A stretch of 64,000 bases of DNA, taken from Lachnospiraceae bacterium (lineage in GTDB: Bacteria > Bacillota > Clostridia > Lachnospirales > Lachnospiraceae). The stretch is taken from positions 1-64,000 of the forward strand of contig JAFUIR010000004.1 of NCBI GenBank assembly GCA_017468395.1, given 5' to 3'. Under the pieces are notes generated by a model, which saw only the letters and a program-made list of their open reading frames with translations, made no database searches and had not been told where the DNA came from. Made by a program: the position numbers and the translations under genes. Positions 1 to 64,000 of the stretch are shown piece after piece (the stretch's first letter is position 1; each line of letters begins with the position of its first letter).

Positions 1-419
1 CCATCCTGCTGCCTTCTCATATATAAATCAGCCCATAAATCTTTAAATTTTATATAGCTGCCAGTTGTCATCGAGCTAAACACACTAATTCCTTCATAAA
101 CCAGCTCATATTCCTCTGATAATACAGGTTTAGGCTCTTCCATAGGTAATGGTTGCTCTGCCACCTCAGATTGCTCCGTTACCTCAGGTTGCTCCGTTAC
201 CTCAGGTTGCTCCGTTACCTCGGATTCCATGGTTGGTTTCGATATTTCTGTAGGCATTTGCTCTGCAGTTGACACCTCCTGGGTTTCAGGCAAAATCCCC
301 TCCGTCTCATCTTTTTCATTTTTCCAACTCAAAAGTATTATACTTATACAGACCAATACCAAGCCGGCAACTGTCACCAATACTTTCTTATTTTTTCGTA
401 AAAAATCCAAAAGAGCCAT
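1..419 (-). CDS. Membrane-anchored protein with TEQPE-type repeats (partial)
   Basis: The 3' end lies beyond position 1, so only about 139 N-terminal residues are visible. They show a short basic start (MALLDFLRKNKK), one hydrophobic segment at about residues 12-30, then a Glu/Pro/Thr-rich linker made of four near-identical six-residue units (VTEQPE type, DNA 155-226), then the start of a folded region around SEEYELVYEGISVF. This is the layout of a protein anchored by its N-terminus with an extracytoplasmic domain on a flexible stalk. The start is the ATG at 419, after an AGGAAAAAAGGA ribosome binding site. It is the last gene of the minus-strand cluster that encodes an ABC transporter and a cysteine-rich peptide, but a 188-bp gap with its own possible promoter separates it. 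I do not recognise the family. Confidence 0.75.
   Translation of the reverse strand, partial: MALLDFLRKNKKVLVTVAGLVLVCISIILLSWKNEKDETEGILPETQEVSTAEQMPTEISKPTMESEVTEQPEVTEQPEVTEQSEVAEQPLPMEEPKPVLSEEYELVYEGISVFSSMTTGSYIKFKDLWADLYMRRQQD
155..226. repeat. Four tandem 18-bp coding repeats
   Basis: Units start at 155, 173, 191 and 209. The two central copies are identical (GCTCCGTTACCTCAGGTT) and the outer ones differ by a few bases. They encode in-frame Val-Thr-Glu-Gln-Pro-Glu units in the stalk of the partial membrane protein. The perfect 18-bp period suggests copy number could change without breaking the reading frame. Confidence 0.9.
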
Positions 420-565
420 TTCCTTTTTTCCTCTCTAATATACTAAGCAGTTAAGACCAGAACGGACTCTTGGTTCTCTCATTTGAACCACCGTTTACCT
501 GTAAGCCATACACTCTTTGAAAATTCTTGATCGCACGCTTATTTTGCTAATATTCTAGTCCTTTA

Positions 566-594
566 CTAATACTTTCTCTTTTTAACTTGTCCAA
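566..594 (-). promoter_or_regulatory. Possible sigma-A promoter for the repeat protein gene
   Basis: Read on the minus strand there is TTGGAC, a 17-base spacer, then TATTAG, followed by about 147 bases of leader before the ATG at 419. It lies in the gap after the ABC ATPase gene. The match is moderate (four of six bases in each box), so independent transcription is only a suggestion. Confidence 0.35.
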
Positions 595-607
595 TACTAT
601 CGGCATC

Positions 608-1276
608 TTATGCTTCCGCCAGTTTACCATCTTTTATATAAACTACTCTTGTTGCATATTTAACCAATTCCATATCATGAGTAACCATAACAATCGTAGT
701 TCCCTTTTTATTCAAATCTGATAATAATTCCATAATACTACGGCTATTTTCTTCGTCCAGATTTCCTGTGGGCTCATCGGCAAGAATCACTTTAGGATGA
801 TTTACAATTGCTCTTGCTATTGCAACTCTCTGTTGCTGTCCTCCCGAAAGTTGACTGGGATAATAATTCATCCTGTCATCAAGACCTACCTTTTCCAATG
901 CTTCTCTTGCACATTTTTTTCTTTCTTTCTTTTTCATTCCTCCATACCCCAGAGGTACTTCCACATTATGCAGGGCATCCAATTCATCTATAAGATGATA
1001 TGCTTGAAAGATGAAACCGATATTTTTATTACGAAACGCTGCAAGCTGCTTGCTGCTTTGTCCACTAACTTCTACCTTGTCAAAGAGGTAGTTTCCTTCC
1101 GTCATAGAATCAATTCCACCCAGTATATTCAGCAAAGTAGTTTTACCACATCCTGAACGCCCTAAAAGCATTACGAATTCCCCTTCGTCAATTGACAACG
1201 AGATATTTTTAATCGCTGTAGTTTTTACGTCTTTCGATTCGTATACCTTCTTTAAATTTTTTACTTCTATCATCAT
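608..1276 (-). CDS. ABC transporter ATP-binding protein (LolD/MacB type)
   Basis: This is a complete 222-aa nucleotide-binding subunit. It has Walker A (GRSGCGKT, about residues 39-46), a Q-loop region (FIFQAYHL), the ABC signature LSGGQQQR, and Walker B followed by the D-loop (LADEPTGNLD), then a switch histidine (VTHD). The ADEPTGNLD form and size are typical of the MacB/LolD/SalX subfamily, which energises FtsX-type permeases that push lipoproteins or peptides outward rather than import nutrients. I chose the second in-frame ATG (1276) because AGAGG lies five bases upstream; the open frame begins earlier and would overlap the permease gene. It directly follows the two permease genes, so the three form one transporter. 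Confidence 0.93.
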   Translation of the reverse strand: MMIEVKNLKKVYESKDVKTTAIKNISLSIDEGEFVMLLGRSGCGKTTLLNILGGIDSMTEGNYLFDKVEVSGQSSKQLAAFRNKNIGFIFQAYHLIDELDALHNVEVPLGYGGMKKKERKKCAREALEKVGLDDRMNYYPSQLSGGQQQRVAIARAIVNHPKVILADEPTGNLDEENSRSIMELLSDLNKKGTTIVMVTHDMELVKYATRVVYIKDGKLAEA

Positions 1277-1292
1277 TACATCCTCTTTCGCA

Positions 1293-2474
1293 CTACACCC
1301 GTGCATTATTAGTTCTAATATAAAATAGCGAAGTCATACTGGTAGCAACCGCAATAATAAAACACAATACCCCTACCATCCCCACTGCTTCATGGGACAT
1401 AGTAACCGCATACTGTGAACTACTTAATGCCGGAGCAATAAGCAGCGAAAAAGCAAGTGAAATTCCGCCTGCGGTAAAACATAGTAAAAGCATTTCCAAA
1501 AGAAGTTCGACCACTAACTTCCACCGTTCTGCCCCTACCCAAAAACTTATTGCAAAATCTTTTTTTCTTCTTTCTAACAATATGAACAGAACTCCTACCA
1601 TACCTACAACAATGAGAAACAAAGCAAACTTTGCAATCCACGATAGCACCCTTATGGTATCGCTTAAATCACTACTACTTTTTTGATAATCTTCAATTTT
1701 ATTTGAAATCTCATAACTGCATTCATCGTGCGTTTCGGATAAATAGACTAAAACTTCGTTTCCTTTTTCCTGTAATTCCTTTAAACTGATACCTTCTTTC
1801 CCAATCAATTCCAATGTACAATTGAAGAGAACATCAAATTCTTCAAATATATCCTGCATAGAAACCGGAATGATGATACACTCTCTAACCGTCTTGTCAT
1901 AGCCGACAGTTGGTGCGAAAGAAAGAATTTGCTCACTATTTTTCGCTTTGTCAAATTCCTTAAATAAATATTCTGTCTCATTCACATAGATTCCTTCTGA
2001 CGAAATCACAACGCCCAAGTCCCCTAGGATAACATTCTCCTTTTCCAAATGTGCTTTTGCCTCTGCTCCTATGTATGGACTATTCCCTTTTACTTGAAAC
2101 ATTTTTTGAAATGCTACTTCTGACATACCAAGCACTGTAATTGTATCTAAATCTCTCGTATATATTGCCCCATAGGAAATATATGAAATTTCTAACATCT
2201 GCCCATATTTTTCGGCTATGTAATCATAATCTGCTTTTGTCACAGGCACCCCGTTATTTCGTCCACCAAGCATATCTTTTGTATAAGCATTAATTGAAAT
2301 TCCGCTTTCCGTGTACTGTTTCTCATATTCATACAATCTTCGCTCTATTGACTTTGCAACATTAATCTGGCTTGCTATGATTGTAAATCCTACGACCAAT
2401 TCTAATACTATAAACCCATATATTTTTGCATTCCACTTAAGTCTGCGCATTGCACGGCTAACCAAATAAAACAT
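1293..2474 (-). CDS. FtsX-like ABC permease, second subunit
   Basis: This 393-aa membrane protein has one hydrophobic segment near the N-terminus (about residues 17-37), a large extracytoplasmic domain of some 230 residues, and three hydrophobic segments in the last 130 residues. That is the standard topology of MacB/FtsX permeases. The start ATG at 2474 has GGAG seven bases upstream. It follows the first permease gene after a 2-base gap and precedes the ATPase gene. Two non-identical permeases plus one ATPase suggest a heterodimeric exporter or membrane mechanotransmitter. The extracytoplasmic domain shows no motif I recognise, so the cargo cannot be read from it; the neighbouring secreted peptide is the natural suspect. 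Confidence 0.88.
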   Translation of the reverse strand: MFYLVSRAMRRLKWNAKIYGFIVLELVVGFTIIASQINVAKSIERRLYEYEKQYTESGISINAYTKDMLGGRNNGVPVTKADYDYIAEKYGQMLEISYISYGAIYTRDLDTITVLGMSEVAFQKMFQVKGNSPYIGAEAKAHLEKENVILGDLGVVISSEGIYVNETEYLFKEFDKAKNSEQILSFAPTVGYDKTVRECIIIPVSMQDIFEEFDVLFNCTLELIGKEGISLKELQEKGNEVLVYLSETHDECSYEISNKIEDYQKSSSDLSDTIRVLSWIAKFALFLIVVGMVGVLFILLERRKKDFAISFWVGAERWKLVVELLLEMLLLCFTAGGISLAFSLLIAPALSSSQYAVTMSHEAVGMVGVLCFIIAVATSMTSLFYIRTNNARV

Positions 2475-2476
2475 AC

Positions 2477-3595
2477 TTATTCTCCCTTCAGCACAGATGC
2501 TATATCGAATTTCATTATCTTATGTGTCATGCTAAAACTTATAATAAAGCACAGCAGTTCCAAAATCAGAAAACCGAGCACATATACTTTTGCGTCGAAC
2601 AGCAAAATTACGCCCTCGGGAATCGTCTGCGTAAACATTGGTAACACCAATATGTCTATAAGATAGGCAAGTAAAGATAATAAACCGTTCTCAAAAAAGC
2701 AAGAAAAGAAAATTTCCTTTTTCTCTGCCCCCAAAGCCATTTTTATCCCTGTTTCATATCGCATCCGGGCAATTTTTCCATATAGCACCAGAATGCAATT
2801 TATTATGGAAAATATCATTAAAGGAATCGTAATTGCAAAAATAAAAACAGAATTTGAAAAGCAAATCTCTCTCTTTCTCTCAAAATAATCATTTATATCC
2901 TGAATCCTATAAATCTGCCCTGTTTTTTCCTCTAATTTTTTCTCAATCTGATTTTCCCCCACATTTTTTTCAGTTTGAACAAAAAAAGTATAATTATTTT
3001 TGTTCAGATTACCATTGTCGTCAAATACACCATTCGGGACCAGAACCTTATTAATAAGTTCCATAGAGCGAAATACGCCCACAATTTGAAGAGGCTTCCC
3101 CTCCACAAAAAGCACATCTCCCACTCCAACCTGCAAATTGTACTGAGATAACAACGATTCTTCTATCATACAAACCGTTTTAACTTCTTTTATTTCCTCT
3201 TTTTTGATGCTCCGCCCCTCAATTATATCGTACTTCACAAAATCAAGAAATTCTTCTGATATTGCTCCGACTGCATCATTTACTATCGTATCAGTTATTT
3301 CAACGTCATACGCTAACTTTTCACAGCCTCCCAATTTTATTGCATCCAGATTTTCTTTTATTTCCAAATACATCTCATTCGTCAAATGTTCTGTTTCTAC
3401 ATTACAAAAGTACGCATTTTCACTAATCTGTGGAAATAGATTTTTCACATTGACCCAGAAAACGTTAATATTGGCAAGTGCTATAATAGGCATCATTAAC
3501 CCAAGTGCCAAAGAAAACATCACTATGAGGTTTATCTTTATATTTTTCTTTAGTTCCCGAACACTTAGTTCAAAAAGGAAAAAAAGTTTATTCAT
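2477..3595 (-). CDS. FtsX-like ABC permease, first subunit
   Basis: This is a 372-aa permease with the same plan as its downstream neighbour: an N-terminal transmembrane segment (about residues 18-45), an extracytoplasmic domain to about residue 245, then three hydrophobic segments. The cytoplasmic loop after the second segment (MRYETGIKMALGAEKKEI) is the conserved FtsX-family coupling region that contacts the ATPase. The start codon overlaps the stop of the beta-propeller lipoprotein gene in a TAATG arrangement, implying translational coupling. That coupling is the strongest sign that the lipoprotein and the transporter act together. Confidence 0.88.
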   Translation of the reverse strand: MNKLFFLFELSVRELKKNIKINLIVMFSLALGLMMPIIALANINVFWVNVKNLFPQISENAYFCNVETEHLTNEMYLEIKENLDAIKLGGCEKLAYDVEITDTIVNDAVGAISEEFLDFVKYDIIEGRSIKKEEIKEVKTVCMIEESLLSQYNLQVGVGDVLFVEGKPLQIVGVFRSMELINKVLVPNGVFDDNGNLNKNNYTFFVQTEKNVGENQIEKKLEEKTGQIYRIQDINDYFERKREICFSNSVFIFAITIPLMIFSIINCILVLYGKIARMRYETGIKMALGAEKKEIFFSCFFENGLLSLLAYLIDILVLPMFTQTIPEGVILLFDAKVYVLGFLILELLCFIISFSMTHKIMKFDIASVLKGE

Positions 3596-4599
3596 TACTC
3601 TACCTTCTTTATCTCAAGTACTTTTTCCATTAAAGGCAATCCAACGTATATCGTACCGGTTTCGTCCATCGTTAAATTTGAATACATGCTAATATCTTCA
3701 CTATTGACATAGGAATGCTTGTATATACCGCTAAAGTCATAGTAATCCACAGTTCCATAGGAGCCAGATGCGCACACAATCCCATCTGCATCCACTACGA
3801 ATCCTGACGGAGTAATCCCATATGGAAGTTCACAGACCTTTGTCATTTCCTCTGTTGTTAAAGAATACAAAACATTCAATCCGGTCCTCCAACCGCTAAC
3901 ATCATTCCTTTTTCCTGTGGTCACTCCCAAGTTAACAGCATAGACCTTTCCATCTGTTTCTGAAACCGCTCCGCAAAAATTTTGCCCGAGTTCTACAAAC
4001 GTTTCTTCCTGCACGTTGTAACACAAAATTTTACCATACGCAAAATTGGAAGATGATAAATAAACATTCCCCGCTTCATCAACGGCAATGTAATTAGCAG
4101 ACTCTGCTTCTTTGGGCACATTCTCAGAAAAACAAATTTCTTTTTTATATGTCAAATCAAAGTTAAGTATTTGGATTCTTCGATTTTCCGCGTCCAATAC
4201 ATAAATACAACCATTTTGCGCCGCAATTCCGGTCGGATTCAAAAATTCAAGAGAACCATTCCCTGTCTCTCCCACCGTAGATAAAATATTACCTTCTCTA
4301 TCCAAAACGAGTATGCAATCATTTGCCGTATCGACCATAAGTATATCCGTTTCACGACATAAAATGCCTCCTATGTTTCTTCCACTGCACGCTTCCAGCT
4401 CTGACATCGAATACTCCTGTAACATATTCGTCTGTCTCTGTTTAAATTCTGTTTCATATAATGTGTCCAGTTCTTCATCCGTAAACACGCTTAATTCTCC
4501 ACGTGCAATCTTATCTGCATCCATTTTGTTTTCCTGTCCGCAACCAACAGAAAATAACATACAAAAAACAATTGCAAAAACAAAAATTTTCTTTTGCAT
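3595..4599 (-). CDS. Six-bladed beta-propeller (NHL-like) lipoprotein
   Basis: This 334-aa protein starts with a lipoprotein signal (FAIVFCMLFSVGC, lipobox SVGC), so it should be anchored outside the membrane by a lipidated cysteine. The rest is a series of roughly 45-residue repeats with propeller-like strands such as ILVLDREGNILSTVG, IYVLDAENRRIQILN and VYLSSSNFAYG, typical of NHL or 6-bladed beta-propeller folds that bind peptides or proteins. The start ATG has GGAG seven bases upstream. It lies between the secreted peptide gene and the permeases, and is coupled to the first permease. I infer that it captures or presents a ligand, possibly the peptide, for the transporter; the sequence does not prove this. 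Confidence 0.82.
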   Translation of the reverse strand: MQKKIFVFAIVFCMLFSVGCGQENKMDADKIARGELSVFTDEELDTLYETEFKQRQTNMLQEYSMSELEACSGRNIGGILCRETDILMVDTANDCILVLDREGNILSTVGETGNGSLEFLNPTGIAAQNGCIYVLDAENRRIQILNFDLTYKKEICFSENVPKEAESANYIAVDEAGNVYLSSSNFAYGKILCYNVQEETFVELGQNFCGAVSETDGKVYAVNLGVTTGKRNDVSGWRTGLNVLYSLTTEEMTKVCELPYGITPSGFVVDADGIVCASGSYGTVDYYDFSGIYKHSYVNSEDISMYSNLTMDETGTIYVGLPLMEKVLEIKKVE

Positions 4600-4642
4600 T
4601 TCTTTTCTCCATCACTTTATACTTAATATTTCCTAATACTGT

Positions 4643-4686
4643 AAAAGCGAAGGGATTAATACTATTAGGTATTCATCCCTCGCTTC
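4643..4686 (-). terminator. Hairpin with short T-run between peptide and lipoprotein genes
   Basis: On the minus strand AGCGAGGGAT pairs with ATCCCTTCGCT (one bulge), with further pairing of GAATAC and GTATT toward the loop, followed by TTTT. It lies 29 bases after the peptide gene and 43 bases before the lipoprotein gene. The T-run is short, so a partial terminator is likely. It would leave much more peptide mRNA than transporter mRNA, a common arrangement for secreted peptide precursors. Confidence 0.6.
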
Positions 4687-4714
4687 TAAATACATTACCT
4701 ATTATTTCTTTTTA

Positions 4715-4972
4715 CTATTGACAACAACCTAAGTCAATTGAGGTATGCTTATACTGTCGGATAGCGATATTCTCATTAGTAACACAAAGGCGATAAAGTG
4801 TTATTGGTGCTTTATTTGTTTCATTCATCCACAAAAAACCACAACCATCACTCTCACACTGGGCATCTCCTATCCATTCTGTATCCCAATCACCACATCC
4901 TTCTGCTGACACAGGAATACTTGTTGCAAATAACATTACTGTTGCAAAACAAAGAACAAAAATTTTTTTCAT
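4715..4972 (-). CDS. Secreted cysteine-rich 85-aa peptide
   Basis: The protein has a clear Sec signal (MKKIFVLCF, hydrophobic core, cleavage probably after PVSA). The predicted mature form is about 61 residues with six cysteines: GCGD, AQC, DGCG, RLC and a terminal GCC. An even number of cysteines in so short a secreted chain points to disulfide cross-linking. The ATG at 4972 has a GGAAGGG site. It lies 24 bases downstream of a tandem-thioredoxin membrane protein that could handle its disulfides, and upstream of a beta-propeller lipoprotein and an ABC transporter. No radical SAM, LanB/LanC/LanM or peptidase-C39 gene is near, so a lanthipeptide or sactipeptide is not supported. I do not recognise a named family. 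Bacteroidota NVEALA-type peptides are also encoded beside 6-bladed beta-propeller proteins, which is an analogy only. Confidence 0.8.
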   Translation of the reverse strand: MKKIFVLCFATVMLFATSIPVSAEGCGDWDTEWIGDAQCESDGCGFLWMNETNKAPITLYRLCVTNENIAIRQYKHTSIDLGCCQ

Positions 4973-4996
4973 TTTTTTACCCTTCCTTCATCGAAA

Positions 4997-5863
4997 TCAG
5001 TAGACACAATTCAATAATTTCTCTTCAATTTCCTGAGGGTCAGTTTCTCCGATAATTTCATACTTCCCAGAATTGTGAAGTATTAAAAAACTAGGATACC
5101 AATCAACTCCATATATATAGGCTAATAAATCTCCTGCATCCACTTGTGTCATCTTTTCTACCGGAACATTTTCCCTATCCCTGTAAAATGTCAACACTTG
5201 AAAAGCATCTTGAATACCGGTTCCTTCAATAATGGGATTTACCAATTCACAATCCGGGCAACCCACCATAGAAAAATAGACTAACAAAGGCCTTGTATCC
5301 TTCGTATCGGCCAACGTTTTTATGTAGTTTTCATTGATTGTTTCTACATCTGATATTTCCAGCAAAGAGATTTTCTTTATCATATCATCCAACATCTCTC
5401 CCTTAAAAATTATATCCATATTTTTATCTAAAATATAGAATGTCGGAGTGGAGGTGCCGATATGAGCATCTTTAATGGTATAATTATATTCAATGGGAAT
5501 TCCATTCTTCTGTGCATAATTTTCCCCCGTTTTTCCTTCCCATACTATCATGTTGGCAACATTCATTTCTTTGTACACGTTGCAAATATTGTTAATTGTA
5601 GTTAGCGAGTCAACACAGGTTCCACAACCCTTATCAAGATAATAAACAAACGTATAATCCTGATTCTTATCCTCCCAATCTACATTTTTTTGCTCCCAAT
5701 CCAGCAACGGAACGTCTAGAAACGAATCTCCATAATTTAATATAATTTCTGTTCCTTTATTATAATACACTTTCTGCAGACAAACAAGTAGGACGATTGT
5801 CGACATAAGGCAACCTAATATAAAGGTAAAAATCATATAACATACCATTCTTCTCTTTGACAT
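4997..5863 (-). CDS. Membrane protein with two thioredoxin-like domains
   Basis: This is a 288-aa protein with an N-terminal transmembrane segment (about residues 7-30). Two thioredoxin-like domains follow. The first has a CGTC motif (LDKGCGTCVDSL) and a TlpA-like STPTFYILD strand. The second has CPDC (FSMVGCPDCELVNP) and a WYPSFLIL strand with the usual cis-proline. The second half resembles the thioredoxin-like accessory proteins found in bacteriocin clusters. Both CXXC pairs are intact, so it could be an extracytoplasmic disulfide oxidase, isomerase or reductase. It is the first gene of the cluster and sits directly before a six-cysteine secreted peptide, its likely substrate. Start ATG 5863 follows GAGGGAGA. 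Confidence 0.85.
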   Translation of the reverse strand: MSKRRMVCYMIFTFILGCLMSTIVLLVCLQKVYYNKGTEIILNYGDSFLDVPLLDWEQKNVDWEDKNQDYTFVYYLDKGCGTCVDSLTTINNICNVYKEMNVANMIVWEGKTGENYAQKNGIPIEYNYTIKDAHIGTSTPTFYILDKNMDIIFKGEMLDDMIKKISLLEISDVETINENYIKTLADTKDTRPLLVYFSMVGCPDCELVNPIIEGTGIQDAFQVLTFYRDRENVPVEKMTQVDAGDLLAYIYGVDWYPSFLILHNSGKYEIIGETDPQEIEEKLLNCVY

Positions 5864-5990
5864 AAAATATCTCCCTCTGCTTATTGTAAAAAAGAACTAT
5901 AAATAAATTCTGTCCACCTTTACTTTTGTATTTTGAATTATCGTGCGCACAATATTCGCTTATATCATGACACATTTCCATTTCAACAAT

Positions 5991-6045
5991 CAAGGGACAG
6001 AGTTGTCCAAAAAATTTTTGCATTTTTCGACAACTCTGTCCCTTG
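5991..6045. repeat. 17-bp perfect inverted repeat with 21-base loop
   Basis: Left arm 5991-6007 (CAAGGGACAGAGTTGTC) and right arm 6029-6045 are exact complements. The loop is AT-rich. The right arm overlaps by three bases the -35 box of the predicted promoter of the small peptide gene. No T-run follows on the plus strand, so a simple terminator is unlikely. It could be an operator or a dispersed palindromic (REP/MITE-like) element. Confidence 0.9.
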
Positions 6046-6072
6046 CCATGTTACTTCCTTCAATTTTATAAT
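6043..6072 (+). promoter_or_regulatory. Predicted sigma-A promoter of the 58-aa peptide gene
   Basis: TTGCCA (6043-6048), an 18-base spacer, then TATAAT (6067-6072). The predicted start of transcription is about 30 bases before a strong AGGAGGGG ribosome binding site. The -35 box is joined to the right arm of the perfect inverted repeat, which is where a repressor or activator would bind. Confidence 0.5.
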
Positions 6073-6112
6073 ACTCATGTTACCAAAGAACTTTTATAGG
6101 AGGGGAGTCCAA

Positions 6113-6289
6113 ATGAAAAAGAATAATTTTATCAAAAAACTTTACCGTACCATCTGTATCTGTCTCATCGGATTATGTATTTATGGAAGCACGCCGTTTC
6201 CCCGATTTCCCAACCCGGAAAATAATGTTCCCCATATTATCTCAACATGCAGTGATAAAGAAGACTTCATAAAGGGATTTAAAGAGTAA
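6113..6289 (+). CDS. Small 58-aa membrane or secreted peptide
   Basis: The peptide has a basic N-terminus (MKKNNFIKKLYR), a hydrophobic stretch (TICICLIGLCIYG, about residues 13-25) and a polar, proline-rich tail (STPFPRFPNPEN) ending KEDFIKGFKE. The ribosome binding site AGGAGGGG lies nine bases before the ATG, much stronger than chance would give. The gene has its own promoter and converges on the double-HTH regulator gene, overlapping its 3' end by 11 bases. Short exported peptides encoded beside XRE-type regulators with helical repeats are the pattern of RRNPP quorum-sensing pairs, so a signalling propeptide is a reasonable guess. No processing site can be recognised, and a small membrane protein of other function is possible. 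Confidence 0.62.
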   Translation: MKKNNFIKKLYRTICICLIGLCIYGSTPFPRFPNPENNVPHIISTCSDKEDFIKGFKE

Positions 6290-8171
6290 TCATTGTGCTC
6301 TTTCGCTGTTCCAATTTTCTTTTATAACTTCGTTCCATAAACTTTCGTCTTCCAAAACGACTATAAATAACACAAAGGTTTATATCCCTGAACACATTCC
6401 TCTTTTCCTCAACCGGAATGTGTTCTTTTTCTTTTTGCTCATAATTCCATGTAAGGTCATATAGGGAACCGGGAATAAAGGTTATCCGGTTCCACTTTAG
6501 GCACTCTGAGAGAATGGTTTTACTTATGTCGCTGGCAGTATCATACTCTCCCTTATTTCCCAACTGGCTTGCCACACCGGACATAACCAACTCGTAGGAA
6601 TTAATATACGCCCCTATAAAACCTTCCTCTCTCAATCCGGTATAACACCTTCGTAAGGTGGTCAAACATTTCTGTAATTCCGGATTATCCCAATTCATGT
6701 TGCTTACCATGTTATGAATACAACCAACTTCCTCTTCTGTCATATATCCGCTTTTTTCCGAGACTGCCGCCTCATAGGGCATGGTATACTCCAACACCTC
6801 CCGTATTTTCTCCAGAAATTCTTCTTTAGATATCTGCTCTGTCTGCTTTTGATTCAGCACTTCAATTCGCATTAAAGTTTGCCGGTTCATGGGAATCTCT
6901 AAGGACACCATTTCCCTTAGTTTTTTCAGCGTTTTTTCAACTTTTTCATTTTCTCTTTCGTTGATACTGCACCGTAAGTCATCCATTAATCGTTGTGCTT
7001 CCATGCTGCTGCTTACCAGTTCGGTCCGTTGAAACTCCATGGGCAGATTAAGCCTTTGAAAAAGTTCTCTGACAATAGGGCGCTGGGTTCTCAATTTATT
7101 GTTTTCAATCCGTCCTATGGTTTTCAGTGAGCAGATTCCCTCGCACAACTGCTGTCTGGACAGCCCTAACATTTCTCGGCGGATGCGTATCACATCCCCG
7201 ATGCAATAGGCCTCTTTTTCCACGTACAGATAGCACTCATCCTGCATTTCAAAGGGCCTGCCTAATTCTTTTCGTACCTCTTCCACAGCCCATATCCATT
7301 CTTCGTTTTCTTTCTTTACAAGTTCAAGAGCGCTTGATTTTTGTGCTTCTCCCTCTGCGTTCAAAGTTTTTTCCATTTTTTGCAGAAGTCCTTTACGCAC
7401 TTGCAACAGTTCCCACAGATAATAAGAGCCATGCGCATCCCGCAGCATTTCAATGGCCTGGTTGGAAAGTCCCAGCATTTGTACTTCTGTTTCTTTCAAA
7501 CTTTCTTCTTTCTTTTCCAACTCCCTGTATAAGAAATATACCGTTTGAGGATAGATTTTCGCCCTGCATACATCATCCAACGGTGAATTTTTAATATATG
7601 TAAGCACTTTTTCAAACCAACATACTTTTTCTTCTGTGGGCTTACTATAATTTACATACTCCAATATCAAATACAGTTCCTGCATGGATAGGCTCTTTTT
7701 TTCAAAATTCTCTTCCGTTATGTCCGAAACCGTTAGGGAAACTGCCCTGTGGTAAAGTTCTGCCAGTTCTTCCCGGGATGCCCCGTCTCTTTTTAAAATC
7801 ATTCCCTTCATAGCAAGTACAAACTGTTTCTCCACCGGATTTGTCATGTCGTATGTATTCTCATACCGGCTTATGAGATTTTCCGATTTTTCCCTATCCA
7901 AATCCACGATTGCCTGTAAAATCTGCTGTCTCAGTTTCCATGGAAAAAACTCATCATAGCACAGATAGTTTTCGTAAGAATCTGCTGTTTCTCCCATTCT
8001 TGAAAGCAACCTGTCTCTGGTAAGTTTATCCGGAAATCGGTCTCCCTTTTCGAACTTTCCAAGAATACTTAATTCAACCAAGCCCTCACTTAACCTTTCC
8101 ATGCTCAGCCCGTACTTTTTTCGCATTTCTGTTATGTAATTTCCAAAATCCTCTCTTGTGTACCTATTCAT
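6279..8171 (-). CDS. Regulator with two XRE-type HTH domains and helical repeats
   Basis: This is a 630-aa cytoplasmic protein. An XRE-like helix-turn-helix lies at residues 8-58 (MRKKYGLSMERLSEGLVE). A second lies at about 323-378 (IRREMLGLSRQQLCEGICS). Each is followed by a long alpha-helical region, so the protein looks like two HTH-plus-helical-repeat units in tandem. The helical parts resemble the TPR-type sensor regions of RRNPP regulators (Rgg, PlcR), but no specific family is clear. I chose the ATG at 8171 because AGGGGAAG lies just upstream; the earlier in-frame ATG has none. It follows recO and faces a small peptide gene whose promoter carries a long inverted repeat, a natural candidate operator. 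Function is inferred. Confidence 0.75.
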   Translation of the reverse strand: MNRYTREDFGNYITEMRKKYGLSMERLSEGLVELSILGKFEKGDRFPDKLTRDRLLSRMGETADSYENYLCYDEFFPWKLRQQILQAIVDLDREKSENLISRYENTYDMTNPVEKQFVLAMKGMILKRDGASREELAELYHRAVSLTVSDITEENFEKKSLSMQELYLILEYVNYSKPTEEKVCWFEKVLTYIKNSPLDDVCRAKIYPQTVYFLYRELEKKEESLKETEVQMLGLSNQAIEMLRDAHGSYYLWELLQVRKGLLQKMEKTLNAEGEAQKSSALELVKKENEEWIWAVEEVRKELGRPFEMQDECYLYVEKEAYCIGDVIRIRREMLGLSRQQLCEGICSLKTIGRIENNKLRTQRPIVRELFQRLNLPMEFQRTELVSSSMEAQRLMDDLRCSINERENEKVEKTLKKLREMVSLEIPMNRQTLMRIEVLNQKQTEQISKEEFLEKIREVLEYTMPYEAAVSEKSGYMTEEEVGCIHNMVSNMNWDNPELQKCLTTLRRCYTGLREEGFIGAYINSYELVMSGVASQLGNKGEYDTASDISKTILSECLKWNRITFIPGSLYDLTWNYEQKEKEHIPVEEKRNVFRDINLCVIYSRFGRRKFMERSYKRKLEQRKSTMITL

Positions 8172-8225
8172 TTTTCTTCCCCTCATTTTGCGCTACTGTT
8201 TAGCCTTTCACACAATAAAACCACA

Positions 8226-8876
8226 CTACATTAGCGTCTCCAAAATCTCCAGACTCTTAAACTCCTTATTAAAAAATCTTTTCCGACACCGCTCTCCGAT
8301 TTCCTGTAATTCCAAAAGCACCTTGTCCGTCACGGAAAAAGTGTACAGTTTCTCCACCAAAGATGCAGCAATAAAGTCCACTGCATAGACTGTGGATTCC
8401 TCCCATGTCTTGTCACCGGGCACGCCGGGAAATTCCCCATTGACCGCCACGACCTTGATTTCAAAAACAGCACGGACCAAGGGATTGGGGATAGAAGGAT
8501 GCACCAGTGCCCGCAGGGTCTGGTACAAGAGTTTTAGCATTTCTTTTTCGTCATTGTTTTCCCTTGTGTAATAGTCCGCAATTTCCAAAAAATACATGCC
8601 GTAGTATGCACCTATGTAATCACTGCGGAGTTGCTCAAAATAGTTAGAAATATTTACTTCCATTACATTATAAGAACTTTTCCCCTCGTACAACTTAAAT
8701 TCGCCGAAACAAAAAGGATTGGTAGCCGCCATAAACCGGCTGCCGGAGCGTCTCGCTCCCTTGGCAAAAGCCGATATTTTTCCTCTTTCTTTCGTTAATA
8801 TGCACACACGCCTATCGTATTCACCGATAGGCGTCTGACTTAAAATCATTCCTGTTACCGTAATCGCTTCCTGCAT
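8226..8876 (-). CDS. recO: DNA repair protein RecO
   Basis: The 216-aa protein matches RecO, which loads RecA on SSB-coated DNA together with RecR. The N-terminal OB fold is recognisable (TGMILSQTPIGEYDRRVCIL, then KERGKISAFAKGARR). The middle is the helical RecO domain (YFEQLRSDYIGAYYGMYFLE). It is a little shorter than the usual 240-250 residues and lacks the four-cysteine zinc motif found in some RecO proteins. The ATG at 8876 follows AAAGGAGAGA by seven bases. The start lies 56 bases inside the yqzL gene in another frame. The order era, yqzL, recO is conserved in Firmicutes and supports the call. Confidence 0.93.
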   Translation of the reverse strand: MQEAITVTGMILSQTPIGEYDRRVCILTKERGKISAFAKGARRSGSRFMAATNPFCFGEFKLYEGKSSYNVMEVNISNYFEQLRSDYIGAYYGMYFLEIADYYTRENNDEKEMLKLLYQTLRALVHPSIPNPLVRAVFEIKVVAVNGEFPGVPGDKTWEESTVYAVDFIAASLVEKLYTFSVTDKVLLELQEIGERCRKRFFNKEFKSLEILETLM

Positions 8877-9006
8877 ACGGTCTCTCTCCTTTTTGCTCTC
8901 CCTTGGCTGCGCTTTTACTCTCTTCCTGCTTCATACGGCTATAGTTTAAATAGTCCTCTATTTTGCCGGAAACGGTAAATTGCTGCCAGTAACTTTCTGT
9001 GCTCAT
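8821..9006 (-). CDS. yqzL: YqzL family small protein
   Basis: This is a 61-aa protein whose N-terminal half (YWQQFTVSGKIEDYLNYS) fits the short YqzL family: an aromatic residue, a phenylalanine, then G-x-I-x-x-Y-L. B. subtilis carries the same small gene between era and recO, exactly as here. The C-terminal half is charged and poorly ordered, and its DNA overlaps the first 56 bases of recO in another frame. That overlap probably explains why it is longer than the B. subtilis protein. The start is ATG 9006 after AGGGGG. No molecular function is known to me. Confidence 0.72.
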   Translation of the reverse strand: MSTESYWQQFTVSGKIEDYLNYSRMKQEESKSAAKGEQKGERPYAGSDYGNRNDFKSDAYR

Positions 9007-9081
9007 CCTGCATCCCCCTTTGTGCTTTTTTTAGTTTTCTTTCGCACTTTTAGGGTCTGCTTTTTGCCCCTTTTCTATACC

Positions 9082-9993
9082 TTAATTTAAGATATCTTTT
9101 TCATTGTAACCGAAGTTTTTCAGAAGTAAGTCGCTGTCTCTCCAGTCTTTTTTTACCTTAACCCAAAGTTGAAGATTGGCCTGCATTTCAAGTAAATCCT
9201 CAATCTCAGGACGTGCCTTAGAGCCTATCATTTTCAGCATACTGCCACCTTTTCCGATGATAATGCCCTTGTGGGAATCTCTCTCGCAAACAATGGTCGC
9301 CTCAATATCTACAATGTGCTGACGGTACTTCATGCTCTCTATGGTAACCGCTATCCCATGGGGAATTTCCTCCGCCAAAAGACGCAGTGCCTTTTCACGG
9401 ATCAGTTCTGCCACAATCTGGCGCATGGGCTGGTCGGTAATGGTGTCCTCATCATAAAATGCCGGTCCGTAAGGAAGATATTTCATAATGCATTTAATCA
9501 GTTCTTTGGTATTGTTTGCTTTCATAGCCGACACAGGCACGATTTCCGCAAAATCATATTCTTTGCGGTAGGTTTCAATACTCGCCAAAACATCCTCTGT
9601 CTTTACAGTATCAATCTTGTTTATAACCAAAATAACCGGCGTCTTGGTCTTATGAAGTTGTTCGATAATGTGTCTCTCTCCCGCTCCGATAAAGGTGGTA
9701 GGCTCCACCAGCCACAAAATCACGTCCACTTCAGAAAGAGTTCTCTGGGCAACAGATACCATGTAATTACCCAGTTTGTTTTTTGCTTTGTGGATACCCG
9801 GTGTGTCCAAAAACACAATCTGTCCTTCCTCGGAAGTATAGACCGTCTGGATTTTGTTACGGGTCGTCTGGGGTTTATTGGATGTGATGGCAATCTTTTG
9901 CCCGATTAGACAGTTCATCAAGGTAGATTTGCCCACATTGGGTCTGCCAATCAATGTGGCAAACCCTGCTTTGTAAGATGTATTTTCGCTCAT
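9082..9993 (-). CDS. era: GTPase Era
   Basis: This is a 303-aa essential GTPase that binds the 3' end of 16S rRNA and assists 30S assembly. Visible motifs are G1 (GRPNVGKST), G3 (DTPGIHK), G4 (NKID) and a C-terminal KH domain with HKGIIIGKGGSMLKMIG. The annotated start is the ATG at 9993, whose A is the last base of the M16 peptidase stop codon (TAATG), giving MSENTSYKAGFATLIGRPNVG. The open frame runs further upstream but that stretch lies inside the peptidase gene. Translation is probably coupled to the upstream gene; a weak GTGGAG precedes it. Confidence 0.97.
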   Translation of the reverse strand: MSENTSYKAGFATLIGRPNVGKSTLMNCLIGQKIAITSNKPQTTRNKIQTVYTSEEGQIVFLDTPGIHKAKNKLGNYMVSVAQRTLSEVDVILWLVEPTTFIGAGERHIIEQLHKTKTPVILVINKIDTVKTEDVLASIETYRKEYDFAEIVPVSAMKANNTKELIKCIMKYLPYGPAFYDEDTITDQPMRQIVAELIREKALRLLAEEIPHGIAVTIESMKYRQHIVDIEATIVCERDSHKGIIIGKGGSMLKMIGSKARPEIEDLLEMQANLQLWVKVKKDWRDSDLLLKNFGYNEKDILN

Positions 9994-12923
9994 TAGAATA
10001 AGTTCTCCACTTTTCCAAAAATTTCTTTTGCAGCCTCGATGGCTTCTCCTCCGCCTACTACGCAAAGGACTTCATCGGACATAAAGGCACGGATATATTC
10101 TGCTGTCTTTCTGAAGGCTTCCTGATCCGTTGCCAACAGTTCGTCCCTCTCTCTCTGGATGTTTTCAAAACTTTGCCCCGTCATGTAAGCCCCCAGGGAA
10201 TACATACCCTTGGCTGCGGGATTCATCGGGGTGTCCAAAGAACTGATAGCACCGATAATGAACTGTGTCATGGTTCTTTCGTCCGCCTCAAAGGAAGCAA
10301 TATAGTCTGCCGCCTTTTCATAAACGTCAATGGTTTTTTCCAAATTGGGGTCCCTGTAGGAAACAAAGCAGGCATCGCCGGAGCGGCTAAAACTGCACAT
10401 GCATCCGTAGGCGCCGCCCTTCACACGCACATTGTTCCACAAATAGTCAGTGCTGAGCATGGTATGAAGCACACGCAAAGAACCTGTGTATTCCAATCCT
10501 TTTTCCTTAAAGTTACCGCCGCGGCACACATACTGTACCTGTCCGGCAGTCTTAAAGCCTTCATTTTTCTTGGAACGCTCGGGACGGTATTTTTCTTCTG
10601 CCAAAAGTGCGGAAACATCATCGGTAAACAAGTCTTTTTTCAACTGCGTGATAAGCTCAGGCAAAGGCTCATAGCCCTTTTCATCTCCCACAAAGTCAAC
10701 CATCAGATTCTCCGGGCGAAGTAAAATATGTGCCAGTTTCTGCAATTTATCTCCCAGCTCTGTCAAAACTTCCTCGCCTCCGCAGGACAGTTTTTCAATG
10801 AGTCGGTAGAAACTCATGCCTGAAAGCACATCGTTTACCGCTGAGGTATTGGATATATAAGAAAGAGCACGTCCCACAGCCACGGAATGTCCTGAGGAAA
10901 TCATGTAGCCTTGAGTCCTTGATTTTCCCTCTGCCAAAACTTCCGCCATACGCTTGGTATCGTCATACTTAGTACTTAGCAGCATTTCCTTCATCAGCCG
11001 AACCGCTTTGGCAAGATTGGGATAAAGAACCTTTGTTTTTAACTCTAGGGTTACGGTGTAATCATTTCTGTCCTTTACATTTTCATACAAATTGCAGACA
11101 GGGCTGATTCCGCCGGTTTCTATGTTTATTTCATTAAACAAATCGCCGTATTTGTAATTTTCGGTATTCAGCATACCAAGCATGCCCTTTAATACTCCCA
11201 AGTAAGGGAACAGGTCTGCGGGCACTTTGTCCGCCTTAAAGATAAGACGTAAATATGCGATTTCGTTGGTAAACAGGTTGTGGAATACCACGGTGCTGCC
11301 GCTGATGGTGCGAATCTCGTTAACATACTGCGCCGCTTCTTTTTTCATATCTTCTCTGGACAGCAAGGGGATTTTTTCCAAGTCCTCTTTCTTATCCGGC
11401 GTCTCCTGCCACTCCTTCAAAGCCTTGGTATCCGCCACAATCTTCGCTATTTCTTCCTGACTGAGGGAAGCCTTGTATACTGCCAGACTTTGTTTCAGTT
11501 CCTGTTCTTTCATTGCTGCCAAACCTTTTTTCGGAACCAAAGTTACCAAAGAGGCATGGTTGTTTTCCAGCAAATACTTGCGGATAAGTTTTTCAAACTC
11601 GCCCTTTTCCACCCATTCTTTCATGTGGGCAAAAGTCTCGTTTGCTTCAATGTGCATAAAAGGACAGTTATCGTCATAAAGCCAGCTGTCGAACATTTGC
11701 AGACCGTACATAAGTCCCTTGGGATAAGAACCAAAGTCCGCTTCACGATAACGGAATTCATAGTAGTTGATTCCGGCCAAAAGCGCCTTTTTGTCAATAC
11801 CTTCTGCCACCAGTTTTTCCAAAATTTCACGGATGGTATTTACAAATTCCTCTCTTCTGGAAACAGAAGTATTTTTTGCAACAATGGAAAAATAGGGCTG
11901 TCTCACACCGTTGTCATAAACGCTGTACACTTCTTCTCCAATGCCTTTATCAGTCAGTGCCTGCTTTAAAGGCGCACCTGGGGCGCTGCAAAGAGCATAA
12001 TCCAAAATCTGGAATGCCACATACATATCTTTATCCAGCACATCTCCCGCTGTCATGTTATAGGCAAAATAAGCACTCTTTTCTTCATCATCCTCGTCAT
12101 TGATGGGATAATCCTTTTCCACCTGACGCATTTTTTCAAAGGGGGGCTGCACTCCCACTTCGGAATCCACTTCCCTCATTTCAAAATTTGACAGATAGTT
12201 TTGGTCGATAAACTCCAGTTTTTCCGCCATATCCATATTTCCGTACAAATAAATATAACTGTTGGAAGGATGGTAATATTTTTTATGAAACTCTATAAAC
12301 TCTTCATATGAAAGTTCAGGAATACACTCCGGGTCGCCGCCGGACTCCATGCCGTAAGTTACATCGGGATAAAGGGAATTCATCAGTTCCCTTTGCAGCA
12401 CATCATCAGGAGAAGAAAATGCACCTTTCATCTCGTTATAAACAACGCCATTGATGGTAAGTTCACTGTTTTCATCTTCCATCTCATAGTGCCAGCCTTC
12501 CTGGCGGAAAATCTTGTCTTGTTTGTAAATATTGGGATAAAAAACCGCATCCAGATAAACGTGCATCAGGTTTTGGAAATCCACGTCATTACAACTTGCC
12601 ACCGGATAAATGGTTTTATCCGGGTATGTCATGGCATTTAAAAATGTATTCAAAGAACCCTTTACCAGTTCCACAAAGGGATCCTTAATGGGGAATTCCT
12701 TGGAACCGCAAAGCACGGAATGTTCCAAAATATGGGGCACACCGGTACTGTTTACAGGGGGGGTACGAAATCCGATATTAAACACTTTGTTTTCATCGTC
12801 ATTAGAAAGCAGTGCCACTCTCGCCCCTGTTTTTTTGTGTTTCAGCAAATAACTTTCTGAATTCAAGTCTTCCAGTCTTCTTTTTTCAATTATTTCGTAG
12901 GTTTGTAAATCTTCAATTCTCAT
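9993..12923 (-). CDS. M16 family zinc metallopeptidase (presequence protease type)
   Basis: This large 976-aa protein is of the PreP / M16C type. The inverted zinc motif HxxEH is at residues 64-68 (HILEH), and the third ligand lies in VVYNEMKGAFS. Further on are the second half-barrel and the C-terminal R/Y substrate-binding region (RVKGGAYGCMCSFSRSGDACFVSYRDPN), so both halves of the clamshell are present in one chain. The family degrades peptides up to about 65 residues inside a closed chamber. No signal peptide is visible, so it should be cytoplasmic. The start is ATG 12923 with GAGG five bases upstream. It is the gene before era, with coupled translation. Confidence 0.93.
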   Translation of the reverse strand: MRIEDLQTYEIIEKRRLEDLNSESYLLKHKKTGARVALLSNDDENKVFNIGFRTPPVNSTGVPHILEHSVLCGSKEFPIKDPFVELVKGSLNTFLNAMTYPDKTIYPVASCNDVDFQNLMHVYLDAVFYPNIYKQDKIFRQEGWHYEMEDENSELTINGVVYNEMKGAFSSPDDVLQRELMNSLYPDVTYGMESGGDPECIPELSYEEFIEFHKKYYHPSNSYIYLYGNMDMAEKLEFIDQNYLSNFEMREVDSEVGVQPPFEKMRQVEKDYPINDEDDEEKSAYFAYNMTAGDVLDKDMYVAFQILDYALCSAPGAPLKQALTDKGIGEEVYSVYDNGVRQPYFSIVAKNTSVSRREEFVNTIREILEKLVAEGIDKKALLAGINYYEFRYREADFGSYPKGLMYGLQMFDSWLYDDNCPFMHIEANETFAHMKEWVEKGEFEKLIRKYLLENNHASLVTLVPKKGLAAMKEQELKQSLAVYKASLSQEEIAKIVADTKALKEWQETPDKKEDLEKIPLLSREDMKKEAAQYVNEIRTISGSTVVFHNLFTNEIAYLRLIFKADKVPADLFPYLGVLKGMLGMLNTENYKYGDLFNEINIETGGISPVCNLYENVKDRNDYTVTLELKTKVLYPNLAKAVRLMKEMLLSTKYDDTKRMAEVLAEGKSRTQGYMISSGHSVAVGRALSYISNTSAVNDVLSGMSFYRLIEKLSCGGEEVLTELGDKLQKLAHILLRPENLMVDFVGDEKGYEPLPELITQLKKDLFTDDVSALLAEEKYRPERSKKNEGFKTAGQVQYVCRGGNFKEKGLEYTGSLRVLHTMLSTDYLWNNVRVKGGAYGCMCSFSRSGDACFVSYRDPNLEKTIDVYEKAADYIASFEADERTMTQFIIGAISSLDTPMNPAAKGMYSLGAYMTGQSFENIQRERDELLATDQEAFRKTAEYIRAFMSDEVLCVVGGGEAIEAAKEIFGKVENLF

Positions 12924-12942
12924 ATTTTCCTCATTTCCGTTT

Positions 12943-13368
12943 CTATAAATTAAATGCCATAAGTGCCAATTTCGATATGCCGATTTCCTGCACAATCACG
13001 CCCGTTTTCTCTTTCTGGGCAGCGGTAAGTTCCGCAAATTTTTCAATTTTCAGTGTCTTTGTCTCGTACACTTCTTTTTTCTTGCCAAAAAGGTTCTTTT
13101 TCACGACCACTTCTGCGTATTTTACTTTTATTTTTAACTGTTTACACACTTCAAAAACAAAACCGCCGGGCTCCAAAAAATAAAAATGGCTTTCCAGCGT
13201 GGTGGCCGGATCCAATTTGGCTTCTGCCAAAATGTACTTTTGCATGACTGCTTTTAACTTAAATGTAACATCTTCATTTTCGATTAATTCCTCATATGTA
13301 TACTTTGCGCCAAGATAGATGTTACCCGCATCCTGCATCACATACTTATAATCTTCGTAAATTGTCAT
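12943..13368 (-). CDS. Conserved-looking protein of unknown function, 141 aa
   Basis: I do not recognise this protein. It is 141 residues, soluble, rich in Lys, Glu and Val, with predicted alternating strands (FYFLEPGGFVFEVCKQLKIKVKYAEVVVKK) and a basic loop NLFGKKKEVYETKTLKI. It has no signal peptide or membrane segment. A GGAG site precedes the ATG at 13368 by seven bases. The stop of the sigma-like protein is 2 bases upstream and the M16 peptidase gene starts 19 bases downstream, so the three are certainly cotranscribed. The tight link to a degenerate sigma-factor protein may mean the two cooperate. Confidence 0.8.
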   Translation of the reverse strand: MTIYEDYKYVMQDAGNIYLGAKYTYEELIENEDVTFKLKAVMQKYILAEAKLDPATTLESHFYFLEPGGFVFEVCKQLKIKVKYAEVVVKKNLFGKKKEVYETKTLKIEKFAELTAAQKEKTGVIVQEIGISKLALMAFNL

Positions 13369-13370
13369 CT

Positions 13371-14111
13371 TTATTCTCCGCTCTCTAAGTCTTCAATCTT
13401 AAAGCCACTGATACGCATGGCTTCTTCAATGGCTTTTACGTTCATTCCGGTCTCCGCCGCCAGTTCCGCAGGCGTTACCTTTCTGCCCAAATCTTCTGCC
13501 AGACTTCTCGCCGCATCCGCCACTTTATTGACCTTATCTTCAATGCGCTTGTCCTTTTGGCTCTCCTTAGCATTTTCCTCAATAAATTCTTCCATGGCAT
13601 CCATCATCATCTTGCCAAGCATTCCTTGTGCCTCCGCCGCATTTTCAAGGCAGCCCAGCATGGTCACGCCTATGACCAGCGCCACATTCCCTTCCGCTAC
13701 CAAATCTTCAAGGGGCACGCCCTGTCCGCTGTAAAGTTTTGCAAGATCCACCGCCTGGGGCAAATAGATTTCTATCAACTTTTTCTGGGCGTCCGTATCA
13801 CCTGCCATGGCAGAAAGAGTAATTGCCTCTGCCTCGCCGGGGGTAACCCTCTCCATAGACTGCAATTCGTTAAAATACTCTTCCAGATAACTTTTGTCCA
13901 AATCGCTTAAATAGTCATCCGCATTCACAGGCTCACCGATGCCGATTTTATGTTTTTCCAAAAAGTCGTAAACCAAGGCAAGTTGCGCTTCATCCAGTCC
14001 AAGGGGCGCAAAAGCCTCCTTCACCTGTTCCTCACTGATGCAGCCACCCTGTTCTTTGGCTGTCTTTTTTACCTCTTCCAAGGTTTTTGCAAATAAAACT
14101 TCCTGATTCAT
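13371..14111 (-). CDS. Sigma-70-like protein lacking region 4
   Basis: The 246-aa protein has parts of a sigma factor. An N-terminal acidic helical domain resembles sigma region 1.1 (residues about 5-60). Residues about 105-160 resemble regions 1.2/2 (QKKLIEIYLPQAVDLAKLYS, then LEDLVAEGNVALVIGV). Residues about 210-240 resemble region 3 (KVTPAELAAETGMNVKAIEE). It ends there, so the region 4 HTH that reads the -35 box is missing. The basic and aromatic residues of region 2.3-2.4 that melt and read the -10 box also seem replaced by a Met/Ala/Glu-rich stretch. It may bind RNA polymerase without recognising promoters, or be a repurposed fold. ATG 14111 follows AAAGGGG. Confidence 0.72.
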   Translation of the reverse strand: MNQEVLFAKTLEEVKKTAKEQGGCISEEQVKEAFAPLGLDEAQLALVYDFLEKHKIGIGEPVNADDYLSDLDKSYLEEYFNELQSMERVTPGEAEAITLSAMAGDTDAQKKLIEIYLPQAVDLAKLYSGQGVPLEDLVAEGNVALVIGVTMLGCLENAAEAQGMLGKMMMDAMEEFIEENAKESQKDKRIEDKVNKVADAARSLAEDLGRKVTPAELAAETGMNVKAIEEAMRISGFKIEDLESGE

Positions 14112-14126
14112 CCGATTTCCCCTTTC

Positions 14127-15011
14127 CTACTCCACATGCTTATGTGTAAATAAATGATCCTGACAATATTCGTAATTGCCTTTACATTTCGAGCAAAATC
14201 TAAATTCCAGTTCGGGATTGCTTTCGTCTGTTCTGCCGCAAATCGCACATTTATGCCTTGTCACAGCACTTGCACGGTGCACTTCCCTTTTAAACTCCTG
14301 TCTTCTTTTTATCTGCTTGGGACTAATTAACATTCTTCTGGTTGAGAAAAAGAATATGACAAAATTCAGCAGGGAGAACAAAATAGCAATTCTGCTAAAC
14401 ATGCTTACATCCAAAACGCCCGCACTGCCCAGATTTACGGAAGCGCCGGAAATAAATTCCCACACAATCATGATGCCGTAGACCACACCAAGCCACTTAA
14501 TCTTAATAGGGATAATGAGCATAAGCAGCATCTGCATCTCCGGAAATGTTACCGCAAAAGCAAGGAAAATGGACATATTGATGTAACTGGTACTAAAGAA
14601 CATGGCCCCTAACTGTGTCATAAAAGCCCATGCCTCCCCATACAGTACGTAACTCAGTCCCATAGCTACAAAACTGCCTATTACCGTAAGAAACATCCCT
14701 GAAAACATGTAAACATTGTAATAATAAGTGCCCCAGACTCTTTCCAGTGTAGAACCCAAAGACCAGTATAAATACAACATAAGCAGCATGCCGATAATAT
14801 TTCCATAAGACGGCGGTACCACTATCCATGTTACCAGTCTCCACACCTGCCCATGACAAATCAGATACGGATTTAGTGTCAGGTAACTTAAAATGGCCGG
14901 AAACATATATTGCAGCAGATATCCCACCGCATAACAGACAATTAATATGGTAGTCAGATTCGGAATAGCATACTTTCCGAATTTCTTTTCAAATTTGCTC
15001 ATTGGACGCAT
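14127..15011 (-). CDS. Rhomboid-like membrane protein with C-terminal zinc ribbon
   Basis: The 294-aa protein has about six hydrophobic segments between residues 15 and 225. It has the rhomboid-like WRLVTWIVVPPSYGNIIGML region and an arginine after it (STLERVWGTYYYN). The usual catalytic GxSG serine motif is not visible, and the expected histidine is absent from the last membrane segment, so it is probably a non-proteolytic rhomboid-like protein. The cytoplasmic tail has two CXXC pairs (CAICGR and CSKC), then a Cys/His-rich end (CQDHLFTHKHVE), which looks like a zinc ribbon. The start is the ATG at 15011 with GGAGGG five bases upstream. An extended -10 (TGATATAAT, 15034-15042) probably drives the run from here to recO. 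Confidence 0.75.
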   Translation of the reverse strand: MRPMSKFEKKFGKYAIPNLTTILIVCYAVGYLLQYMFPAILSYLTLNPYLICHGQVWRLVTWIVVPPSYGNIIGMLLMLYLYWSLGSTLERVWGTYYYNVYMFSGMFLTVIGSFVAMGLSYVLYGEAWAFMTQLGAMFFSTSYINMSIFLAFAVTFPEMQMLLMLIIPIKIKWLGVVYGIMIVWEFISGASVNLGSAGVLDVSMFSRIAILFSLLNFVIFFFSTRRMLISPKQIKRRQEFKREVHRASAVTRHKCAICGRTDESNPELEFRFCSKCKGNYEYCQDHLFTHKHVE

Positions 15012-15166
15012 AAAAACCCTCCGCATTTTTCAAATTATATCAGAATATATTCTATCATCACACCTAAAATAAGTAAACTGATGAAACCCCGATTTAAGAT
15101 AAAATTTACTTCTTTATGCTTTTTTAATTTACTGTTACTGTTCTGAATTTCGTCTAGGTTTGTTCG

Positions 15167-15195
15167 TTGCATTTTGTAAATTCCTGTCGTATAAT
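15167..15195 (+). promoter_or_regulatory. Sigma-A promoter of the activase gene
   Basis: TTGCAT (15167-15172), exactly 17 bases, then TATAAT (15190-15195). The leader before the ATG at 15276 is about 75 bases. The rest of the gap 15012-15275 is AT-rich and shows no hairpin of note. Confidence 0.65.
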
Positions 15196-15275
15196 GGTTA
15201 AGTATGTCAAAAAATGTATGAATAAGGAAGTAATTGGATTTATATCCTCTTTTTATGAAGGAAAGGAACTATTTT

Positions 15276-18200
15276 ATGAAACACACGCTGGGTATCGACA
15301 TTGGTTCAACCACAGTCAAAATCGCCATTTTAGACGAACAGCATCGCATTTTATTTTCGGATTACGAAAGACATTTTGCCAACATCCGTGAAACATTGTC
15401 CGGTCTATTAAAAAAGGCCTTTGAACGTCTTGGAAATCTTACTCTCCATCCCATGATTACCGGTTCCGGCGGCTTGACGCTGGCCAATCATCTGGGCGTT
15501 CCTTTCACTCAGGAAGTTATCGCTGTTGCCACTTCTTTAAAAGAACTGGCTCCCCAAACCGATGTTGCCATCGAACTGGGCGGTGAGGATGCAAAAATTA
15601 TTTATTTTGAAGGCGGTAATGTAGAACAGCGTATGAATGGTATCTGCGCAGGCGGTACCGGTTCCTTTATTGACCAGATGGCTTCCCTCATCCAGACAGA
15701 TGCCTCCGGTCTGAACGAATATGCAAAAAATTACAATTCTTTATATACTATTGCTGCCCGTTGCGGCGTTTTTGCCAAAACGGATATTCAGCCCCTGATT
15801 AACGATGGTGCAACCAAAGAAGACCTTTCCGCTTCTATTTTTCAGGCGGTTGTAAACCAGACCATCAGCGGTCTTGCCTGCGGTAAACCAATCCGCGGCC
15901 ATGTAGCCTTCCTTGGTGGTCCCCTTCACTTTCTTTCCGAACTGAAAGCGGCATTTATCCGCACACTGAAGTTGGATGACGAGCATATTATCGACACAGA
16001 TAATTCCCATCTTTTTGCGGCAATCGGCTCTGCCCTGAACGCCAAAGAGGATGTCTCTTATACTATGTCCGAAATGGTAGACAAGCTTTCCGGCGATATT
16101 AAAATGGAATTTGAAGTAGAGCGCATGGAGCCCCTTTTTGCCAGTCCCGCAGAGTATTCCGTTTTCCTTGACAGACATAATACCCATCATGTAAAAACTG
16201 CACCTTTGGCGGATTACAAAGGCAATGCGTTTCTGGGAATTGACGCTGGTTCCACCACCACCAAAATCGCTCTTATCGGTGAGGATGGTTCCCTGCTCTA
16301 TTCCTTTTATTCCAGCAATGACGGTAGCCCTTTAACTACTGCCATCCGCTCTATCCGTGAAATTTATGCGCAACTTCCCGAGGGCGTAAAAATCGTCCGC
16401 TCCTGCTCCACCGGCTATGGCGAAGCACTGATGAAGGCTGCTTTTCTCTTGGACGACGGCGAAGTAGAGACCGTTGCCCACTATAATGCCGCTGCATTTT
16501 TCAATCCCGATGTTGACTGCATCTTGGATATCGGCGGTCAGGATATGAAATGCATCAAAATCAAGAACCAGACCGTAGACAGCGTACAACTTAATGAAGC
16601 CTGCTCCTCCGGCTGCGGTTCCTTTATTGAAACTTTTGCAAAGTCCCTGAATTACAGTGTGCAGAATTTTGCAAAGGCTGCCCTTTTTGCGGCTCATCCC
16701 ATCGACCTCGGAACCCGTTGTACTGTATTTATGAACTCCAAGGTAAAGCAGGCGCAAAAAGAAGGCGCATCCGTAGCGGATATTTCCGCCGGTCTTGCGT
16801 ATTCTGTTATTAAAAACGCACTTTTTAAAGTTATTAAAGTTTCCGATGCTTCGGAACTTGGTAAAAATATTGTAGTCCAGGGCGGTACTTTTTATAACGA
16901 TGCCGTTCTGCGCAGTTTTGAAAAAATTGCAAACTGTGAAGCCATCCGTCCCGATATTGCAGGTATCATGGGCGCTTTCGGTGCTGCTCTCATTGCCCGT
17001 GACCGTTACACGCAGGGCTATGAAACCAGTATGCTTCCTTTTGAAAAAATTGATACCTTGCAGTTTGAGACAAGCATGGCAAAATGCCGTGGCTGTACAA
17101 ACAACTGCCGTCTGACCATCAACAAATTCTCCGGCGGACGCCAGTACATTTCCGGCAACCGCTGCGAGCGGGGTCTGGGCAAGTCAAAAACCGACAGCAA
17201 TGTACCTAACCTTTTTGATTATAAATTAAAAAGACTCTTCTCCTATGAGCCTCTTACCGCAGACAGTGCGCCCAGAGGAACTGTAGGTATTCCCAGAGTC
17301 CTGAATATGTATGAAAACTATCCGTTCTGGTTCACATTTTTTACAAAACTGGGCTATCAGGTGGTTCTCTCTCCCAGTTCCAACCGCAAAATATACGAAC
17401 TGGGCATTGAATCCATCCCCAGCGAATCAGAATGTTATCCCGCAAAACTGGCACACGGTCATGTGACATGGCTCATTAAGCAAAATGTGGACTTCATCTT
17501 CTATCCTGCTCTTTTTTACGAGCGAAATGAATTTGAAGATGCCAACAACCACTACAACTGCCCTATTGTTACTTCCTACTCGGAAAACATCAAAAACAAT
17601 GTAGAAGAAATCGGCAGAGGCGAGGTTGTGTTCCGAAATCCCTTTATGTCTTTCCGTGACACTGAAACGATTTCTTCCGCTCTGATAAAAGAGTTTAAGG
17701 AAATCCCTGCAGCGGAAATTAAGTCCGCAGTACAGGCTGCTTGGGCGGAAATGGATAACGCCCGGAAGGACATGATGAAAAAGGGTGAAGAAACCATTGC
17801 ATGGCTAAACGCAAACGGCAAACGTGGTATTGTGCTGGCAGGCCGTCCTTATCATATCGACCCGGAAATCAATCACGGTATCCCGGAACTGATTACTTCT
17901 TACGATATTGCTGTGCTGACAGAGGACTCCATTTCCCATTTAGCAAATCCCGAGCGTCCTCTTATCGTATCAGACCAGTGGATGTATCACTCCCGTCTGT
18001 ATGCCGCTGCAAGTTATGTAAAAACCGTGGAAAACATTGATATGATTCAGTTAAACTCCTTCGGTTGCGGTTTGGATGCGGTTACTACCGACCAGGTAAG
18101 TGATATTTTATCCGGCAGTGACAAAATCTACACCTGCCTGAAAATCGATGAGGTAAATAATCTGGGCGCTGCAAGAATCCGTATCCGTTCTCTTTTGTCC

Positions 18201-19499
18201 GCCCTGAAAGTAAAAGAAAAACAAAATAAAAAGAGAGAAATCCGTTCCTCTGCTATAGACAAAGTACAATTCACAGAGGAAATGCGCAAGAAATATACTA
18301 TTCTCTGTCCCCAAATGTCGCCCATACACTTTGATGTCGTAGAAGCCGCTTTCCGTTCCTGTGGTTATAACTTTGAAGTGCTGACAAACGACAATAAACA
18401 CTCTGTGGACGTAGGCTTAAAATATGTAAATAACGATGCCTGCTACCCTTCTTTACTGGTTGTGGGGCAGCTTATGGAAGCGCTGCAGTCCGGAAAATAT
18501 GATTTGAACAGAACCGCCCTTATTATTACCCAGACCGGCGGCGGTTGCCGTGCTACAAACTACATCGGATTTATACGTCGTGCCTTGGAAAAAGCCGGAA
18601 TGGCACACATTCCCGTTATTTCCTTAAACCTTGGAGGCATTGAAACCAACCCCGGTTTCCACATCAATGCAGATTTGCTCATGCGCGTTGCCTGCGGTGC
18701 GGTATTAGGCGACATTTTCATGCGCTGCGTTTACCGCATGCGCCCTTACGAGACTGTTCCCGGAAGTGTAAATGAAGTACATAAAAAATGGGTGGAAAAG
18801 GCTCAGGATTTTGTCTCTGCAAAGCACATCAGCCTTCCCAAATTCAATAAACTTTGCCGTCAGATTATCCGGGACTTTGATGCAATCCCCATCACAGATG
18901 TGAAAAAGCCCAGGGTAGGAATCGTCGGTGAAATTTTAGTGAAGTTCTCTCCTGCCGGCAACAACCATCTGGTGGAACTTTTGGAGTCTGAGGGCGCCGA
19001 AGCGGTTATGCCCGATTTGATTGACTTCATGCTCTACTGCTTCTACAACCAGATTTACAAGGCAGAGGAACTGGGCACAAGTAAAAAGGCGGCCACCATT
19101 TCCAAACTGGGAATTTGGGCTATTGAACGCCTGCGAGGTGCAGCCCGCAAAGAATTTAAAAAGAGCAAACACTTTGATCCCCCCGCTTCCATCTACAAAC
19201 TGGTGGAGTACGCAAAACCTATTGTATCCATCGGTAACCAGACCGGAGAAGGCTGGTTCCTTACGGGCGAAATGATTGAACTGATTCACAGCGGTGTTCC
19301 CAACATCGTATGCTGTCAGCCTTTTGCCTGCCTGCCCAACCATGTGGTAGGAAAAGGTGTTATCAAGGCTCTGCGCAAATCCTTCCCTGAGTCCAACATC
19401 GTAGCCATCGACTACGATCCCGGCGCCAGTGAAGTAAATCAGTTAAACCGCATCAAACTGATGCTTTCCACCGCACAAAAGAATGTAAAAGACAAATAA
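15276..19499 (+). CDS. Giant acyl-CoA dehydratase activase-related protein
   Basis: This 1407-aa protein combines modules of the 2-hydroxyacyl-CoA dehydratase system. Two BadF/BadG/BcrA/BcrD-type ATPase domains come first: about residues 4-265 ([39 protein letters not shown]) and 325-610 ([27 protein letters not shown]). Next is a DUF2229-like region with a cysteine cluster ([16 protein letters not shown]), then HgdB-like sequence. The ATPase domains resemble HgdC, which injects a low-potential electron into a dehydratase through an iron-sulfur cluster held by cysteines. Fused giants of this type are common in anaerobes but their substrate is unknown. The start is ATG 15276 after AAAGGAA. It is alone between a promoter and a bidirectional terminator, with no dehydratase genes beside it. 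Confidence 0.88.
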
Positions 19500-19500
19500 A

Positions 19501-19566
19501 AAAAACTATGTCACTATGGCTGTTGAAAATACTGTTTTCGACAGCCATTTTTGCACATAGTTTTTA
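19501..19566. terminator. Bidirectional terminator between convergent genes
   Basis: An outer stem ACTATGT/ACATAGT and an inner stem ATGGCTGT/ACAGCCAT, extended by GAAAA/TTTTC, enclose a small loop. T-runs flank it on both strands. It closes both the activase gene and the opposing helicase operon. Confidence 0.88.
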
Positions 19567-19571
19567 CATGA

Positions 19572-22355
19572 TTACTGCGCATTCACTACTTTCTTTTTCT
19601 TGTCCACACAAAGTTCGCCTTTATTGGCAACAGAACAGATACGGGCAGATAAAAGTTCGCCTTTTCCTCCGTCCCCTTTGGTATAAATCAACTCGTAATT
19701 TCCCACATATTTCTTCACCAAACTGTGGAACAACTGTGCATCTTCCTTTTTCTTGCCAAACATTTCCGGCACACAGTAATATTTGCAAAGTTTGGGCACA
19801 TTTCCTTTGGCCTTCAAAATGTACCGCTGCTTCTCGACGGTGCCGAAAAATTCATAAATGCATTGGGCAAACACATCCTTTTCTCTCTCGCTGCCGCCCT
19901 TTAAATAAATATAACTCATGACTGTTTCCGACTCATCCACGCCCACGGAAACATCGCAACTTACGATGTCACCGCTTTGTTTCAACGCCTTTAATACACA
20001 GTTTCCGATGGATTTCATGTATTTATCCGGGGATGCGAACACACTAAGTTTGGCAAACTGCCACACTGCATTGACCGTACAAAAAATCACAACACAACTC
20101 AAAATAAATTTCCACAATCCCATTAAAATACCGCTTTCCCCACTTACAAAAGCAGGTATCAAGCCAAAACCGCAGACAGCCAACAGTAAAACCGTCCATA
20201 AAATCCCTTTAAGTAATGCTCCGAAAAATAATTTGCCGGGTTTAAAATAACTCTTGTCCGCTCCGGCTTCCACCGCCACTTCCATATCGGTAAGGGGTGC
20301 CAGCGAATCGTCCCAGCGTTTTCTTAAGCCTTCCCTATCCGCTGCAAGACTCTCCATCTGCCCGTTTATTTTTTCCAGCATAGGGGCTGTGTAAGGCGGT
20401 CTGATATAACTGAGTCTGTCCAGTCTGTTTTCAATCACATTCTTTTCGTAGTGCACACCGAGGAACCCTTCAAACCTGCGGCGCAGGGTGCTAAAATCCG
20501 TAGATTCCTGCTGTTCTTCTTCCTTTGCACTTGTCCGCTCCGGCTCCATACAAATCAAATGCCAGATATTGCTGACTTTATCCGGATTTCCCTTTTGGGT
20601 TCTGATGGCACGTCCGCGCATCTGGTTGCTGAGCATAAAAGAACCTACAAAAGATGCCAAAATCAGGGAGTTAATGCAGGGGGAATCCCATCCCTCCCCA
20701 AGGAGAGACTTGGTACCAATCAGCACACGAATATAACCCTCATTGAAAAGCCGCGTTACCATAGACGCAATCGTATTTTCACTGCCGGAAATAGTTACCT
20801 GCCAGTATGCACCATCACCACATTCCTTCATATTGCCTTTCATGCCCTCTTCATCCAATATCTTCTGAAGGGCTTCTTTGGCACAATCAGGAATAATCAC
20901 AATAGTTCCGCTAAGTACGCCGATGCGCAATTCTCTGGCAGTAATTCTTTCACCCGTTGAAGTAGTATTTTTTTCACTGCGAAGCCCGGAAAAAGTTCTG
21001 CGGATATTTTCAAAAATAGGGATAACTCCCAATTCATTTACACCTTTGTCCAAATTACCGATAGCAGACAAATAGTCTCTTTTTATATAGTCTGTCAAAA
21101 TCAGCAGACGCAAATCGCTGCCCAGATTTTCATATTCTGACCTTGTAACTTCCAAAATACTGCTGATTTTTCCTTTGGAACCGGTAATCAACTTACTGAT
21201 TTCGTCATTTGCCACAAGACAAACTTTTTTCTTCTGAATCAGTCCATGGGTTTTCAGCAGGGAAATCATATCTTCCCTATATTCTTTGCTACAGGAATAA
21301 CTTTCCGTATCTTCATACAAAAATCCCTGAAGCAGTATTTCAAGCCATTGCATTGTCATGGCGGGAAGGCGGGTTCCTTCCCCAATCATATTTAACAATT
21401 CCTTGGAATACACAATTCCCTTGAAATGCAAAAAAACCAAAAGTGCTGTGAGATATTGGGGATTTTCCAAAAACTGCTCTGCATAGGCTTTGGGCGCAGA
21501 AAGTCCTCCGTGCGTACTGATAACACGGGCAAATTCTTCATCCATTGTTATTTGCCTTGCTATAGTAGCCGCTTCGTCACGGAAAGCTAAAACTGCCTTC
21601 TTTTCCTCCTCTGTAGGCATATTAAAATATACATAATCCTGATGAGGACAAAGGCTTTTTTCTTTCACCAGTTCAGGCACAATGATTTCCTCATCAATAG
21701 GCCCGCAAAGCCCCACATACCGCTGCCACTGGGCCGGAGTGGAATCATAAGGCGGAGTGGCCGTGAGGGAAATAATGGTCATGCCCGGAATTTGCGCCAC
21801 CAATTCTTCCAGCGCTTTCCACCATTCACTGCGCAAATGATGAGCCTCGTCCAGACATAAGGTTTTAATGCCCATACGGCGAACTGTACCCAGCAAATCA
21901 AAATCGGAAAAATCCACATCTTCCTGGGGATTTGCCGCCACGATAGGGACTGATGCCGTTTCTTTTTCTACTCCCTCTTCGCCCTCATCCGTTAGTTTTC
22001 CTTTATACTTTGTCATACCGCTGTGAAGCGCCTGATAGGTAATGGCAGTAATGATTGCCGGTTCTTTGATGCTGTTGGACAAAAGACCGGCGGTATCATA
22101 ATCCTGCGGCAAATATGCTTCTTTAATGCGGTCCAGCCACTGGTCGCGGATTGTAATGCTGGGCGCCAGAACAAGACATGCCTGATTTACCCTGCGAATC
22201 AGTTCAATACCGAGAATGGTCTTTCCTGAGCCGGGAGCCGCCACAACGTGTATTCTTTTATCTTTCAGATAAGTATCCGCTCTGTCCAATACTCTCTTCT
22301 GATAGGTTCTCCAAGTCCAATGGAATTGTAATTTGTTAAGCAAATCGGCCTGCAT
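19572..22355 (-). CDS. SF2 helicase with C-terminal membrane segments
   Basis: This is a 927-aa superfamily 2 helicase. Motif I is APGSGKT, motif II DEAH (LDEAHHLRSEWW), motif III LTATPP, and the C-terminal RecA domain has GEGWDSP and motif VI QMRGRAIR. The fold resembles the Rad25/type-III-restriction-like DEAH group. Unusually, two strongly hydrophobic segments follow at about residues 710-735 and 742-762, linked by a short polar loop, and a soluble domain follows to the C-terminus. So the enzyme seems membrane-tethered with its helicase core in the cytoplasm. The start is ATG 22355 after GGAGG. It is the last gene of an operon with yczE-like, metA and ligA genes. Its substrate is unknown. 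Confidence 0.88.
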   Translation of the reverse strand: MQADLLNKLQFHWTWRTYQKRVLDRADTYLKDKRIHVVAAPGSGKTILGIELIRRVNQACLVLAPSITIRDQWLDRIKEAYLPQDYDTAGLLSNSIKEPAIITAITYQALHSGMTKYKGKLTDEGEEGVEKETASVPIVAANPQEDVDFSDFDLLGTVRRMGIKTLCLDEAHHLRSEWWKALEELVAQIPGMTIISLTATPPYDSTPAQWQRYVGLCGPIDEEIIVPELVKEKSLCPHQDYVYFNMPTEEEKKAVLAFRDEAATIARQITMDEEFARVISTHGGLSAPKAYAEQFLENPQYLTALLVFLHFKGIVYSKELLNMIGEGTRLPAMTMQWLEILLQGFLYEDTESYSCSKEYREDMISLLKTHGLIQKKKVCLVANDEISKLITGSKGKISSILEVTRSEYENLGSDLRLLILTDYIKRDYLSAIGNLDKGVNELGVIPIFENIRRTFSGLRSEKNTTSTGERITARELRIGVLSGTIVIIPDCAKEALQKILDEEGMKGNMKECGDGAYWQVTISGSENTIASMVTRLFNEGYIRVLIGTKSLLGEGWDSPCINSLILASFVGSFMLSNQMRGRAIRTQKGNPDKVSNIWHLICMEPERTSAKEEEQQESTDFSTLRRRFEGFLGVHYEKNVIENRLDRLSYIRPPYTAPMLEKINGQMESLAADREGLRKRWDDSLAPLTDMEVAVEAGADKSYFKPGKLFFGALLKGILWTVLLLAVCGFGLIPAFVSGESGILMGLWKFILSCVVIFCTVNAVWQFAKLSVFASPDKYMKSIGNCVLKALKQSGDIVSCDVSVGVDESETVMSYIYLKGGSEREKDVFAQCIYEFFGTVEKQRYILKAKGNVPKLCKYYCVPEMFGKKKEDAQLFHSLVKKYVGNYELIYTKGDGGKGELLSARICSVANKGELCVDKKKKVVNAQ

Positions 22356-22370
22356 CTTTTTTCCTCCCGG

Positions 22371-23015
22371 TTATGAGATAAAAACTGCTAATTTCTTTTG
22401 GAACCATGCAATGACAGGACCTAAGAAAAAGGCTGTCAGCACAGTTACGATGCCCACTACTCCCCCAAGCAAAAATCCTGCAACCATAAAAGCCGAATCC
22501 CAAAGAATCCGAACCAGTTTAAAGGGAACCTTAGGCATATGACTGGAAATAATGAAAGGCAGCCCGTCATAAGGGGACATGCCCAAATCTGCAGTCATGT
22601 ATGCAGATGCTCCGCAAATGAAAATAAAAAGCGCCGGAAGCAGGCAAATCCAGTCCATATATCCCTGCCGGAAAAATCCTTCCGGAATCACTTTTCCCCA
22701 TATCCATGTAAAAAAATCCGATATGTAACCAAGGCAAACCATATTTCCGATGGTGCCAAAGCCGATTTTACTTCTATCAAAAATAAGAACAAAAGTAAAA
22801 GTAACCAAATGGCACAAAAGTTGCGCCGTTCCGAATGTTACCGGCAAAAAAATGATAACTCCAAGGGTCAGGCAGGTGCAAGGGTCTGTACCAAGGTCTA
22901 TCTGCAAAAGCAAAGACAATCCCAAGGCCTGTGTAATTACCCCTAAAATCATCACTATCATTCTATTTTTAAATTTAGGCGGTCTTGCAAACCATGTTTT
23001 TTTGTTACTTGCCAT
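22371..23015 (-). CDS. YczE/YyaS/YitT family membrane protein
   Basis: The 214-aa integral membrane protein has five to six hydrophobic segments and the family's repeated small motif: GLSLLLQIDLGTDPCTCL near the start, echoed by GASAYMTADLGMSPYDGL in the second half. This DLG-x-x-P repeat suggests an internal duplication. Members are often found beside biosynthesis or resistance genes, but their function is not established; some are proposed transporters. ATG 23015 follows GGGGAGAG. It starts 20 bases after metA ends and finishes 15 bases before the helicase gene, so it belongs to the same transcript. Confidence 0.85.
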   Translation of the reverse strand: MASNKKTWFARPPKFKNRMIVMILGVITQALGLSLLLQIDLGTDPCTCLTLGVIIFLPVTFGTAQLLCHLVTFTFVLIFDRSKIGFGTIGNMVCLGYISDFFTWIWGKVIPEGFFRQGYMDWICLLPALFIFICGASAYMTADLGMSPYDGLPFIISSHMPKVPFKLVRILWDSAFMVAGFLLGGVVGIVTVLTAFFLGPVIAWFQKKLAVFIS

Positions 23016-23035
23016 CTTAATACTCTCCCCGCCTC

Positions 23036-23941
23036 TTACAGTTCGTAAGGCGTCATCTGGTAAACGTAGTAGTTGAGCCAGTTACTGTAAAGGTTATTGC
23101 TGTGAGAGCGCCACTGAAGGAGAGGTTTCTCCTTGGGATTATCATTGGGATAATAATTGTAAGGAACATGTATGGGCAGTCCCTTGTTTAAATCCCTGAA
23201 ATATTCATTGTTCAAAGTATAGCGGTCATACTCCGGATGCCCGTTTATAAAAATCTTTTTGCCTTCCTCGGCAATAGCCAAAAATACGCCTGCTTCCTCA
23301 GATTCCGCCAAAACCGTCAACGCCTCGCAGGCATGAATATCTGCCGCCGGAGTCTCGGTATGTCTGCTGTGCGGTGCCAAAAAGATGTCGTCAAATCCCC
23401 GCACCAAAGGTATCTTTCTGTTCGATACTTTATGCTCATAAACACCAAACAATTTCTCAGAAAGCTGGCGTTTCTGAATGCCGTAATAGTGATAGAATCC
23501 CGCCTGGGCTCCCCAGCAAATATGAAGGGTAGAAGTGACATGCTTCTCTGCCCAGTCCATGATTTCACAGATTTCTTCCCAATAATCCACTTCTTCAAAA
23601 GTGATATCTTCCACCGGTGCACCTGTGATAATCAGTCCGTCAAATTTTCTGTGGCGGATATCGTCCAAAGTCACATAAAACTGATTCAAATGGTTTGCAG
23701 ATGTATTCAAAGATACATGGCTTTTTACATTCAAAAAAGTTACATCCACTTGGAGAGGTGTGTTGGAAAGAGCACGCAAAATCTGCAATTCCGTATCCTG
23801 CTTCACAGGCATAATATTTAATATACAAACCTGCAGGGGACGGATGTCCTGATGCAGTGCGCGGTGTTCATCCATCACGAATATATTTTCATTTTCCAGT
23901 ATTTCCTTTGCAGGCAGATTACTTTGAGTCTTAATGGGCAT
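23036..23941 (-). CDS. metA: Homoserine O-acetyltransferase MetA (MetAA)
   Basis: This 301-aa enzyme of the class-I glutamine amidotransferase-like MetA family makes the activated homoserine for methionine synthesis. Catalytic residues can be placed: Cys142 (HICWGAQAG), His235 and Glu237 (INGHPEYDR). Position 111 is glutamate (TGAPVED). In this family Glu111 goes with acetyl-CoA and Gly111 with succinyl-CoA, so the product is predicted to be O-acetylhomoserine even though many databases call the family homoserine O-succinyltransferase. ATG 23941 follows AGGACA. It lies 12 bases after ligA with no room for a SAM riboswitch or its own promoter, so expression follows the operon. Confidence 0.96.
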   Translation of the reverse strand: MPIKTQSNLPAKEILENENIFVMDEHRALHQDIRPLQVCILNIMPVKQDTELQILRALSNTPLQVDVTFLNVKSHVSLNTSANHLNQFYVTLDDIRHRKFDGLIITGAPVEDITFEEVDYWEEICEIMDWAEKHVTSTLHICWGAQAGFYHYYGIQKRQLSEKLFGVYEHKVSNRKIPLVRGFDDIFLAPHSRHTETPAADIHACEALTVLAESEEAGVFLAIAEEGKKIFINGHPEYDRYTLNNEYFRDLNKGLPIHVPYNYYPNDNPKEKPLLQWRSHSNNLYSNWLNYYVYQMTPYEL

Positions 23942-23953
23942 TTCAATGTCCTC

Positions 23954-25915
23954 CTATTGTAAATATTTTTCCATAAAGTCCTCTTCTGTTAAAATAGGGA
24001 CTTGCAATTCCTTGGCTTTTTTATTTTTGGATGAATTGGAAGTAATGTCATTGTTAATCAGGCATTCCGTCTTGCCGGTAACACTTCCTGTTACCTTGCC
24101 TCCCTTTTCTTCGATAAGGGCTTTCAATTCATCTCTGTTGGCAAAATGATTTAAACTTCCCGTTACCACAAAATTTTTTCCCGCAAGAGTCTGGCTTTCC
24201 GCACTGACTGCCGGAATTTCAATCTGAAGTTCCCTGCAAAGTTTTGCAAGTTCTTCTTTGTTTTTTTCAGACTGCATATAGCCCGTAATGGCAGCGGCCA
24301 ACACCTCTCCCACCCCTTCGATACTGCTAAGTTCTAAGGCTGTGGCATTTTGCAATTTTTCCAAATCGTGGGCAAAATACTTGCAAAGCATTTTAGCATT
24401 TTGGACGCCGATACCCGGAATTCCCAAACTGTAAATCACCCGGGGAAGAGTCGTTTTTCTTGCCTTTTCAATACTTTCCGTCAAATTATTGTAAGACTTT
24501 TCCCCAAAGCCCTCCATTTCCACAATATCATCCTTATAATCCGCTAAATGGAACAAATCCACAAATTCGTGAATATATCCCCTTCCGATAAACTTCTCCA
24601 GCGTGGCTTCGGAAAGACCATCCATATTCATGGCATCCCTGCTTACAAAAAGTGTAAATGCCTTGATTTTCTTCGCCGCACATTCAGGATTGGTGCAGTA
24701 TAAGGATTCTGTTTCATTCATTTTTTTTATCTCTGTAGAGCCACCACAGGCCGGGCAGGTGCAGGGAATATCCAAATTATCACTTCTGGTCAAATTATCT
24801 GCTATCTGGGGAATAATCATATTGGCTTTATAGACCGTAATCTTATCGCCGATACCCAGTTGTAACTCTTTCACAATACTGATATTGTGGACGGAAGCCC
24901 TGCTTACCGTGGTTCCCTCCAGTTCCACCGGTTCAAAAACAGCCACCGGATTAATCAGTCCTGTGCGGCTGGGGCTCCACTCTATTTCCGTCAGAGTCGT
25001 CTCACGGATTTCATCCGCCCACTTAAAAGCAATGGAATCTCTGGGAAATTTTGCGGTTCTTCCAAGAGATTGTCCGTAGGCAATATCATCATAAGTCAGC
25101 ACCAGACCATCGGATGGAATGTCGTAACTTTTTACCTTCTCAGCATAGACCTGTATCTGTTCCTGAATCGTATCTTTGTCTACTTTATGATACTCCACTA
25201 CGTCAAAACCCTGTTCTTTTAAAAACAAAAACTGAGCCATTCTGGAATTGCCAAAGTCTGCATCCTCTGCTTTTACAAGTGCAAAAGCATAAAATCGCAC
25301 ATTCCTCTTAGCTGTAATCTCATTATTAAGTTGGCGCACACTGCCGCTGCAAAGGTTGCGGGGATTTTTATATTTCGCATCCGCATCTTCAATTTCTGCG
25401 TTAATCTTCTCAAAATCCTGATAGGTGATAACCGCCTCACCCCGAAGAATCAACTCGCCCTGATAAGGAATAGTCAGGGGCAGATTTTTGAAAGTCCTTG
25501 CATTATTTGTAATTACCTCGCCGATTTCCCCGTTTCCTCTGGTTACAGCTTTTGCAAGTTTTCCTTCATTATAGGTCAAAACAATGGTAAGACCATCCAA
25601 TTTCCAACTAAGCAGCCCCTCTTTGTCCAAAAGCCAGTCCTGCAATTCTTCCCTGCTTTTCGTCTTACCCAAAGATAACATGGCAGATCCGTGCCGCTCT
25701 TTGGGCAATTCCTCCACCGCCTCATATCCCACGGAAACTGTCGGGCTGTTTGCCAGCACTACACCGGTTTCTTTTTCCAGCGCTTCCAGTTCGTCGTATA
25801 ATCTGTCATACTCAAAATTACTGATAATTTCCCTATCCTGGGCATAATAAGCCTTGGATGCCTCGTTTAATATATCCACTAATTCTTTGATTCTACTTAC
25901 CTTTGGAGATTCCAT
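23954..25915 (-). CDS. ligA: NAD-dependent DNA ligase LigA
   Basis: This is a 653-aa ligase that seals nicks in replication and repair, using NAD+. It has the adenylation lysine in KLDG (Lys105), the NAD-binding N-terminal Ia region (YYAQDREIISNFEYDRLYDE), an OB fold, a four-cysteine zinc finger (CPACGG and CTNPECAAKK), helix-hairpin-helix repeats (SLGIPGIGVQNAK, SSIEGVGEVLA) and a C-terminal BRCT domain (GKNFVVTGSLNHF). The open frame extends to a TTG at 25972, but that part lies inside the upstream gene. The ATG at 25915, preceded by GGAG, gives a normal-length protein. Confidence 0.97.
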   Translation of the reverse strand: MESPKVSRIKELVDILNEASKAYYAQDREIISNFEYDRLYDELEALEKETGVVLANSPTVSVGYEAVEELPKERHGSAMLSLGKTKSREELQDWLLDKEGLLSWKLDGLTIVLTYNEGKLAKAVTRGNGEIGEVITNNARTFKNLPLTIPYQGELILRGEAVITYQDFEKINAEIEDADAKYKNPRNLCSGSVRQLNNEITAKRNVRFYAFALVKAEDADFGNSRMAQFLFLKEQGFDVVEYHKVDKDTIQEQIQVYAEKVKSYDIPSDGLVLTYDDIAYGQSLGRTAKFPRDSIAFKWADEIRETTLTEIEWSPSRTGLINPVAVFEPVELEGTTVSRASVHNISIVKELQLGIGDKITVYKANMIIPQIADNLTRSDNLDIPCTCPACGGSTEIKKMNETESLYCTNPECAAKKIKAFTLFVSRDAMNMDGLSEATLEKFIGRGYIHEFVDLFHLADYKDDIVEMEGFGEKSYNNLTESIEKARKTTLPRVIYSLGIPGIGVQNAKMLCKYFAHDLEKLQNATALELSSIEGVGEVLAAAITGYMQSEKNKEELAKLCRELQIEIPAVSAESQTLAGKNFVVTGSLNHFANRDELKALIEEKGGKVTGSVTGKTECLINNDITSNSSKNKKAKELQVPILTEEDFMEKYLQ

Positions 25916-25953
25916 TTTCACACGCTCCGTTTCTTGTACACTTGCTTTTTCCT

Positions 25954-26685
25954 TTACCGCCTCATGCCGCAACTGCGGTAAAGTTCTTCCAGTTGCTCTC
26001 CTGCAATTTCCCGATATTTTCCCGGAAGCAGATTTTGCAACATAATATTCATTACTCTTACCCGTTTCAGTGCTTTCACATCATATCCGAGAGTTTTGCA
26101 CATTCTCCGTATCTGTCTATTGACTCCTTGGGTCAACACTATTTTAAATGTAAATTTACCCATTTGCTCCAGTGTGCATGGACGGGTGGTTATATCTAAT
26201 TCTTTCAAATACACGCCCCGGGCCATATCCTTTAAAAAATCTTCCGTAATTTCTTTATCCACTTTTACGATATATTCTTTTTCATGGGCATTGGCGCCAC
26301 GCATCATAGCATCAATCAAATCCCCATCATTGGTCAAAATAAGAAGTCCCTCAGAATCCTTATCCAGTCTCCCCGCATAAGTCAGACGCACAGGATACTG
26401 AATCATATCCATAATCAGTTTTTCCGCATGGCGGTCACGCTCACTGCAAGTTACTCCCACAGGTTTATAAAAGGCTAACACTTTCTTTTCTTCCCTGCCG
26501 GAAAGTTTTTTTCCATTTACCTCCACAACATCTCCGGGGAAAACTTTGGTCCCCATCTTAGCCATGTGACCGTTCACCTTTACTTTTCCCGCCGCAATAA
26601 GCCCGTCTGCATCCCTTCTGGAACACAGACCACAGGAAGCCAAATATTTATTTAACCGCACCTGTTCCATATTTTGCTCTGCCAC
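25954..26685 (-). CDS. RluB/RluF/RsuA family pseudouridine synthase
   Basis: The 243-aa protein has an N-terminal S4 RNA-binding domain (RLNKYLASCGLCSRRDADGLI) and a RsuA-type catalytic domain with the aspartate in YAGRLDKDSEGLLIL, then TLEQMGKF and GVNRQIRRMC. It converts a specific uridine in rRNA to pseudouridine. The RluF branch is the closest guess because of the NRQIRRMCKTLGYDV block, but the exact target cannot be told from sequence. I chose the GTG at 26685, with AAAGGAG seven bases upstream; ATG 26670 is an alternative. It starts the operon that runs through ligA and metA, just after the amidase terminator. Confidence 0.9.
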   Translation of the reverse strand: MAEQNMEQVRLNKYLASCGLCSRRDADGLIAAGKVKVNGHMAKMGTKVFPGDVVEVNGKKLSGREEKKVLAFYKPVGVTCSERDRHAEKLIMDMIQYPVRLTYAGRLDKDSEGLLILTNDGDLIDAMMRGANAHEKEYIVKVDKEITEDFLKDMARGVYLKELDITTRPCTLEQMGKFTFKIVLTQGVNRQIRRMCKTLGYDVKALKRVRVMNIMLQNLLPGKYREIAGEQLEELYRSCGMRR

Positions 26686-26744
26686 CTTTGCGCTCCTTTT
26701 ACATTCTCTGCTTACTATATTACCCAGTTTTACGTCACTTGACA

Positions 26745-26780
26745 ACCAAAAAGAGTAATGAACCAAAGATTCATTACTCT
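26745..26780 (-). terminator. Terminator of the amidase gene
   Basis: On the minus strand AGAGTAATGA pairs perfectly with TCATTACTCT around a 9-base loop, followed by TTTTTGGTT. It lies 18 bases after the amidase stop codon. Confidence 0.88.
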
Positions 26781-26797
26781 CCTATGTATTAATTAGT

Positions 26798-27727
26798 TTA
26801 ATCGTTCTTTGTTTCCGTTTTTGTCTCTTTGCCCTGCTTTTCTTCCAAATATTCAAAGTAAGAATCAATACCGTCTGCGATTCCGTAAGCCATCAGTTTC
26901 TGGTTGTCTGCATCTTCCAGCCACTTTGCCTCCGTCAGATTAGATGCAAAACCGCATTCCACGAAAATACCAGGCATGGTAACTGCATTCAGTTCCCACA
27001 AATCATCTCTTCCAATAGGCTCTGAACGGCGTTTAATGGTTCCTTTTACAACTTTGCCGTAATTTTCGCTGACACGCTCTGCCAGTTCATAACTGTCATC
27101 ATTTTTATACTGGTATATTACATGGTATCCGGTTACTTTCGGGTCATCGTAACTATCCCAGTGAATACCGAGCATGATGTCGCATCCCACTTCATTAATG
27201 GCTGCGGAGCGGTGACCATAGTCATAAGGAAACTCTTCCTGATTATTGGTATCACGAACCAAATACACATCATAGCCCCTTCCTACCAGTTCATCTTTCA
27301 GGCAACGGGCTACCTCAAGAGCCCATTCATACTCTACCGTTTCGGAATAAACGCTTACCGCACCTGTGTTAAAGTACTTCTTTTCACCGCCAGTATATCC
27401 CAAGTGTCCGGGATCAATACCAATCAGGTACGGTCTCTCACCTGCAAAAACTTCTCCCATTACCAAAGGTACGTCCCCAACATATACAGGCTTATCGGGA
27501 ATCACGCTGTCAGTCAATATTACTACCGGGTCAGCATCTTCCGGTTGCAAATGCATTTCTTCCACTGTAGGTGGATCCGGTTCTTCTTCCACCACCATAT
27601 TATGGTTATTACCTGTTTCTACGCCTTGGTTGGCTTTAGCACGCACTGAACTGCCCCAAAAGCCACATATACATAAAATCACTAAAAAACCAAGTAAAAT
27701 TCCTGTTTGAATACTTCGTTTCATCAT
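26798..27727 (-). CDS. N-acetylmuramoyl-L-alanine amidase (Amidase_3)
   Basis: The 309-aa exported enzyme cuts the bond between muramic acid and the peptide stem of peptidoglycan. It has an N-terminal hydrophobic anchor or signal (GILLGFLVILCICGF). An acidic linker follows to about residue 90. The zinc amidase domain then shows the ligands His in GIDPGH, Glu in YSETVEYEW and His in GIHWDS, and the catalytic Glu in FVECGF. This is the CwlC/AmiC type. No SPOR or SH3 cell-wall-binding domain is attached. The first two codons are both ATG. A 17-base-spaced promoter lies 72 bases upstream and a terminator follows, so it is a single-gene unit. Confidence 0.94.
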   Translation of the reverse strand: MMKRSIQTGILLGFLVILCICGFWGSSVRAKANQGVETGNNHNMVVEEEPDPPTVEEMHLQPEDADPVVILTDSVIPDKPVYVGDVPLVMGEVFAGERPYLIGIDPGHLGYTGGEKKYFNTGAVSVYSETVEYEWALEVARCLKDELVGRGYDVYLVRDTNNQEEFPYDYGHRSAAINEVGCDIMLGIHWDSYDDPKVTGYHVIYQYKNDDSYELAERVSENYGKVVKGTIKRRSEPIGRDDLWELNAVTMPGIFVECGFASNLTEAKWLEDADNQKLMAYGIADGIDSYFEYLEEKQGKETKTETKND

Positions 27728-27798
27728 CTGTAACGCCCCACCTCTATGCCTTATAAACTGTCATGTAAAATTGGAAATATCTCACATCTACATGCAAA

Positions 27799-27827
27799 AT
27801 TTTATCACAATTTATGCTTGTCTGCAA
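27799..27827 (-). promoter_or_regulatory. Sigma-A promoter of the amidase gene
   Basis: Minus strand: TTGCAG (27827-27822), 17 bases, TAAAAT (27804-27799). It is placed between the aldolase terminator and the amidase start. Confidence 0.6.
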
Positions 27828-27848
27828 TCTATATTTAGAGTTTTTGAG

Positions 27849-27880
27849 CAAAAAAAATCTGTATCTTGTGATACAGATTT
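27849..27880 (-). terminator. Terminator of the aldolase-like gene
   Basis: Minus strand: AATCTGTATC and GATACAGATT form a perfect 10-bp stem with a tetraloop, followed by a run of eight T. It is a textbook intrinsic terminator 16 bases after the stop codon. Confidence 0.95.
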
Positions 27881-27895
27881 TCAATAAATTCTTCT

Positions 27896-28876
27896 TTATT
27901 CCATATTATCCAAAAGTTCCTGATAAAATCTGGAGTAGTCGCTTCTCTTTTCTCCCATAAACCTAATAGCTGTGGAAGGATGGGAATTCATCACACCTGT
28001 CAGCAGGTAAGGAATATCATATCCCCAAATATTTCCTTTCTCCCTTTCTGCCTGAATGTGTTTCTGCACAAAATCCATAACCGGTACCAAATTGTATTTG
28101 GGATTACGAAGGAAAGCCAGCAAAGATTCCATATAGCAGTTTCCTGCGCCGCGTCCCATACCGCTTACGGTTGCATCCAGAAGACTGGCACCGTTTGTCA
28201 GCGCCTCAATCGTATTTGCAAAAGCAAGCTGCTGATTATTATGGGCATGAATACCGATTTTCTTTCCGTGCTTTTCTGCAATATTCATATACATATCGGT
28301 CAATCTGCGAATCTGTTCCGGGTAGAACGCACCGAAACTGTCTACCAGATAAATAACATCTACATCGCATTCCGCCAAAAGTTCCAGACCTTTGCAAAGT
28401 TCATCTTCACGCACCTTGGAAATTGCCATAATATTAACGGTTGTCTCATATCCTTTTTCATGAGCATCCTGAATCATCTCAACGGCTGTGGGAATCTGAT
28501 GAATGTAAGTTGCAGTACGAACCAAATCAATGACACTGTCTTCTTTCTTTATAATATCATTCTTGTAATCGGTTCTGCCTACATCTGTCATAACTGCAAT
28601 TTTTAAATCAAAATCGTTGTTACCCACAATGGCACGGATATCTTCTTCTTCACAAAATTTCCATTTACCGTAATCTTCTTTTTTGAAAATTTCTTTGGAA
28701 GCCTTATATCCGAATTCCATATAATCTACACCGGCTTTAATATTAGTGCGGTATAAATCCTTTACGAATTCGTCCGAAAATGCAAAATTATTCACCAGAC
28801 CTCCGTCACGAAGTGTACAATCAACCACTTTTATGTCCGGTCTGAATGCAATCAAGTTACCATTTTTTCTTTCCAT
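27896..28876 (-). CDS. DRE-TIM family aldolase/lyase of unknown substrate
   Basis: The 326-aa protein is an HMGL-like TIM barrel. The metal and catalytic signature is DCTLRDGG near residue 20. The later HAHNNQQLA supplies the two metal histidines, and DATVSGMGRGAGN is the typical barrel end. Relatives are 4-hydroxy-2-oxovalerate aldolase (DmpG), HMG-CoA lyase and isopropylmalate synthase. It lacks the regulatory C-terminal domain of the synthases and has no aldehyde dehydrogenase partner like DmpF beside it, so the substrate is unknown. ATG 28876 follows GGAGG by five bases. It has its own strong promoter and terminator, making it a monocistronic gene. Confidence 0.85.
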   Translation of the reverse strand: MERKNGNLIAFRPDIKVVDCTLRDGGLVNNFAFSDEFVKDLYRTNIKAGVDYMEFGYKASKEIFKKEDYGKWKFCEEEDIRAIVGNNDFDLKIAVMTDVGRTDYKNDIIKKEDSVIDLVRTATYIHQIPTAVEMIQDAHEKGYETTVNIMAISKVREDELCKGLELLAECDVDVIYLVDSFGAFYPEQIRRLTDMYMNIAEKHGKKIGIHAHNNQQLAFANTIEALTNGASLLDATVSGMGRGAGNCYMESLLAFLRNPKYNLVPVMDFVQKHIQAEREKGNIWGYDIPYLLTGVMNSHPSTAIRFMGEKRSDYSRFYQELLDNME

Positions 28877-28959
28877 AGCAGCCTCCAAATTATCTGTGTC
28901 TTTGTTTTCTCATTTCCGCTTTAAACCGTTACACTTTAAAGTCCTAAAGTATATTTAGG

Positions 28960-28988
28960 ATAATACCCCTTTTCAAATGAAATGTCAA
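28960..28988 (-). promoter_or_regulatory. Strong sigma-A promoter of the aldolase-like gene
   Basis: Minus strand: consensus TTGACA (28988-28983), 17 bases, TATTAT (28965-28960). It leaves an 80-base leader before the ATG at 28876. Confidence 0.78.
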
Positions 28989-29027
28989 TACCAATTTTAA
29001 ATTTTCTTTTATGCAACAGGCGCTATC

Positions 29028-29078
29028 ATAAAAAAGCCTCATAAACACCAAGCATCACTCAGTATTTATAAGGCTTTT
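29028..29078 (-). terminator. Terminator of the decarboxylase beta operon
   Basis: Minus strand: AAAAGCCTTATAAATAC pairs with GTGTTTATGAGGCTTTT with two mismatches, ending in a T-run. It lies 21 bases after the 41-aa gene. Confidence 0.85.
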
Positions 29079-29098
29079 GACTGTCATTTTATCATTGT

Positions 29099-29224
29099 TT
29101 ATTTTTTACCGGAACCGATTTTTGCCATAATCCATACGAAAATCATGATTACAATCAGTGCCACAAAAATTCCAAGCATACCTTTTCCCATAATTTCCAA
29201 GGCCTGCATAACTGTTTCATTCAT
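29099..29224 (-). CDS. 41-aa membrane protein, OadG-like gamma partner
   Basis: This gene encodes a 41-aa protein with one transmembrane helix (MLGIFVALIVIMIFVWIMAKI) between a short polar N-terminus (MNETVMQALEIMGKG) and a basic tail GSGKK. The start ATG at 29224 has AAAGGAG eight bases upstream and lies 24 bases after the decarboxylase beta gene. Gamma subunits (OadG) of Na+-pumping decarboxylases are small single-helix proteins encoded beside beta and begin similarly, but are normally longer with a soluble tail carrying zinc ligands, which is absent here. So this is a minimal gamma-like subunit. The assignment rests on position, topology and ribosome binding site. Confidence 0.75.
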   Translation of the reverse strand: MNETVMQALEIMGKGMLGIFVALIVIMIFVWIMAKIGSGKK

Positions 29225-29248
29225 ATAAAATGCTCCTTTCTACACGCC

Positions 29249-30400
29249 TTATAAGAACTGAGATACAAGGCTAATGATAAGACCACCTGCTACTACGGAT
29301 GCAATCTGACCGGAAACGTTTGCACCGGCAGCCTGCATGATAAGAATATTGGTAGGATCCTCTTCCATTGCCAGTTTCTGTACTACACGGGAAGACATGG
29401 GGAATGCAGAAATACCGGCACCACCAATCATAGGATTTACTTTCTTCTTCATAAAGAGGTTCATGAACTTCGCAAGAAGAACACCTCCGATGGTATCCAT
29501 TACGAATGCAAACAGACCGATTACCATAATCATAAGAGTTTCAACTTTTACGAAGTCTTCTGCTTTCATACTGAAGGAAATAGTAATACCAAGTAACAAT
29601 GTAATCAGGTTTGCAAGTTGGTTCTGTGCTGTCTCAGACATTGTTCCGAGAACGCCGCATTCGCGCAAAAGGTTACCAAACATCAGGAAACCAACCAGTG
29701 CTACGGACTGAGGCGCTACAAGACCAACAATCATAGTTACTGCAATAGGGAAAATAATACGCATTGTCTTGGAAACAGATTCAGGTTTGTATTCCATATG
29801 GATACGTCTTTCCTTTTTGGTTGTAACCAGTTTGATTGCCATAGGCTGTACAATAGGTACCAAAGCCATATAAGAATAAGCCGCCACTGCAATAGGACCA
29901 ACATATGTAGATTTAAGTACCTGAGATACCAAAATCGCTGTAGGGCCGTCTGCTGCACCAATAGTACCGATAGCCGCTGCATCCTTGATATCGAACCCTA
30001 ACAGGGCTGCAAGCAAAATCGCTGCAAAAATACCGAACTGTGCACCTGCACCAAACAAAAACATAGAAGGTTTTGAAAGCAAAGGACCAAAGTCAATCAT
30101 TGCTCCGATACCGATAAAGAGCAAGATAGGCATTGCCTCGGATGCCTCGATACCAACATTAAATAACCATTCAATAATACCATGTGCTTCAATGCCGCCT
30201 ACTGTCTGATTCAACACGCCTGACAGGGGAAGGTTTACCAAAATTGCACCAAATCCCATAGGAAGCAATAATGAGGGCTCGTACTCCTTTTTGATAGCAA
30301 GCCAGATTAAGAGAATACCGATTGCAAACATTACCAATGATTTCCAACCGCCACCGCTAAAATCAAACAGTGCTATTACTCCCTCCAATAAATAATCCAT
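29249..30400 (-). CDS. Na+-translocating decarboxylase beta subunit
   Basis: The 383-aa membrane subunit belongs to the OadB/MmdB/GcdB family. Carboxybiotin is decarboxylated and two Na+ are pumped out in these enzymes. About nine to eleven hydrophobic segments are visible. Conserved elements include LLFIGIGAMIDFGPL near residue 95, GAADGPTAILVSQ (the DGPT motif with the essential aspartate), and the C-terminal NVSGQIASVVAGG. The sequence alone cannot tell oxaloacetate, methylmalonyl-CoA or glutaconyl-CoA specificity. No alpha carboxyltransferase or biotin carrier gene is nearby, so it must pair with one encoded elsewhere. ATG 30400 follows GGAGGAA. Confidence 0.93.
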   Translation of the reverse strand: MDYLLEGVIALFDFSGGGWKSLVMFAIGILLIWLAIKKEYEPSLLLPMGFGAILVNLPLSGVLNQTVGGIEAHGIIEWLFNVGIEASEAMPILLFIGIGAMIDFGPLLSKPSMFLFGAGAQFGIFAAILLAALLGFDIKDAAAIGTIGAADGPTAILVSQVLKSTYVGPIAVAAYSYMALVPIVQPMAIKLVTTKKERRIHMEYKPESVSKTMRIIFPIAVTMIVGLVAPQSVALVGFLMFGNLLRECGVLGTMSETAQNQLANLITLLLGITISFSMKAEDFVKVETLMIMVIGLFAFVMDTIGGVLLAKFMNLFMKKKVNPMIGGAGISAFPMSSRVVQKLAMEEDPTNILIMQAAGANVSGQIASVVAGGLIISLVSQFL

Positions 30401-30518
30401 AACAGTTCCTCCTTAAATGTACCTAAATAATTTCATACCCGTCCATAATAACATAACTTATAAAATTTTGCTATAGAAAATAAAATAATAATAAAACTCT
30501 TGGCGCATTACTTCCCAA

Positions 30519-30547
30519 ATTTTAATCCGTATACTATAATTGTCTAA
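30519..30547 (-). promoter_or_regulatory. Sigma-A promoter of the decarboxylase beta operon
   Basis: Minus strand: TTAGAC (30547-30542), 17 bases, TAAAAT (30524-30519), about 115 bases before the ATG. The surrounding gap 30401-30677 also serves the opposite ATPase gene. A plus-strand promoter there is not clear to me. Confidence 0.52.
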
Positions 30548-30677
30548 AGTACTTTTATTATAGGTAAAAGCAACCGTATGATTATGTATTTGGTTGTGCA
30601 TACTGACATAAAATGTACTATTGTTTCATAGTGGGGTCACCTAAAAAATGCCCCAAAAAAGGAAAGGAGAATGTACT

Positions 30678-33308
30678 TTGAAACACTATTGTGAAGACAT
30701 TGACAGTGTCTTAAAAGAAGCCAAAAGTTCCCCGGAAGGTCTTTCCAGTCAGGAGGCAAGCGAGCGGCTTTTGGCAAATGGTAAAAACAAACTGGCAGAG
30801 GGTAAAAAAGATTCCCTGTTAAAGCGTTTTATCAGCCAGTTGATGGATCCCATGATTTTGATTCTGCTTGTTGCCGCAGCCATCAGCGGTGTTCTCGCCG
30901 TGGTGGAAGGTGAAAGTTTTGCGGATGTAATCATCATTTTGGCTGTGGTTATTATCAACGCTGTTCTGGGTGTTTATCAGGAAAGCAAAGCAGAAAAGGC
31001 CATTGAAGCTTTGCAGGAAATGTCCGCTGCTACTTCAAAGGTTTTGCGTGACGGAAAAGTCAGCATTATCCACAGTGAAGACCTGGTAGTAGGTGACGTT
31101 GTTTTGTTGGAGGCCGGCGATGCCGTTCCTGCTGACGGACGTCTCATTGAAAATGCCAGCCTTAAAGTAGAAGAAGCTGCATTGACAGGTGAATCCGTTC
31201 CCGTAACCAAATTTATTGACATTATCAATCTGGCAGATTCCTCTAAGGATGTTCCCCTTGGAGACCGTAAAAACATGGTTTACATGGGCTCTGCTATCGT
31301 ATATGGCCGAGGCAAGGCTGTTATTACCGCTACCGGTATGGACACCGAAATGGGTAAAATCGCCGATGCTCTTGCAAAAGCTGAAGAAGGACAGACTCCT
31401 CTTCAGATTAAACTCAGCCAACTTTCTAAAATCCTTACATGGCTTGTTCTCGGAATCTGCGTTGTTATTTTTGCAGTACAGACTCTGCGCTCCGGCGGCT
31501 TCTCTTTTGAAGGTGTTCTCGGTTCCTTTATGGTAGCTGTATCTTTGGCCGTTGCTGCCATTCCGGAAGGTCTTGCGGCAGTTGTAACCGTTGTGCTTTC
31601 CATCGGTGTTACCAATATGTCCAAGCGAAACGCCATTATCAGACGTCTGACCGCTGTAGAAACCCTGGGCTGTGCACAGATTATCTGCTCCGACAAAACC
31701 GGAACTTTGACCCAGAACAAAATGACCGTTGTAGACTTCTTCGGTGAAGACGAATCCCATCTGGCAAAAGCCATGGCTCTTTGCTGCGATGCCGAACTAT
31801 CCGACGACGGCTCTGTTACCGGCGAACCTACCGAGGCAGCCCTTGTTGCCTGGGCAAACAAACTGGGACTTGCCAAAACCGAACTGAAAAAACAATTCCC
31901 CAGAAGCGGCGAGGCTCCTTTTGATTCCGGCCGAAAACTGATGTCCACGGTTCACCATGTTAATAATGAATACATTCAATATACAAAGGGTGCTCCTGAT
32001 GTGATTTTGGACCGCTGCTCCACTTATTTAAAAGATGGGAAACCCGTTCCCATGACAGCAGAATACAAACAGGAAATCATGAAGGGCAACAAAACCATGG
32101 CTGACAAAGCCCTCCGCGTTCTTGCCTGCGCCCAGAGAATTTGGAACACAGAGCCTGCTTATGAGGCAGATGCTTTGGAACACGAACTTTGCTTTATCGG
32201 TCTTAGCGGTATGATTGACCCCGTCCGTCCGGAAGTAAAAGATGCCATCGTAGAATGTAAAAGTGCCGGCATCACCGCCATTATGATTACCGGTGACCAT
32301 ATTGATACCGCAGTTGCCATCGCCAAAGAACTTGGTATTCTTTCCGAAGGTAAAAAAGCCATTACCGGCTCACAACTCAATGATATGAGTGACGAAGAAT
32401 TCTTAAAAGAATTAAAGAGCATCGCTGTTTATGCCCGCGTACAGCCTGAGCATAAAACCCGTATTGTCAATGCATGGCGTGACAGCGGATATGTTACTGC
32501 TATGACAGGTGATGGTGTAAACGATGCTCCTTCCATTAAATCAGCTGATATCGGCGTAGGAATGGGTATTACCGGTACAGACGTTACCAAAAACGTTGCC
32601 GACATGGTTCTTACCGACGACAACTTCGCCACCATCGTTGGTGCTGTGGAAGAAGGCCGCCGTATTTATGACAATATCCGTAAAGCCATCCAGTTCCTTC
32701 TGGGTTCTAACATGAGTGAGGTTATCAGTATTTTCGTGGCAACACTCCTTGGCTTTACCATTTTAAAACCGGTTCATCTGCTTTGGATTAACCTTGTTAC
32801 CGACTGTTTCCCCGCCCTTGCACTGGGTATGGAAAAAGCCGAACCGGACATTATGAAACGTAGTCCAAGAGATGCAAAAGCAGGTATTTTTGCAGGCGGT
32901 ATGGGTATTGATATCGCTTATCAGGGAATTATGGTTTCCGTCCTTGTACTCATCTCCTACTTTATCGGACACTATATGGAATCCGGTACATGGGAAATTG
33001 CGAACAGCCCTGACGGTATGACCATGGCATTCTTAACCATGTCTATGGCAGAAATTTTCCACAGTTTCAACATGCGTTCACAGCGGGGCAGTATTTTCCG
33101 CCTGCGCGGTCAGAACAAAATCCTTGTGGCTGCTGCGATTCTTACACTGATTGCCACCACACTGGTATGCGAAGTTCCCGTTCTGGCAAACGCTTTCGGC
33201 TTCTCTTCCGTTACCTTGGCAGAGTATGTTATCTCTATCGGACTTGGTGTACTGGTAATTCCTATTGTGGAAATTGTGAAACTAATTCAGCGCAAACTTG
33301 CGAAATAA
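30678..33308 (+). CDS. Ca2+-transporting P-type ATPase (SERCA/PMR1-like)
   Basis: The 876-aa P2A-type ATPase expels cations with ATP. Motifs: TGES (ALTGESVP), the phosphorylated aspartate in CSDKTGTLTQNK, KGAPD in the nucleotide domain, and TGDGVNDAP. The ion-binding residues match the calcium pump pattern: VAAIPEGLAAV in helix 4, GSNMSEV in helix 5 and NLVTDCFPALALG in helix 6. Ten hydrophobic segments are present. The likely start is TTG 30678, eight bases after AAAGGAG. An upstream in-frame ATG at 30648 has only a weak site and would add ten residues including the ribosome binding site itself. It is a single gene ending in a strong double terminator. Confidence 0.93.
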   Translation: MKHYCEDIDSVLKEAKSSPEGLSSQEASERLLANGKNKLAEGKKDSLLKRFISQLMDPMILILLVAAAISGVLAVVEGESFADVIIILAVVIINAVLGVYQESKAEKAIEALQEMSAATSKVLRDGKVSIIHSEDLVVGDVVLLEAGDAVPADGRLIENASLKVEEAALTGESVPVTKFIDIINLADSSKDVPLGDRKNMVYMGSAIVYGRGKAVITATGMDTEMGKIADALAKAEEGQTPLQIKLSQLSKILTWLVLGICVVIFAVQTLRSGGFSFEGVLGSFMVAVSLAVAAIPEGLAAVVTVVLSIGVTNMSKRNAIIRRLTAVETLGCAQIICSDKTGTLTQNKMTVVDFFGEDESHLAKAMALCCDAELSDDGSVTGEPTEAALVAWANKLGLAKTELKKQFPRSGEAPFDSGRKLMSTVHHVNNEYIQYTKGAPDVILDRCSTYLKDGKPVPMTAEYKQEIMKGNKTMADKALRVLACAQRIWNTEPAYEADALEHELCFIGLSGMIDPVRPEVKDAIVECKSAGITAIMITGDHIDTAVAIAKELGILSEGKKAITGSQLNDMSDEEFLKELKSIAVYARVQPEHKTRIVNAWRDSGYVTAMTGDGVNDAPSIKSADIGVGMGITGTDVTKNVADMVLTDDNFATIVGAVEEGRRIYDNIRKAIQFLLGSNMSEVISIFVATLLGFTILKPVHLLWINLVTDCFPALALGMEKAEPDIMKRSPRDAKAGIFAGGMGIDIAYQGIMVSVLVLISYFIGHYMESGTWEIANSPDGMTMAFLTMSMAEIFHSFNMRSQRGSIFRLRGQNKILVAAAILTLIATTLVCEVPVLANAFGFSSVTLAEYVISIGLGVLVIPIVEIVKLIQRKLAK

Positions 33309-33318
33309 TAATTTGTAA

Positions 33319-33420
33319 CTAAAAAGAACTGTTTTAGAATAATTAATTGGGGAGTCGTTGTAAAAAGTTTCTTTGCAACGACTCCCCTTTAATATAACTA
33401 TTCTTCAACAGTTCTTTTTT
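33319..33420. terminator. Nested double-stem bidirectional terminator
   Basis: An inner stem GGGGAGTCGTTG/CAACGACTCCCC (33349-33387) is followed by TTT. It sits inside an outer, imperfect stem AAAAAGAACTGTT/AACAGTTCTTTTT whose arms end in T-runs on both strands. It separates the ATPase gene from the convergent PhoU-like gene and can stop transcription from both sides. Confidence 0.92.
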
Positions 33421-33443
33421 ATTATCTTATATTTACCGCTTTA

Positions 33444-34067
33444 TTAACTGTTCTTCATCATAACCTGCTCTACCATGTCTGCCACGTCTTCACAGCAGTC
33501 GCAGCACTTTTCCAAACGGTCATAAACAGTTGTCCATGAAAGAATTGCCACCGCATCCTTTTCCTCGGTATACAGACGGCGCATAGCGGCTGTATATAAA
33601 CGGTCTCCCTCTTCCTCAAGACGGTTTATCTCAATAATCTTTTCGCGCAAAATACCGGATTTACGGAAGTTATATAATTCCGCAGCCATTTCCTTTAATG
33701 CCGCGCAGCAGTCAGATATGAGTTTTGAAAAATCCAATACCTCCGGACGAAGCGCCGTAATATTATACATATACATGCCTAAAAGTACATCCTCTATGGA
33801 ATCTGTCACATCATCGATAATGTGGGACAATTCCACAATATCTTCTCTCTCAATGGGAGGCAAAAATTCTTTTACAAGATGTTCCATCATATCATGTTTT
33901 ACAGTATCTGCCGCATGTTCAATCTCATGCATCCGGTCAATGCGCTCTTTTAATGTGCCTGCATTATAGTTTTCAAAACTACTCTGTAAAAGAGTTGCCG
34001 CATCGTTTGCATAATGAATTCCTTTTGTAAATGTATCAAAATAAAAATTATTTTCTTTCTTTGCCAT
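33444..34067 (-). CDS. DUF47 (PhoU-like) Pit accessory protein
   Basis: The 207-aa all-helical protein is of the DUF47/PhoU-related family, usually encoded with low-affinity phosphate transporters. It has two repeats of acidic metal-binding-like helices with conserved E/D-x-x-D patterns (IEHAADTVKHDMMEH, ELSHIIDDVTDSIED, INRLEEEGDRLY, CCEDVADMVEQV). PhoU-type proteins bind metal clusters and are thought to gate or regulate the partner transporter. ATG 34067 follows AAAAGGAGAAGG. It starts 21 bases after the pit gene, so the two form one operon. The phosphate role is inferred from family and context. Confidence 0.92.
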   Translation of the reverse strand: MAKKENNFYFDTFTKGIHYANDAATLLQSSFENYNAGTLKERIDRMHEIEHAADTVKHDMMEHLVKEFLPPIEREDIVELSHIIDDVTDSIEDVLLGMYMYNITALRPEVLDFSKLISDCCAALKEMAAELYNFRKSGILREKIIEINRLEEEGDRLYTAAMRRLYTEEKDAVAILSWTTVYDRLEKCCDCCEDVADMVEQVMMKNS

Positions 34068-34088
34068 AATCCTTCTCCTTTTGATTAT

Positions 34089-35141
34089 TTAGAACAGCCA
34101 CATAAATATTTTCGCCATCAAAAATCCGATTAAACCGCATCCCGGAAATGTCAAAATCCATGTAAGTACCATCTCTTTTACCACACCCCAGTTGACATTG
34201 GATAAGCGTCTTGCAGCGCCTACACCCATAATGGCAACAGTTTTGGTGTGGGTCGTCGATACCGGAATTCCGGTTACTGAAGATAGCAACAGGCATCCTG
34301 CACCGGCAAGATCCGCCGCAAATCCCTGATACTTCTCCAATTTAACCATGTCCATACCGACTGCCTTGATAATCCGGTAACCGCCAATGGAAGTTCCCAG
34401 CGCCATTACCGCACTACACAAAATCATAAGCCAGATAGGAATCTGAAAATTGTTAACATTTGCCTGACCGTTTACCAGGAAAATCCCCAGCATAAAAACG
34501 CCCATAAACTTCTGACCGTCCTGCGCTCCGTGCATAAAAGCCATTGCAGCACCGCCCATAACCTGTCCGCCTTTAAAAAAGCCCAGTGTTTTACGTCTGT
34601 CCATTCTTTTACACACAAGTTCAATTGACTTTACCATGCACCAGCCAAAAGCAAAACCCAGTACCGTAGATAAGCCCAAACCATATACTACCTTAATCCA
34701 TTCACTTCCGTTAATACCTTCCAAACCGCCGTGAAGAGCAATTGCCGCTCCCGATAATCCGGCAATCAACGCATGGCTTTCACTGGTAGGAATTCCAAAC
34801 CACCATGCCGCCGTAGCCCACACTACAATAGCAAATAGGGCCGCACATAATGCCACTAAAGCTTCCTGCGAATTTCCTCCGAAATCCACCATTTTGTAAA
34901 TAGTTGCCGCCACACTGGCATTTACCATGGTCATTACAAAAACTCCAAGGAAATTAAATACCGCTGCCATCAAAATTGCCGCCTTCGGTGACATGGACTG
35001 TGTAGATACACAGGTTGCAATGGCATTTGGTGCATCTGTCCATCCGTTAACCAGCACTACGCCCAAGGTCAAAACTACCGTAATAGCCAGCACCGGACTG
35101 GATAGCAATTGGGAAATAAAATCCACAAAAGAAATAGTCAT
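34089..35141 (-). CDS. Inorganic phosphate transporter, Pit family
   Basis: The 350-aa integral membrane protein is of the PiT/PHO4 family, which imports metal phosphate with H+ or Na+. The signature GWTDAPNAIATCVST near residue 35 is the first family repeat, and SSVTGIPVSTTHTKT with the following residues is the second. Ten to eleven hydrophobic segments are present, with WWFGIPTSESHALIAGLSG in the middle. The start is ATG 35141 after GAGAGGAGAG. It is followed by a DUF47 protein, the usual pairing. Upstream lie three TGTACA palindromes that could be regulatory. Sulfate permease is less likely given the partner gene. Confidence 0.94.
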   Translation of the reverse strand: MTISFVDFISQLLSSPVLAITVVLTLGVVLVNGWTDAPNAIATCVSTQSMSPKAAILMAAVFNFLGVFVMTMVNASVAATIYKMVDFGGNSQEALVALCAALFAIVVWATAAWWFGIPTSESHALIAGLSGAAIALHGGLEGINGSEWIKVVYGLGLSTVLGFAFGWCMVKSIELVCKRMDRRKTLGFFKGGQVMGGAAMAFMHGAQDGQKFMGVFMLGIFLVNGQANVNNFQIPIWLMILCSAVMALGTSIGGYRIIKAVGMDMVKLEKYQGFAADLAGAGCLLLSSVTGIPVSTTHTKTVAIMGVGAARRLSNVNWGVVKEMVLTWILTFPGCGLIGFLMAKIFMWLF

Positions 35142-35275
35142 GTTCTCTCCTCTCTTTTCGTCATACTAAGTTGTTATGTACATTATTATTCACCTTGTAC
35201 ACCGATTTCATTTTATCTTGCAAATAAACATTTGTACACCGCCTCGTATCCATTTTACATAACTTTTACTTTTGT

Positions 35276-35306
35276 AAAAAAGGTCGCCCATAAAGGGCAA
35301 CCTTTT
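35276..35306 (-). terminator. Terminator of the chemoreceptor gene
   Basis: Minus strand: AAAGGTTGCCC and GGGCGACCTTT form a stem (one G-T mispair) with a TTTAT loop and a T-run. It overlaps the last bases of the gene. Confidence 0.9.
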
Positions 35307-37017
35307 AGAATGTATACTTATTTACCTGTCTGCTCAATTTCTCAGAGTGTATGGAGTTATTTCGTGAAGCGCCGTTCAATTTTTCAAAACTTTCTGATAT
35401 ACGGCTGGTGGAAAGTGCCAAATCATTTGCACTTTGAGCCGTTAAGGTAACCGTCGAAGTAATATTTTGGACACTTGTATTAATATCCGCAATATTACAG
35501 GAAATCTGTGTGCTCTGCTCTCCGATTTGTATCATCCTGCTTCGTATGGTATCCGTTGTATTTCCGTACTCTTCGCCAAGTTGCGCAAAAGCATCGTAAT
35601 CTTTAGATACATCCTCAGATACAAAACGTATCATTTCTTCCAAAACTTCTGTCAAAGTTCCTACTGCCGCCAATACCTGACCATTAATATCATTAATTTC
35701 CGCAACAGCCCTGTCAATATCATTACTAAGGTTTCCAACTTCCGTTGCCACCACAGCAAAACCTGCCCCCATACCTCCTGCACGGGCAGCCTCAATCTGC
35801 GCATTTAAGCTGAGCATTCTGGTCTGGTTTGCAATATTTCCGATTTCTTCCGCTATCTGCCTTACCTGACCTATCTTTTGGGCATCTTTGCCGGTCTTTT
35901 CCATTTTCTCCCGCAATTCATTAATGGAATCCAACGCATTTTTACGGTTTTCTTTTGCAGTGGCCGAAGTCACCTGGGCATTTTCATTTGCCTGCTGTAC
36001 CATACTACATATTTCGTTGACATTTTGGGCAAAAGCCGCAATGCGGTCGGCGCTTTCAGCCAGACTTTGGGACAACATTTTACTGGATGCGGCACTTCGT
36101 TCCATGTTGACACTAATGCCTTCAATTTCCGAATTCATACCGGACATTACACGGTTGTTATCATGAACGGTTGTATTCAACTCTTCTCCCGTCAAAAGAA
36201 TATCTTCGGTAGACTGTGCCACTTCTTTTACAAGCCCGCGTATCTGACGGATAAAGGCATTCATATTTTCTGCAATTACTTCCAGTTCATCACCGGTATA
36301 GATATCGATTTCTTTTGTCAAATCACCGCTTCCGCCGGCAAGTTCCCTGACCTTATCATTTAATTTTCCCATGCCCCGCTTAAACTTTAACATAAGCAGT
36401 TGCAGTACCAAAAGACTGACTCCATAAGTGATGACACAAATAATAATCACAAGGTTTCTCAGCGCTTTCATCTGCTCATCAATCCAGTTTGCGCTGATAT
36501 CCACTCCTACCGCACCAACCACTTCATTGTCACAAAAAACCGGGCTGTATGCAGATACATGCATTCCCCATTCATCCGTAAAAGTTTCATTATCCGCTGC
36601 TGTAATTGCCTCCGAAAATGCCGTACACAATCCTTCCGTGGCTTCACACTCATCGCCGATAGCCGCCGGTTCTTCCGTATCGGAATCCACTACAAATTCA
36701 AACATATCTTCGCCAACTTTGCGCAGGGTATAAATATACTCAATATCTGCATTATCACGAAACAGCGCCAATTCTTCCACAATTGTAGCATAGCCTTCTG
36801 TTTCTTCGTCACCGACAGCGATTTCCTTAAGAATGTCACCGCTTACATTCATCGCTGCACACTGTGCGATATTTTTTACATTACTTTGGATCTGCCCAAA
36901 CAAGGCATCCTCCGAACGGCTATACGCAAAAAATCCCAAAATGGCATTGCCCAAAAACAAAAGTGCGGCAAGCCATAAGAACAACTGATTAAAAATACCT
37001 ATTTTTCGTGACTTCAT
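35305..37017 (-). CDS. Methyl-accepting chemotaxis protein
   Basis: This 570-aa chemoreceptor has a transmembrane segment at about residues 10-30, an extracytoplasmic sensor to about 185 that looks like a Cache-type domain (IEYIYTLRKVGEDMFEFVVDSD, then VVGAVGVDISANW), a second membrane segment (about 188-210), a HAMP region (LNDKVRELAGGSGDLTKEI), and a long coiled-coil signalling domain. The hairpin tip is recognisable in EIGNIANQTRMLSLNAQIEAA followed by ARAGGMGAGFAVVATEV, close to the canonical tip. It should signal to CheA/CheW. No other chemotaxis genes are in the window, so the ligand and output are unknown. ATG 37017 follows AAAGGAGAA. Confidence 0.94.
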   Translation of the reverse strand: MKSRKIGIFNQLFLWLAALLFLGNAILGFFAYSRSEDALFGQIQSNVKNIAQCAAMNVSGDILKEIAVGDEETEGYATIVEELALFRDNADIEYIYTLRKVGEDMFEFVVDSDTEEPAAIGDECEATEGLCTAFSEAITAADNETFTDEWGMHVSAYSPVFCDNEVVGAVGVDISANWIDEQMKALRNLVIIICVITYGVSLLVLQLLMLKFKRGMGKLNDKVRELAGGSGDLTKEIDIYTGDELEVIAENMNAFIRQIRGLVKEVAQSTEDILLTGEELNTTVHDNNRVMSGMNSEIEGISVNMERSAASSKMLSQSLAESADRIAAFAQNVNEICSMVQQANENAQVTSATAKENRKNALDSINELREKMEKTGKDAQKIGQVRQIAEEIGNIANQTRMLSLNAQIEAARAGGMGAGFAVVATEVGNLSNDIDRAVAEINDINGQVLAAVGTLTEVLEEMIRFVSEDVSKDYDAFAQLGEEYGNTTDTIRSRMIQIGEQSTQISCNIADINTSVQNITSTVTLTAQSANDLALSTSRISESFEKLNGASRNNSIHSEKLSRQVNKYTF

Positions 37018-37141
37018 TGTTTGTTCTCCTTTGTATATTAAGTATCTGCTTTCAAATTAATTTGAATAAATATACATTTTATCTCTATCACATTATACTT
37101 CATGCGCCTACAAATGAAAAGATACATTCACAACTTTCTGC

Positions 37142-39379
37142 TTATAAAGTCCGCTTTTTTAAGTCCAAAAACCTTGCATCTATTTCCTGTTGTATCTGCT
37201 CTACCACATCTTTATACTCTTCTTTTTGCAAATGCCTTGTTCTCCCCATCATAGATAACCAGTCCAAAACCGGAATTTTCTTTCCTGATTTTTCCGGGTC
37301 ATAGGAAAGTCTGGTCACCCCCTGTTCCACCTCATACAAAGGAAAATAACAACAATTCACTGCCGCCTCGATAACCTTTCGCTCTGTAGCAGGTTTATCG
37401 TTCCAGTTTAACGGACAGGCGGAAATGGCTTTCACATAGGCTGTGCCCGTAGTCTTGGCATAGTAGGCTGCCTTGGCCGCTTTTTTTATAAAATCCGCGG
37501 GGTTTGACTCCGCCACCGTAGCCACATAGGGAATACCTGTGGCAGCCATGATTTTAGGCATATCTTTATGAAAAAAGGTCTTTCCATACTGCGCCTTTCC
37601 CACATGGGAAGTGGAACTTTTGGCTCCCAAAGGCGTGGAATAAGAAAGTTGATACCCGGTATTCATATAGCCGCCGTTGTCATATTCAAATATAAGCAGT
37701 CTGTGTCCCCGAAGAGCTGTTCCGATGGCCGAGCCCATACCGATATCCAGTCCGCCATCTCCGCTTACCATGATAAAGATAATATCTCCCGGAGGAATTT
37801 CTCCCCTTTTTTGCTTCCGGTAACAAATCTCCGCCACACCGCTTAAAGTAGCAGCTCCGTTCTGAAAAAGATTGTGCACATAAGGCACTTTGAAACTGGT
37901 TTTAGGATACGCCGTTGTCACAATCATGCCGCATCCGGTCTGGAACAAAAATACAACCGGGTCTTCTATTCCCCGAAGAAGCAGATTCAAATTTACCGGA
38001 ATACCGCAGCCCGGACAAGCACCATGCCCCGGCGCAATCCTTCCCGGCATGGCTGTAACCGCATTTAAATTGCCGCCGGTTACCTTTACCTGTTTTGTCT
38101 GCTCATCCATTTTTGCTTCTGTAGCTCCAATATGGGTTCTATCCCCCGTAACAGGCGCAAATAAGGGCTGTTCTTCTGCCTTAAAATCAACTCCCCCGGT
38201 AGAACCTTCTGCGGCTGTCACGCCATAATAAGCAAAGTCCGGTCTGGTCAAATCCTTTGCCCACTCAAGCATTGCTTTGGCATCTTCTTTAAAGAAATCT
38301 TTGCCCCCCAGTCCGTAAACCAGACTTTTAATCTTTGCGCTACTGCCGAATTTTTGCATGGCGGCACGCACTTCCAAAGAAAGATTTCCGCCTCCTGCAC
38401 CGTAACTATCCTGTCTGTCAGCCACCAAAATATTATCCCCGCGACCAATCAGTTCAAATAATTCTTTTCCGGGAAAAGGACGAAGTACATGCAAAGTGGC
38501 TGCTCCCACCCTTTGTCCATCTTTACGCATTTCCTCCACCGCATCTATAGACGTATCGTAGGAAGAACCCAAAAGCACCAGCATATTTTGGGCATCACCG
38601 CAGTGGATACCTTCTACTTTTCCATACTCTCTTCCCGACAGTTCTTTGTAAGAAGCAAACAACTGGGGTAACAGACGGTCTGCCTCCTCCATAGCCAGAT
38701 GTAACTGATAACGATTATTAATAATGTCCGGCTCATTCATATAAGAACCTACCGTAATGGGATGTTCCAAATCCAAAAAAGGATACTCTTCCTGCTTTTT
38801 GCCAACATAATTTCTAACATCCTCATCTTCCGCAAATCTAAGGCATCTTCCCTTTTGATGGCTGGTAAAAAAGCCGTCATAAGCCACCACCACCGGCAAC
38901 TTTACCTGTTCTGCCAGTTTTAACGCAATAATATTAAAGTCATATACCTGCTGCACCGTATTGGCAAATAAAATAGGCCAACCCGTATTTAACAAATACA
39001 TGATGTCACTATGGTCGCCTTTAATAGACAGTGGACCGGAAACCGTTCTGCACACCACATTCATAACCATGGGATATCTGGTGCCGGACTGTACCGGAAA
39101 CTGTTCCAGTGCATACAAAAGCCCGTTGGCACTGGTAGCATTTATTACCCTGCCACCGGCTACCGCAGCACCATAACAGATACCCGCCGCACTGTGCTCC
39201 CCTTCCGCAGCCACCATAACCAAATCTGTCTCGCCGTTTGCCCGCATAATATCCAGATTTTCGGCAATCTGGGTAGAAGGAGTAATTGGATAATACCCCA
39301 TCAAATCATAGCCAATCTGTTTAATGGCGATGGCTGCCATTTCATTTCCCGATGCATACTCCATGACCTGATTTTTCAT
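37142..39379 (-). CDS. 2-oxoacid:ferredoxin oxidoreductase, fused alpha-beta subunit
   Basis: The 745-aa protein joins the alpha (PorA/VorB-like) and beta (TPP-binding) subunits. Alpha begins GNEMAAIAIKQIGYDLMGYY with the PITPST motif and includes AAEGEHSAAGICYGA. Beta begins about residue 450 at APGHGACPGCGIP, where two of the cysteines of a 4Fe-4S cluster sit, and carries the TPP motif GDGGLDIGMG with NGGYMNTGYQ. It oxidises a 2-oxoacid and CoA to acyl-CoA, CO2 and reduced ferredoxin. The order of domains fits a valine/pyruvate-type enzyme, but which 2-oxoacid is used is not readable. Its ATG overlaps the stop of the gamma-delta gene (TAATG). Confidence 0.93.
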   Translation of the reverse strand: MKNQVMEYASGNEMAAIAIKQIGYDLMGYYPITPSTQIAENLDIMRANGETDLVMVAAEGEHSAAGICYGAAVAGGRVINATSANGLLYALEQFPVQSGTRYPMVMNVVCRTVSGPLSIKGDHSDIMYLLNTGWPILFANTVQQVYDFNIIALKLAEQVKLPVVVAYDGFFTSHQKGRCLRFAEDEDVRNYVGKKQEEYPFLDLEHPITVGSYMNEPDIINNRYQLHLAMEEADRLLPQLFASYKELSGREYGKVEGIHCGDAQNMLVLLGSSYDTSIDAVEEMRKDGQRVGAATLHVLRPFPGKELFELIGRGDNILVADRQDSYGAGGGNLSLEVRAAMQKFGSSAKIKSLVYGLGGKDFFKEDAKAMLEWAKDLTRPDFAYYGVTAAEGSTGGVDFKAEEQPLFAPVTGDRTHIGATEAKMDEQTKQVKVTGGNLNAVTAMPGRIAPGHGACPGCGIPVNLNLLLRGIEDPVVFLFQTGCGMIVTTAYPKTSFKVPYVHNLFQNGAATLSGVAEICYRKQKRGEIPPGDIIFIMVSGDGGLDIGMGSAIGTALRGHRLLIFEYDNGGYMNTGYQLSYSTPLGAKSSTSHVGKAQYGKTFFHKDMPKIMAATGIPYVATVAESNPADFIKKAAKAAYYAKTTGTAYVKAISACPLNWNDKPATERKVIEAAVNCCYFPLYEVEQGVTRLSYDPEKSGKKIPVLDWLSMMGRTRHLQKEEYKDVVEQIQQEIDARFLDLKKRTL

Positions 39380-40548
39380 TATACTTCTCCCCCTTCCATT
39401 CTCTTTTCCGTCAAATAAGATTCAGACGTAATATAACCATCCGATCCCGCTTCCTCATAATACTTTGGCATCCGCAAAAGTTCCTGATTTGGGATAAAAT
39501 ATTCTTTCCTTGGATGCTCCGATTCCACGCCTCTTACCAGTGCGTTGACCGGACAGACATCCACGCAGCGAAGACAACCTTTACAATGATAATAATCCAG
39601 CCCCTGGTTTACCATCATTTCCCTGCCTTTATATTCTCCTTTTGCAAACTGAAATACCATATCCGGACATGTAGAATGGCACAGTCCGCAGTTAATACAT
39701 CTCTCTTTGATAAAAAGCGGAATATAACCCTGCCTGGAGGGGGACAAATCAGAAATCACCGTACTGCCGAATCTGGGATTAATTCCACCTATGGGGGCAT
39801 TATCATAGCCCCACACCTTATCCGCTGTTTTGGCAGCCAATTTATCTTCTGCTATATCTTTCGCATCGACTCCTGCTTTGGCCCCTGCTTTATCCCCCGG
39901 TGCTTCCTTACCACTTAATAATCTGACCTCTTCATACCCTCTTCTCATGCCTTCCAGATTAGCCTTCAAAGCATCGGGATATTTCTTTCCAAGAGTGTCC
40001 CTGCAAATCTGCTCACCGGCTTCCAAACTCTCAATTCCCATAACTTTAAGTACTGCGCCGAGCATTACCACATTAATTCTGGAGTGGGATTCCATGGCAA
40101 TTTTCTGGGCTTCCAGCCCATAGCAGGTACCAATTTGCCCGTCAAACAGCCGCTCCCTGAGTTCTTTTGGCTGATCCTGCCTCGGTTCCAAAGTGATAAT
40201 TACCGAAGTGTCCTGACTACAGCCCTTCCAAACCCCATCATCCTTTAAAAGTGCCTGATGAAATACCACCAGTAAATCCGGCTCTACCACCGGATAATGC
40301 ACTCTGATTTCTTTTTCCTTTTGACAATATCTGATAAACCCTTTTACCGGCGTACCGGTCTTTTCTGAACCGTAACTGGAAAAACTGCTGCTGTTTACAT
40401 CCAAATATTTCACTCCCAGTTCTCCCAGCATTTTTCCGCACAAATTGGCTCCCAGACCGCCGATACTCTCCAGCCGGATTTCATAATATTCCTTGCCGGA
40501 TTCCAAAGTCCCCCGCAAACCACCGCTTTTTTTTGCTATTTGCTCCAC
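39379..40548 (-). CDS. 2-oxoacid:ferredoxin oxidoreductase, fused gamma-delta subunit
   Basis: The 389-aa protein has a gamma (catalytic domain III) part, about residues 20-205 (IRLESIGGLGANLCGKMLGE and SYGSEKTGTPVKGF). An Ala/Lys/Asp-rich linker follows (about 215-245), then a delta-like ferredoxin part with two 4Fe-4S motifs, CINCGLCHSTCP and CKGCLRCVDVCP. It passes electrons from the TPP centre to ferredoxin. The start is GTG 40548, with GAGG ten bases upstream and overlapping by one base the TAG stop of the rubredoxin gene. Together with the alpha-beta protein it makes a complete two-chain enzyme instead of the usual four chains. Confidence 0.92.
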   Translation of the reverse strand: MEQIAKKSGGLRGTLESGKEYYEIRLESIGGLGANLCGKMLGELGVKYLDVNSSSFSSYGSEKTGTPVKGFIRYCQKEKEIRVHYPVVEPDLLVVFHQALLKDDGVWKGCSQDTSVIITLEPRQDQPKELRERLFDGQIGTCYGLEAQKIAMESHSRINVVMLGAVLKVMGIESLEAGEQICRDTLGKKYPDALKANLEGMRRGYEEVRLLSGKEAPGDKAGAKAGVDAKDIAEDKLAAKTADKVWGYDNAPIGGINPRFGSTVISDLSPSRQGYIPLFIKERCINCGLCHSTCPDMVFQFAKGEYKGREMMVNQGLDYYHCKGCLRCVDVCPVNALVRGVESEHPRKEYFIPNQELLRMPKYYEEAGSDGYITSESYLTEKRMEGGEV

Positions 40549-40709
40549 TATTCATTTACCTCGCTGAAAAATTCTTTTCCCACCATACATAAAGGACATA
40601 CAAAATCCTCCGGAAGTTCTTCAAACTTTGTTCCCGGGGCTATGTCTAATTCAGGAACCCCTGCCTCTTCGTCATAAATCCATCCGCACACATCACATAC
40701 ATATTTCAT
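40548..40709 (-). CDS. Rubredoxin
   Basis: This small gene encodes 53 aa: the two CXXC loops that hold one iron are CDVCGW near residue 5 and CPLCMVGKE near residue 39, with the family's aromatic core (IYDEEAG, FEELPEDFVCPLC). The 33-residue spacing and total length are normal for rubredoxin. ATG 40709 has GGAGG eight bases upstream. It lies 49 bases after the flavodiiron gene and its stop overlaps the start of the gamma-delta subunit. It probably carries electrons to the flavodiiron protein. Confidence 0.95.
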   Translation of the reverse strand: MKYVCDVCGWIYDEEAGVPELDIAPGTKFEELPEDFVCPLCMVGKEFFSEVNE

Positions 40710-40758
40710 TTTTATTACCTCCGACATTATATTTTGACACTATATAAACTTGTTTTGA

Positions 40759-41919
40759 CTAATATTCCCTGCATAATTCCTCTGCAAGCGCCTCTATCTG
40801 TGCAATACTTTCCGCATTTAAAGCAGAGGCTATCCTCACGGAAGTTTCTGCAAAAGTAAGCCCTTTACTTTTTTCAAATTTCTCCTTCATTACTTTTGCT
40901 GCCATAGGCGACCAACTATAGTTTTCTGCAAAGGCCACTCTTCTGTTAGCGAAATTGCGCTCTATCAGCCAATGAATAAATTCGCCCATAGGCGGAAAAA
41001 CATCCCCGTTGTAAACCGTCGTGGCAAGCACCAGACTACCGTATTTAAAAGCCAGGGCAACCGCCTGCGACATATCACATCTGGCAAGGTCTGCTACGAC
41101 TACCTTGGGGCAGCCCTTTTCCCTTAGTTTTTCCTTTAGAAGCATCACTGCTTTTTGGGTGTTCCCATAAACAGACGTATAAGCAATTACGATTCCCTCC
41201 TCTTCCGGCTTATAGGAAGACCAGGTATTATATTTTTCCAAATAATATTCAAGGTTCTCCCGTAACACCGGTCCGTGCAAAGGACAAATTGCCCGGATGT
41301 CCCAAACTGCCACCTTTTTCAGCAGACTTTGCACCTGGGCACCATATCTGCCCACAATGCCGATGTAGTAGCGCCTCGCCTCATCCAGCCAGTCCTCTTC
41401 CACATCAAGCGCCCCAAACTTGCCGAAAGCGTCTGCAGAAAATAAAATCTTTTCCGTACTGTCGTAAGTCACAATCACTTCCGGCCAATGCACCATGGGC
41501 GCGGCGACAAACTTAAGTTTATGCTTCCCGAGAGAAAGCATATCTCCATCCGATACCACAATGCGCCTTTGGGCAAAATCCGTTCCAAAAAAATTTTCCA
41601 TCATGGCAAAAGCCTTTGCTGATGCCACAATCTGCGCCTTAGGAAATTCCCTTGCAAAATTCAAGATATTTGCAGAGTGATCCGGCTCCATGTGCTGCAC
41701 AATCAGATAATCCGGTCTGCGGTTTTCCAGCACACTTTTCATATTTTGCAGCCATTGCCCCGTAAATCCCTCTCCCACGGTATCCATTATTGCCACTTTT
41801 TCATCCAAAATCACATACGAATTGTAGGACATGCCCTTTGGCACCTCATACATCCCCTCAAATAAATCAATGGCGTGGTCATTCACACCGATAAACTTAA
41901 CGTCACTTGCAATCGTCAT
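40759..41919 (-). CDS. Flavodiiron protein (rubredoxin:oxygen/NO reductase)
   Basis: The 386-aa protein is a class A FDP. The beta-lactamase-like diiron domain has HMEPDH (ligands His76, Glu78, Asp80 and neighbour His81), then MVHWPE and the aspartate in FSADAFG, and CPLHGPVLR near the domain end. The flavodoxin domain follows from about residue 250 (AYTSVYGNTQKAV binds FMN phosphate, ATTVYNGDVFPPM). It reduces O2 to water or NO to N2O without releasing intermediates. The gene after it encodes rubredoxin, its normal donor. ATG 41919 follows GAGG. A TATAAT lies about 85 bases upstream without a clear -35. Confidence 0.95.
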   Translation of the reverse strand: MTIASDVKFIGVNDHAIDLFEGMYEVPKGMSYNSYVILDEKVAIMDTVGEGFTGQWLQNMKSVLENRRPDYLIVQHMEPDHSANILNFAREFPKAQIVASAKAFAMMENFFGTDFAQRRIVVSDGDMLSLGKHKLKFVAAPMVHWPEVIVTYDSTEKILFSADAFGKFGALDVEEDWLDEARRYYIGIVGRYGAQVQSLLKKVAVWDIRAICPLHGPVLRENLEYYLEKYNTWSSYKPEEEGIVIAYTSVYGNTQKAVMLLKEKLREKGCPKVVVADLARCDMSQAVALAFKYGSLVLATTVYNGDVFPPMGEFIHWLIERNFANRRVAFAENYSWSPMAAKVMKEKFEKSKGLTFAETSVRIASALNAESIAQIEALAEELCREY

Positions 41920-42046
41920 CTTTTATATCCTCTGTTATAAGTTTATGAAGAAAACAAGTCCTCTATGAAGTCTTCCTCTTTTTGTATAGTTTCTTCAATT
42001 GCCGGTGCATTATACAAAAAAAGGGTCAAAATCAAAATTTTTCCAC

Positions 42047-42097
42047 GCAAAAAAGACCTCCAAAAATCAGATTTTTATTCTGACTTTCGAAGGTCCG
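42047..42097 (-). terminator. Terminator of gdhA
   Basis: Minus strand: GGACCTTCGAAAGTCAG pairs with CTGATTTTTGGAGGTC with small internal mismatches, then TTTTTTG. It is placed 21 bases after the gdhA stop codon. Confidence 0.88.
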
Positions 42098-42117
42098 TTT
42101 AAAATTCAAAGTACTAT

Positions 42118-43467
<1,350 letters not shown>

Positions 43468-43527
43468 TTATATCCTCCTTATTTTCCGATACCTTTCGTA
43501 TCAGGAATTCACTTTTCATCCTGTCTT

Positions 43528-43556
43528 ATTATATAATGAGATAATTAAATTGACAA
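43528..43556 (-). promoter_or_regulatory. Strong sigma-A promoter of gdhA
   Basis: Minus strand: TTGTCA (43556-43551), 17 bases, consensus TATAAT (43533-43528). The leader is about 60 bases. No palindromic operator is obvious next to it. Confidence 0.75.
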
Positions 43557-43678
43557 TGTGCTTTATCCAGTTAAATAGTAAAAGTTTCGTACCATTTTTT
43601 GTGCATTTTGTATAAGCGTATTACTGTATACAATCCACTCCCTGTCTGCTCCGTTCCACACTTCCATAGCATGTAATT

Positions 43679-44110
43679 CTATAAATAAGTTTTCAACTTT
43701 TCTATATTCTTTTCTTCAAAATCCATAAGTTCCTTGGCAAGTTCAATTGCACTCACACCGGCGTCCTCATTGTGGTTCAGTACTTTGCACATTTCCGTGA
43801 CCCCTCTGTTGCTTCCCTGAATCATAAGCTGCGCAATATGGCTGGTACTTGTATTCAGCATGGTTTTGGAATGGATGCCTCCCACAAGCATCAAATCTGC
43901 CATGCGGTTTGTATGGTAAGGAAGAGCCTTGGCCTCCAAAAGTTTTTCCATCGCCCTGTTTTTCAATTCCGAATATTTTATGGTTTGTTTTGATATGTGT
44001 CTGGCCAGTTCCTCATTATATACTTTGTCTGAAATGGTTTCGATTGCTTTCATAGCCATTTGTGCATTTCGTTGCACTTCCCTGCAAATTTTGATATCTT
44101 CCGATTTCAT
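43679..44110 (-). CDS. Alpha-helical protein of unknown function, 143 aa
   Basis: I do not recognise this protein by name. It is 143 residues, nearly all predicted helix, without signal or membrane segments. Visible stretches: EDIKICREVQRNAQMAMKAI at the start, then ARHISKQTIKYSELKNRAM, HTNRMADLMLVGGIHSKTML and CKVLNHNEDAGVSAIELAKE. The spacing of H, E and Y residues is that of a ferritin-like four-helix bundle, but clear E-x-x-H pairs are not present, so a metal site is unproven. ATG 44110 follows GAGGAGAA; the longer frame upstream runs through the terminator of the next gene. It may be a single-gene unit. Confidence 0.7.
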   Translation of the reverse strand: MKSEDIKICREVQRNAQMAMKAIETISDKVYNEELARHISKQTIKYSELKNRAMEKLLEAKALPYHTNRMADLMLVGGIHSKTMLNTSTSHIAQLMIQGSNRGVTEMCKVLNHNEDAGVSAIELAKELMDFEEKNIEKLKTYL

Positions 44111-44175
44111 ACCTGTTCTCCTCGCTTTTTTACATTTAAACTTCCCTCCTTTACGAAAAAATATTCGCAATCACA

Positions 44176-44208
44176 CAAAAAGAGCCGCAATCTGCTGACT
44201 ACGGCTCT
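44176..44208 (-). terminator. Terminator of the SH3 protein gene
   Basis: Minus strand: AGAGCCG and CGGCTCT form the stem around a 14-base loop, followed by TTTTTG. It is 20 bases after the stop codon. Confidence 0.85.
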
Positions 44209-44227
44209 CTCATTTTTCAATATCATA

Positions 44228-45544
44228 TTAATACAAATTCTTTGTTACATAATCTTCACTTACATAGGCAACCTGTCCGTTGTAAAGTACCTTACACCAA
44301 CCGTCTGCAACTTCCAACAAATCCATTTTTTCGCCACCTGCAAAGACACCCAGTCTGGTACCATCAGTGCTTGGCAGTGAACGGATTCTTACATTGGTAT
44401 TTGCGGTTATGGTTCCGATTACCCTAAGTTCACCGGTGGATTCTTCTACTTTCAGATAATCTGATTTTACAAAACCTTCTCCGCCGCTATACTGGATTTT
44501 ACTCCAACCATTAGACATTTTTTCCAATACTTTTACCCGCTCGCCTTCATTTAACTGGCCCAGTCTATCCGAAGTTTTGCTGGCTGATTTTCTGATATTT
44601 ACGGCAGTCGTGGCTTTTGCATACACATCCTGCACTACTACAGGCTCCTGTGTTTGGTTCTGCTCACCCTCTGCGGGCTGCTCCCCTTCTGCGTTTTGCT
44701 CACCTTCGTTTGGCTGCTGGCCTTCCCCGGTTTGTTCGCCTTCTGTGGGCTGCTCACCTTCCCCGGTCTGTCCGCTACTTCCGTCCTGGGAAGCGATGAT
44801 GATTCCGATGGAAGTACGAATATCACTTTCCATCTGGGCAATAAACTCAAAAAGATCCGGGTTAGCCACCAGAGTTTCAGAATATTCTACTTCTGCTTTA
44901 TTACTAAGTTCCACTACATCATCCTGATGGACAATTTCATTAATATAATCTAATTCTTCCTGAGAACACTCGCTTTCATTCAGATACAAAGTACCGTCTT
45001 CTTTGGTACATACATAGAAAGTTTGTATTCCCGATACCTCTTCCTCAAAACCGTTAAATTTGGCTTTGGTATAAGCAAAAACAATATAAGAATTTTCTGT
45101 GGGGCCTGGTTTCGTATACACTTCCACAGAAGGATAATATTCAATGTAATTGCCAAGTTCACGGATTTTTATCTTTTCCATGTCTTCCACGACATTACAA
45201 ATGGCTTCCACTGCCTCTGCATTACCGTTTCCTAAAGCATCATAATAAGTACAAATCAATGTAAAAACTTCCTGATGTGCGTTTAACTCCAGTGGCGCAT
45301 AAGGCACTCCCTGAGTTTCCATTGTAGCCATCATGGTTTCATCTGTAAAACCTTCCGGTTCTGATTCTGTTCCTGACATTGTACCGGGCACTGTTTCCAG
45401 CACTCCCGTCATAGAATCTTCTTTTCCCCTTGCCCCCAGTGCTATGGAAACCGTGACCGCAACAACAGCAATTAATAAGACGGGAAAGATATATTTGCTG
45501 TATAAAACAACAAAATCCCTAATTCTTAATACTATTTTTTTCAT
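44228..45544 (-). CDS. Membrane-anchored protein with two SH3b domains
   Basis: The 438-aa protein has an N-terminal transmembrane segment (about residues 17-37), a soluble alpha/beta domain to about residue 240, then a low-complexity stalk of EGEQ-type units, and two bacterial SH3 domains at about 300-365 (VNIRKSASKTSDRLGQL, GWSKIQYSGGEGFVKSDYL) and 375-438 (VRIRSLPSTDGTRLGVF, GWCKVLYNGQVAYVSEDYV). SH3b domains commonly bind peptidoglycan peptides, so this is likely a cell-surface protein touching the wall. No catalytic domain is seen. ATG 45544 is annotated; a TTG two codons upstream is closer to the ideal distance from AAAAGG. A terminator follows. Confidence 0.85.
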   Translation of the reverse strand: MKKIVLRIRDFVVLYSKYIFPVLLIAVVAVTVSIALGARGKEDSMTGVLETVPGTMSGTESEPEGFTDETMMATMETQGVPYAPLELNAHQEVFTLICTYYDALGNGNAEAVEAICNVVEDMEKIKIRELGNYIEYYPSVEVYTKPGPTENSYIVFAYTKAKFNGFEEEVSGIQTFYVCTKEDGTLYLNESECSQEELDYINEIVHQDDVVELSNKAEVEYSETLVANPDLFEFIAQMESDIRTSIGIIIASQDGSSGQTGEGEQPTEGEQTGEGQQPNEGEQNAEGEQPAEGEQNQTQEPVVVQDVYAKATTAVNIRKSASKTSDRLGQLNEGERVKVLEKMSNGWSKIQYSGGEGFVKSDYLKVEESTGELRVIGTITANTNVRIRSLPSTDGTRLGVFAGGEKMDLLEVADGWCKVLYNGQVAYVSEDYVTKNLY

Positions 45545-45595
45545 AATCAATCTTTTCCTTTTTCACTGTGCAACTTTCTAGTGCGTGATGTAAAA

Positions 45596-45667
45596 TGCAC
45601 CCGACAGGAATCGAACCTGCATTAAAGGCGTCGGAGGCCTCCGTTCTATCCGTTAGACTACGGGTGC
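45596..45667 (-). tRNA. tRNA-Arg (anticodon CCG)
   Basis: Folding the minus strand gives acceptor GCACCCG pairing with CGGGTGC and discriminator A, an anticodon stem GAGGC/GCCTT, a 7-base loop C-T-CCG-A-C, and a T arm GCAGG-TTCGATT-CCTGT. The anticodon CCG reads CGG codons. The D stem has one C-A mismatch. CCA is not encoded. A sigma-A promoter lies just upstream. Confidence 0.93.
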
Positions 45668-45699
45668 AAATATTACAACTTTGTTACATCACTTTGACT

Positions 45700-45728
45700 A
45701 TAATATCACAAATAAAGAAATGTGTCTA
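45700..45728 (-). promoter_or_regulatory. Sigma-A promoter of tRNA-Arg
   Basis: Minus strand: TAGACA (45728-45723), 17 bases, TATTAT (45705-45700), about 33 bases before the tRNA. The rest of the gap to 45905 is unremarkable. Confidence 0.58.
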
Positions 45729-45905
45729 GCATTCTTTTCCCGCTTGCTTTACCAGTATTTTCCTCTTTTCGCCAAAAGGGGACGGAAATCAGACATTTGC
45801 AGAAGCGGGCACGAAACAGCCGTGTTGAATATTCATTGTAAAAAATTGTTGAAAAGAAACTTTATACAATGACTATTCACTCCGGCTACTTCGCTGCGTT
45901 GCTTT

Positions 45906-46880
45906 CTAAAGCATGGTTACCTTATGTTTCTCCCTATCATAATAGTAAACATTATCCGATAAAATTTCCTGCGGCTCTACCTGGGTTTGGTTAATTTCCC
46001 GCACCATTTCTTTTAAGTGACAAATTTCCCCGCCGTCCGCCTCCGGAACCAAAATAATCTCATGGACGGAACTTGGCAAAATAATAAAATCCGACTGCAT
46101 GATTTTAGCCATGTCCTGCAGTATGCTGTCAAATATCATACATATTGCTCCTAAGTATTTCCCGCGGTTTGTTACTACATACATGGGACCTTTGCCACTT
46201 TCATTTTGCAGTCCCTCTATAATTTGTTCCGCCAAATCTTCCGCCATCTCCGGAGAAAACTCATCTTCATCAATGTCAGCCAGTCCTCTTTCATTTTGCA
46301 AATTTTCTTTCAACATATCCCGCATCATATCCAGCATATTATACCACTGATATCCAAGATTTTTTTCCGTATTTTCCAGCGCATCCAAAAGCAGTTGCCC
46401 GTCATTAATCCCCCATTTTTTCATATGTACGTTATAAATAAGTATGGTACCGTTTCCTATAATCTCATTGGCATAAGCGTAATAACAGACAATGGCTAAA
46501 TCCTCAAATTTTCTATGGGGAGCCTCCTTGAGCATTTCTTTATTTTTCTCATAATTAACCAACTTACAAAACAACTGTTTTTTTACTCTTTCATAATCGC
46601 CGAAAAAGTCCATGTTAATTCTGCCGCCCACCTTTGTATCTTCATAAATCTTTGCAATATCGCTGACCACTCCCGACAATGGTTTACCGTTCTGATAATC
46701 TTCATAAAAGGCATTCAGATACACAGTAGGAGAAAGATTGCTCTCCTTATTAAAAATGGTCATTCCTGTTAAATAGATACCATTGTTTTTTCTAATATCG
46801 CGCACAGCCACTTCCACCTGCGCTCCTAAAAATTTTTGTACCCCTTCTGATACTTTTTCTGTAAATGTCGTAAATTCCAT
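45906..46880 (-). CDS. DUF5688 family protein
   Basis: The 324-aa soluble protein resembles the DUF5688 family found almost only in Lachnospiraceae. Features: MEFTTFTEKVSEGVQKFLG at the start, DIRKNNGIYLTGMTIF, a tyrosine-rich NAFYEDYQNGKPLSG, and the C-terminal FIILPSSVHEIILVPE strand typical of the family. No catalytic motif, signal or membrane segment is seen. Its role is unknown. ATG 46880 follows AAAGGA; the longer frame upstream runs into the efp terminator. The gene is encoded alone between a terminator and a tRNA. Confidence 0.8.
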   Translation of the reverse strand: MEFTTFTEKVSEGVQKFLGAQVEVAVRDIRKNNGIYLTGMTIFNKESNLSPTVYLNAFYEDYQNGKPLSGVVSDIAKIYEDTKVGGRINMDFFGDYERVKKQLFCKLVNYEKNKEMLKEAPHRKFEDLAIVCYYAYANEIIGNGTILIYNVHMKKWGINDGQLLLDALENTEKNLGYQWYNMLDMMRDMLKENLQNERGLADIDEDEFSPEMAEDLAEQIIEGLQNESGKGPMYVVTNRGKYLGAICMIFDSILQDMAKIMQSDFIILPSSVHEIILVPEADGGEICHLKEMVREINQTQVEPQEILSDNVYYYDREKHKVTML

Positions 46881-46951
46881 ATAAGTTTTCCTTTCTACAC
46901 AAAATAATAATCGAGCCTCGTGCAAGCACGGACTTTTCCTCGCTACACGCG

Positions 46952-46982
46952 AAAAAAGACAATGGAATAAATCCATTGTCTT
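46952..46982 (-). terminator. Terminator of efp
   Basis: Minus strand: AAGACAATGGA and TCCATTGTCTT form a perfect 11-bp stem with a TTTAT loop, followed by TTTT. It lies 31 bases after the efp stop codon. Confidence 0.95.
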
Positions 46983-47012
46983 ATAAGCTCTGATAGTATA
47001 TTTATATATGCA

Positions 47013-47570
47013 TTATACTCTGGACAGATACTCACCTGTTCTGGTGTCAATCTTGATGTGGTCACCCTGATCAACAAACAGAGGAACGTATACTGTAGCG
47101 CCTGTTTCAACAACTGCGGGCTTGGTAGCACCTGTAGCTGTATCTCCTTTGAAGCCGGGCTCTGTCTCTGTAATCTCAAGTTCTACGAACAGAGGAGGCT
47201 CAACTGCGAATACGTTGCCGTTATGTGAGCAAACTTTGCACATTTCATTTTCTTTAACGAATTTGAGTGCATCGCCGATAGAATCTGCATTCAATGCAAT
47301 CTGGTCGTAGTTTTCTACGTCCATGAAATAGAACAAATCGCCATCAGAATACAAATACTGCATATCTTTTCTATCAATACGTGCCTGGGGGCATTTTTCT
47401 GTAGGTCTGAAAGTTTTTTCAACTACACCGCCACTCTTGATGTTTTTCAGTTTGGTTCTGACAAATGCCGCACCTTTACCGGGTTTTACATGCTGGAACT
47501 CAATGATCTGGAAAATATTATTATCCATTTCAATAGTAATACCGTTTCTGAAATCACCTGCTGAGATCAT
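47013..47570 (-). CDS. efp: Translation elongation factor P
   Basis: The 185-aa three-domain protein frees ribosomes stalled on polyproline. Domain I has the loop [12 protein letters not shown] whose Lys32 enters the peptidyl transferase centre. Domains II and III follow, ending in the standard [22 protein letters not shown] block. Lys32 is kept. The modification enzymes EpmA/EpmB of proteobacteria are not seen. ATG 47570 follows AGGAGG. A terminator ends it, so it is a single-gene unit. Confidence 0.97.
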
Positions 47571-47664
47571 ATTTTATTTCCTCCTGAAATTTCACGTTTA
47601 ATTCACTCATATAGTGTAAACTATAAATCCCTATTTTTCAACCATTTTTTTGCAATATATAAAA

Positions 47665-48108
47665 CTATTTTTTCCGGGTAGCCATTTCAATCACACTGTC
47701 AATGGCCATCAGATACCCTTTCAGCCCTTGTCCGTATATCTGTTTGTCGCATACCGGCGCTGTTACGGATACCTTGCGGAACTCTTCTCTCTTGGTAATA
47801 TCCGAAATATGAATTTCCACTTTCGGCACCACAATACTTGCCAGTGCATCACGGATTGCGTAACTGTAATGAGTATACGCACCCGGATTGATTACAATTC
47901 CTTCCGTTCCGTCAAAATAAGAATCCTGAATGCGGTCAATAATTGCGCCCTCGTGATTGCTCTGGAACACCTCCAGTTCGCATCCGGTCTCTTTCCCTTT
48001 TTCTGCTATCATTTGCAAAAGATAATCATAATCTTCGTTTCCGTACACACTTTTTTCCCTGATTCCCAAAAAATTAATATTGGGCCCGTTAATTACCAAA
48101 ATTTTCAT
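47665..48108 (-). CDS. aroQ: 3-dehydroquinate dehydratase, type II
   Basis: The 147-aa dodecameric enzyme performs the third step of the shikimate pathway. Signature GPNINFLG, the flexible lid with the catalytic arginine and tyrosine (REKSVYG), NHEGAIIDRI, NPGAYTHYSYAIRDAL and VEIHISDI are all present. ATG 48108 has GGAGG nine bases upstream and gives MKILVINGPN, the usual N-terminus. It overlaps the end of aroK by 20 bases in another frame. It is the last gene of a run yqeG, aroE, aroK, aroQ. Confidence 0.97.
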   Translation of the reverse strand: MKILVINGPNINFLGIREKSVYGNEDYDYLLQMIAEKGKETGCELEVFQSNHEGAIIDRIQDSYFDGTEGIVINPGAYTHYSYAIRDALASIVVPKVEIHISDITKREEFRKVSVTAPVCDKQIYGQGLKGYLMAIDSVIEMATRKK

Positions 48109-48613
48109 AACCAATCGCCTCCGTAATCTCATCCAAAATCTGTTCTATATTTTTTTCGCCCACATCAATAATCACATCCGCCGCACTCTCATAAATTCCT
48201 GCACGTTCTCCCAAAAGTTTGCGGATTTTCCCCAGCGGGTCCTCCCCCTGCAAAAGCGGTCTGGTGGTATCGTTTTTCAATCGTTCGTAAACGTTCTCCG
48301 GCTGAATCCGAAGATAAATTACCATTCCCAGTTTGTGCAGTAAGTTACGGTTTTCCTCTCTTAAGGGCAGTCCGCCGCCGGTCGCAATGATTTTTTCTCC
48401 CTTTTCCTCACACATTCTGCGCAAAAGGTCTGTCTCTAAATCCCGAAAAAAGGCTTCCCCCTTTTCTGCAAAAATCTCACTGACCGTCATTTTCTGCTCC
48501 CGCTCAATACGCTTATCCGTATCTTCTACCACTCTTCTGATGCGATAAGATAAACGGATGCCCACGGTAGATTTTCCGCAGCCCATAAATCCTATGAGTA
48601 TTACCTGTTTCAT
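48089..48613 (-). CDS. aroK: Shikimate kinase
   Basis: This 174-aa P-loop kinase makes shikimate-3-phosphate. Walker A is GFMGCGKSTVG, the shikimate-binding DTDKRIE and GGGLPLR follow, and the LID region includes TTRPLL. ATG 48613 has GGAGG upstream. It starts 21 bases after aroE ends and its stop lies inside the aroQ start, consistent with coupled expression. Confidence 0.95.
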   Translation of the reverse strand: MKQVILIGFMGCGKSTVGIRLSYRIRRVVEDTDKRIEREQKMTVSEIFAEKGEAFFRDLETDLLRRMCEEKGEKIIATGGGLPLREENRNLLHKLGMVIYLRIQPENVYERLKNDTTRPLLQGEDPLGKIRKLLGERAGIYESAADVIIDVGEKNIEQILDEITEAIGYENFGN

Positions 48614-48634
48614 CTTTTTGTCCTCCGCCCGGTT

Positions 48635-49486
48635 TTATCCGCGAATAATTTCGTAAATCACCTCGGCCTGCTCCTTTGTTACCACCACATCGTTCCATAG
48701 TTCATAAGCGATGATTCCCTGATACAGCAGCATTTTAAGACCGTTATAAGCCAATCCGCCCTGCTCTTTTACCAGTTTCATAAACTTCGTTTCTCTGGGA
48801 TTAAACACCAAATCGTAGCCCACATCCACCAGTTTATAAAATGCTTCATCTTCAATCACCGCTTCGTCCACCTTGGGATGCATGCCCACACTGGTGGCCT
48901 GAATGGCAAGATATTTTTTCTTCTCAAGTTTATTTACATCCGAAAGCGCCAGTACTTTTACCAGCTGCTTCTCATAAAAACCATTGACTTCCTCTGCGAT
49001 TTTCTGCGCCCTGTCGGCACTTCTGTTTATAATAATAATTTCCTTTACGCCCTTATCTGCCAGCATTACCGCCACAGCCCTAGCTACGCCTCCGGCTCCC
49101 AAAATCAGCACTTCCCGGTCCTCTAACTGCACACCGTCACTAACCATGGCCCGGTAAAGTCCGGGCATGTCCGTGTTATAGCCCTTATATCCCCCATCTT
49201 TCCGCACCAGAGTATTTACCGCACCAATTTGCTTTGCCAAAGGGTCAATATCCACTAAAAAAGGAATAACATCGCTTTTATAAGGCACGGTCACATTCAC
49301 TCCCAAAATATTCAGGGCGTAAGCACCTTTTACCGCATCTTCCAGTCTGCCCTCTTCCACATGAAAAGGTACATATACCAAATCAATATCCATCTGTTTT
49401 GCAAGATTATTATGTATGGCGGGAGACATGGTATGCTCCACGGGATTGCCGATAAGTCCGCAGGTTCTGGTCTTTCCGTTTATCAT
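48635..49486 (-). CDS. aroE: Shikimate dehydrogenase
   Basis: The 283-aa NADPH enzyme reduces 3-dehydroshikimate. The substrate site has NPVEHTMSP and the catalytic lysine in NVTVPYK, the paired aspartate is in YNTDMPGL, and the nucleotide fold shows GAGGVARAVAVML. ATG 49486 overlaps the stop of yqeG (ATGA). It is followed by aroK and aroQ, giving three consecutive shikimate pathway enzymes in order. Confidence 0.96.
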   Translation of the reverse strand: MINGKTRTCGLIGNPVEHTMSPAIHNNLAKQMDIDLVYVPFHVEEGRLEDAVKGAYALNILGVNVTVPYKSDVIPFLVDIDPLAKQIGAVNTLVRKDGGYKGYNTDMPGLYRAMVSDGVQLEDREVLILGAGGVARAVAVMLADKGVKEIIIINRSADRAQKIAEEVNGFYEKQLVKVLALSDVNKLEKKKYLAIQATSVGMHPKVDEAVIEDEAFYKLVDVGYDLVFNPRETKFMKLVKEQGGLAYNGLKMLLYQGIIAYELWNDVVVTKEQAEVIYEIIRG

Positions 49487-49989
49487 TTCTCAGTTCCTTT
49501 CTGCTTTCTGTAAAAATAAAGCACGATTTTCTCAAAAAATCTTTTCAGCACTATCTGAATTTCTTCCTTGGGATGGATAGGCTTTACAAGGTATGTGACA
49601 ATCCCCAGTTTTTTTGCTCCCCACACATCCGTAAACAACTGGTCGCCTACAAATACAGTAGTCTGCACATCCGTTCCCATCTGCTCCATGGCCTTTTCAT
49701 AACCGGCACTTCCCGGTTTACCGGCTTTAAAAATATACTGTGCTTTTACCGCATCGTTAAAACTCTTTACTCTGGGCTCCTTGTTATTTGAAAGAAGCAT
49801 TACTTTGTAACCTGTTTTTTTCAGTTTTTCCACCAAGGTGACGGCTCTTTCATCTGCCGGCGCTCCGTGGGGCACCAGCGTGTTGTCTATATCAAAAATA
49901 ATACCACGATATCCTTTTTCATATAATGATTCATAATCAATGTCGTAGGCTGATTCCACATCATAATCCGGATAAAACCCTTTCAGCAT
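49483..49989 (-). CDS. yqeG: YqeG family HAD phosphatase
   Basis: The 168-aa protein is HAD subfamily IIIA. It has the nucleophile motif DIDNTLVPHG, motif II in LLSNNKEP, the lysine in FKAGKPGSAG and acidic motif VFVGDQLFTDVWGA. B. subtilis YqeG has the same size and N-terminus (MLK-F-P), which decides the start here: ATG 49989, after GGGAG, rather than the upstream in-frame ATGs. The family is a broadly conserved phosphatase of unknown natural substrate, often beside aroE. Confidence 0.92.
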   Translation of the reverse strand: MLKGFYPDYDVESAYDIDYESLYEKGYRGIIFDIDNTLVPHGAPADERAVTLVEKLKKTGYKVMLLSNNKEPRVKSFNDAVKAQYIFKAGKPGSAGYEKAMEQMGTDVQTTVFVGDQLFTDVWGAKKLGIVTYLVKPIHPKEEIQIVLKRFFEKIVLYFYRKQKGTEK

Positions 49990-50029
49990 GTTTTCTCTCC
50001 CATCTGCAAGTTCTTTTCTTATCATAGCA

Positions 50030-50057
50030 AAACACCCTGCCATTTAGCAAGGTGTTA
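50030..50057 (-). terminator. Hairpin after nrdR
   Basis: Minus strand: AACACCTTGC and GCAGGGTGTT form a stem with one mismatch, followed by only three T. It probably lowers readthrough from nrdR into yqeG. Confidence 0.55.
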
Positions 50058-50078
50058 CTATGTTTTCTATGCTGTTTA

Positions 50079-50537
50079 CTACTTTTTATCATTCAAGACA
50101 CTTTTCAGTTCTTCCATGAAAGTATTGATATCTTTAAATTCTCTGTAAACGGAAGCAAAACGGACATAGGCAACCGCCTCTAAATCCTTCAGTTTGTTCA
50201 TAACCAATTCTCCGATTACATCACTGGGGATTTCCTTTTCTTCCATATTAAAAATCTCTGTTTCCACTTCGTCAATGAGCTGGGTAATCTGCGCCGCACT
50301 AATGGGACGTTTATGACAGGCACGCAGCACACCGGCCTCAATTTTTTTTCTGTCATAAGTCTCTCTGTTATTATCTTTTTTAATAATAATCAGCGGAATA
50401 GTCTCAATTTTCTCATAAGTGGTGAAACGCTTATCACACTCGTCACATACTCTTCTGCGGCGGATAGAATTATTTTCATCAGCCGGTCTGGAATCGATTA
50501 CTCTGGTATTTTCATGTCCGCAAAAAGGGCATTTCAT
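50079..50537 (-). CDS. nrdR: Ribonucleotide reductase repressor NrdR
   Basis: The 152-aa protein senses nucleotide levels and represses ribonucleotide reductase genes. Zinc ribbon: CPFCGH and CDEC at the N-terminus, with the conserved VIDSRPADENNSIRRRR. Then comes the ATP-cone domain with KKDNNRETYDRKKIEAG. The length is standard. ATG 50537 is followed by the classic MKCPFCGHENTRVIDSR start. No ribonucleotide reductase gene or NrdR box was seen in the window. Confidence 0.97.
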   Translation of the reverse strand: MKCPFCGHENTRVIDSRPADENNSIRRRRVCDECDKRFTTYEKIETIPLIIIKKDNNRETYDRKKIEAGVLRACHKRPISAAQITQLIDEVETEIFNMEEKEIPSDVIGELVMNKLKDLEAVAYVRFASVYREFKDINTFMEELKSVLNDKK

Positions 50538-50616
50538 ATTGTTATCCTCCCGAAAAAATCGACATTTTGTTTCTTTTATTATATTGGAACGCGCACTTTA
50601 TGTCAACTTTTTTACT

Positions 50617-50859
50617 TTATCTTTCGTTACAGCAAATATCTACCAAAATAATGTCAGGACCAATCTGTTTGATATCCTTATAAGGAATGACATAGTCGGA
50701 CTCCGCTTTCAACAGATTGCAGAATTTACTGCCCTTGGGCACAATAATTTTACAGATACAACCGCACCTTTCGTCAAACTCCATATCCGAAACTTTTCCG
50801 AGACATTTGCAATCCCGCAGATTAATCACACTTTTACATTTAAATTCAGAAAACAACAT
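50617..50859 (-). CDS. YlmC/YmxH family sporulation protein
   Basis: The 80-aa protein has the PRC-barrel-like core of the YlmC/YmxH family: LFSEFKCKSVINLRDCKCLG, then VSDMEFDERCGCICKIIVPKG and IPYKDIKQIGPDIILVDI. It is cysteine-rich, with eight cysteines including LVDICC at the end. In Bacillus it is encoded near sporulation genes, as here beside sigG. ATG 50859 follows GGAG, giving MLFSEFK; a longer frame exists without a better site. The function is not established. Confidence 0.85.
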   Translation of the reverse strand: MLFSEFKCKSVINLRDCKCLGKVSDMEFDERCGCICKIIVPKGSKFCNLLKAESDYVIPYKDIKQIGPDIILVDICCNER

Positions 50860-50937
50860 ATCATTTTCTCCGCAGTTTTCTTCTATATCAATATATGTAT
50901 ACACGTGCGCTTTTGTTACAAAACTTTTCCTGCACCC

Positions 50938-50967
50938 GCATAGAACTTCCGGGCAATGACCATACTA
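50938..50967 (+). promoter_or_regulatory. Predicted sigma-G promoter of sigG
   Basis: GCATA (50938-50942), 18 bases, then CATACTA (50961-50967). It matches the sigma-G consensus GHATR-N18-CATnnTA completely. In B. subtilis sigG is autoregulated in this way. The ATG is at 51018. Confidence 0.65.
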
Positions 50968-51017
50968 TTTTTAGCATTCACTAGTGAACAAAAAACCATG
51001 AAAGGCTCGGTAACTGT

Positions 51018-51797
51018 ATGGCACAAGGTAAAGTAGAAATCTGCGGCGTGAACACTTCCAAACTTCCGCTGCTTTGCGCCTCCGAAAAAGAGGCTCTTTT
51101 TTCCCGCATCGAAAACGGAGATTTGGAGGCTCGCGAAAAATACATTGAAGGTAACTTACGTCTCGTATTGAGCATCATTAAACGTTTTTCTTCCAGTAAC
51201 GAAAATGTGGATGACCTTTTTCAGATCGGCTGTATTGGCCTAATTAAAGCAATTGACAATTTTGATTCCACCCTGAACGTGAAATTTTCCACCTACGCCG
51301 TTCCCATGATTATTGGCGAAATAAGACGTTTTCTGCGGGATAACAATACCATCCGCGTCTCCCGCTCCCTAAAAGATACCGCCTATAAAGCGATCTATGC
51401 CAAAGAGGCTTTAATCAAAAAAAATTCACGGGAACCTTCCTTGGAAGAAATTTCCAAGGAAATCAGCATTTCCGTAGAAGATATCACTTATGCACTGGAT
51501 GCTTTGCAGACCCCAATGAGTTTGTACGAACCTATTTATACCGACGGCGGTGATACTCTTTATGTTATGGACCAGATTAGTGACAAAAAAAATAAGGAAG
51601 AGACGTGGATTGAACATCTCTCCCTCAGTGAAGCCATGAAACGATTAAATGAACGGGAACACGAAATCATTTCCCTGCGTTTTTTTGAAGGCAAAACCCA
51701 AATGGAAGTTGCCGACCTTATAGGCATATCCCAGGCTCAGGTCTCCCGCCTGGAAAAAAATGCCCTTCGAACCATGCGCTCTTATCTGGCGGTTTAG
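51018..51797 (+). CDS. sigG: Sporulation sigma factor SigG
   Basis: The 259-aa sigma-70 family factor is active in the forespore after engulfment. It begins with the SigG-type N-terminus (QGKVEICGVNTSKLPLL) known from B. subtilis. Region 2 (LFQIGCIGLIKAIDNFD, FSTYAVPMIIGEIRRFLRD) and region 4 (QMEVADLIGISQAQVSRLEK) are complete. The start ATG at 51018 has only a weak upstream AAGG, so translation may be low or controlled. It is on the plus strand, opposite to sigE and spoIIGA; in Bacillus the three are collinear. Its last bases overlap the end of a small minus-strand gene. Confidence 0.96.
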   Translation: MAQGKVEICGVNTSKLPLLCASEKEALFSRIENGDLEAREKYIEGNLRLVLSIIKRFSSSNENVDDLFQIGCIGLIKAIDNFDSTLNVKFSTYAVPMIIGEIRRFLRDNNTIRVSRSLKDTAYKAIYAKEALIKKNSREPSLEEISKEISISVEDITYALDALQTPMSLYEPIYTDGGDTLYVMDQISDKKNKEETWIEHLSLSEAMKRLNEREHEIISLRFFEGKTQMEVADLIGISQAQVSRLEKNALRTMRSYLAV

Positions 51798-52072
51798 TTT
51801 TTCACAAAACGCTCTCTTTCTTCAAAATAGACGTTATTCATCCAATCAACCGCATCTGTCACCCCGTCCTGTGAAAAAGAAAAGGTGTTGCTTCTCTTTT
51901 CTTCCTCCGGAGTCATTATAAAATTTAATGGCTCCGGCCAGACGGTAGCCTTCAACATTTTCTCATCCTCGACGGAAACTTGTTCCAAACGGTACCTCAT
52001 CCCCTGATGGCATCCCGTATATTCCGATTTTTTCAAAAATTCCATAGATAAAATATCGTCTTTACTAATCAT
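51794..52072 (-). CDS. Small protein of unknown function between sigE and sigG
   Basis: The 92-aa soluble protein has no signal peptide. Visible blocks: ILSMEFLKKSEYTGCHQGMR, YRLEQVSVEDEKMLKATVWP, then an acidic Phe/Trp-rich end (VDWMNNVYFEERERF). The LKATVWPEPLNF block could be the edge of a compact alpha/beta fold. It starts 40 bases after sigE with AAGG at normal distance, so it is probably part of the spoIIGA-sigE transcript, and overlaps sigG by 4 bases at its end. I cannot name the family. Confidence 0.75.
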   Translation of the reverse strand: MISKDDILSMEFLKKSEYTGCHQGMRYRLEQVSVEDEKMLKATVWPEPLNFIMTPEEEKRSNTFSFSQDGVTDAVDWMNNVYFEERERFVKN

Positions 52073-52112
52073 CCAAAGTACCTTCCCTTACCTTTTTCAT
52101 CCGTTTCTCTCT

Positions 52113-52856
52113 TTACAGCATAACGCGGCTCATCTCTTTTTTCAACTGCTTCATGATTTTTTTCTCCAGTCTGGATATGTAAGATTGGGATATACCTAAA
52201 TACTCCGCCACTTCTTTTTGGGTCATTTCTTTATCCTCTCGGCCCCCCAACCCAAAACGAAGATTAATAATTGTTTTTTCCCTGTCTGTCAATTTGTCAA
52301 TGGCTTTCATCAACATTTTTCTCTCCACTTCATTTTCCAAATCCCTGTAAATCACATCCTCGTCTGTTCCAAGAATATCGGAAAGAAGCAGTTCATTGCC
52401 GTCCCAGTCCACATTTAACGGCTCATCAATGGACACTTCCAGTCTGGTTTTATTATTTCTGCGCAAATACATCAAAATCTCGTTTTCGATGCATCTGGAG
52501 GCATAAGTTGCCAACTTAATATTCTTTCCCGGATTAAAAGTATTGATGGACTTAATCAGACCAATGGTGCCGATGGAAATCAAATCCTCCACTCCCACTC
52601 CGGTATTGTCAAATTTTTTTGCAATATACACCACAAGGCGCAAATTGTGCTCTATCAAAATAGCCTTGGCTTCATCCTCGTACTCTGTTCCAAGGTCATT
52701 AATTACTTCGTTTTCCCTCTCCGCTTCCAAGGGCGGCGGAAGCACCTCGCTCCCTCCTATATAGTGAATATCTCCCTGTTTTTGAAACAGGAAATTTTTT
52801 TCCTTCTGAATTAGTTTAAAGTATATCTTTCCCGGCATTGCCACTTTTAGTATCAT
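52113..52856 (-). CDS. sigE: Sporulation sigma factor SigE (pro-sigma-E)
   Basis: This 247-aa mother-cell sigma factor is made as an inactive precursor. The first about 30 residues are the pro-sequence ([19 protein letters not shown]), with the processing region before [13 protein letters not shown], which matches the YYIGGSEALPPPL block of B. subtilis SigE. Region 2 ([34 protein letters not shown]) and region 4 ([20 protein letters not shown]) are complete. ATG 52856 follows GGAGGAAA. It lies 32 bases after spoIIGA, whose product removes the pro-sequence. Confidence 0.97.
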
Positions 52857-52888
52857 ATTTTCCTCCATTCTGCCCATTCTTTGGCACT

Positions 52889-53692
52889 TTATTTACTTTG
52901 AAGTACTCTTGGGTTCAAAATCATTTCATAAGTTCCCCTTCCGGCTACTTCCTGCTCCGGCGCTGCAATAAAAATTTTTGTCTGTCTGTTCGGTACGCCG
53001 TCCAGTTCCACAATCATCTCATCCACCATGTACCCTTGCATAATTCCGTGAGCGCACCCGACACTGTGGTAGGGAATAATCCGAAAAAAATCCGGCATTC
53101 CAAGAGGCCATAGCCGTTCTAACACACTTTGATTTACTACACAAACCGGTGCACCGCTGAGAGGCTCTGTCAACCCGTTACCCGTATCAAAAAGTGCATC
53201 TACCGTCACGGCTGCCTTGCCTGAAATAAGGGTTACTTTGCAGGATACCTCTCTCTTTTTTCTATTTTCCATTATGTAAGATATAAGCAGATACAAAAGC
53301 CCGCCAAAGCCCATTACCAGAGCAATACCGGTTGTGTTTTCCATAATCCCCTCAAAATACTTTGACAGCATATAAACTGCACCTCCAAACAGGAAGGAGT
53401 ATCCCAGAAGATTTTCAAAAAGTTTCTTATACCCGCTTAAATTTTTCGGACAAAAGGCAACCTTAATCATAAGCACAGAGGCTACAGACGTCTGTATGAG
53501 CAAACTGACTATTCCCGGTAAAACTGTGATAATCAAGCCAACCACATAAACAAAAGCTCCTATTAGAGAAGCACCTATGAGCCTTAGACGAGTGGCAGTA
53601 CGTCCGGCGCTGATGTTGGTCAGCATAAGCAAATATAAATTCATCACAAAATTCACCAAAAAGAGTGTGTCTACATAAATCTCATAATACAT
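52889..53692 (-). CDS. spoIIGA: Sigma-E processing protease SpoIIGA
   Basis: The 267-aa membrane aspartic protease cleaves pro-sigma-E on receiving the forespore signal SpoIIR. Five hydrophobic segments fill residues 9-140. The C-terminal cytoplasmic half has the catalytic aspartate in [10 protein letters not shown] (Asp169, DTG motif), followed by [11 protein letters not shown] and ending NPRVL. Only one DTG is present, so it acts as a dimer, as known for the family. It is immediately upstream of sigE. Possible Spo0A boxes lie in its promoter. Confidence 0.96.
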
Positions 53693-53717
53693 ACCTGTTA
53701 CCCATGCCTTTATAATG

Positions 53718-53793
53718 ATTATAAAGGGCTTCGGGTAAGGAATTTGTCGTTATTCCAAAATGAGAAAGTGCTTTTTCGCGGCAGATTTCGACA
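53718..53793 (-). promoter_or_regulatory. Predicted Spo0A-controlled spoIIG promoter
   Basis: Minus strand -10 TATAAT at 53723-53718. A perfect Spo0A box TGTCGAA is at 53793-53787 on the minus strand. A second, degenerate one (TGTCGTT, plus strand) is at 53745-53751. Measured from the expected start these are near -80 and -37, as at the B. subtilis spoIIG promoter. No good -35 with normal spacing is seen, again as expected for an activator-dependent promoter. Confidence 0.48.
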
Positions 53794-53795
53794 CA

Positions 53796-53825
53796 TAAAA
53801 AAAGAGACTGGTAAAAACCAGTCTC
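53796..53825 (-). terminator. Terminator of ftsZ
   Basis: Minus strand: GAGACTGGT and ACCAGTCTC form a perfect 9-bp stem, followed by seven T. It lies 18 bases after the ftsZ stop codon and closes the dcw transcript. Confidence 0.95.
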
Positions 53826-53842
53826 AAAATATGCTTGTCCTA

Positions 53843-55003
53843 TTATTTTTTCTGAAGGAAATCAGGAATCTTCAATGACTTCTCTTCTACGGATGCGCGG
53901 ATGTCTGTGGGCTTGTTAATGCCGATGGTGGGCTTGGAAGCCGTTACACCGGGAGTAGCCAAAGCGCCGGGGGTTTTGGTGATAGGATTTGCTTTCAAAG
54001 ATGTAGGTGCAATATATGTAAATCCGCTACCTAATCTTGCAGCTGTATTTATCTTATCCTCCAAACCTGTAGCAATAACAGTAATTACACAAGTATCAGC
54101 TTTGCTTGCATCATACATAGCACCAAAGATAATGTTTACATCGTCTCCTGCCAAATCCTGTACATAACTTACTGCATCGGATGCGTCTGTCAGTGTAATA
54201 TCACCGGTTACGTTAATGATAACATGTGTAGCACCGGTAATGGTTGTCTCAAGCAACGGGCTTTCTACAGCCATCTTAACTGCATCCAGAGCCTTATCAT
54301 CACCTTTGCCTTCGCCGATACCGATATGGGCAATACCCTTGTCCTTCATAACAGTCTGCACATCTGCGAAGTCCAGATTGATGATGGAAGGAACATTAAT
54401 CAGGTCGGTAATACCCTGCACTGCCTGTTGCAGTACTTCATCGGCCTTTTTCAAAGCTTCAGGCATTGTGGTACGTCTGTCAACGATTTCCAACAATTTA
54501 TCATTAGGAATAACAATCAGTGTATCCACATTTTCTTTAATTCTTTCGATACCACTCAAAGCATTAGACATACGGGTCTTTGCTTCAAAACGGAAAGGTT
54601 TGGTCACAACACCTACCGTTAAAATACCCATGTCTTTTGCAATTTTGGCAACAATAGGTGCCGCACCTGTACCGGTACCGCCACCCATACCACAGGTAAC
54701 AAATACCATGTCCGCACCTTTCAGTGCCGCAGAAATTTCCTCAGCACTTTCCTCAGCTGCCTTTTCACCGACTTCCGGTCTGGCACCTGCTCCAAGTCCT
54801 TTTGTCAATTTCTCGCCAATCTGTAACAGTTTCGGTGCTTTACACAACTGAAGAGCCTGTTTATCAGTATTTACCCCGATAAACTCTACTCCGTCAATAC
54901 ATTCATCAATCATTCTATTAACAGCATTATTACCTGCTCCGCCAACACCTACGACGATAATTTTTGCAGCAGATTCTGCATCGTTTGTCTTAATTTCCAG
55001 CAA
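53843..55003 (-). CDS. ftsZ: Cell division protein FtsZ
   Basis: The 386-aa tubulin homologue polymerises into the division ring. GTP-binding [11 protein letters not shown], the tubulin signature [10 protein letters not shown], the T7 loop ([12 protein letters not shown]) and the conserved C-terminal peptide IPDFLQKK are present. The open frame extends to 55084, but a GGAGG at 55011-55015 is positioned eight bases before a TTG at 55003, giving [15 protein letters not shown], a typical clostridial FtsZ N-terminus. I therefore chose TTG. Upstream is a sigma-A type promoter, so ftsZ is probably transcribed both from it and by readthrough. Confidence 0.96.
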
Positions 55004-55055
55004 AGGTTTTTCCTCCTTCATTTCGCATATGGACGCAAAGGCAGCCCATACAACT

Positions 55056-55084
55056 ATCATATAATTATTTTTCCAATTTATCAA
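55056..55084 (-). promoter_or_regulatory. Sigma-A promoter before ftsZ
   Basis: Minus strand: TTGATA (55084-55079), 17 bases, TATGAT (55061-55056). The leader to the TTG start is about 45 bases. It lies in the only sizeable gap (119 bases) of the late dcw cluster. Confidence 0.5.
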
Positions 55085-55122
55085 CCTATTTTTTTAATAA
55101 AATCGTGTTTTTTTCTTATCTT

Positions 55123-55869
55123 TTAACTATCAGGTTCGAAGGTATAAGTTTTTACATTTTTATTATAATTTTGTATATTCAACGTCCCTTTCATACCTTC
55201 CAATTTGGGCAGTTGTTTCTTCAAAAGATTTATTTTTTCATCTAACTGCTCGTCCGTCCCAAATTCCACTCGGATGTCCCCTAAATGAATAGTCATCTCC
55301 TCTTTCCCATTAAAATAAATTCTTTCTGCCGGCAAATTGGCATCGGAAAGAGTTTGGGTCACTCTCAAAATCTTGTAAAAAATATCACTATTTTCCACGG
55401 GAAGGGGCTCTCCTACCACGATATAGTCAAAGTCAAGTCCTGTAATCTGGGGCATTCCCAAAGTTCGCACATTGGAACTTTCCACCACAGTCCCATCTTT
55501 ATCAAAATAAATATACCGCCCCAAATACTCTATGTAGCCTGCCAATGATTTCTCATAAACGGAAATCCGTATGGTGTCCGGTGCCGGTACCGTTACATCC
55601 ATGGCCGCTATAAAAGGCACTCCGGTAATACTTTTATCCTTGTACTTAAGAGACAAATACAGGGAATTATTTCCAAGAGGACCTTCCATAACAATGTCCA
55701 TAATTTCTTCTTTGGTATAATGCACATTGCCGTCCACATATACGTTTTCTATTTTATAATAATCCAGCAGATAATAAATTACACCAAGCAAAGCTGCCAG
55801 TAGTGCAAGGCTTCCCAGCACTGCCGGCCATCGCTTTTTTCGCCTTCGTCTTTTTCCGTATTTATACAC
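55123..55869 (-). CDS. ftsQ: Cell division protein FtsQ/DivIB
   Basis: The 248-aa protein has a basic cytoplasmic N-terminus (YKYGKRRRRKKR), one transmembrane segment (about residues 14-36), a POTRA domain (IENVYVDGNVHYTKEEIMDI, then VPAPDTIRISVYEK) and a beta domain (YIYFDKDGTVVESS). It bridges early and late divisome proteins. The start is a GTG at 55869 that overlaps the end of murA in another frame; GGAG lies rather far upstream, so translational coupling is likely. Order murA, ftsQ, ftsZ fits clostridial dcw clusters. Confidence 0.9.
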   Translation of the reverse strand: MYKYGKRRRRKKRWPAVLGSLALLAALLGVIYYLLDYYKIENVYVDGNVHYTKEEIMDIVMEGPLGNNSLYLSLKYKDKSITGVPFIAAMDVTVPAPDTIRISVYEKSLAGYIEYLGRYIYFDKDGTVVESSNVRTLGMPQITGLDFDYIVVGEPLPVENSDIFYKILRVTQTLSDANLPAERIYFNGKEEMTIHLGDIRVEFGTDEQLDEKINLLKKQLPKLEGMKGTLNIQNYNKNVKTYTFEPDS

Positions 55870-57115
55870 TGTAAATCCGCGCTCCTAACTCTCTTAAATC
55901 CCGGCAGATGTTCACATATCCCCGGTCAATATAAATAGTATCTTTTATGCCGGTTTCCCCTTGCGCCGAAAGTCCGGCTATCACAAGAGCCGCACCGCCC
56001 CGCAGTTCCCTGGCTGTTACCACAGCACCTTTTAACCGTTCCTGCCCCTCTATATGCACTGTTCTTGCATCTACCTGCTGTACCTTTGCCCCCATATTTA
56101 CAAGGTCTGGCACAATGCGGAATCTGTTTTCAAAAATATTCTCTTTTACTTCACTGCTTCCGTCTGCCACCGCAAGCACCGAAAGAAGCGGTGATTGTAA
56201 ATCCGTGGGAAATCCCGGATAAACAGCCGTTTGCACCTTGGAAACCGCCTTAGGCCTTTTGGGTGCCTGCATATAAATTTCCTGCCGGCTTTTTTGAATA
56301 AAAGCACCCATCTGCTCCGTTATATCCAGCAGTGCATCCATCTCTTTTACCGGCGCATTTTTCAAAAGAATCTCTCCCCCGGCAGCCATACAGGCAAGGA
56401 CATAGGTTCCTGCCGCAATACGGTCCTTGGGGATTTCGTATTCTGCGCCGTAAAGTTTCTCTACGCCTTCAATGCATATCTGTTCCGTTCCTGCGCCCTC
56501 AATTTGGGCACCGCAGGCCTTCAAAAAGTCGCACAAAGCCACTACTTCCGGCTCTTTTGCCGCTCCTTGAATCTCGGTTTTCCCTTTTGCCAAAACACCT
56601 GCCAAAATAATATTCTCCGTGGCTCCAACGCTGGCACATTCTAAAGTAATCCTGCCGCCCTGCAGTTTCTTGGACCAGGCATACAGCATACTGTCGTTTT
56701 CACCAAAACAGACATTCATCTGCTTTAACGCCTTAATATGCATATCAATGGGACGCTTCCCTATGACACAGCCTCCGGGATACTCTAACGCTGCCTTTCC
56801 GCATCTGCCCAAAAGAGCACCCAGCAAAGTCAGGGAGGAACGCATACCTTTCACTGCATCCGCAGGCATTTCCCCCATACAGATGTTTACAGGTTCTATG
56901 GCAATGGCATCTCCTTCCCATCTGGTAACGCACCCAAGGCTTTCCAAAAGTTTCTGCATATAAAATACATCTGCTATCCGCGGACAGCCTTTTAACAGGC
57001 ATTTCCCCGAAACAAGAAGGGTTGCCGCCATAATCGGAAGAGCCGCATTTTTTGACCCTTGAATCTTTATCGCTCCCTGAAGTGGTATCCCACCGTGTAT
57101 GTGAATTGTTCCCAC
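55862..57115 (-). CDS. murA: UDP-GlcNAc 1-carboxyvinyltransferase MurA
   Basis: The 417-aa enzyme carries out the first committed step of peptidoglycan synthesis, adding enolpyruvate to UDP-GlcNAc. KIQGSKNAALPIMAA is at the start, and the catalytic cysteine is kept in PGGCVIGKRPIDMH, so fosfomycin should react with it. I chose GTG 57115, because the GGAGG ends only one base before the upstream ATG 57121 but is seven bases before this GTG. That GGAGG lies inside an inverted repeat that may hide it. Firmicutes often carry two MurA proteins; which one this is cannot be told. Confidence 0.95.
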   Translation of the reverse strand: MGTIHIHGGIPLQGAIKIQGSKNAALPIMAATLLVSGKCLLKGCPRIADVFYMQKLLESLGCVTRWEGDAIAIEPVNICMGEMPADAVKGMRSSLTLLGALLGRCGKAALEYPGGCVIGKRPIDMHIKALKQMNVCFGENDSMLYAWSKKLQGGRITLECASVGATENIILAGVLAKGKTEIQGAAKEPEVVALCDFLKACGAQIEGAGTEQICIEGVEKLYGAEYEIPKDRIAAGTYVLACMAAGGEILLKNAPVKEMDALLDITEQMGAFIQKSRQEIYMQAPKRPKAVSKVQTAVYPGFPTDLQSPLLSVLAVADGSSEVKENIFENRFRIVPDLVNMGAKVQQVDARTVHIEGQERLKGAVVTARELRGGAALVIAGLSAQGETGIKDTIYIDRGYVNICRDLRELGARIYSV

Positions 57116-57121
57116 GCTCAT

Positions 57122-57160
57122 GCCTCCGCTTGATTTTTATGTTCTATCTTATGCGGAGGC
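57122..57160 (-). promoter_or_regulatory. Hairpin enclosing the murA ribosome binding site
   Basis: GCCTCCGC (57122-57129) and GCGGAGGC (57153-57160) are exact 8-bp inverted repeats with a 23-base loop. The minus-strand GGAGG of murA is one arm. A short hairpin GGTA/TACC followed by six T lies just upstream (57165-57183). Together they look like a leader that limits murA expression. Confidence 0.6.
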
Positions 57161-57190
57161 GCAAAAAAGGTATCTTGTACCCTTTACACT

Positions 57191-58342
57191 CTACATTTCC
57201 TTCAATTGTATTCTCTTTGCCACGTTCAGCACCATCCCCATTTCTACCAAAAGGAACATGACAGACGAACCGCCATAACTGATAAAAGGCAGGGAAATAC
57301 CTGTGTTTGGTATAGTATTGGTTACTACGGCAATATTCAAAATCACCTGAATGGCTATATGTCCCAGTACCCCCACTACCAAAAGTGCCCCAAACAAATC
57401 CGGCGCATTATTGGCAATAACCATAAGTCTCCAGATAAGCATCAAGAACATCAGGATAATGGAAATAGCACCGAAAAGTCCCAGTTCCTCACAGATAATG
57501 GAGAAAATCATATCATTTTGGGCCTCAGGAATAAAGCCAAGTTTCTGCATACTCTGTCCCAGACCTTTTCCCCAGATACCACCGGAACCGATGGCATACA
57601 ACGCCTGTAACGTCTGGAAACCTTTTCCGTCCGCATAAGCCTCCGGGTCAAGCCATGCCAAAATACGCTCTCCACGGAAATCCAATCCGCTGGTATCTGC
57701 CAGATTGACAATGGCATAGATACCCACTGCCGCCACCGCTATTACAAGCAGCGCCATAACTACAAATTTTTTATAATCGGGACTTGCTACAAACAACATT
57801 AAAATTGCAATACCCATAATGATAATGGCAGAACTCATATTACTGGTAATCCGCCAAACCATAAGCACAATGGGAACAGGCACCATAAGCACCATGAAAA
57901 ATCCTTTTGCCTTTCGTATTCCTTTTCCCATTTTGCTGACCAAAACCGCCAGACACAAAATCATGGCAAGTTTTGCCACCTCCGCCGGTTGCAGGGATAT
58001 GCCCGCTACAATCAGCCATCTTTTTGCACCGTTTGCCTCTTTACCAAAAGGAATGATGAGCAAAATAAGTACCGCTGCAACCGCATATGCCAGCCCTGCG
58101 AACTTTGCCCAAAAATGATAAGGAATATTGGCTACCACTATCATGGCAATCAAGCCCAAAATGGATGCAAATAACTGTTTTTCCAGAAAGAAGGTGGAGC
58201 GTCCGTAATCCTGCGCCGCCTCATAAGAACTGGTGGAAAAAATCATTACCAGACCAAATCCCAGCAAAAACAGGATAATGAGCAGCAAACTATAGTCAAA
58301 AAAATATTCAGATTGTCCCTTTCTTTTCGCCTTACCTGCCAC
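57191..58342 (-). CDS. FtsW/SpoVE family lipid II polymerase
   Basis: The 383-aa SEDS protein has ten hydrophobic segments. Conserved blocks are RWLIVAGISLQPAEVAKLAM with the catalytic-loop region GLDFRGERILAWLDPE, GSGGIWGKGLGQS, FIPEAQNDMIFSIICEELG, and GISLPFISYGGSS at the end. It polymerises lipid II glycan strands with a class B PBP. Position between murD and murA suggests FtsW (vegetative) or SpoVE (sporulation); sequence alone does not separate them. The start is GTG 58342 after GGAGAG. Two class B PBP genes are upstream as potential partners. Confidence 0.95.
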   Translation of the reverse strand: MAGKAKRKGQSEYFFDYSLLLIILFLLGFGLVMIFSTSSYEAAQDYGRSTFFLEKQLFASILGLIAMIVVANIPYHFWAKFAGLAYAVAAVLILLIIPFGKEANGAKRWLIVAGISLQPAEVAKLAMILCLAVLVSKMGKGIRKAKGFFMVLMVPVPIVLMVWRITSNMSSAIIIMGIAILMLFVASPDYKKFVVMALLVIAVAAVGIYAIVNLADTSGLDFRGERILAWLDPEAYADGKGFQTLQALYAIGSGGIWGKGLGQSMQKLGFIPEAQNDMIFSIICEELGLFGAISIILMFLMLIWRLMVIANNAPDLFGALLVVGVLGHIAIQVILNIAVVTNTIPNTGISLPFISYGGSSVMFLLVEMGMVLNVAKRIQLKEM

Positions 58343-58343
58343 T

Positions 58344-59708
58344 CTATCTCTCCTTCAGTCCGTTTACCATGTCTTTAAAAATCTTTCCTCTGACTTCGTA
58401 GTTCGGGAACATTCCCCAACTTGCACAGGCGGGTGAAAGCAGTACTGCATCTCCGGGAACCGCCCTTTTTACACAAATATCAAAGGCCTCTTCAAAGGTA
58501 TCTGCCATAACGATGTCACAAAATCCGTGTTTTCTTGCACAATCAGCAATTTTTTCACGGGTCTGGCCAATCAGCACCAGACACTTTACTTTGCCCTCAA
58601 AAGCCTCAATCCACTCATCATATTCACTCTGTTTGTCATATCCACCGCCAATCAGCACCGTGGGCGTACTCATGGCTTTGATGCCCTGAATAGCCGCATC
58701 CGGATTGGTTCCTTTGGAATCATTATAATATTTAACGCCATTCTTGGTAGCCACATATTCGATGCGGTGCTCCACTGCGTGGAATTCCCGAATTACCTTC
58801 AAAATGGTTTCCATGGGTACTCCCATACTCTCGGCAATAGCAATGGCTGCCATCACGTTTTCTACGTTGCAAAGTCCCACCAGATTCATGTCACTGTGCA
58901 CGTTCAAAATTTCTGTTACATTTCCCTGAGCAGCCTTACAAATCATATCACCCTTTAAGAAATAACCTTCGTCCAGTTCACGGGCAGAAGAAAACCACTT
59001 CACAGACGCAGGGCATCTGTCACCAAAAGCCCTTGTATACTCATTTTCATAATTGAGCACACAAGTCTCCTCTTTGGTCTGGTTTATAGCCACGGCTTCC
59101 TTTGCTTCCACATAAGCTTCCATGGTGTGATGTCTGTTCAAATGGTCCGGTGTCACATTCAAAATAGCGGACACTGCGGGTTTAAAAGTATGTACAGTCT
59201 CTAACTGGAAACTGCTGATTTCTCCTACTGTCACAGAATTTTCCGTGGTCTTATCTGCCTCCGTGGTATAGGGATTTCCAATGTTTCCCACCACAAATAC
59301 CTGCTCAAAATGAGCCTTCATAATATCTCCCACAAGTGTGGTAGTGGTGGTCTTTCCATTAGTTCCCGTAATGGCAATGACCTTTCCTTTTTCCTGCATA
59401 TAGCCCAGTTCAATTTCTCCTAAAATGGGAATGTTTCTTTCCCGAAAACCATTTACAAAGACCGTATCCGTAGGCACTCCGGGACTTAAAACAAGTGCAT
59501 CTACTGTATTTTCTATCTCTTTTGGCAAGGTAACTGCCACGCACTTGGCACTTACGCCCTCCGGCAATTTTTCCGCCAAAAGTTCTTCTGTCATTTTCTC
59601 ATTTTCATCAAATAAAATCGGGGTTGCTCCCATCTTCTGCAGCAAACTGACTGCACCGATACCACTGATTCCCGAGCCAACCACTAACACATTTTTTCCA
59701 CGTAACAT
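58344..59708 (-). CDS. murD: UDP-N-acetylmuramoylalanine-D-glutamate ligase MurD
   Basis: The 454-aa ATP-dependent ligase adds D-Glu to UDP-MurNAc-Ala. An N-terminal Rossmann-like part (VLVVGSGISGIGAV) binds the uridine substrate, then comes the ATP loop ITGTNGKTTTT, the metal/lysine region NVTPDHLNRH, and C-terminal YNDSKGTNPDAAI. ATG 59708 is preceded by GGGAGG at 11 bases. In most clostridia mraY precedes murD; here the previous gene is a PBP only 33 bases upstream. Confidence 0.96.
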   Translation of the reverse strand: MLRGKNVLVVGSGISGIGAVSLLQKMGATPILFDENEKMTEELLAEKLPEGVSAKCVAVTLPKEIENTVDALVLSPGVPTDTVFVNGFRERNIPILGEIELGYMQEKGKVIAITGTNGKTTTTTLVGDIMKAHFEQVFVVGNIGNPYTTEADKTTENSVTVGEISSFQLETVHTFKPAVSAILNVTPDHLNRHHTMEAYVEAKEAVAINQTKEETCVLNYENEYTRAFGDRCPASVKWFSSARELDEGYFLKGDMICKAAQGNVTEILNVHSDMNLVGLCNVENVMAAIAIAESMGVPMETILKVIREFHAVEHRIEYVATKNGVKYYNDSKGTNPDAAIQGIKAMSTPTVLIGGGYDKQSEYDEWIEAFEGKVKCLVLIGQTREKIADCARKHGFCDIVMADTFEEAFDICVKRAVPGDAVLLSPACASWGMFPNYEVRGKIFKDMVNGLKER

Positions 59709-59741
59709 TTCTGCTAAAACCTCCCCGTCCGGGTTTTTATA

Positions 59742-61538
59742 TTACTCTTCATTATAATCCATTATGCCTAAATAAGGAAGAATATTTTCAAAAAGCTGAC
59801 GCACAATGGGCGCCGCTATGACTCCGCCGTAATATTGCCCCTTGGGATGATTGATAATGGCAATGGCAATTACCTGCGGATTATCCGCCGGCGCAAATCC
59901 CACAAAAGACGCAATATAAACACCCCGTCCTCTGGGAAGCGTCTCGCTGGTTGCGGTTTTACCTCCAATGGCCACTCCCTCAATGGCCGCATTTTTTCCG
60001 CCGCCTTCGGACACCACCATCTCCAAAATTTCCCGCATGGTCGCCGAAGTTTCCTCAGATACTATACCTGTAGTTACCGGATATTGCAAGGTCTCCACCA
60101 AATTTCCGTCTTTGTCCGTCACTTCCACTCCAAAATGGGGTGTCACTCGGTTTCCGCCGTTTACAATGGAAGAAATCGTGGTAACAAGCTGTATAGGAGA
60201 AATCTGGAATGACTGGCCAAAAGACATGGTAGCCAGTTCCACAGCTTCAATATTCTCTTTTTTATGCATAATGGTTCCTGCTTCACCGGGCAAATCCACC
60301 CCGGTTTTCGTCAAAAGTCCAAACTGTTTAAAATAATCATAAAAGGCATCCCGTCCCACCGAAAGTCCTACCGTCACAAAGGCCGGGTTACAAGAGTTCA
60401 TGGTGGCGTGAACAAAATCCTCTGAGCCATGACCGGTAGTTTTGTGACAGCGGATGCGTCTGTCTTCCACCATAACATAACCGGGGCAATAAAAGGAACT
60501 GCTCTTAGACACTGCGCCGCTTTCAAGCCCTGCCGCCGCAGTAATTACTTTAAAAGTGGAGCCCGGTTCATAAGTATCGTTGATGCAACCGTTACGCCAC
60601 ATTTTATTTAGGGCGTTCTGTAATTCCTCTCCGGTAAGTTCTGCTACGTCTGCTGTAGCACTTTCCCCGTTTTCTTCACCGGAAGCTGCTTCCCCACCTT
60701 CTGCCGGCTCTTCCACAGGCAGTTCATAGGGATGATTTAAGTCAAATTCCGGCGTATTGACCATAGCCAGAATTTCCCCGTTTTGGGGATTCATCACTAT
60801 GATGGAAACACTTTCTGCCTCCTTGGTTTCCATGGCCTGATAAGCCAGTTGGGTGGCATAACTTTGGATATTCATGTCCATGCTGATATGCAGGTCGCTT
60901 CCGTCTATGGGCTCTATTCGGCTTTCTCCCGCCTCGTCCACTTCCACTCCTCTGGCGTCTGTCACTGTCAAAATGGTACCGGATTTTCCTGCAAGATATT
61001 CCTCATAAATCACTTCCAGACCTATAATCCCCTGATTATCACTTCCCGTAAAGCCCAAAACTTTGGAAGCCAGGTCATCATATGGATAATACCTTTTATA
61101 GTCTTCATCTACCTTTACTCCGGCAAGATCCGCTTCCCGGATGCGGTCTCCGATTTCTTTATCCACATTACTTTTTATTCTCTCAATGGAAGAATACTTT
61201 TCCACACGTTTTCGCACATATTCTTCTGTCAGTCCCAGTTCCTCCGTCAGCAATTTAATTATGGCCTCCGGGTCTTCTATCTGGTTGTGAATAACCGACA
61301 CGGTACATACCGTTCTGTTGTCTGCAATTACTGTTCCGTTTCTGTCGATGATTCTTCCCCTTGCTGCTTTAATGCTCCGCTCTCTCTCATGTAGTTGTGT
61401 AGCCAGTTGCGAATAATAATCCGTTCTCCAGACCATAAGATAAAAAAGCCTGCCAAAAAGCCCTACCAGCACAAAAGCACAAAGAAAAAAAACCACCACA
61501 ATCTTTTTTCTGATATAAGTCCGATTATTTTCTACCAA
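59742..61538 (-). CDS. Class B penicillin-binding protein, SpoVD type
   Basis: The 598-aa transpeptidase has one N-terminal membrane segment (about residues 11-34), a dimerisation domain and a transpeptidase domain with STFK (PGSTFKVITAAAG) and SCN (MNSCNPAFV). The third motif reads KTAT (GGKTATSETLPRG) instead of the usual KTGT. An acidic Glu/Gly/Ala insert (about residues 276-305) precedes the STFK. No PASTA domains follow, unlike B. subtilis SpoVD. The start is a TTG at 61538, with GAGG eight bases upstream inside a terminator-like stem. It follows a second class B PBP. One of the pair probably serves division and the other sporulation. Confidence 0.9.
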   Translation of the reverse strand: MVENNRTYIRKKIVVVFFLCAFVLVGLFGRLFYLMVWRTDYYSQLATQLHERERSIKAARGRIIDRNGTVIADNRTVCTVSVIHNQIEDPEAIIKLLTEELGLTEEYVRKRVEKYSSIERIKSNVDKEIGDRIREADLAGVKVDEDYKRYYPYDDLASKVLGFTGSDNQGIIGLEVIYEEYLAGKSGTILTVTDARGVEVDEAGESRIEPIDGSDLHISMDMNIQSYATQLAYQAMETKEAESVSIIVMNPQNGEILAMVNTPEFDLNHPYELPVEEPAEGGEAASGEENGESATADVAELTGEELQNALNKMWRNGCINDTYEPGSTFKVITAAAGLESGAVSKSSSFYCPGYVMVEDRRIRCHKTTGHGSEDFVHATMNSCNPAFVTVGLSVGRDAFYDYFKQFGLLTKTGVDLPGEAGTIMHKKENIEAVELATMSFGQSFQISPIQLVTTISSIVNGGNRVTPHFGVEVTDKDGNLVETLQYPVTTGIVSEETSATMREILEMVVSEGGGKNAAIEGVAIGGKTATSETLPRGRGVYIASFVGFAPADNPQVIAIAIINHPKGQYYGGVIAAPIVRQLFENILPYLGIMDYNEE

Positions 61539-61540
61539 TG

Positions 61541-61594
61541 CAAAAACCTCATAAAAAGGGTATTACTACACTGTATTCCCACCTTTATGAGGTT
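61541..61594 (-). terminator. Attenuator-like hairpin covering the PBP start
   Basis: AACCTCATAAA (61545-61555) and TTTATGAGGTT (61584-61594) form a perfect 11-bp stem, with an inner pairing of GGG and CCC. On the minus strand it is followed by TTTTTG, as in an intrinsic terminator. The GAGG ribosome binding site of the next gene is the 3' arm, and the TTG start comes two bases after the G. Folding would therefore lower both transcription and translation of the downstream PBP. Confidence 0.78.
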
Positions 61595-61600
61595 ATGTAT

Positions 61601-63745
61601 TTATTCGCTGATGGCATCACGCCCGCCACTGACTACCGTTCCCGTATCCGGGTCGATAAGTGCCCCGTTTACCGGGTCAATATAAAATCCCTCTTCACTC
61701 AACTCAAAATCAGCCCAAAACGGTAACTCTTCTTCTTCCGGCGCCTCTTCTTTTGGTTGGTTTTCCCCACTTTGTGCACCTTCGTTTTCCACTTTCGGCA
61801 CATAATCGGGATTGTATTTCAAAGTGTTTTCCAATTCTCTTTGGGCAAGTTCCTGTTCTTCCTGCTGGGAAAGTTCTTCTGTCATATAAATATTGAGGTA
61901 AGGTAATACTTCCGTCAAAATATTTCTGACAATGCCTTGGGCGAACTTGGAATTATCCTGTTTCTCCGCATTTGCTCTGTCTACGACCACATAAATGGCT
62001 ATTTCCGGATTTTCCGCCGGCGCAAATCCCATAAAGGATACTACATACTCGCCGTTTCCCCTGGGAAGAGTCTGGGCGGTACCGGTCTTGCCTCCGATAG
62101 CATATCCTGCCGGTCTGGCGCTTTTACCTGTACCCGTTGAAACTACTACATTACAGTAATCTACAATCAAATCTGACGTAGACTGGGATACCGTCTGTTT
62201 TAAAATTCTGGGTTCAATATTTTCCACCACGGCTCCGCCGGAAGTTTCAATACGGCTTACCATATGAGGCTCATAATAATATCCTCCATTTATCAGGGAA
62301 CAAAAACCGGTAATCATCTGAATCATAGTTACATTAAAGTTCTGCCCAAAAGAGTTTGTTGCCAAATCGGCACTTCCCATGGTCTCGTCAAACAACAGAC
62401 CCGCTGTTCTGGCTTCACCTGCCAGATCAATATTCGTTTTCAGTCCGAAATTATATGCCTCCTGCTCTGTAGAAAAAAGTTCCGGGCCGGTTTTCTCCGC
62501 AATTTTCATCATTGCAACGTTACAGGATCTGGCAAGGGCATCCGACAAATCCACCACTCCGTGACCACGTCCGTTGTTACAATGAATATCATGTCCGCCT
62601 ACATTCCACACACCCTTACACTCATAGGATGCTTTTGTGGTAATTATGCCGTTTTCCAGCGCCATGGCAATGGTAAATGGCTTAAAGGTGGAACCGGGTT
62701 CATAAGTATCGGAAATACAATAATTTCTCCAAATAGCATTTAAGGTATCATAATACTTATCTTCTTCCTTAAGTGCCGCAATTTCAGTTTCCGAATAAAA
62801 TGCAGATAAATCATACGGGCTGTTTAAGTTAAAATTCGGATAACTTGCCATAGCCAGAATATTGCCGGTGTTTACTTCCATCACAATACAGCCCAAATTA
62901 TTGGCACCGTTTCCTTCACGGTACTCGTCCTTATGTTCTTCGTTAAACTGGAGCAAATATTTTTCCACAATACTTTGGATATTCATGTCTATGGTACTGA
63001 CAACGGAATATCCGTCCACTGCCGGTTTGGTGGTTCTCTCCAAATTGGAATCACTGTTTAAATAGCCGTATTCACGGCCTGTCGTTCCATTTAATACATC
63101 ATCATAATACTCTTCCAGTCCAAACATACCTACATTATCGGATGTGGTAAATCCTATGACATCACAGGCAAGACTGCCGCCGGGATACACCCTTTTATAT
63201 TCTTCCTCAAACCAGATACCCTTAATATATGCCCGTTCCTCGTTTTCCTCATCCTCTTTCAAGGCGTTAAACTGTAATTTCCGCTCCAGACTCAGTTGCT
63301 TTATGGGCACATAATAAGAAGAGGTTGTATGATTTTTTACATAAGTTCTCACAGCAGTCATGTCCAGTTCGGGAAAAGCCTGTGCCAAAGCCTGCATGGT
63401 AGGCTCAAAATATTTTTCTTTGGACATAATAATTTTTGAGTCAATGACCAGATTGTACACCTTTTCACTGACTGCCAAAGTGGTGCCGTTGGCATCCACA
63501 ATGCTTCCTCTGCGGTAAGGAAGTGTCCGGCTGCTGTACTCCTGCTGGGACAGAACCTGTTTTTGATATTCCTGCCTGTTTTCCTGGCTAATCATCATAA
63601 TACGGACGCTTAACCCGGCAAAAGCCAGCAGTACTAACATAAACAGTACTACCAGCTTCTTTTGCATGGAAATAGTGAACCTATTTGGTCCTTTTTTCTC
63701 TTTGTGTTTTATTTTACTGCGATTATCTCTGTTTTTTTCTCTCAC
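61601..63745 (-). CDS. Class B penicillin-binding protein, PbpB type
   Basis: The 714-aa transpeptidase has an N-terminal membrane segment (about residues 29-52), a dimerisation domain (ARTLPYRRGSIVDANGTTLA), and a transpeptidase domain with STFK (PGSTFKPFTIA), SCN (ARSCNVAMMK) and KTGT (GGKTGTAQTLPRG). It cross-links septal peptidoglycan. After the catalytic domain comes an unusual 65-residue acidic, Gln/Glu-rich tail (QPKEEAPEEEELPFW, then YIDPVNGALIDP). PASTA repeats are absent. The start is GTG 63745 with AGGTG nearby. It directly follows the ftsL-like gene, as in other Firmicutes. Confidence 0.93.
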   Translation of the reverse strand: MREKNRDNRSKIKHKEKKGPNRFTISMQKKLVVLFMLVLLAFAGLSVRIMMISQENRQEYQKQVLSQQEYSSRTLPYRRGSIVDANGTTLAVSEKVYNLVIDSKIIMSKEKYFEPTMQALAQAFPELDMTAVRTYVKNHTTSSYYVPIKQLSLERKLQFNALKEDEENEERAYIKGIWFEEEYKRVYPGGSLACDVIGFTTSDNVGMFGLEEYYDDVLNGTTGREYGYLNSDSNLERTTKPAVDGYSVVSTIDMNIQSIVEKYLLQFNEEHKDEYREGNGANNLGCIVMEVNTGNILAMASYPNFNLNSPYDLSAFYSETEIAALKEEDKYYDTLNAIWRNYCISDTYEPGSTFKPFTIAMALENGIITTKASYECKGVWNVGGHDIHCNNGRGHGVVDLSDALARSCNVAMMKIAEKTGPELFSTEQEAYNFGLKTNIDLAGEARTAGLLFDETMGSADLATNSFGQNFNVTMIQMITGFCSLINGGYYYEPHMVSRIETSGGAVVENIEPRILKQTVSQSTSDLIVDYCNVVVSTGTGKSARPAGYAIGGKTGTAQTLPRGNGEYVVSFMGFAPAENPEIAIYVVVDRANAEKQDNSKFAQGIVRNILTEVLPYLNIYMTEELSQQEEQELAQRELENTLKYNPDYVPKVENEGAQSGENQPKEEAPEEEELPFWADFELSEEGFYIDPVNGALIDPDTGTVVSGGRDAISE

Positions 63746-63759
63746 TCACTACACCTGCT

Positions 63760-64000
63760 TTACTCCGGAATGTCCGCATACTGTCTCACATAGTCACTGC
63801 CTTCATTGGTATAAGTGATTATCTGGCCTTGCGCTGCATAATTCATTCCCAATTCGCCGATTGCAACACGCTTAATCTCTTCCAAATCAATCGCTCTGGT
63901 CAGTTTTGCATATGACTCGTCATTCTCCATTCTCAGTTCGTTGAGCTGGCTTTCCAAGGTTGCAATCTGCTTCACTTGGTCTGTAATCTCAAACTGCATC
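63760..64000 (-). CDS. FtsL-like division protein (partial)
   Basis: The C-terminal 79 residues or so are visible; the upstream part lies beyond the window. The segment MQFEITDQVKQIATLESQLN is a coiled coil with heptads, followed by IDLEEIKRVAIGELGMNYA, the typical end of FtsL/DivIC-type proteins. The expected transmembrane segment and cytoplasmic N-terminus are not in the window. An ATG at 63999 exists but is probably internal. Position just before the PBP gene agrees with ftsL of the dcw cluster. Confidence 0.72.
   Translation of the reverse strand, partial: MQFEITDQVKQIATLESQLNELRMENDESYAKLTRAIDLEEIKRVAIGELGMNYAAQGQIITYTNEGSDYVRQYADIPE

What the first reader, a model, noticed from the sequence alone, without database searches (positions are those of the whole stretch)
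1..5863. Undescribed-looking cluster: cysteine-rich secreted peptide, tandem thioredoxin, beta-propeller lipoprotein and FtsX-type ABC transporter
Seen: in transcription order, a membrane protein with two CXXC thioredoxin domains, an 85-aa Sec-secreted peptide with six cysteines, a lipobox beta-propeller, two FtsX permeases, a LolD/MacB ATPase, then a membrane-anchored repeat protein, all on one strand with overlaps or short gaps. Known: FtsX-type transporters of this kind export or resist peptides; Bacteroidota NVEALA-type peptides are also encoded beside 6-bladed beta-propeller proteins. Inference: the thioredoxin makes disulfides in the peptide, the propeller binds it, and the transporter exports it or gives immunity. 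The absence of lanthipeptide or radical SAM enzymes argues for a disulfide-based rather than thioether-based peptide. The region also looks more AT-rich than the rest, so it may be acquired.
Basis: partly seen in the sequence, partly recalled or inferred. Interest (0 to 1): 0.82.

Follow-up and report, generated by a model that had tools for sequence, protein, structure and literature searches.

The report
Secreted disulfide-peptide cassette with pheromone-type receptor
Some gut bacteria carry an apparently acquired set of genes that makes a small secreted cysteine-rich peptide together with its own thioredoxin, propeller lipoprotein and transporter, here beside what looks like a cell-to-cell signal receptor; it is probably an undescribed bacterial weapon or signal, but its activity has not been shown.

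Summary
A complete second copy lies elsewhere in the same genome. Of 19 named loci found with the thioredoxin profile, 17 carry the propeller and both permeases, and 16 of these the peptide (4 of the 17 are the contigs the profiles were built from). None of 23 family peptides reaches a meaningful Pfam or NCBIfam match. Cysteines follow C-x(11-14)-C-x4-C-x(16-19)-C-x(18-21)-CC and are lost in pairs, suggesting C1-C4 and C2-C6 bridges. That repeat's core occurs in 2 of 148 family genomes, both times beside such a receptor. The block sits between recO and glyS, where same-genus relatives lack it. Best reading: a quorum-controlled, Sec-exported, thioredoxin-folded peptide with a MacB-type transporter for release and/or self-protection. 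Antibacterial activity is inferred, not shown. The truncated repeat protein at 3-419 is not part of the core seen in the second copy.

The parts
6279..8186 (-). REG: 635-aa regulator made of two PlcR-like HTH+TPR units in tandem
   Evidence: Profile of 9 REGs hits PlcR 2qfc, E 7.9e-16 over REG positions 316-566, and PrgX over 7-61; HTH_3 in 9 of 9, RNPP_C in 2 of 9; the two halves align to each other over 302 columns, E 3.2e-34
6113..6289 (+). 58-aa exported small ORF converging on the 3' end of REG (11-nt overlap), candidate pheromone precursor
   Evidence: Counterpart at 4 of 4 REG-bearing cassettes; Shine-Dalgarno AGGAGGGG in front; overlap
5991..6045 (.). Inverted repeat, 23-nt arms 96% complementary, 9-nt spacer, in the divergent promoter: candidate REG operator
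   Evidence: core CAGAGTTGTC...GACAACTCTG in 2 of 148 family genomes, both at a REG locus; similar repeats at L034, L035, L112
4997..5863 (-). TRX: membrane-anchored protein with two thioredoxin domains (CGTC and CPDC)
   Evidence: Thioredoxin_2; alignment of six; CXXC survey
4715..4972 (-). PEP: 85-aa precursor of a secreted six-Cys peptide ending LGCCQ
   Evidence: Family alignment of 23; cysteine table; AlphaFold2 model with confident beta strands in the mature part
3595..4599 (-). PROP: lipoprotein with NHL / 6-bladed beta-propeller
   Evidence: DUF5128 32.3 bits against a cut-off of 22.9 and NHL; nine homologues with an invariant lipobox-position Cys; NHL propellers in the PDB
2477..3595 (-). 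FTSX1: MacB-like permease
   Evidence: MacB_PCD and FtsX; profile of six hits MacB 5lil E 3.7e-15
1293..2474 (-). FTSX2: second FtsX permease
   Evidence: FtsX; in L023, L027 and L018 the paralogues differ most outside the C-terminal membrane part
608..1306 (-). ATP: LolD/MacB-type ATPase (start probably 1273)
   Evidence: ABC_tran; 54-56% identical to four homologues

Best explanation
A horizontally acquired cassette for making, folding and releasing a secreted disulfide-bonded peptide, switched by a peptide-pheromone receptor. Shown by sequence: the gene set is conserved as a unit; the peptide has an export signal and a fixed cysteine pattern; the thioredoxin keeps two CXXC motifs where the propeller is present; the permease is of the MacB type; the regulator is a doubled PlcR-like protein with a convergent exported ORF and a long inverted repeat in the shared promoter region; the block is an insertion. 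Inferred: the small ORF yields a pheromone that is re-imported and bound by REG, which acts at the inverted repeat on the TRX-PEP-PROP-FTSX1-FTSX2-ATP operon; the peptide leaves by Sec; TRX sets its three disulfides, probably C1-C4, C2-C6 and C3-C5; the propeller lipoprotein holds the peptide outside the membrane; the MacB-type transporter, which by analogy does not move cargo across the membrane, detaches or expels the peptide and so also protects the producer. Most likely purpose: antagonism between related gut bacteria.
For: Unit conservation: full second copy in the same genome; 17 of 19 named loci with PROP+FTSX1+FTSX2, peptide in 16 of 17, ATPase in 15 of 17. Peptide only with the cassette: in 250 family genomes only the own genome's two copies, the six weaker hits not being such peptides; 17 against 0 in the ORF control. 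Disulfides: C1 and C4 absent together in L019/L020 and in L024, C2 and C6 absent together in L047. Redox link: both CXXC in 21 of 21 TRX beside a propeller, first CXXC missing in 4 of 5 orphan TRX examined. Matched permease: L023 has three peptides and three FTSX2 but one FTSX1, one TRX and one ATPase, and peptide and FTSX2 types stay together between L023 and L027. Control. Peptide lost, rest kept in L035, as described for scbBC strains in PMC11796350 (passages). Analogy: the enterotoxin STII route, Sec then Dsb then MacAB, in PMC5985334 (passages), and the SDP/YknWXYZ protection system in PMC4887032 (passages).
Against: No activity, expression or product has been seen. By a crude cleavage rule the mature peptides are net negative in 19 of 24, zero in 2 and positive in 3, unlike classic cationic antimicrobial peptides. 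Copy numbers do not always match: L029 has two peptides with one FTSX2, L030 one peptide with two FTSX1/FTSX2/ATP sets. L047 has TRX-PEP-PROP with no transporter nearby, and L046 has TRX, three propellers and permeases but no peptide or cassette ATPase found. Only 4 of the 19 cassettes (17 plus the two in this genome) have REG; others have GHKL/LytTR (L021, L022) or BlaI/M56 (L017) neighbours. The direction of the thiol chemistry is unknown.
Confidence: 0.55

Rival explanations
1. The peptide is itself a signal or a host- or surface-acting factor, not a weapon; the transporter and propeller display or release it.
For: Mostly mildly acidic mature peptides; signal-transduction genes beside several cassettes; no antimicrobial family match.
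Against: At about 60 residues with six Cys it is unlike short pheromones, and REG loci already carry a separate short exported ORF. Extra peptide genes travel with extra FTSX2 genes in L023 and L027, which fits self-protection or matched export better.
Confidence: 0.25
2. The transporter is a stress-response or detoxification module of the BceAB/Ykn kind against foreign compounds, and peptide, thioredoxin and propeller are its sensing parts.
For: MacB/FtsX-type permeases; a BlaI/M56 regulator pair beside L017; Ykn-type transporters protect against SDP (PMC4887032, passages).
Against: The peptide is exported, variable and duplicated, and is lost while the other genes stay in L035; L047 has peptide, thioredoxin and propeller without a nearby transporter.
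Confidence: 0.12
3. The long inverted repeat is an RNA hairpin or terminator, or a remnant of a mobile element, and the small ORF is chance; REG has nothing to do with pheromones.
For: Cassette-less REG loci are mixed: of nine looked at, four have a convincing convergent exported ORF. L115 has a 21-nt inverted repeat though I saw no small ORF there, and L017, which has no REG, has a 20-nt one.
Against: The repeats lie in divergent promoter regions, not behind genes; eight of nine regions tested have arms of 17-32 nt against shuffle maxima of 12-15; 0 of 255 tiles of the window reach 17, though the tiling splits the window's own repeat; the core is shared by four REG loci and is otherwise absent from 148 genomes; ribosome-binding sites precede seven of eight small ORFs.
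Confidence: 0.1
4. An extracellular thiol-redox or metal-handling system in which the peptide is a substrate or carrier.
For: Tandem thioredoxin, Cys-rich peptide with a CC end, and TauE and YeiH-like transporter genes flanking L047.
Against: Does not explain variable peptides, extra FTSX2 copies or pheromone-type control.
Confidence: 0.05

Closest known systems
scbABC / lactococcin 972-type loci with a ComR regulator (PMC11796350, passages)
   Same: Secreted peptide with a dedicated transporter/immunity gene pair, an RRNPP-type regulator upstream with a palindromic site, and strains that lost the peptide gene but kept the rest
   Different: The peptide family is not recognised here and the ATPase is under the TIGR03608 cut-off (221.5 against 254.85); here there are also a tandem thioredoxin and a propeller lipoprotein, and the regulator is a doubled unit
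Enterotoxin STII (STb) secretion by Sec, DsbA and MacAB-TolC (PMC5985334, passages)
   Same: Order of steps: Sec export, disulfide formation outside the membrane, then a MacB-type pump
   Different: Proposed here in a Gram-positive without TolC; a propeller lipoprotein instead of MacA; dedicated genes in one operon. A mechanistic analogy only; no relation of the peptides is claimed
YknWXYZ and sporulation-delaying peptide SDP (PMC4887032, passages)
   Same: Gram-positive MacB-type transporter tied to an own disulfide-containing peptide
   Different: No MacA/YknX-type adaptor gene in the cassette; the peptide and thioredoxin are encoded in the same operon
PlcR-PapR and other RRNPP(A) receptors (PMC9765709 and PMC10075063, passages)
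   Same: HTH plus TPR receptor homologous to PlcR, adjacent small exported ORF, palindromic site
   Different: Two receptor units in one chain of 604-682 aa; found in Lachnospiraceae, while PMC9765709 reports all but one of its genera within Bacilli
PedC-type bacteriocin accessory thioredoxins and Bdb oxidoreductases (recalled)
   Same: Dedicated thioredoxin beside a disulfide peptide
   Different: Two thioredoxin domains in one membrane-anchored chain; best NCBIfam match is ResA-like and below cut-off
NHLRC2 and SOQ1 (7djm, 6g7w matches; NHLRC2 abstract start)
   Same: Thioredoxin and NHL propeller work together
   Different: Fused in eukaryotes, separate genes here; function unrelated as far as known

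Membership tests
RRNPP-type quorum-sensing receptor | HTH DNA-binding domain | tested here: met
   HTH_3 in 9 of 9 REG proteins
RRNPP-type quorum-sensing receptor | TPR-type peptide-binding superhelix homologous to known receptors | tested here: met
   PlcR 2qfc E 7.9e-16 over 250 positions; RNPP_C in 2 of 9 and TPR_6 in 1 of 9 by single-sequence scan
RRNPP-type quorum-sensing receptor | Receptor length 250-500 aa (a detection rule in PMC10075063) | tested here: not met
   604-682 aa; each half is about 310 aa and the halves are homologous. I therefore call it PlcR-like and RRNPP-type, not a member of a named subfamily
RRNPP-type quorum-sensing receptor | Adjacent small exported propeptide gene | tested here: met
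   4 of 4 cassette REGs; only 4 of 9 cassette-less REGs looked at
RRNPP-type quorum-sensing receptor | Binds the mature peptide | not testable with these tools
   Needs binding assay
MacB / Type VII ABC transporter | FtsX membrane domain with MacB-like extracellular domain and separate or fused ATPase | tested here: met
   MacB_PCD, FtsX, ABC_tran above cut-offs; MacB 5lil E 3.7e-15
Lactococcin 972 family | Peptide matches the family model | tested here: not met
   No such match for any of 23 peptides in Pfam or NCBIfam at E 0.1
Lactococcin 972 family | ATPase above the L_ocin_972_ABC cut-off | tested here: not met
   221.5 against 254.85 bits
NVEALA peptides | Match to the NVEALA Pfam model | tested here: not met
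   Not among the matches of 23 peptides
Laterosporulin / defensin-like bacteriocins | Defensin-like three-disulfide fold | tested here: inconclusive
6-bladed beta-propeller DUF5128 | Pfam PF17170 above cut-off | tested here: met
   32.3 bits against 22.9, over one stretch, 71-156

The most novel reading that the evidence does not exclude
A new class of gut-bacterial disulfide peptides whose specificity is read by the extracellular part of a matched FtsX2 permease, made on a dedicated double-thioredoxin and propeller folding station, and switched by single-chain doubled PlcR-like receptors acting on unusually long palindromic operators, a quorum-sensing architecture not described in the papers I saw.
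Probability: 0.35. Interest if true: 0.85.

Novelty: new variant of a known kind. Interest (0 to 1): 0.72.

Why it matters
It gives a peptide family without a Pfam or NCBIfam model in Lachnospiraceae and Oscillospiraceae, a clear cysteine code, a ready-made set of partner genes and, in this genome, a predicted receptor, signal gene and operator. Whether gut anaerobes make disulfide-bonded secreted peptides on dedicated folding machinery, and what MacB-type pumps do in Gram-positives, become directly testable.

Tried and rejected
Searches that gave nothing or little. Single-sequence searches were too weak: peptide in 299 family genomes gave only itself and a chance hit inside a long frame; TRX in 299 genomes gave only the own genome; the first named-genome scan found no relative. 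Plasmids: no TRX match. PADLOC: only general ATPase matches. Rfam: none in 1-20000 at gathering score. Structure: one peptide model, no clear fold match; laterosporulins appear among weak rows and are not claimed. The second structure job (REG) never entered the queue. Literature (open-access library only, ten searches): no paper on this gene set appeared in the rows listed; NVEALA gave 0 papers; this does not prove absence.

Considered and rejected: the 3-419 repeat protein as a core part (absent after the second copy's ATPase; not checked one by one in the other loci); tight one-to-one pairing of peptide and FTSX2 (broken in L029 and L030); plasmid or phage carriage as a claim (no evidence). 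The thioredoxin tree keeps the genome's two copies apart with only moderate support (83/81 and 87/81), so separate acquisition is possible but not claimed. Repeat control: of 13 cassette upstream regions without REG, L017 has a 20-nt and L025 a 16-nt repeat, the rest 13 or less. In one search six of 13 REG loci were read in the wrong frame by my script and are not counted there. My crude signal-cleavage rule mis-cut L024 and gave a doubtful cut for L031 and L047. One search was a script that crashed and was repaired.
Full report
Observation. The window is the start of contig C25 of a 2.6-Mb draft genome. Its genus also holds G423, whose contig C14 has the same length, 19,415 bases, as CAMWLB010000014.1, an uncultured Lachnospiraceae bacterium, so the host is taken to be in Lachnospiraceae (inference). 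The window's first 141 bases are identical to the end of contig C9, which carries the rest of the truncated membrane protein, an RCC1-like lipoprotein gene, a second lipoprotein gene and glyS.

The unit is conserved. The thioredoxin protein finds a second locus in the same genome, and there the same genes lie in the same order: regulator, convergent small ORF, TRX, a 92-aa Cys-rich peptide, propeller lipoprotein, two FtsX permeases, ATPase. Protein identities between the two copies are 25-32% for TRX, peptide, propeller and both permeases and 26% for the regulator. A two-row profile found the protein in 3 of 397 family genomes and 2 of 31 same-genus genomes, the own genome included in both, and a six-row profile in 9 of 391 genomes of the class. 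In named genomes the six-row profile gave 19 loci. Seventeen carry PROP, FTSX1 and FTSX2, 15 of them the ATPase, and 16 the peptide: 15 by the peptide profile and L024 by eye. Four of the 17 (L020, L022, L027, L029) are the contigs from which the profiles were built, and several are close pairs (L019/L020, L021/L022, L023/L027, L028/L029), so independent lineages are fewer. L032 and L033 have the thioredoxin alone. Named hosts include Faecalicatena contorta, Roseburia MAGs, Neglectibacter and Faecalibacterium. Two more class-level loci are partial: L046 (three propellers, TRX, two permeases, no peptide found) and L047 (TRX, peptide, propeller, no transporter nearby).

The peptide. In 24 peptides read, 20 have the full cysteine set, C-x(11-14)-C-x4-C-x(16-19)-C-x(18-21)-C-C, with C-x-C at the end of L017 and one extra Cys in L026. 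Four have fewer: L019, L020 and L024 lack the first and fourth, L047 lacks the second and sixth. Losing cysteines in the same pairs suggests bridges C1-C4 and C2-C6, leaving C3-C5; L019/L020 count as one event, so this rests on three events. The AlphaFold2 model of the window peptide has mean pLDDT 78, blocks of 90-96 in most of the mature part and four beta strands, with no significant PDB match. No Pfam or NCBIfam family covers it. In 250 family genomes the peptide profile found only the two copies of this genome; six further hits with E 0.001-0.01 are signal sequences or chance.

Partners. Both CXXC motifs are kept in 21 of 21 TRX proteins that sit with a propeller, the second always C-x-D-C, while 4 of 5 orphan TRX examined lack the first. 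FTSX1 matches MacB over most of its length. In L023 three different peptides go with three FTSX2 but single FTSX1, TRX, PROP and ATPase genes. FTSX2 paralogues in L023 share 77-100% in their last quarter but 36-78% before it, and in L018 85-100% against 32-65% for the more distant copy. Peptide types and their FTSX2 neighbours correspond between L023 and L027: mature peptides 100% and 97% identical, permeases 96% and 93%. Extracellular parts of such permeases may diverge faster anyway, and L029 and L030 break the one-to-one count, so matched specificity is a lead, not a result. L035 has kept all other genes but its peptide gene is reduced to a remnant.

The control module. The regulator upstream is 635 aa. 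A nine-member profile hits PlcR (2qfc, E 7.9e-16) in its second half and PrgX in its first 60 residues, and the two halves align with each other end to end (302 columns, E 3.2e-34, 14% identity; a single pairwise comparison). The own genome has exactly two such regulators, both at a cassette. Other family genomes have them without the cassette: 11 of 150, the own included. At all four cassette regulators (window, C29, L034, L035) a 50-58-aa ORF with an export-signal-like start runs convergently into the regulator's end; at cassette-less regulators I found one in four of nine looked at. Seven of eight small ORFs have a ribosome-binding site. Between small ORF and divergent gene lies a long inverted repeat: 23 nt in the window, 31-32 in C29, 20-21 in L034 and L035, 22-23 in L112. 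In the nine regions scored, eight have arms of 17-32 nt against 12-15 as the largest of 100 shuffles each; L117, without a small ORF, has 9. The arms of window, L034, L035 and L112 share CAGA(G/A)TTGTC, and an exact pattern of this core was found in 2 of 148 genomes, once in the own genome and once at the L112 regulator. C29, whose regulator is only 21-26% identical to the window's, has a different repeat.

Acquisition. In same-genus relatives recO is followed directly by a lipoprotein-like gene or glyS in 22 of 23 readable loci; the 23rd ends before the next gene. Here 10,661 bases lie between recO and that lipoprotein gene. G042 has a different REG-containing insert at the same junction (L113). 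The cassette is AT-rich.

Reading. Order and parts fit a route known from Gram-negatives for STII: Sec, then disulfide formation outside the membrane, then a MacB pump that ejects cargo without carrying it across the inner membrane (PMC5985334, passages). The nearest systems in logic are scbABC (PMC11796350, passages) and SDP/YknWXYZ (PMC4887032, passages). I therefore favour a pheromone-controlled, disulfide-bonded, bacteriocin-like peptide with its own folding and release/immunity genes. Secretion, disulfides, control and killing are all untested, the mature peptides are mostly not cationic, and a signalling or surface role remains a fair rival.

Noticed in passing
L113 (G042:C144) 3485-5347: The recO-glyS junction holds another REG-type regulator (read as two frames) with other secreted-protein genes as cargo: possibly an insertion hot spot.
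   Followed up: partly
G042 (loci L090, L100, L104, L108-L111): One genome has seven matches to the doubled PlcR-like regulator, some with a convergent exported small ORF; no cassette was found there.
   Followed up: partly
L035 13701-13858: Peptide gene reduced to a remnant by an internal deletion while the rest of the cassette is intact, compared with L034.
   Followed up: yes
L020 and L027; L028 and L034; window and G000:C29: Three genomes each carry two diverged cassettes (same accession prefixes; own genome).
   Followed up: no
window 3-419 and L120 3703-6079: Membrane protein with a repeated PEVTEQ-like stretch and an RCC1-like lipoprotein at the far side of the insert.
   Followed up: partly
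L049-L053: Orphan thioredoxin relatives in one genus, in three read (L049, L050, L053) beside polysaccharide-degrading-enzyme-like genes and another thioredoxin-like gene.
   Followed up: no
L047 4978-6030 and 9026-9919: TRX-peptide-propeller trio flanked by Cons_hypoth698 (YeiH-like) and TauE-type transporter genes.
   Followed up: no
L017 7550-9112 and upstream of 9986: BlaI-like repressor with BlaR1-type M56 peptidase beside a cassette, and a 20-nt inverted repeat before TRX.
   Followed up: partly
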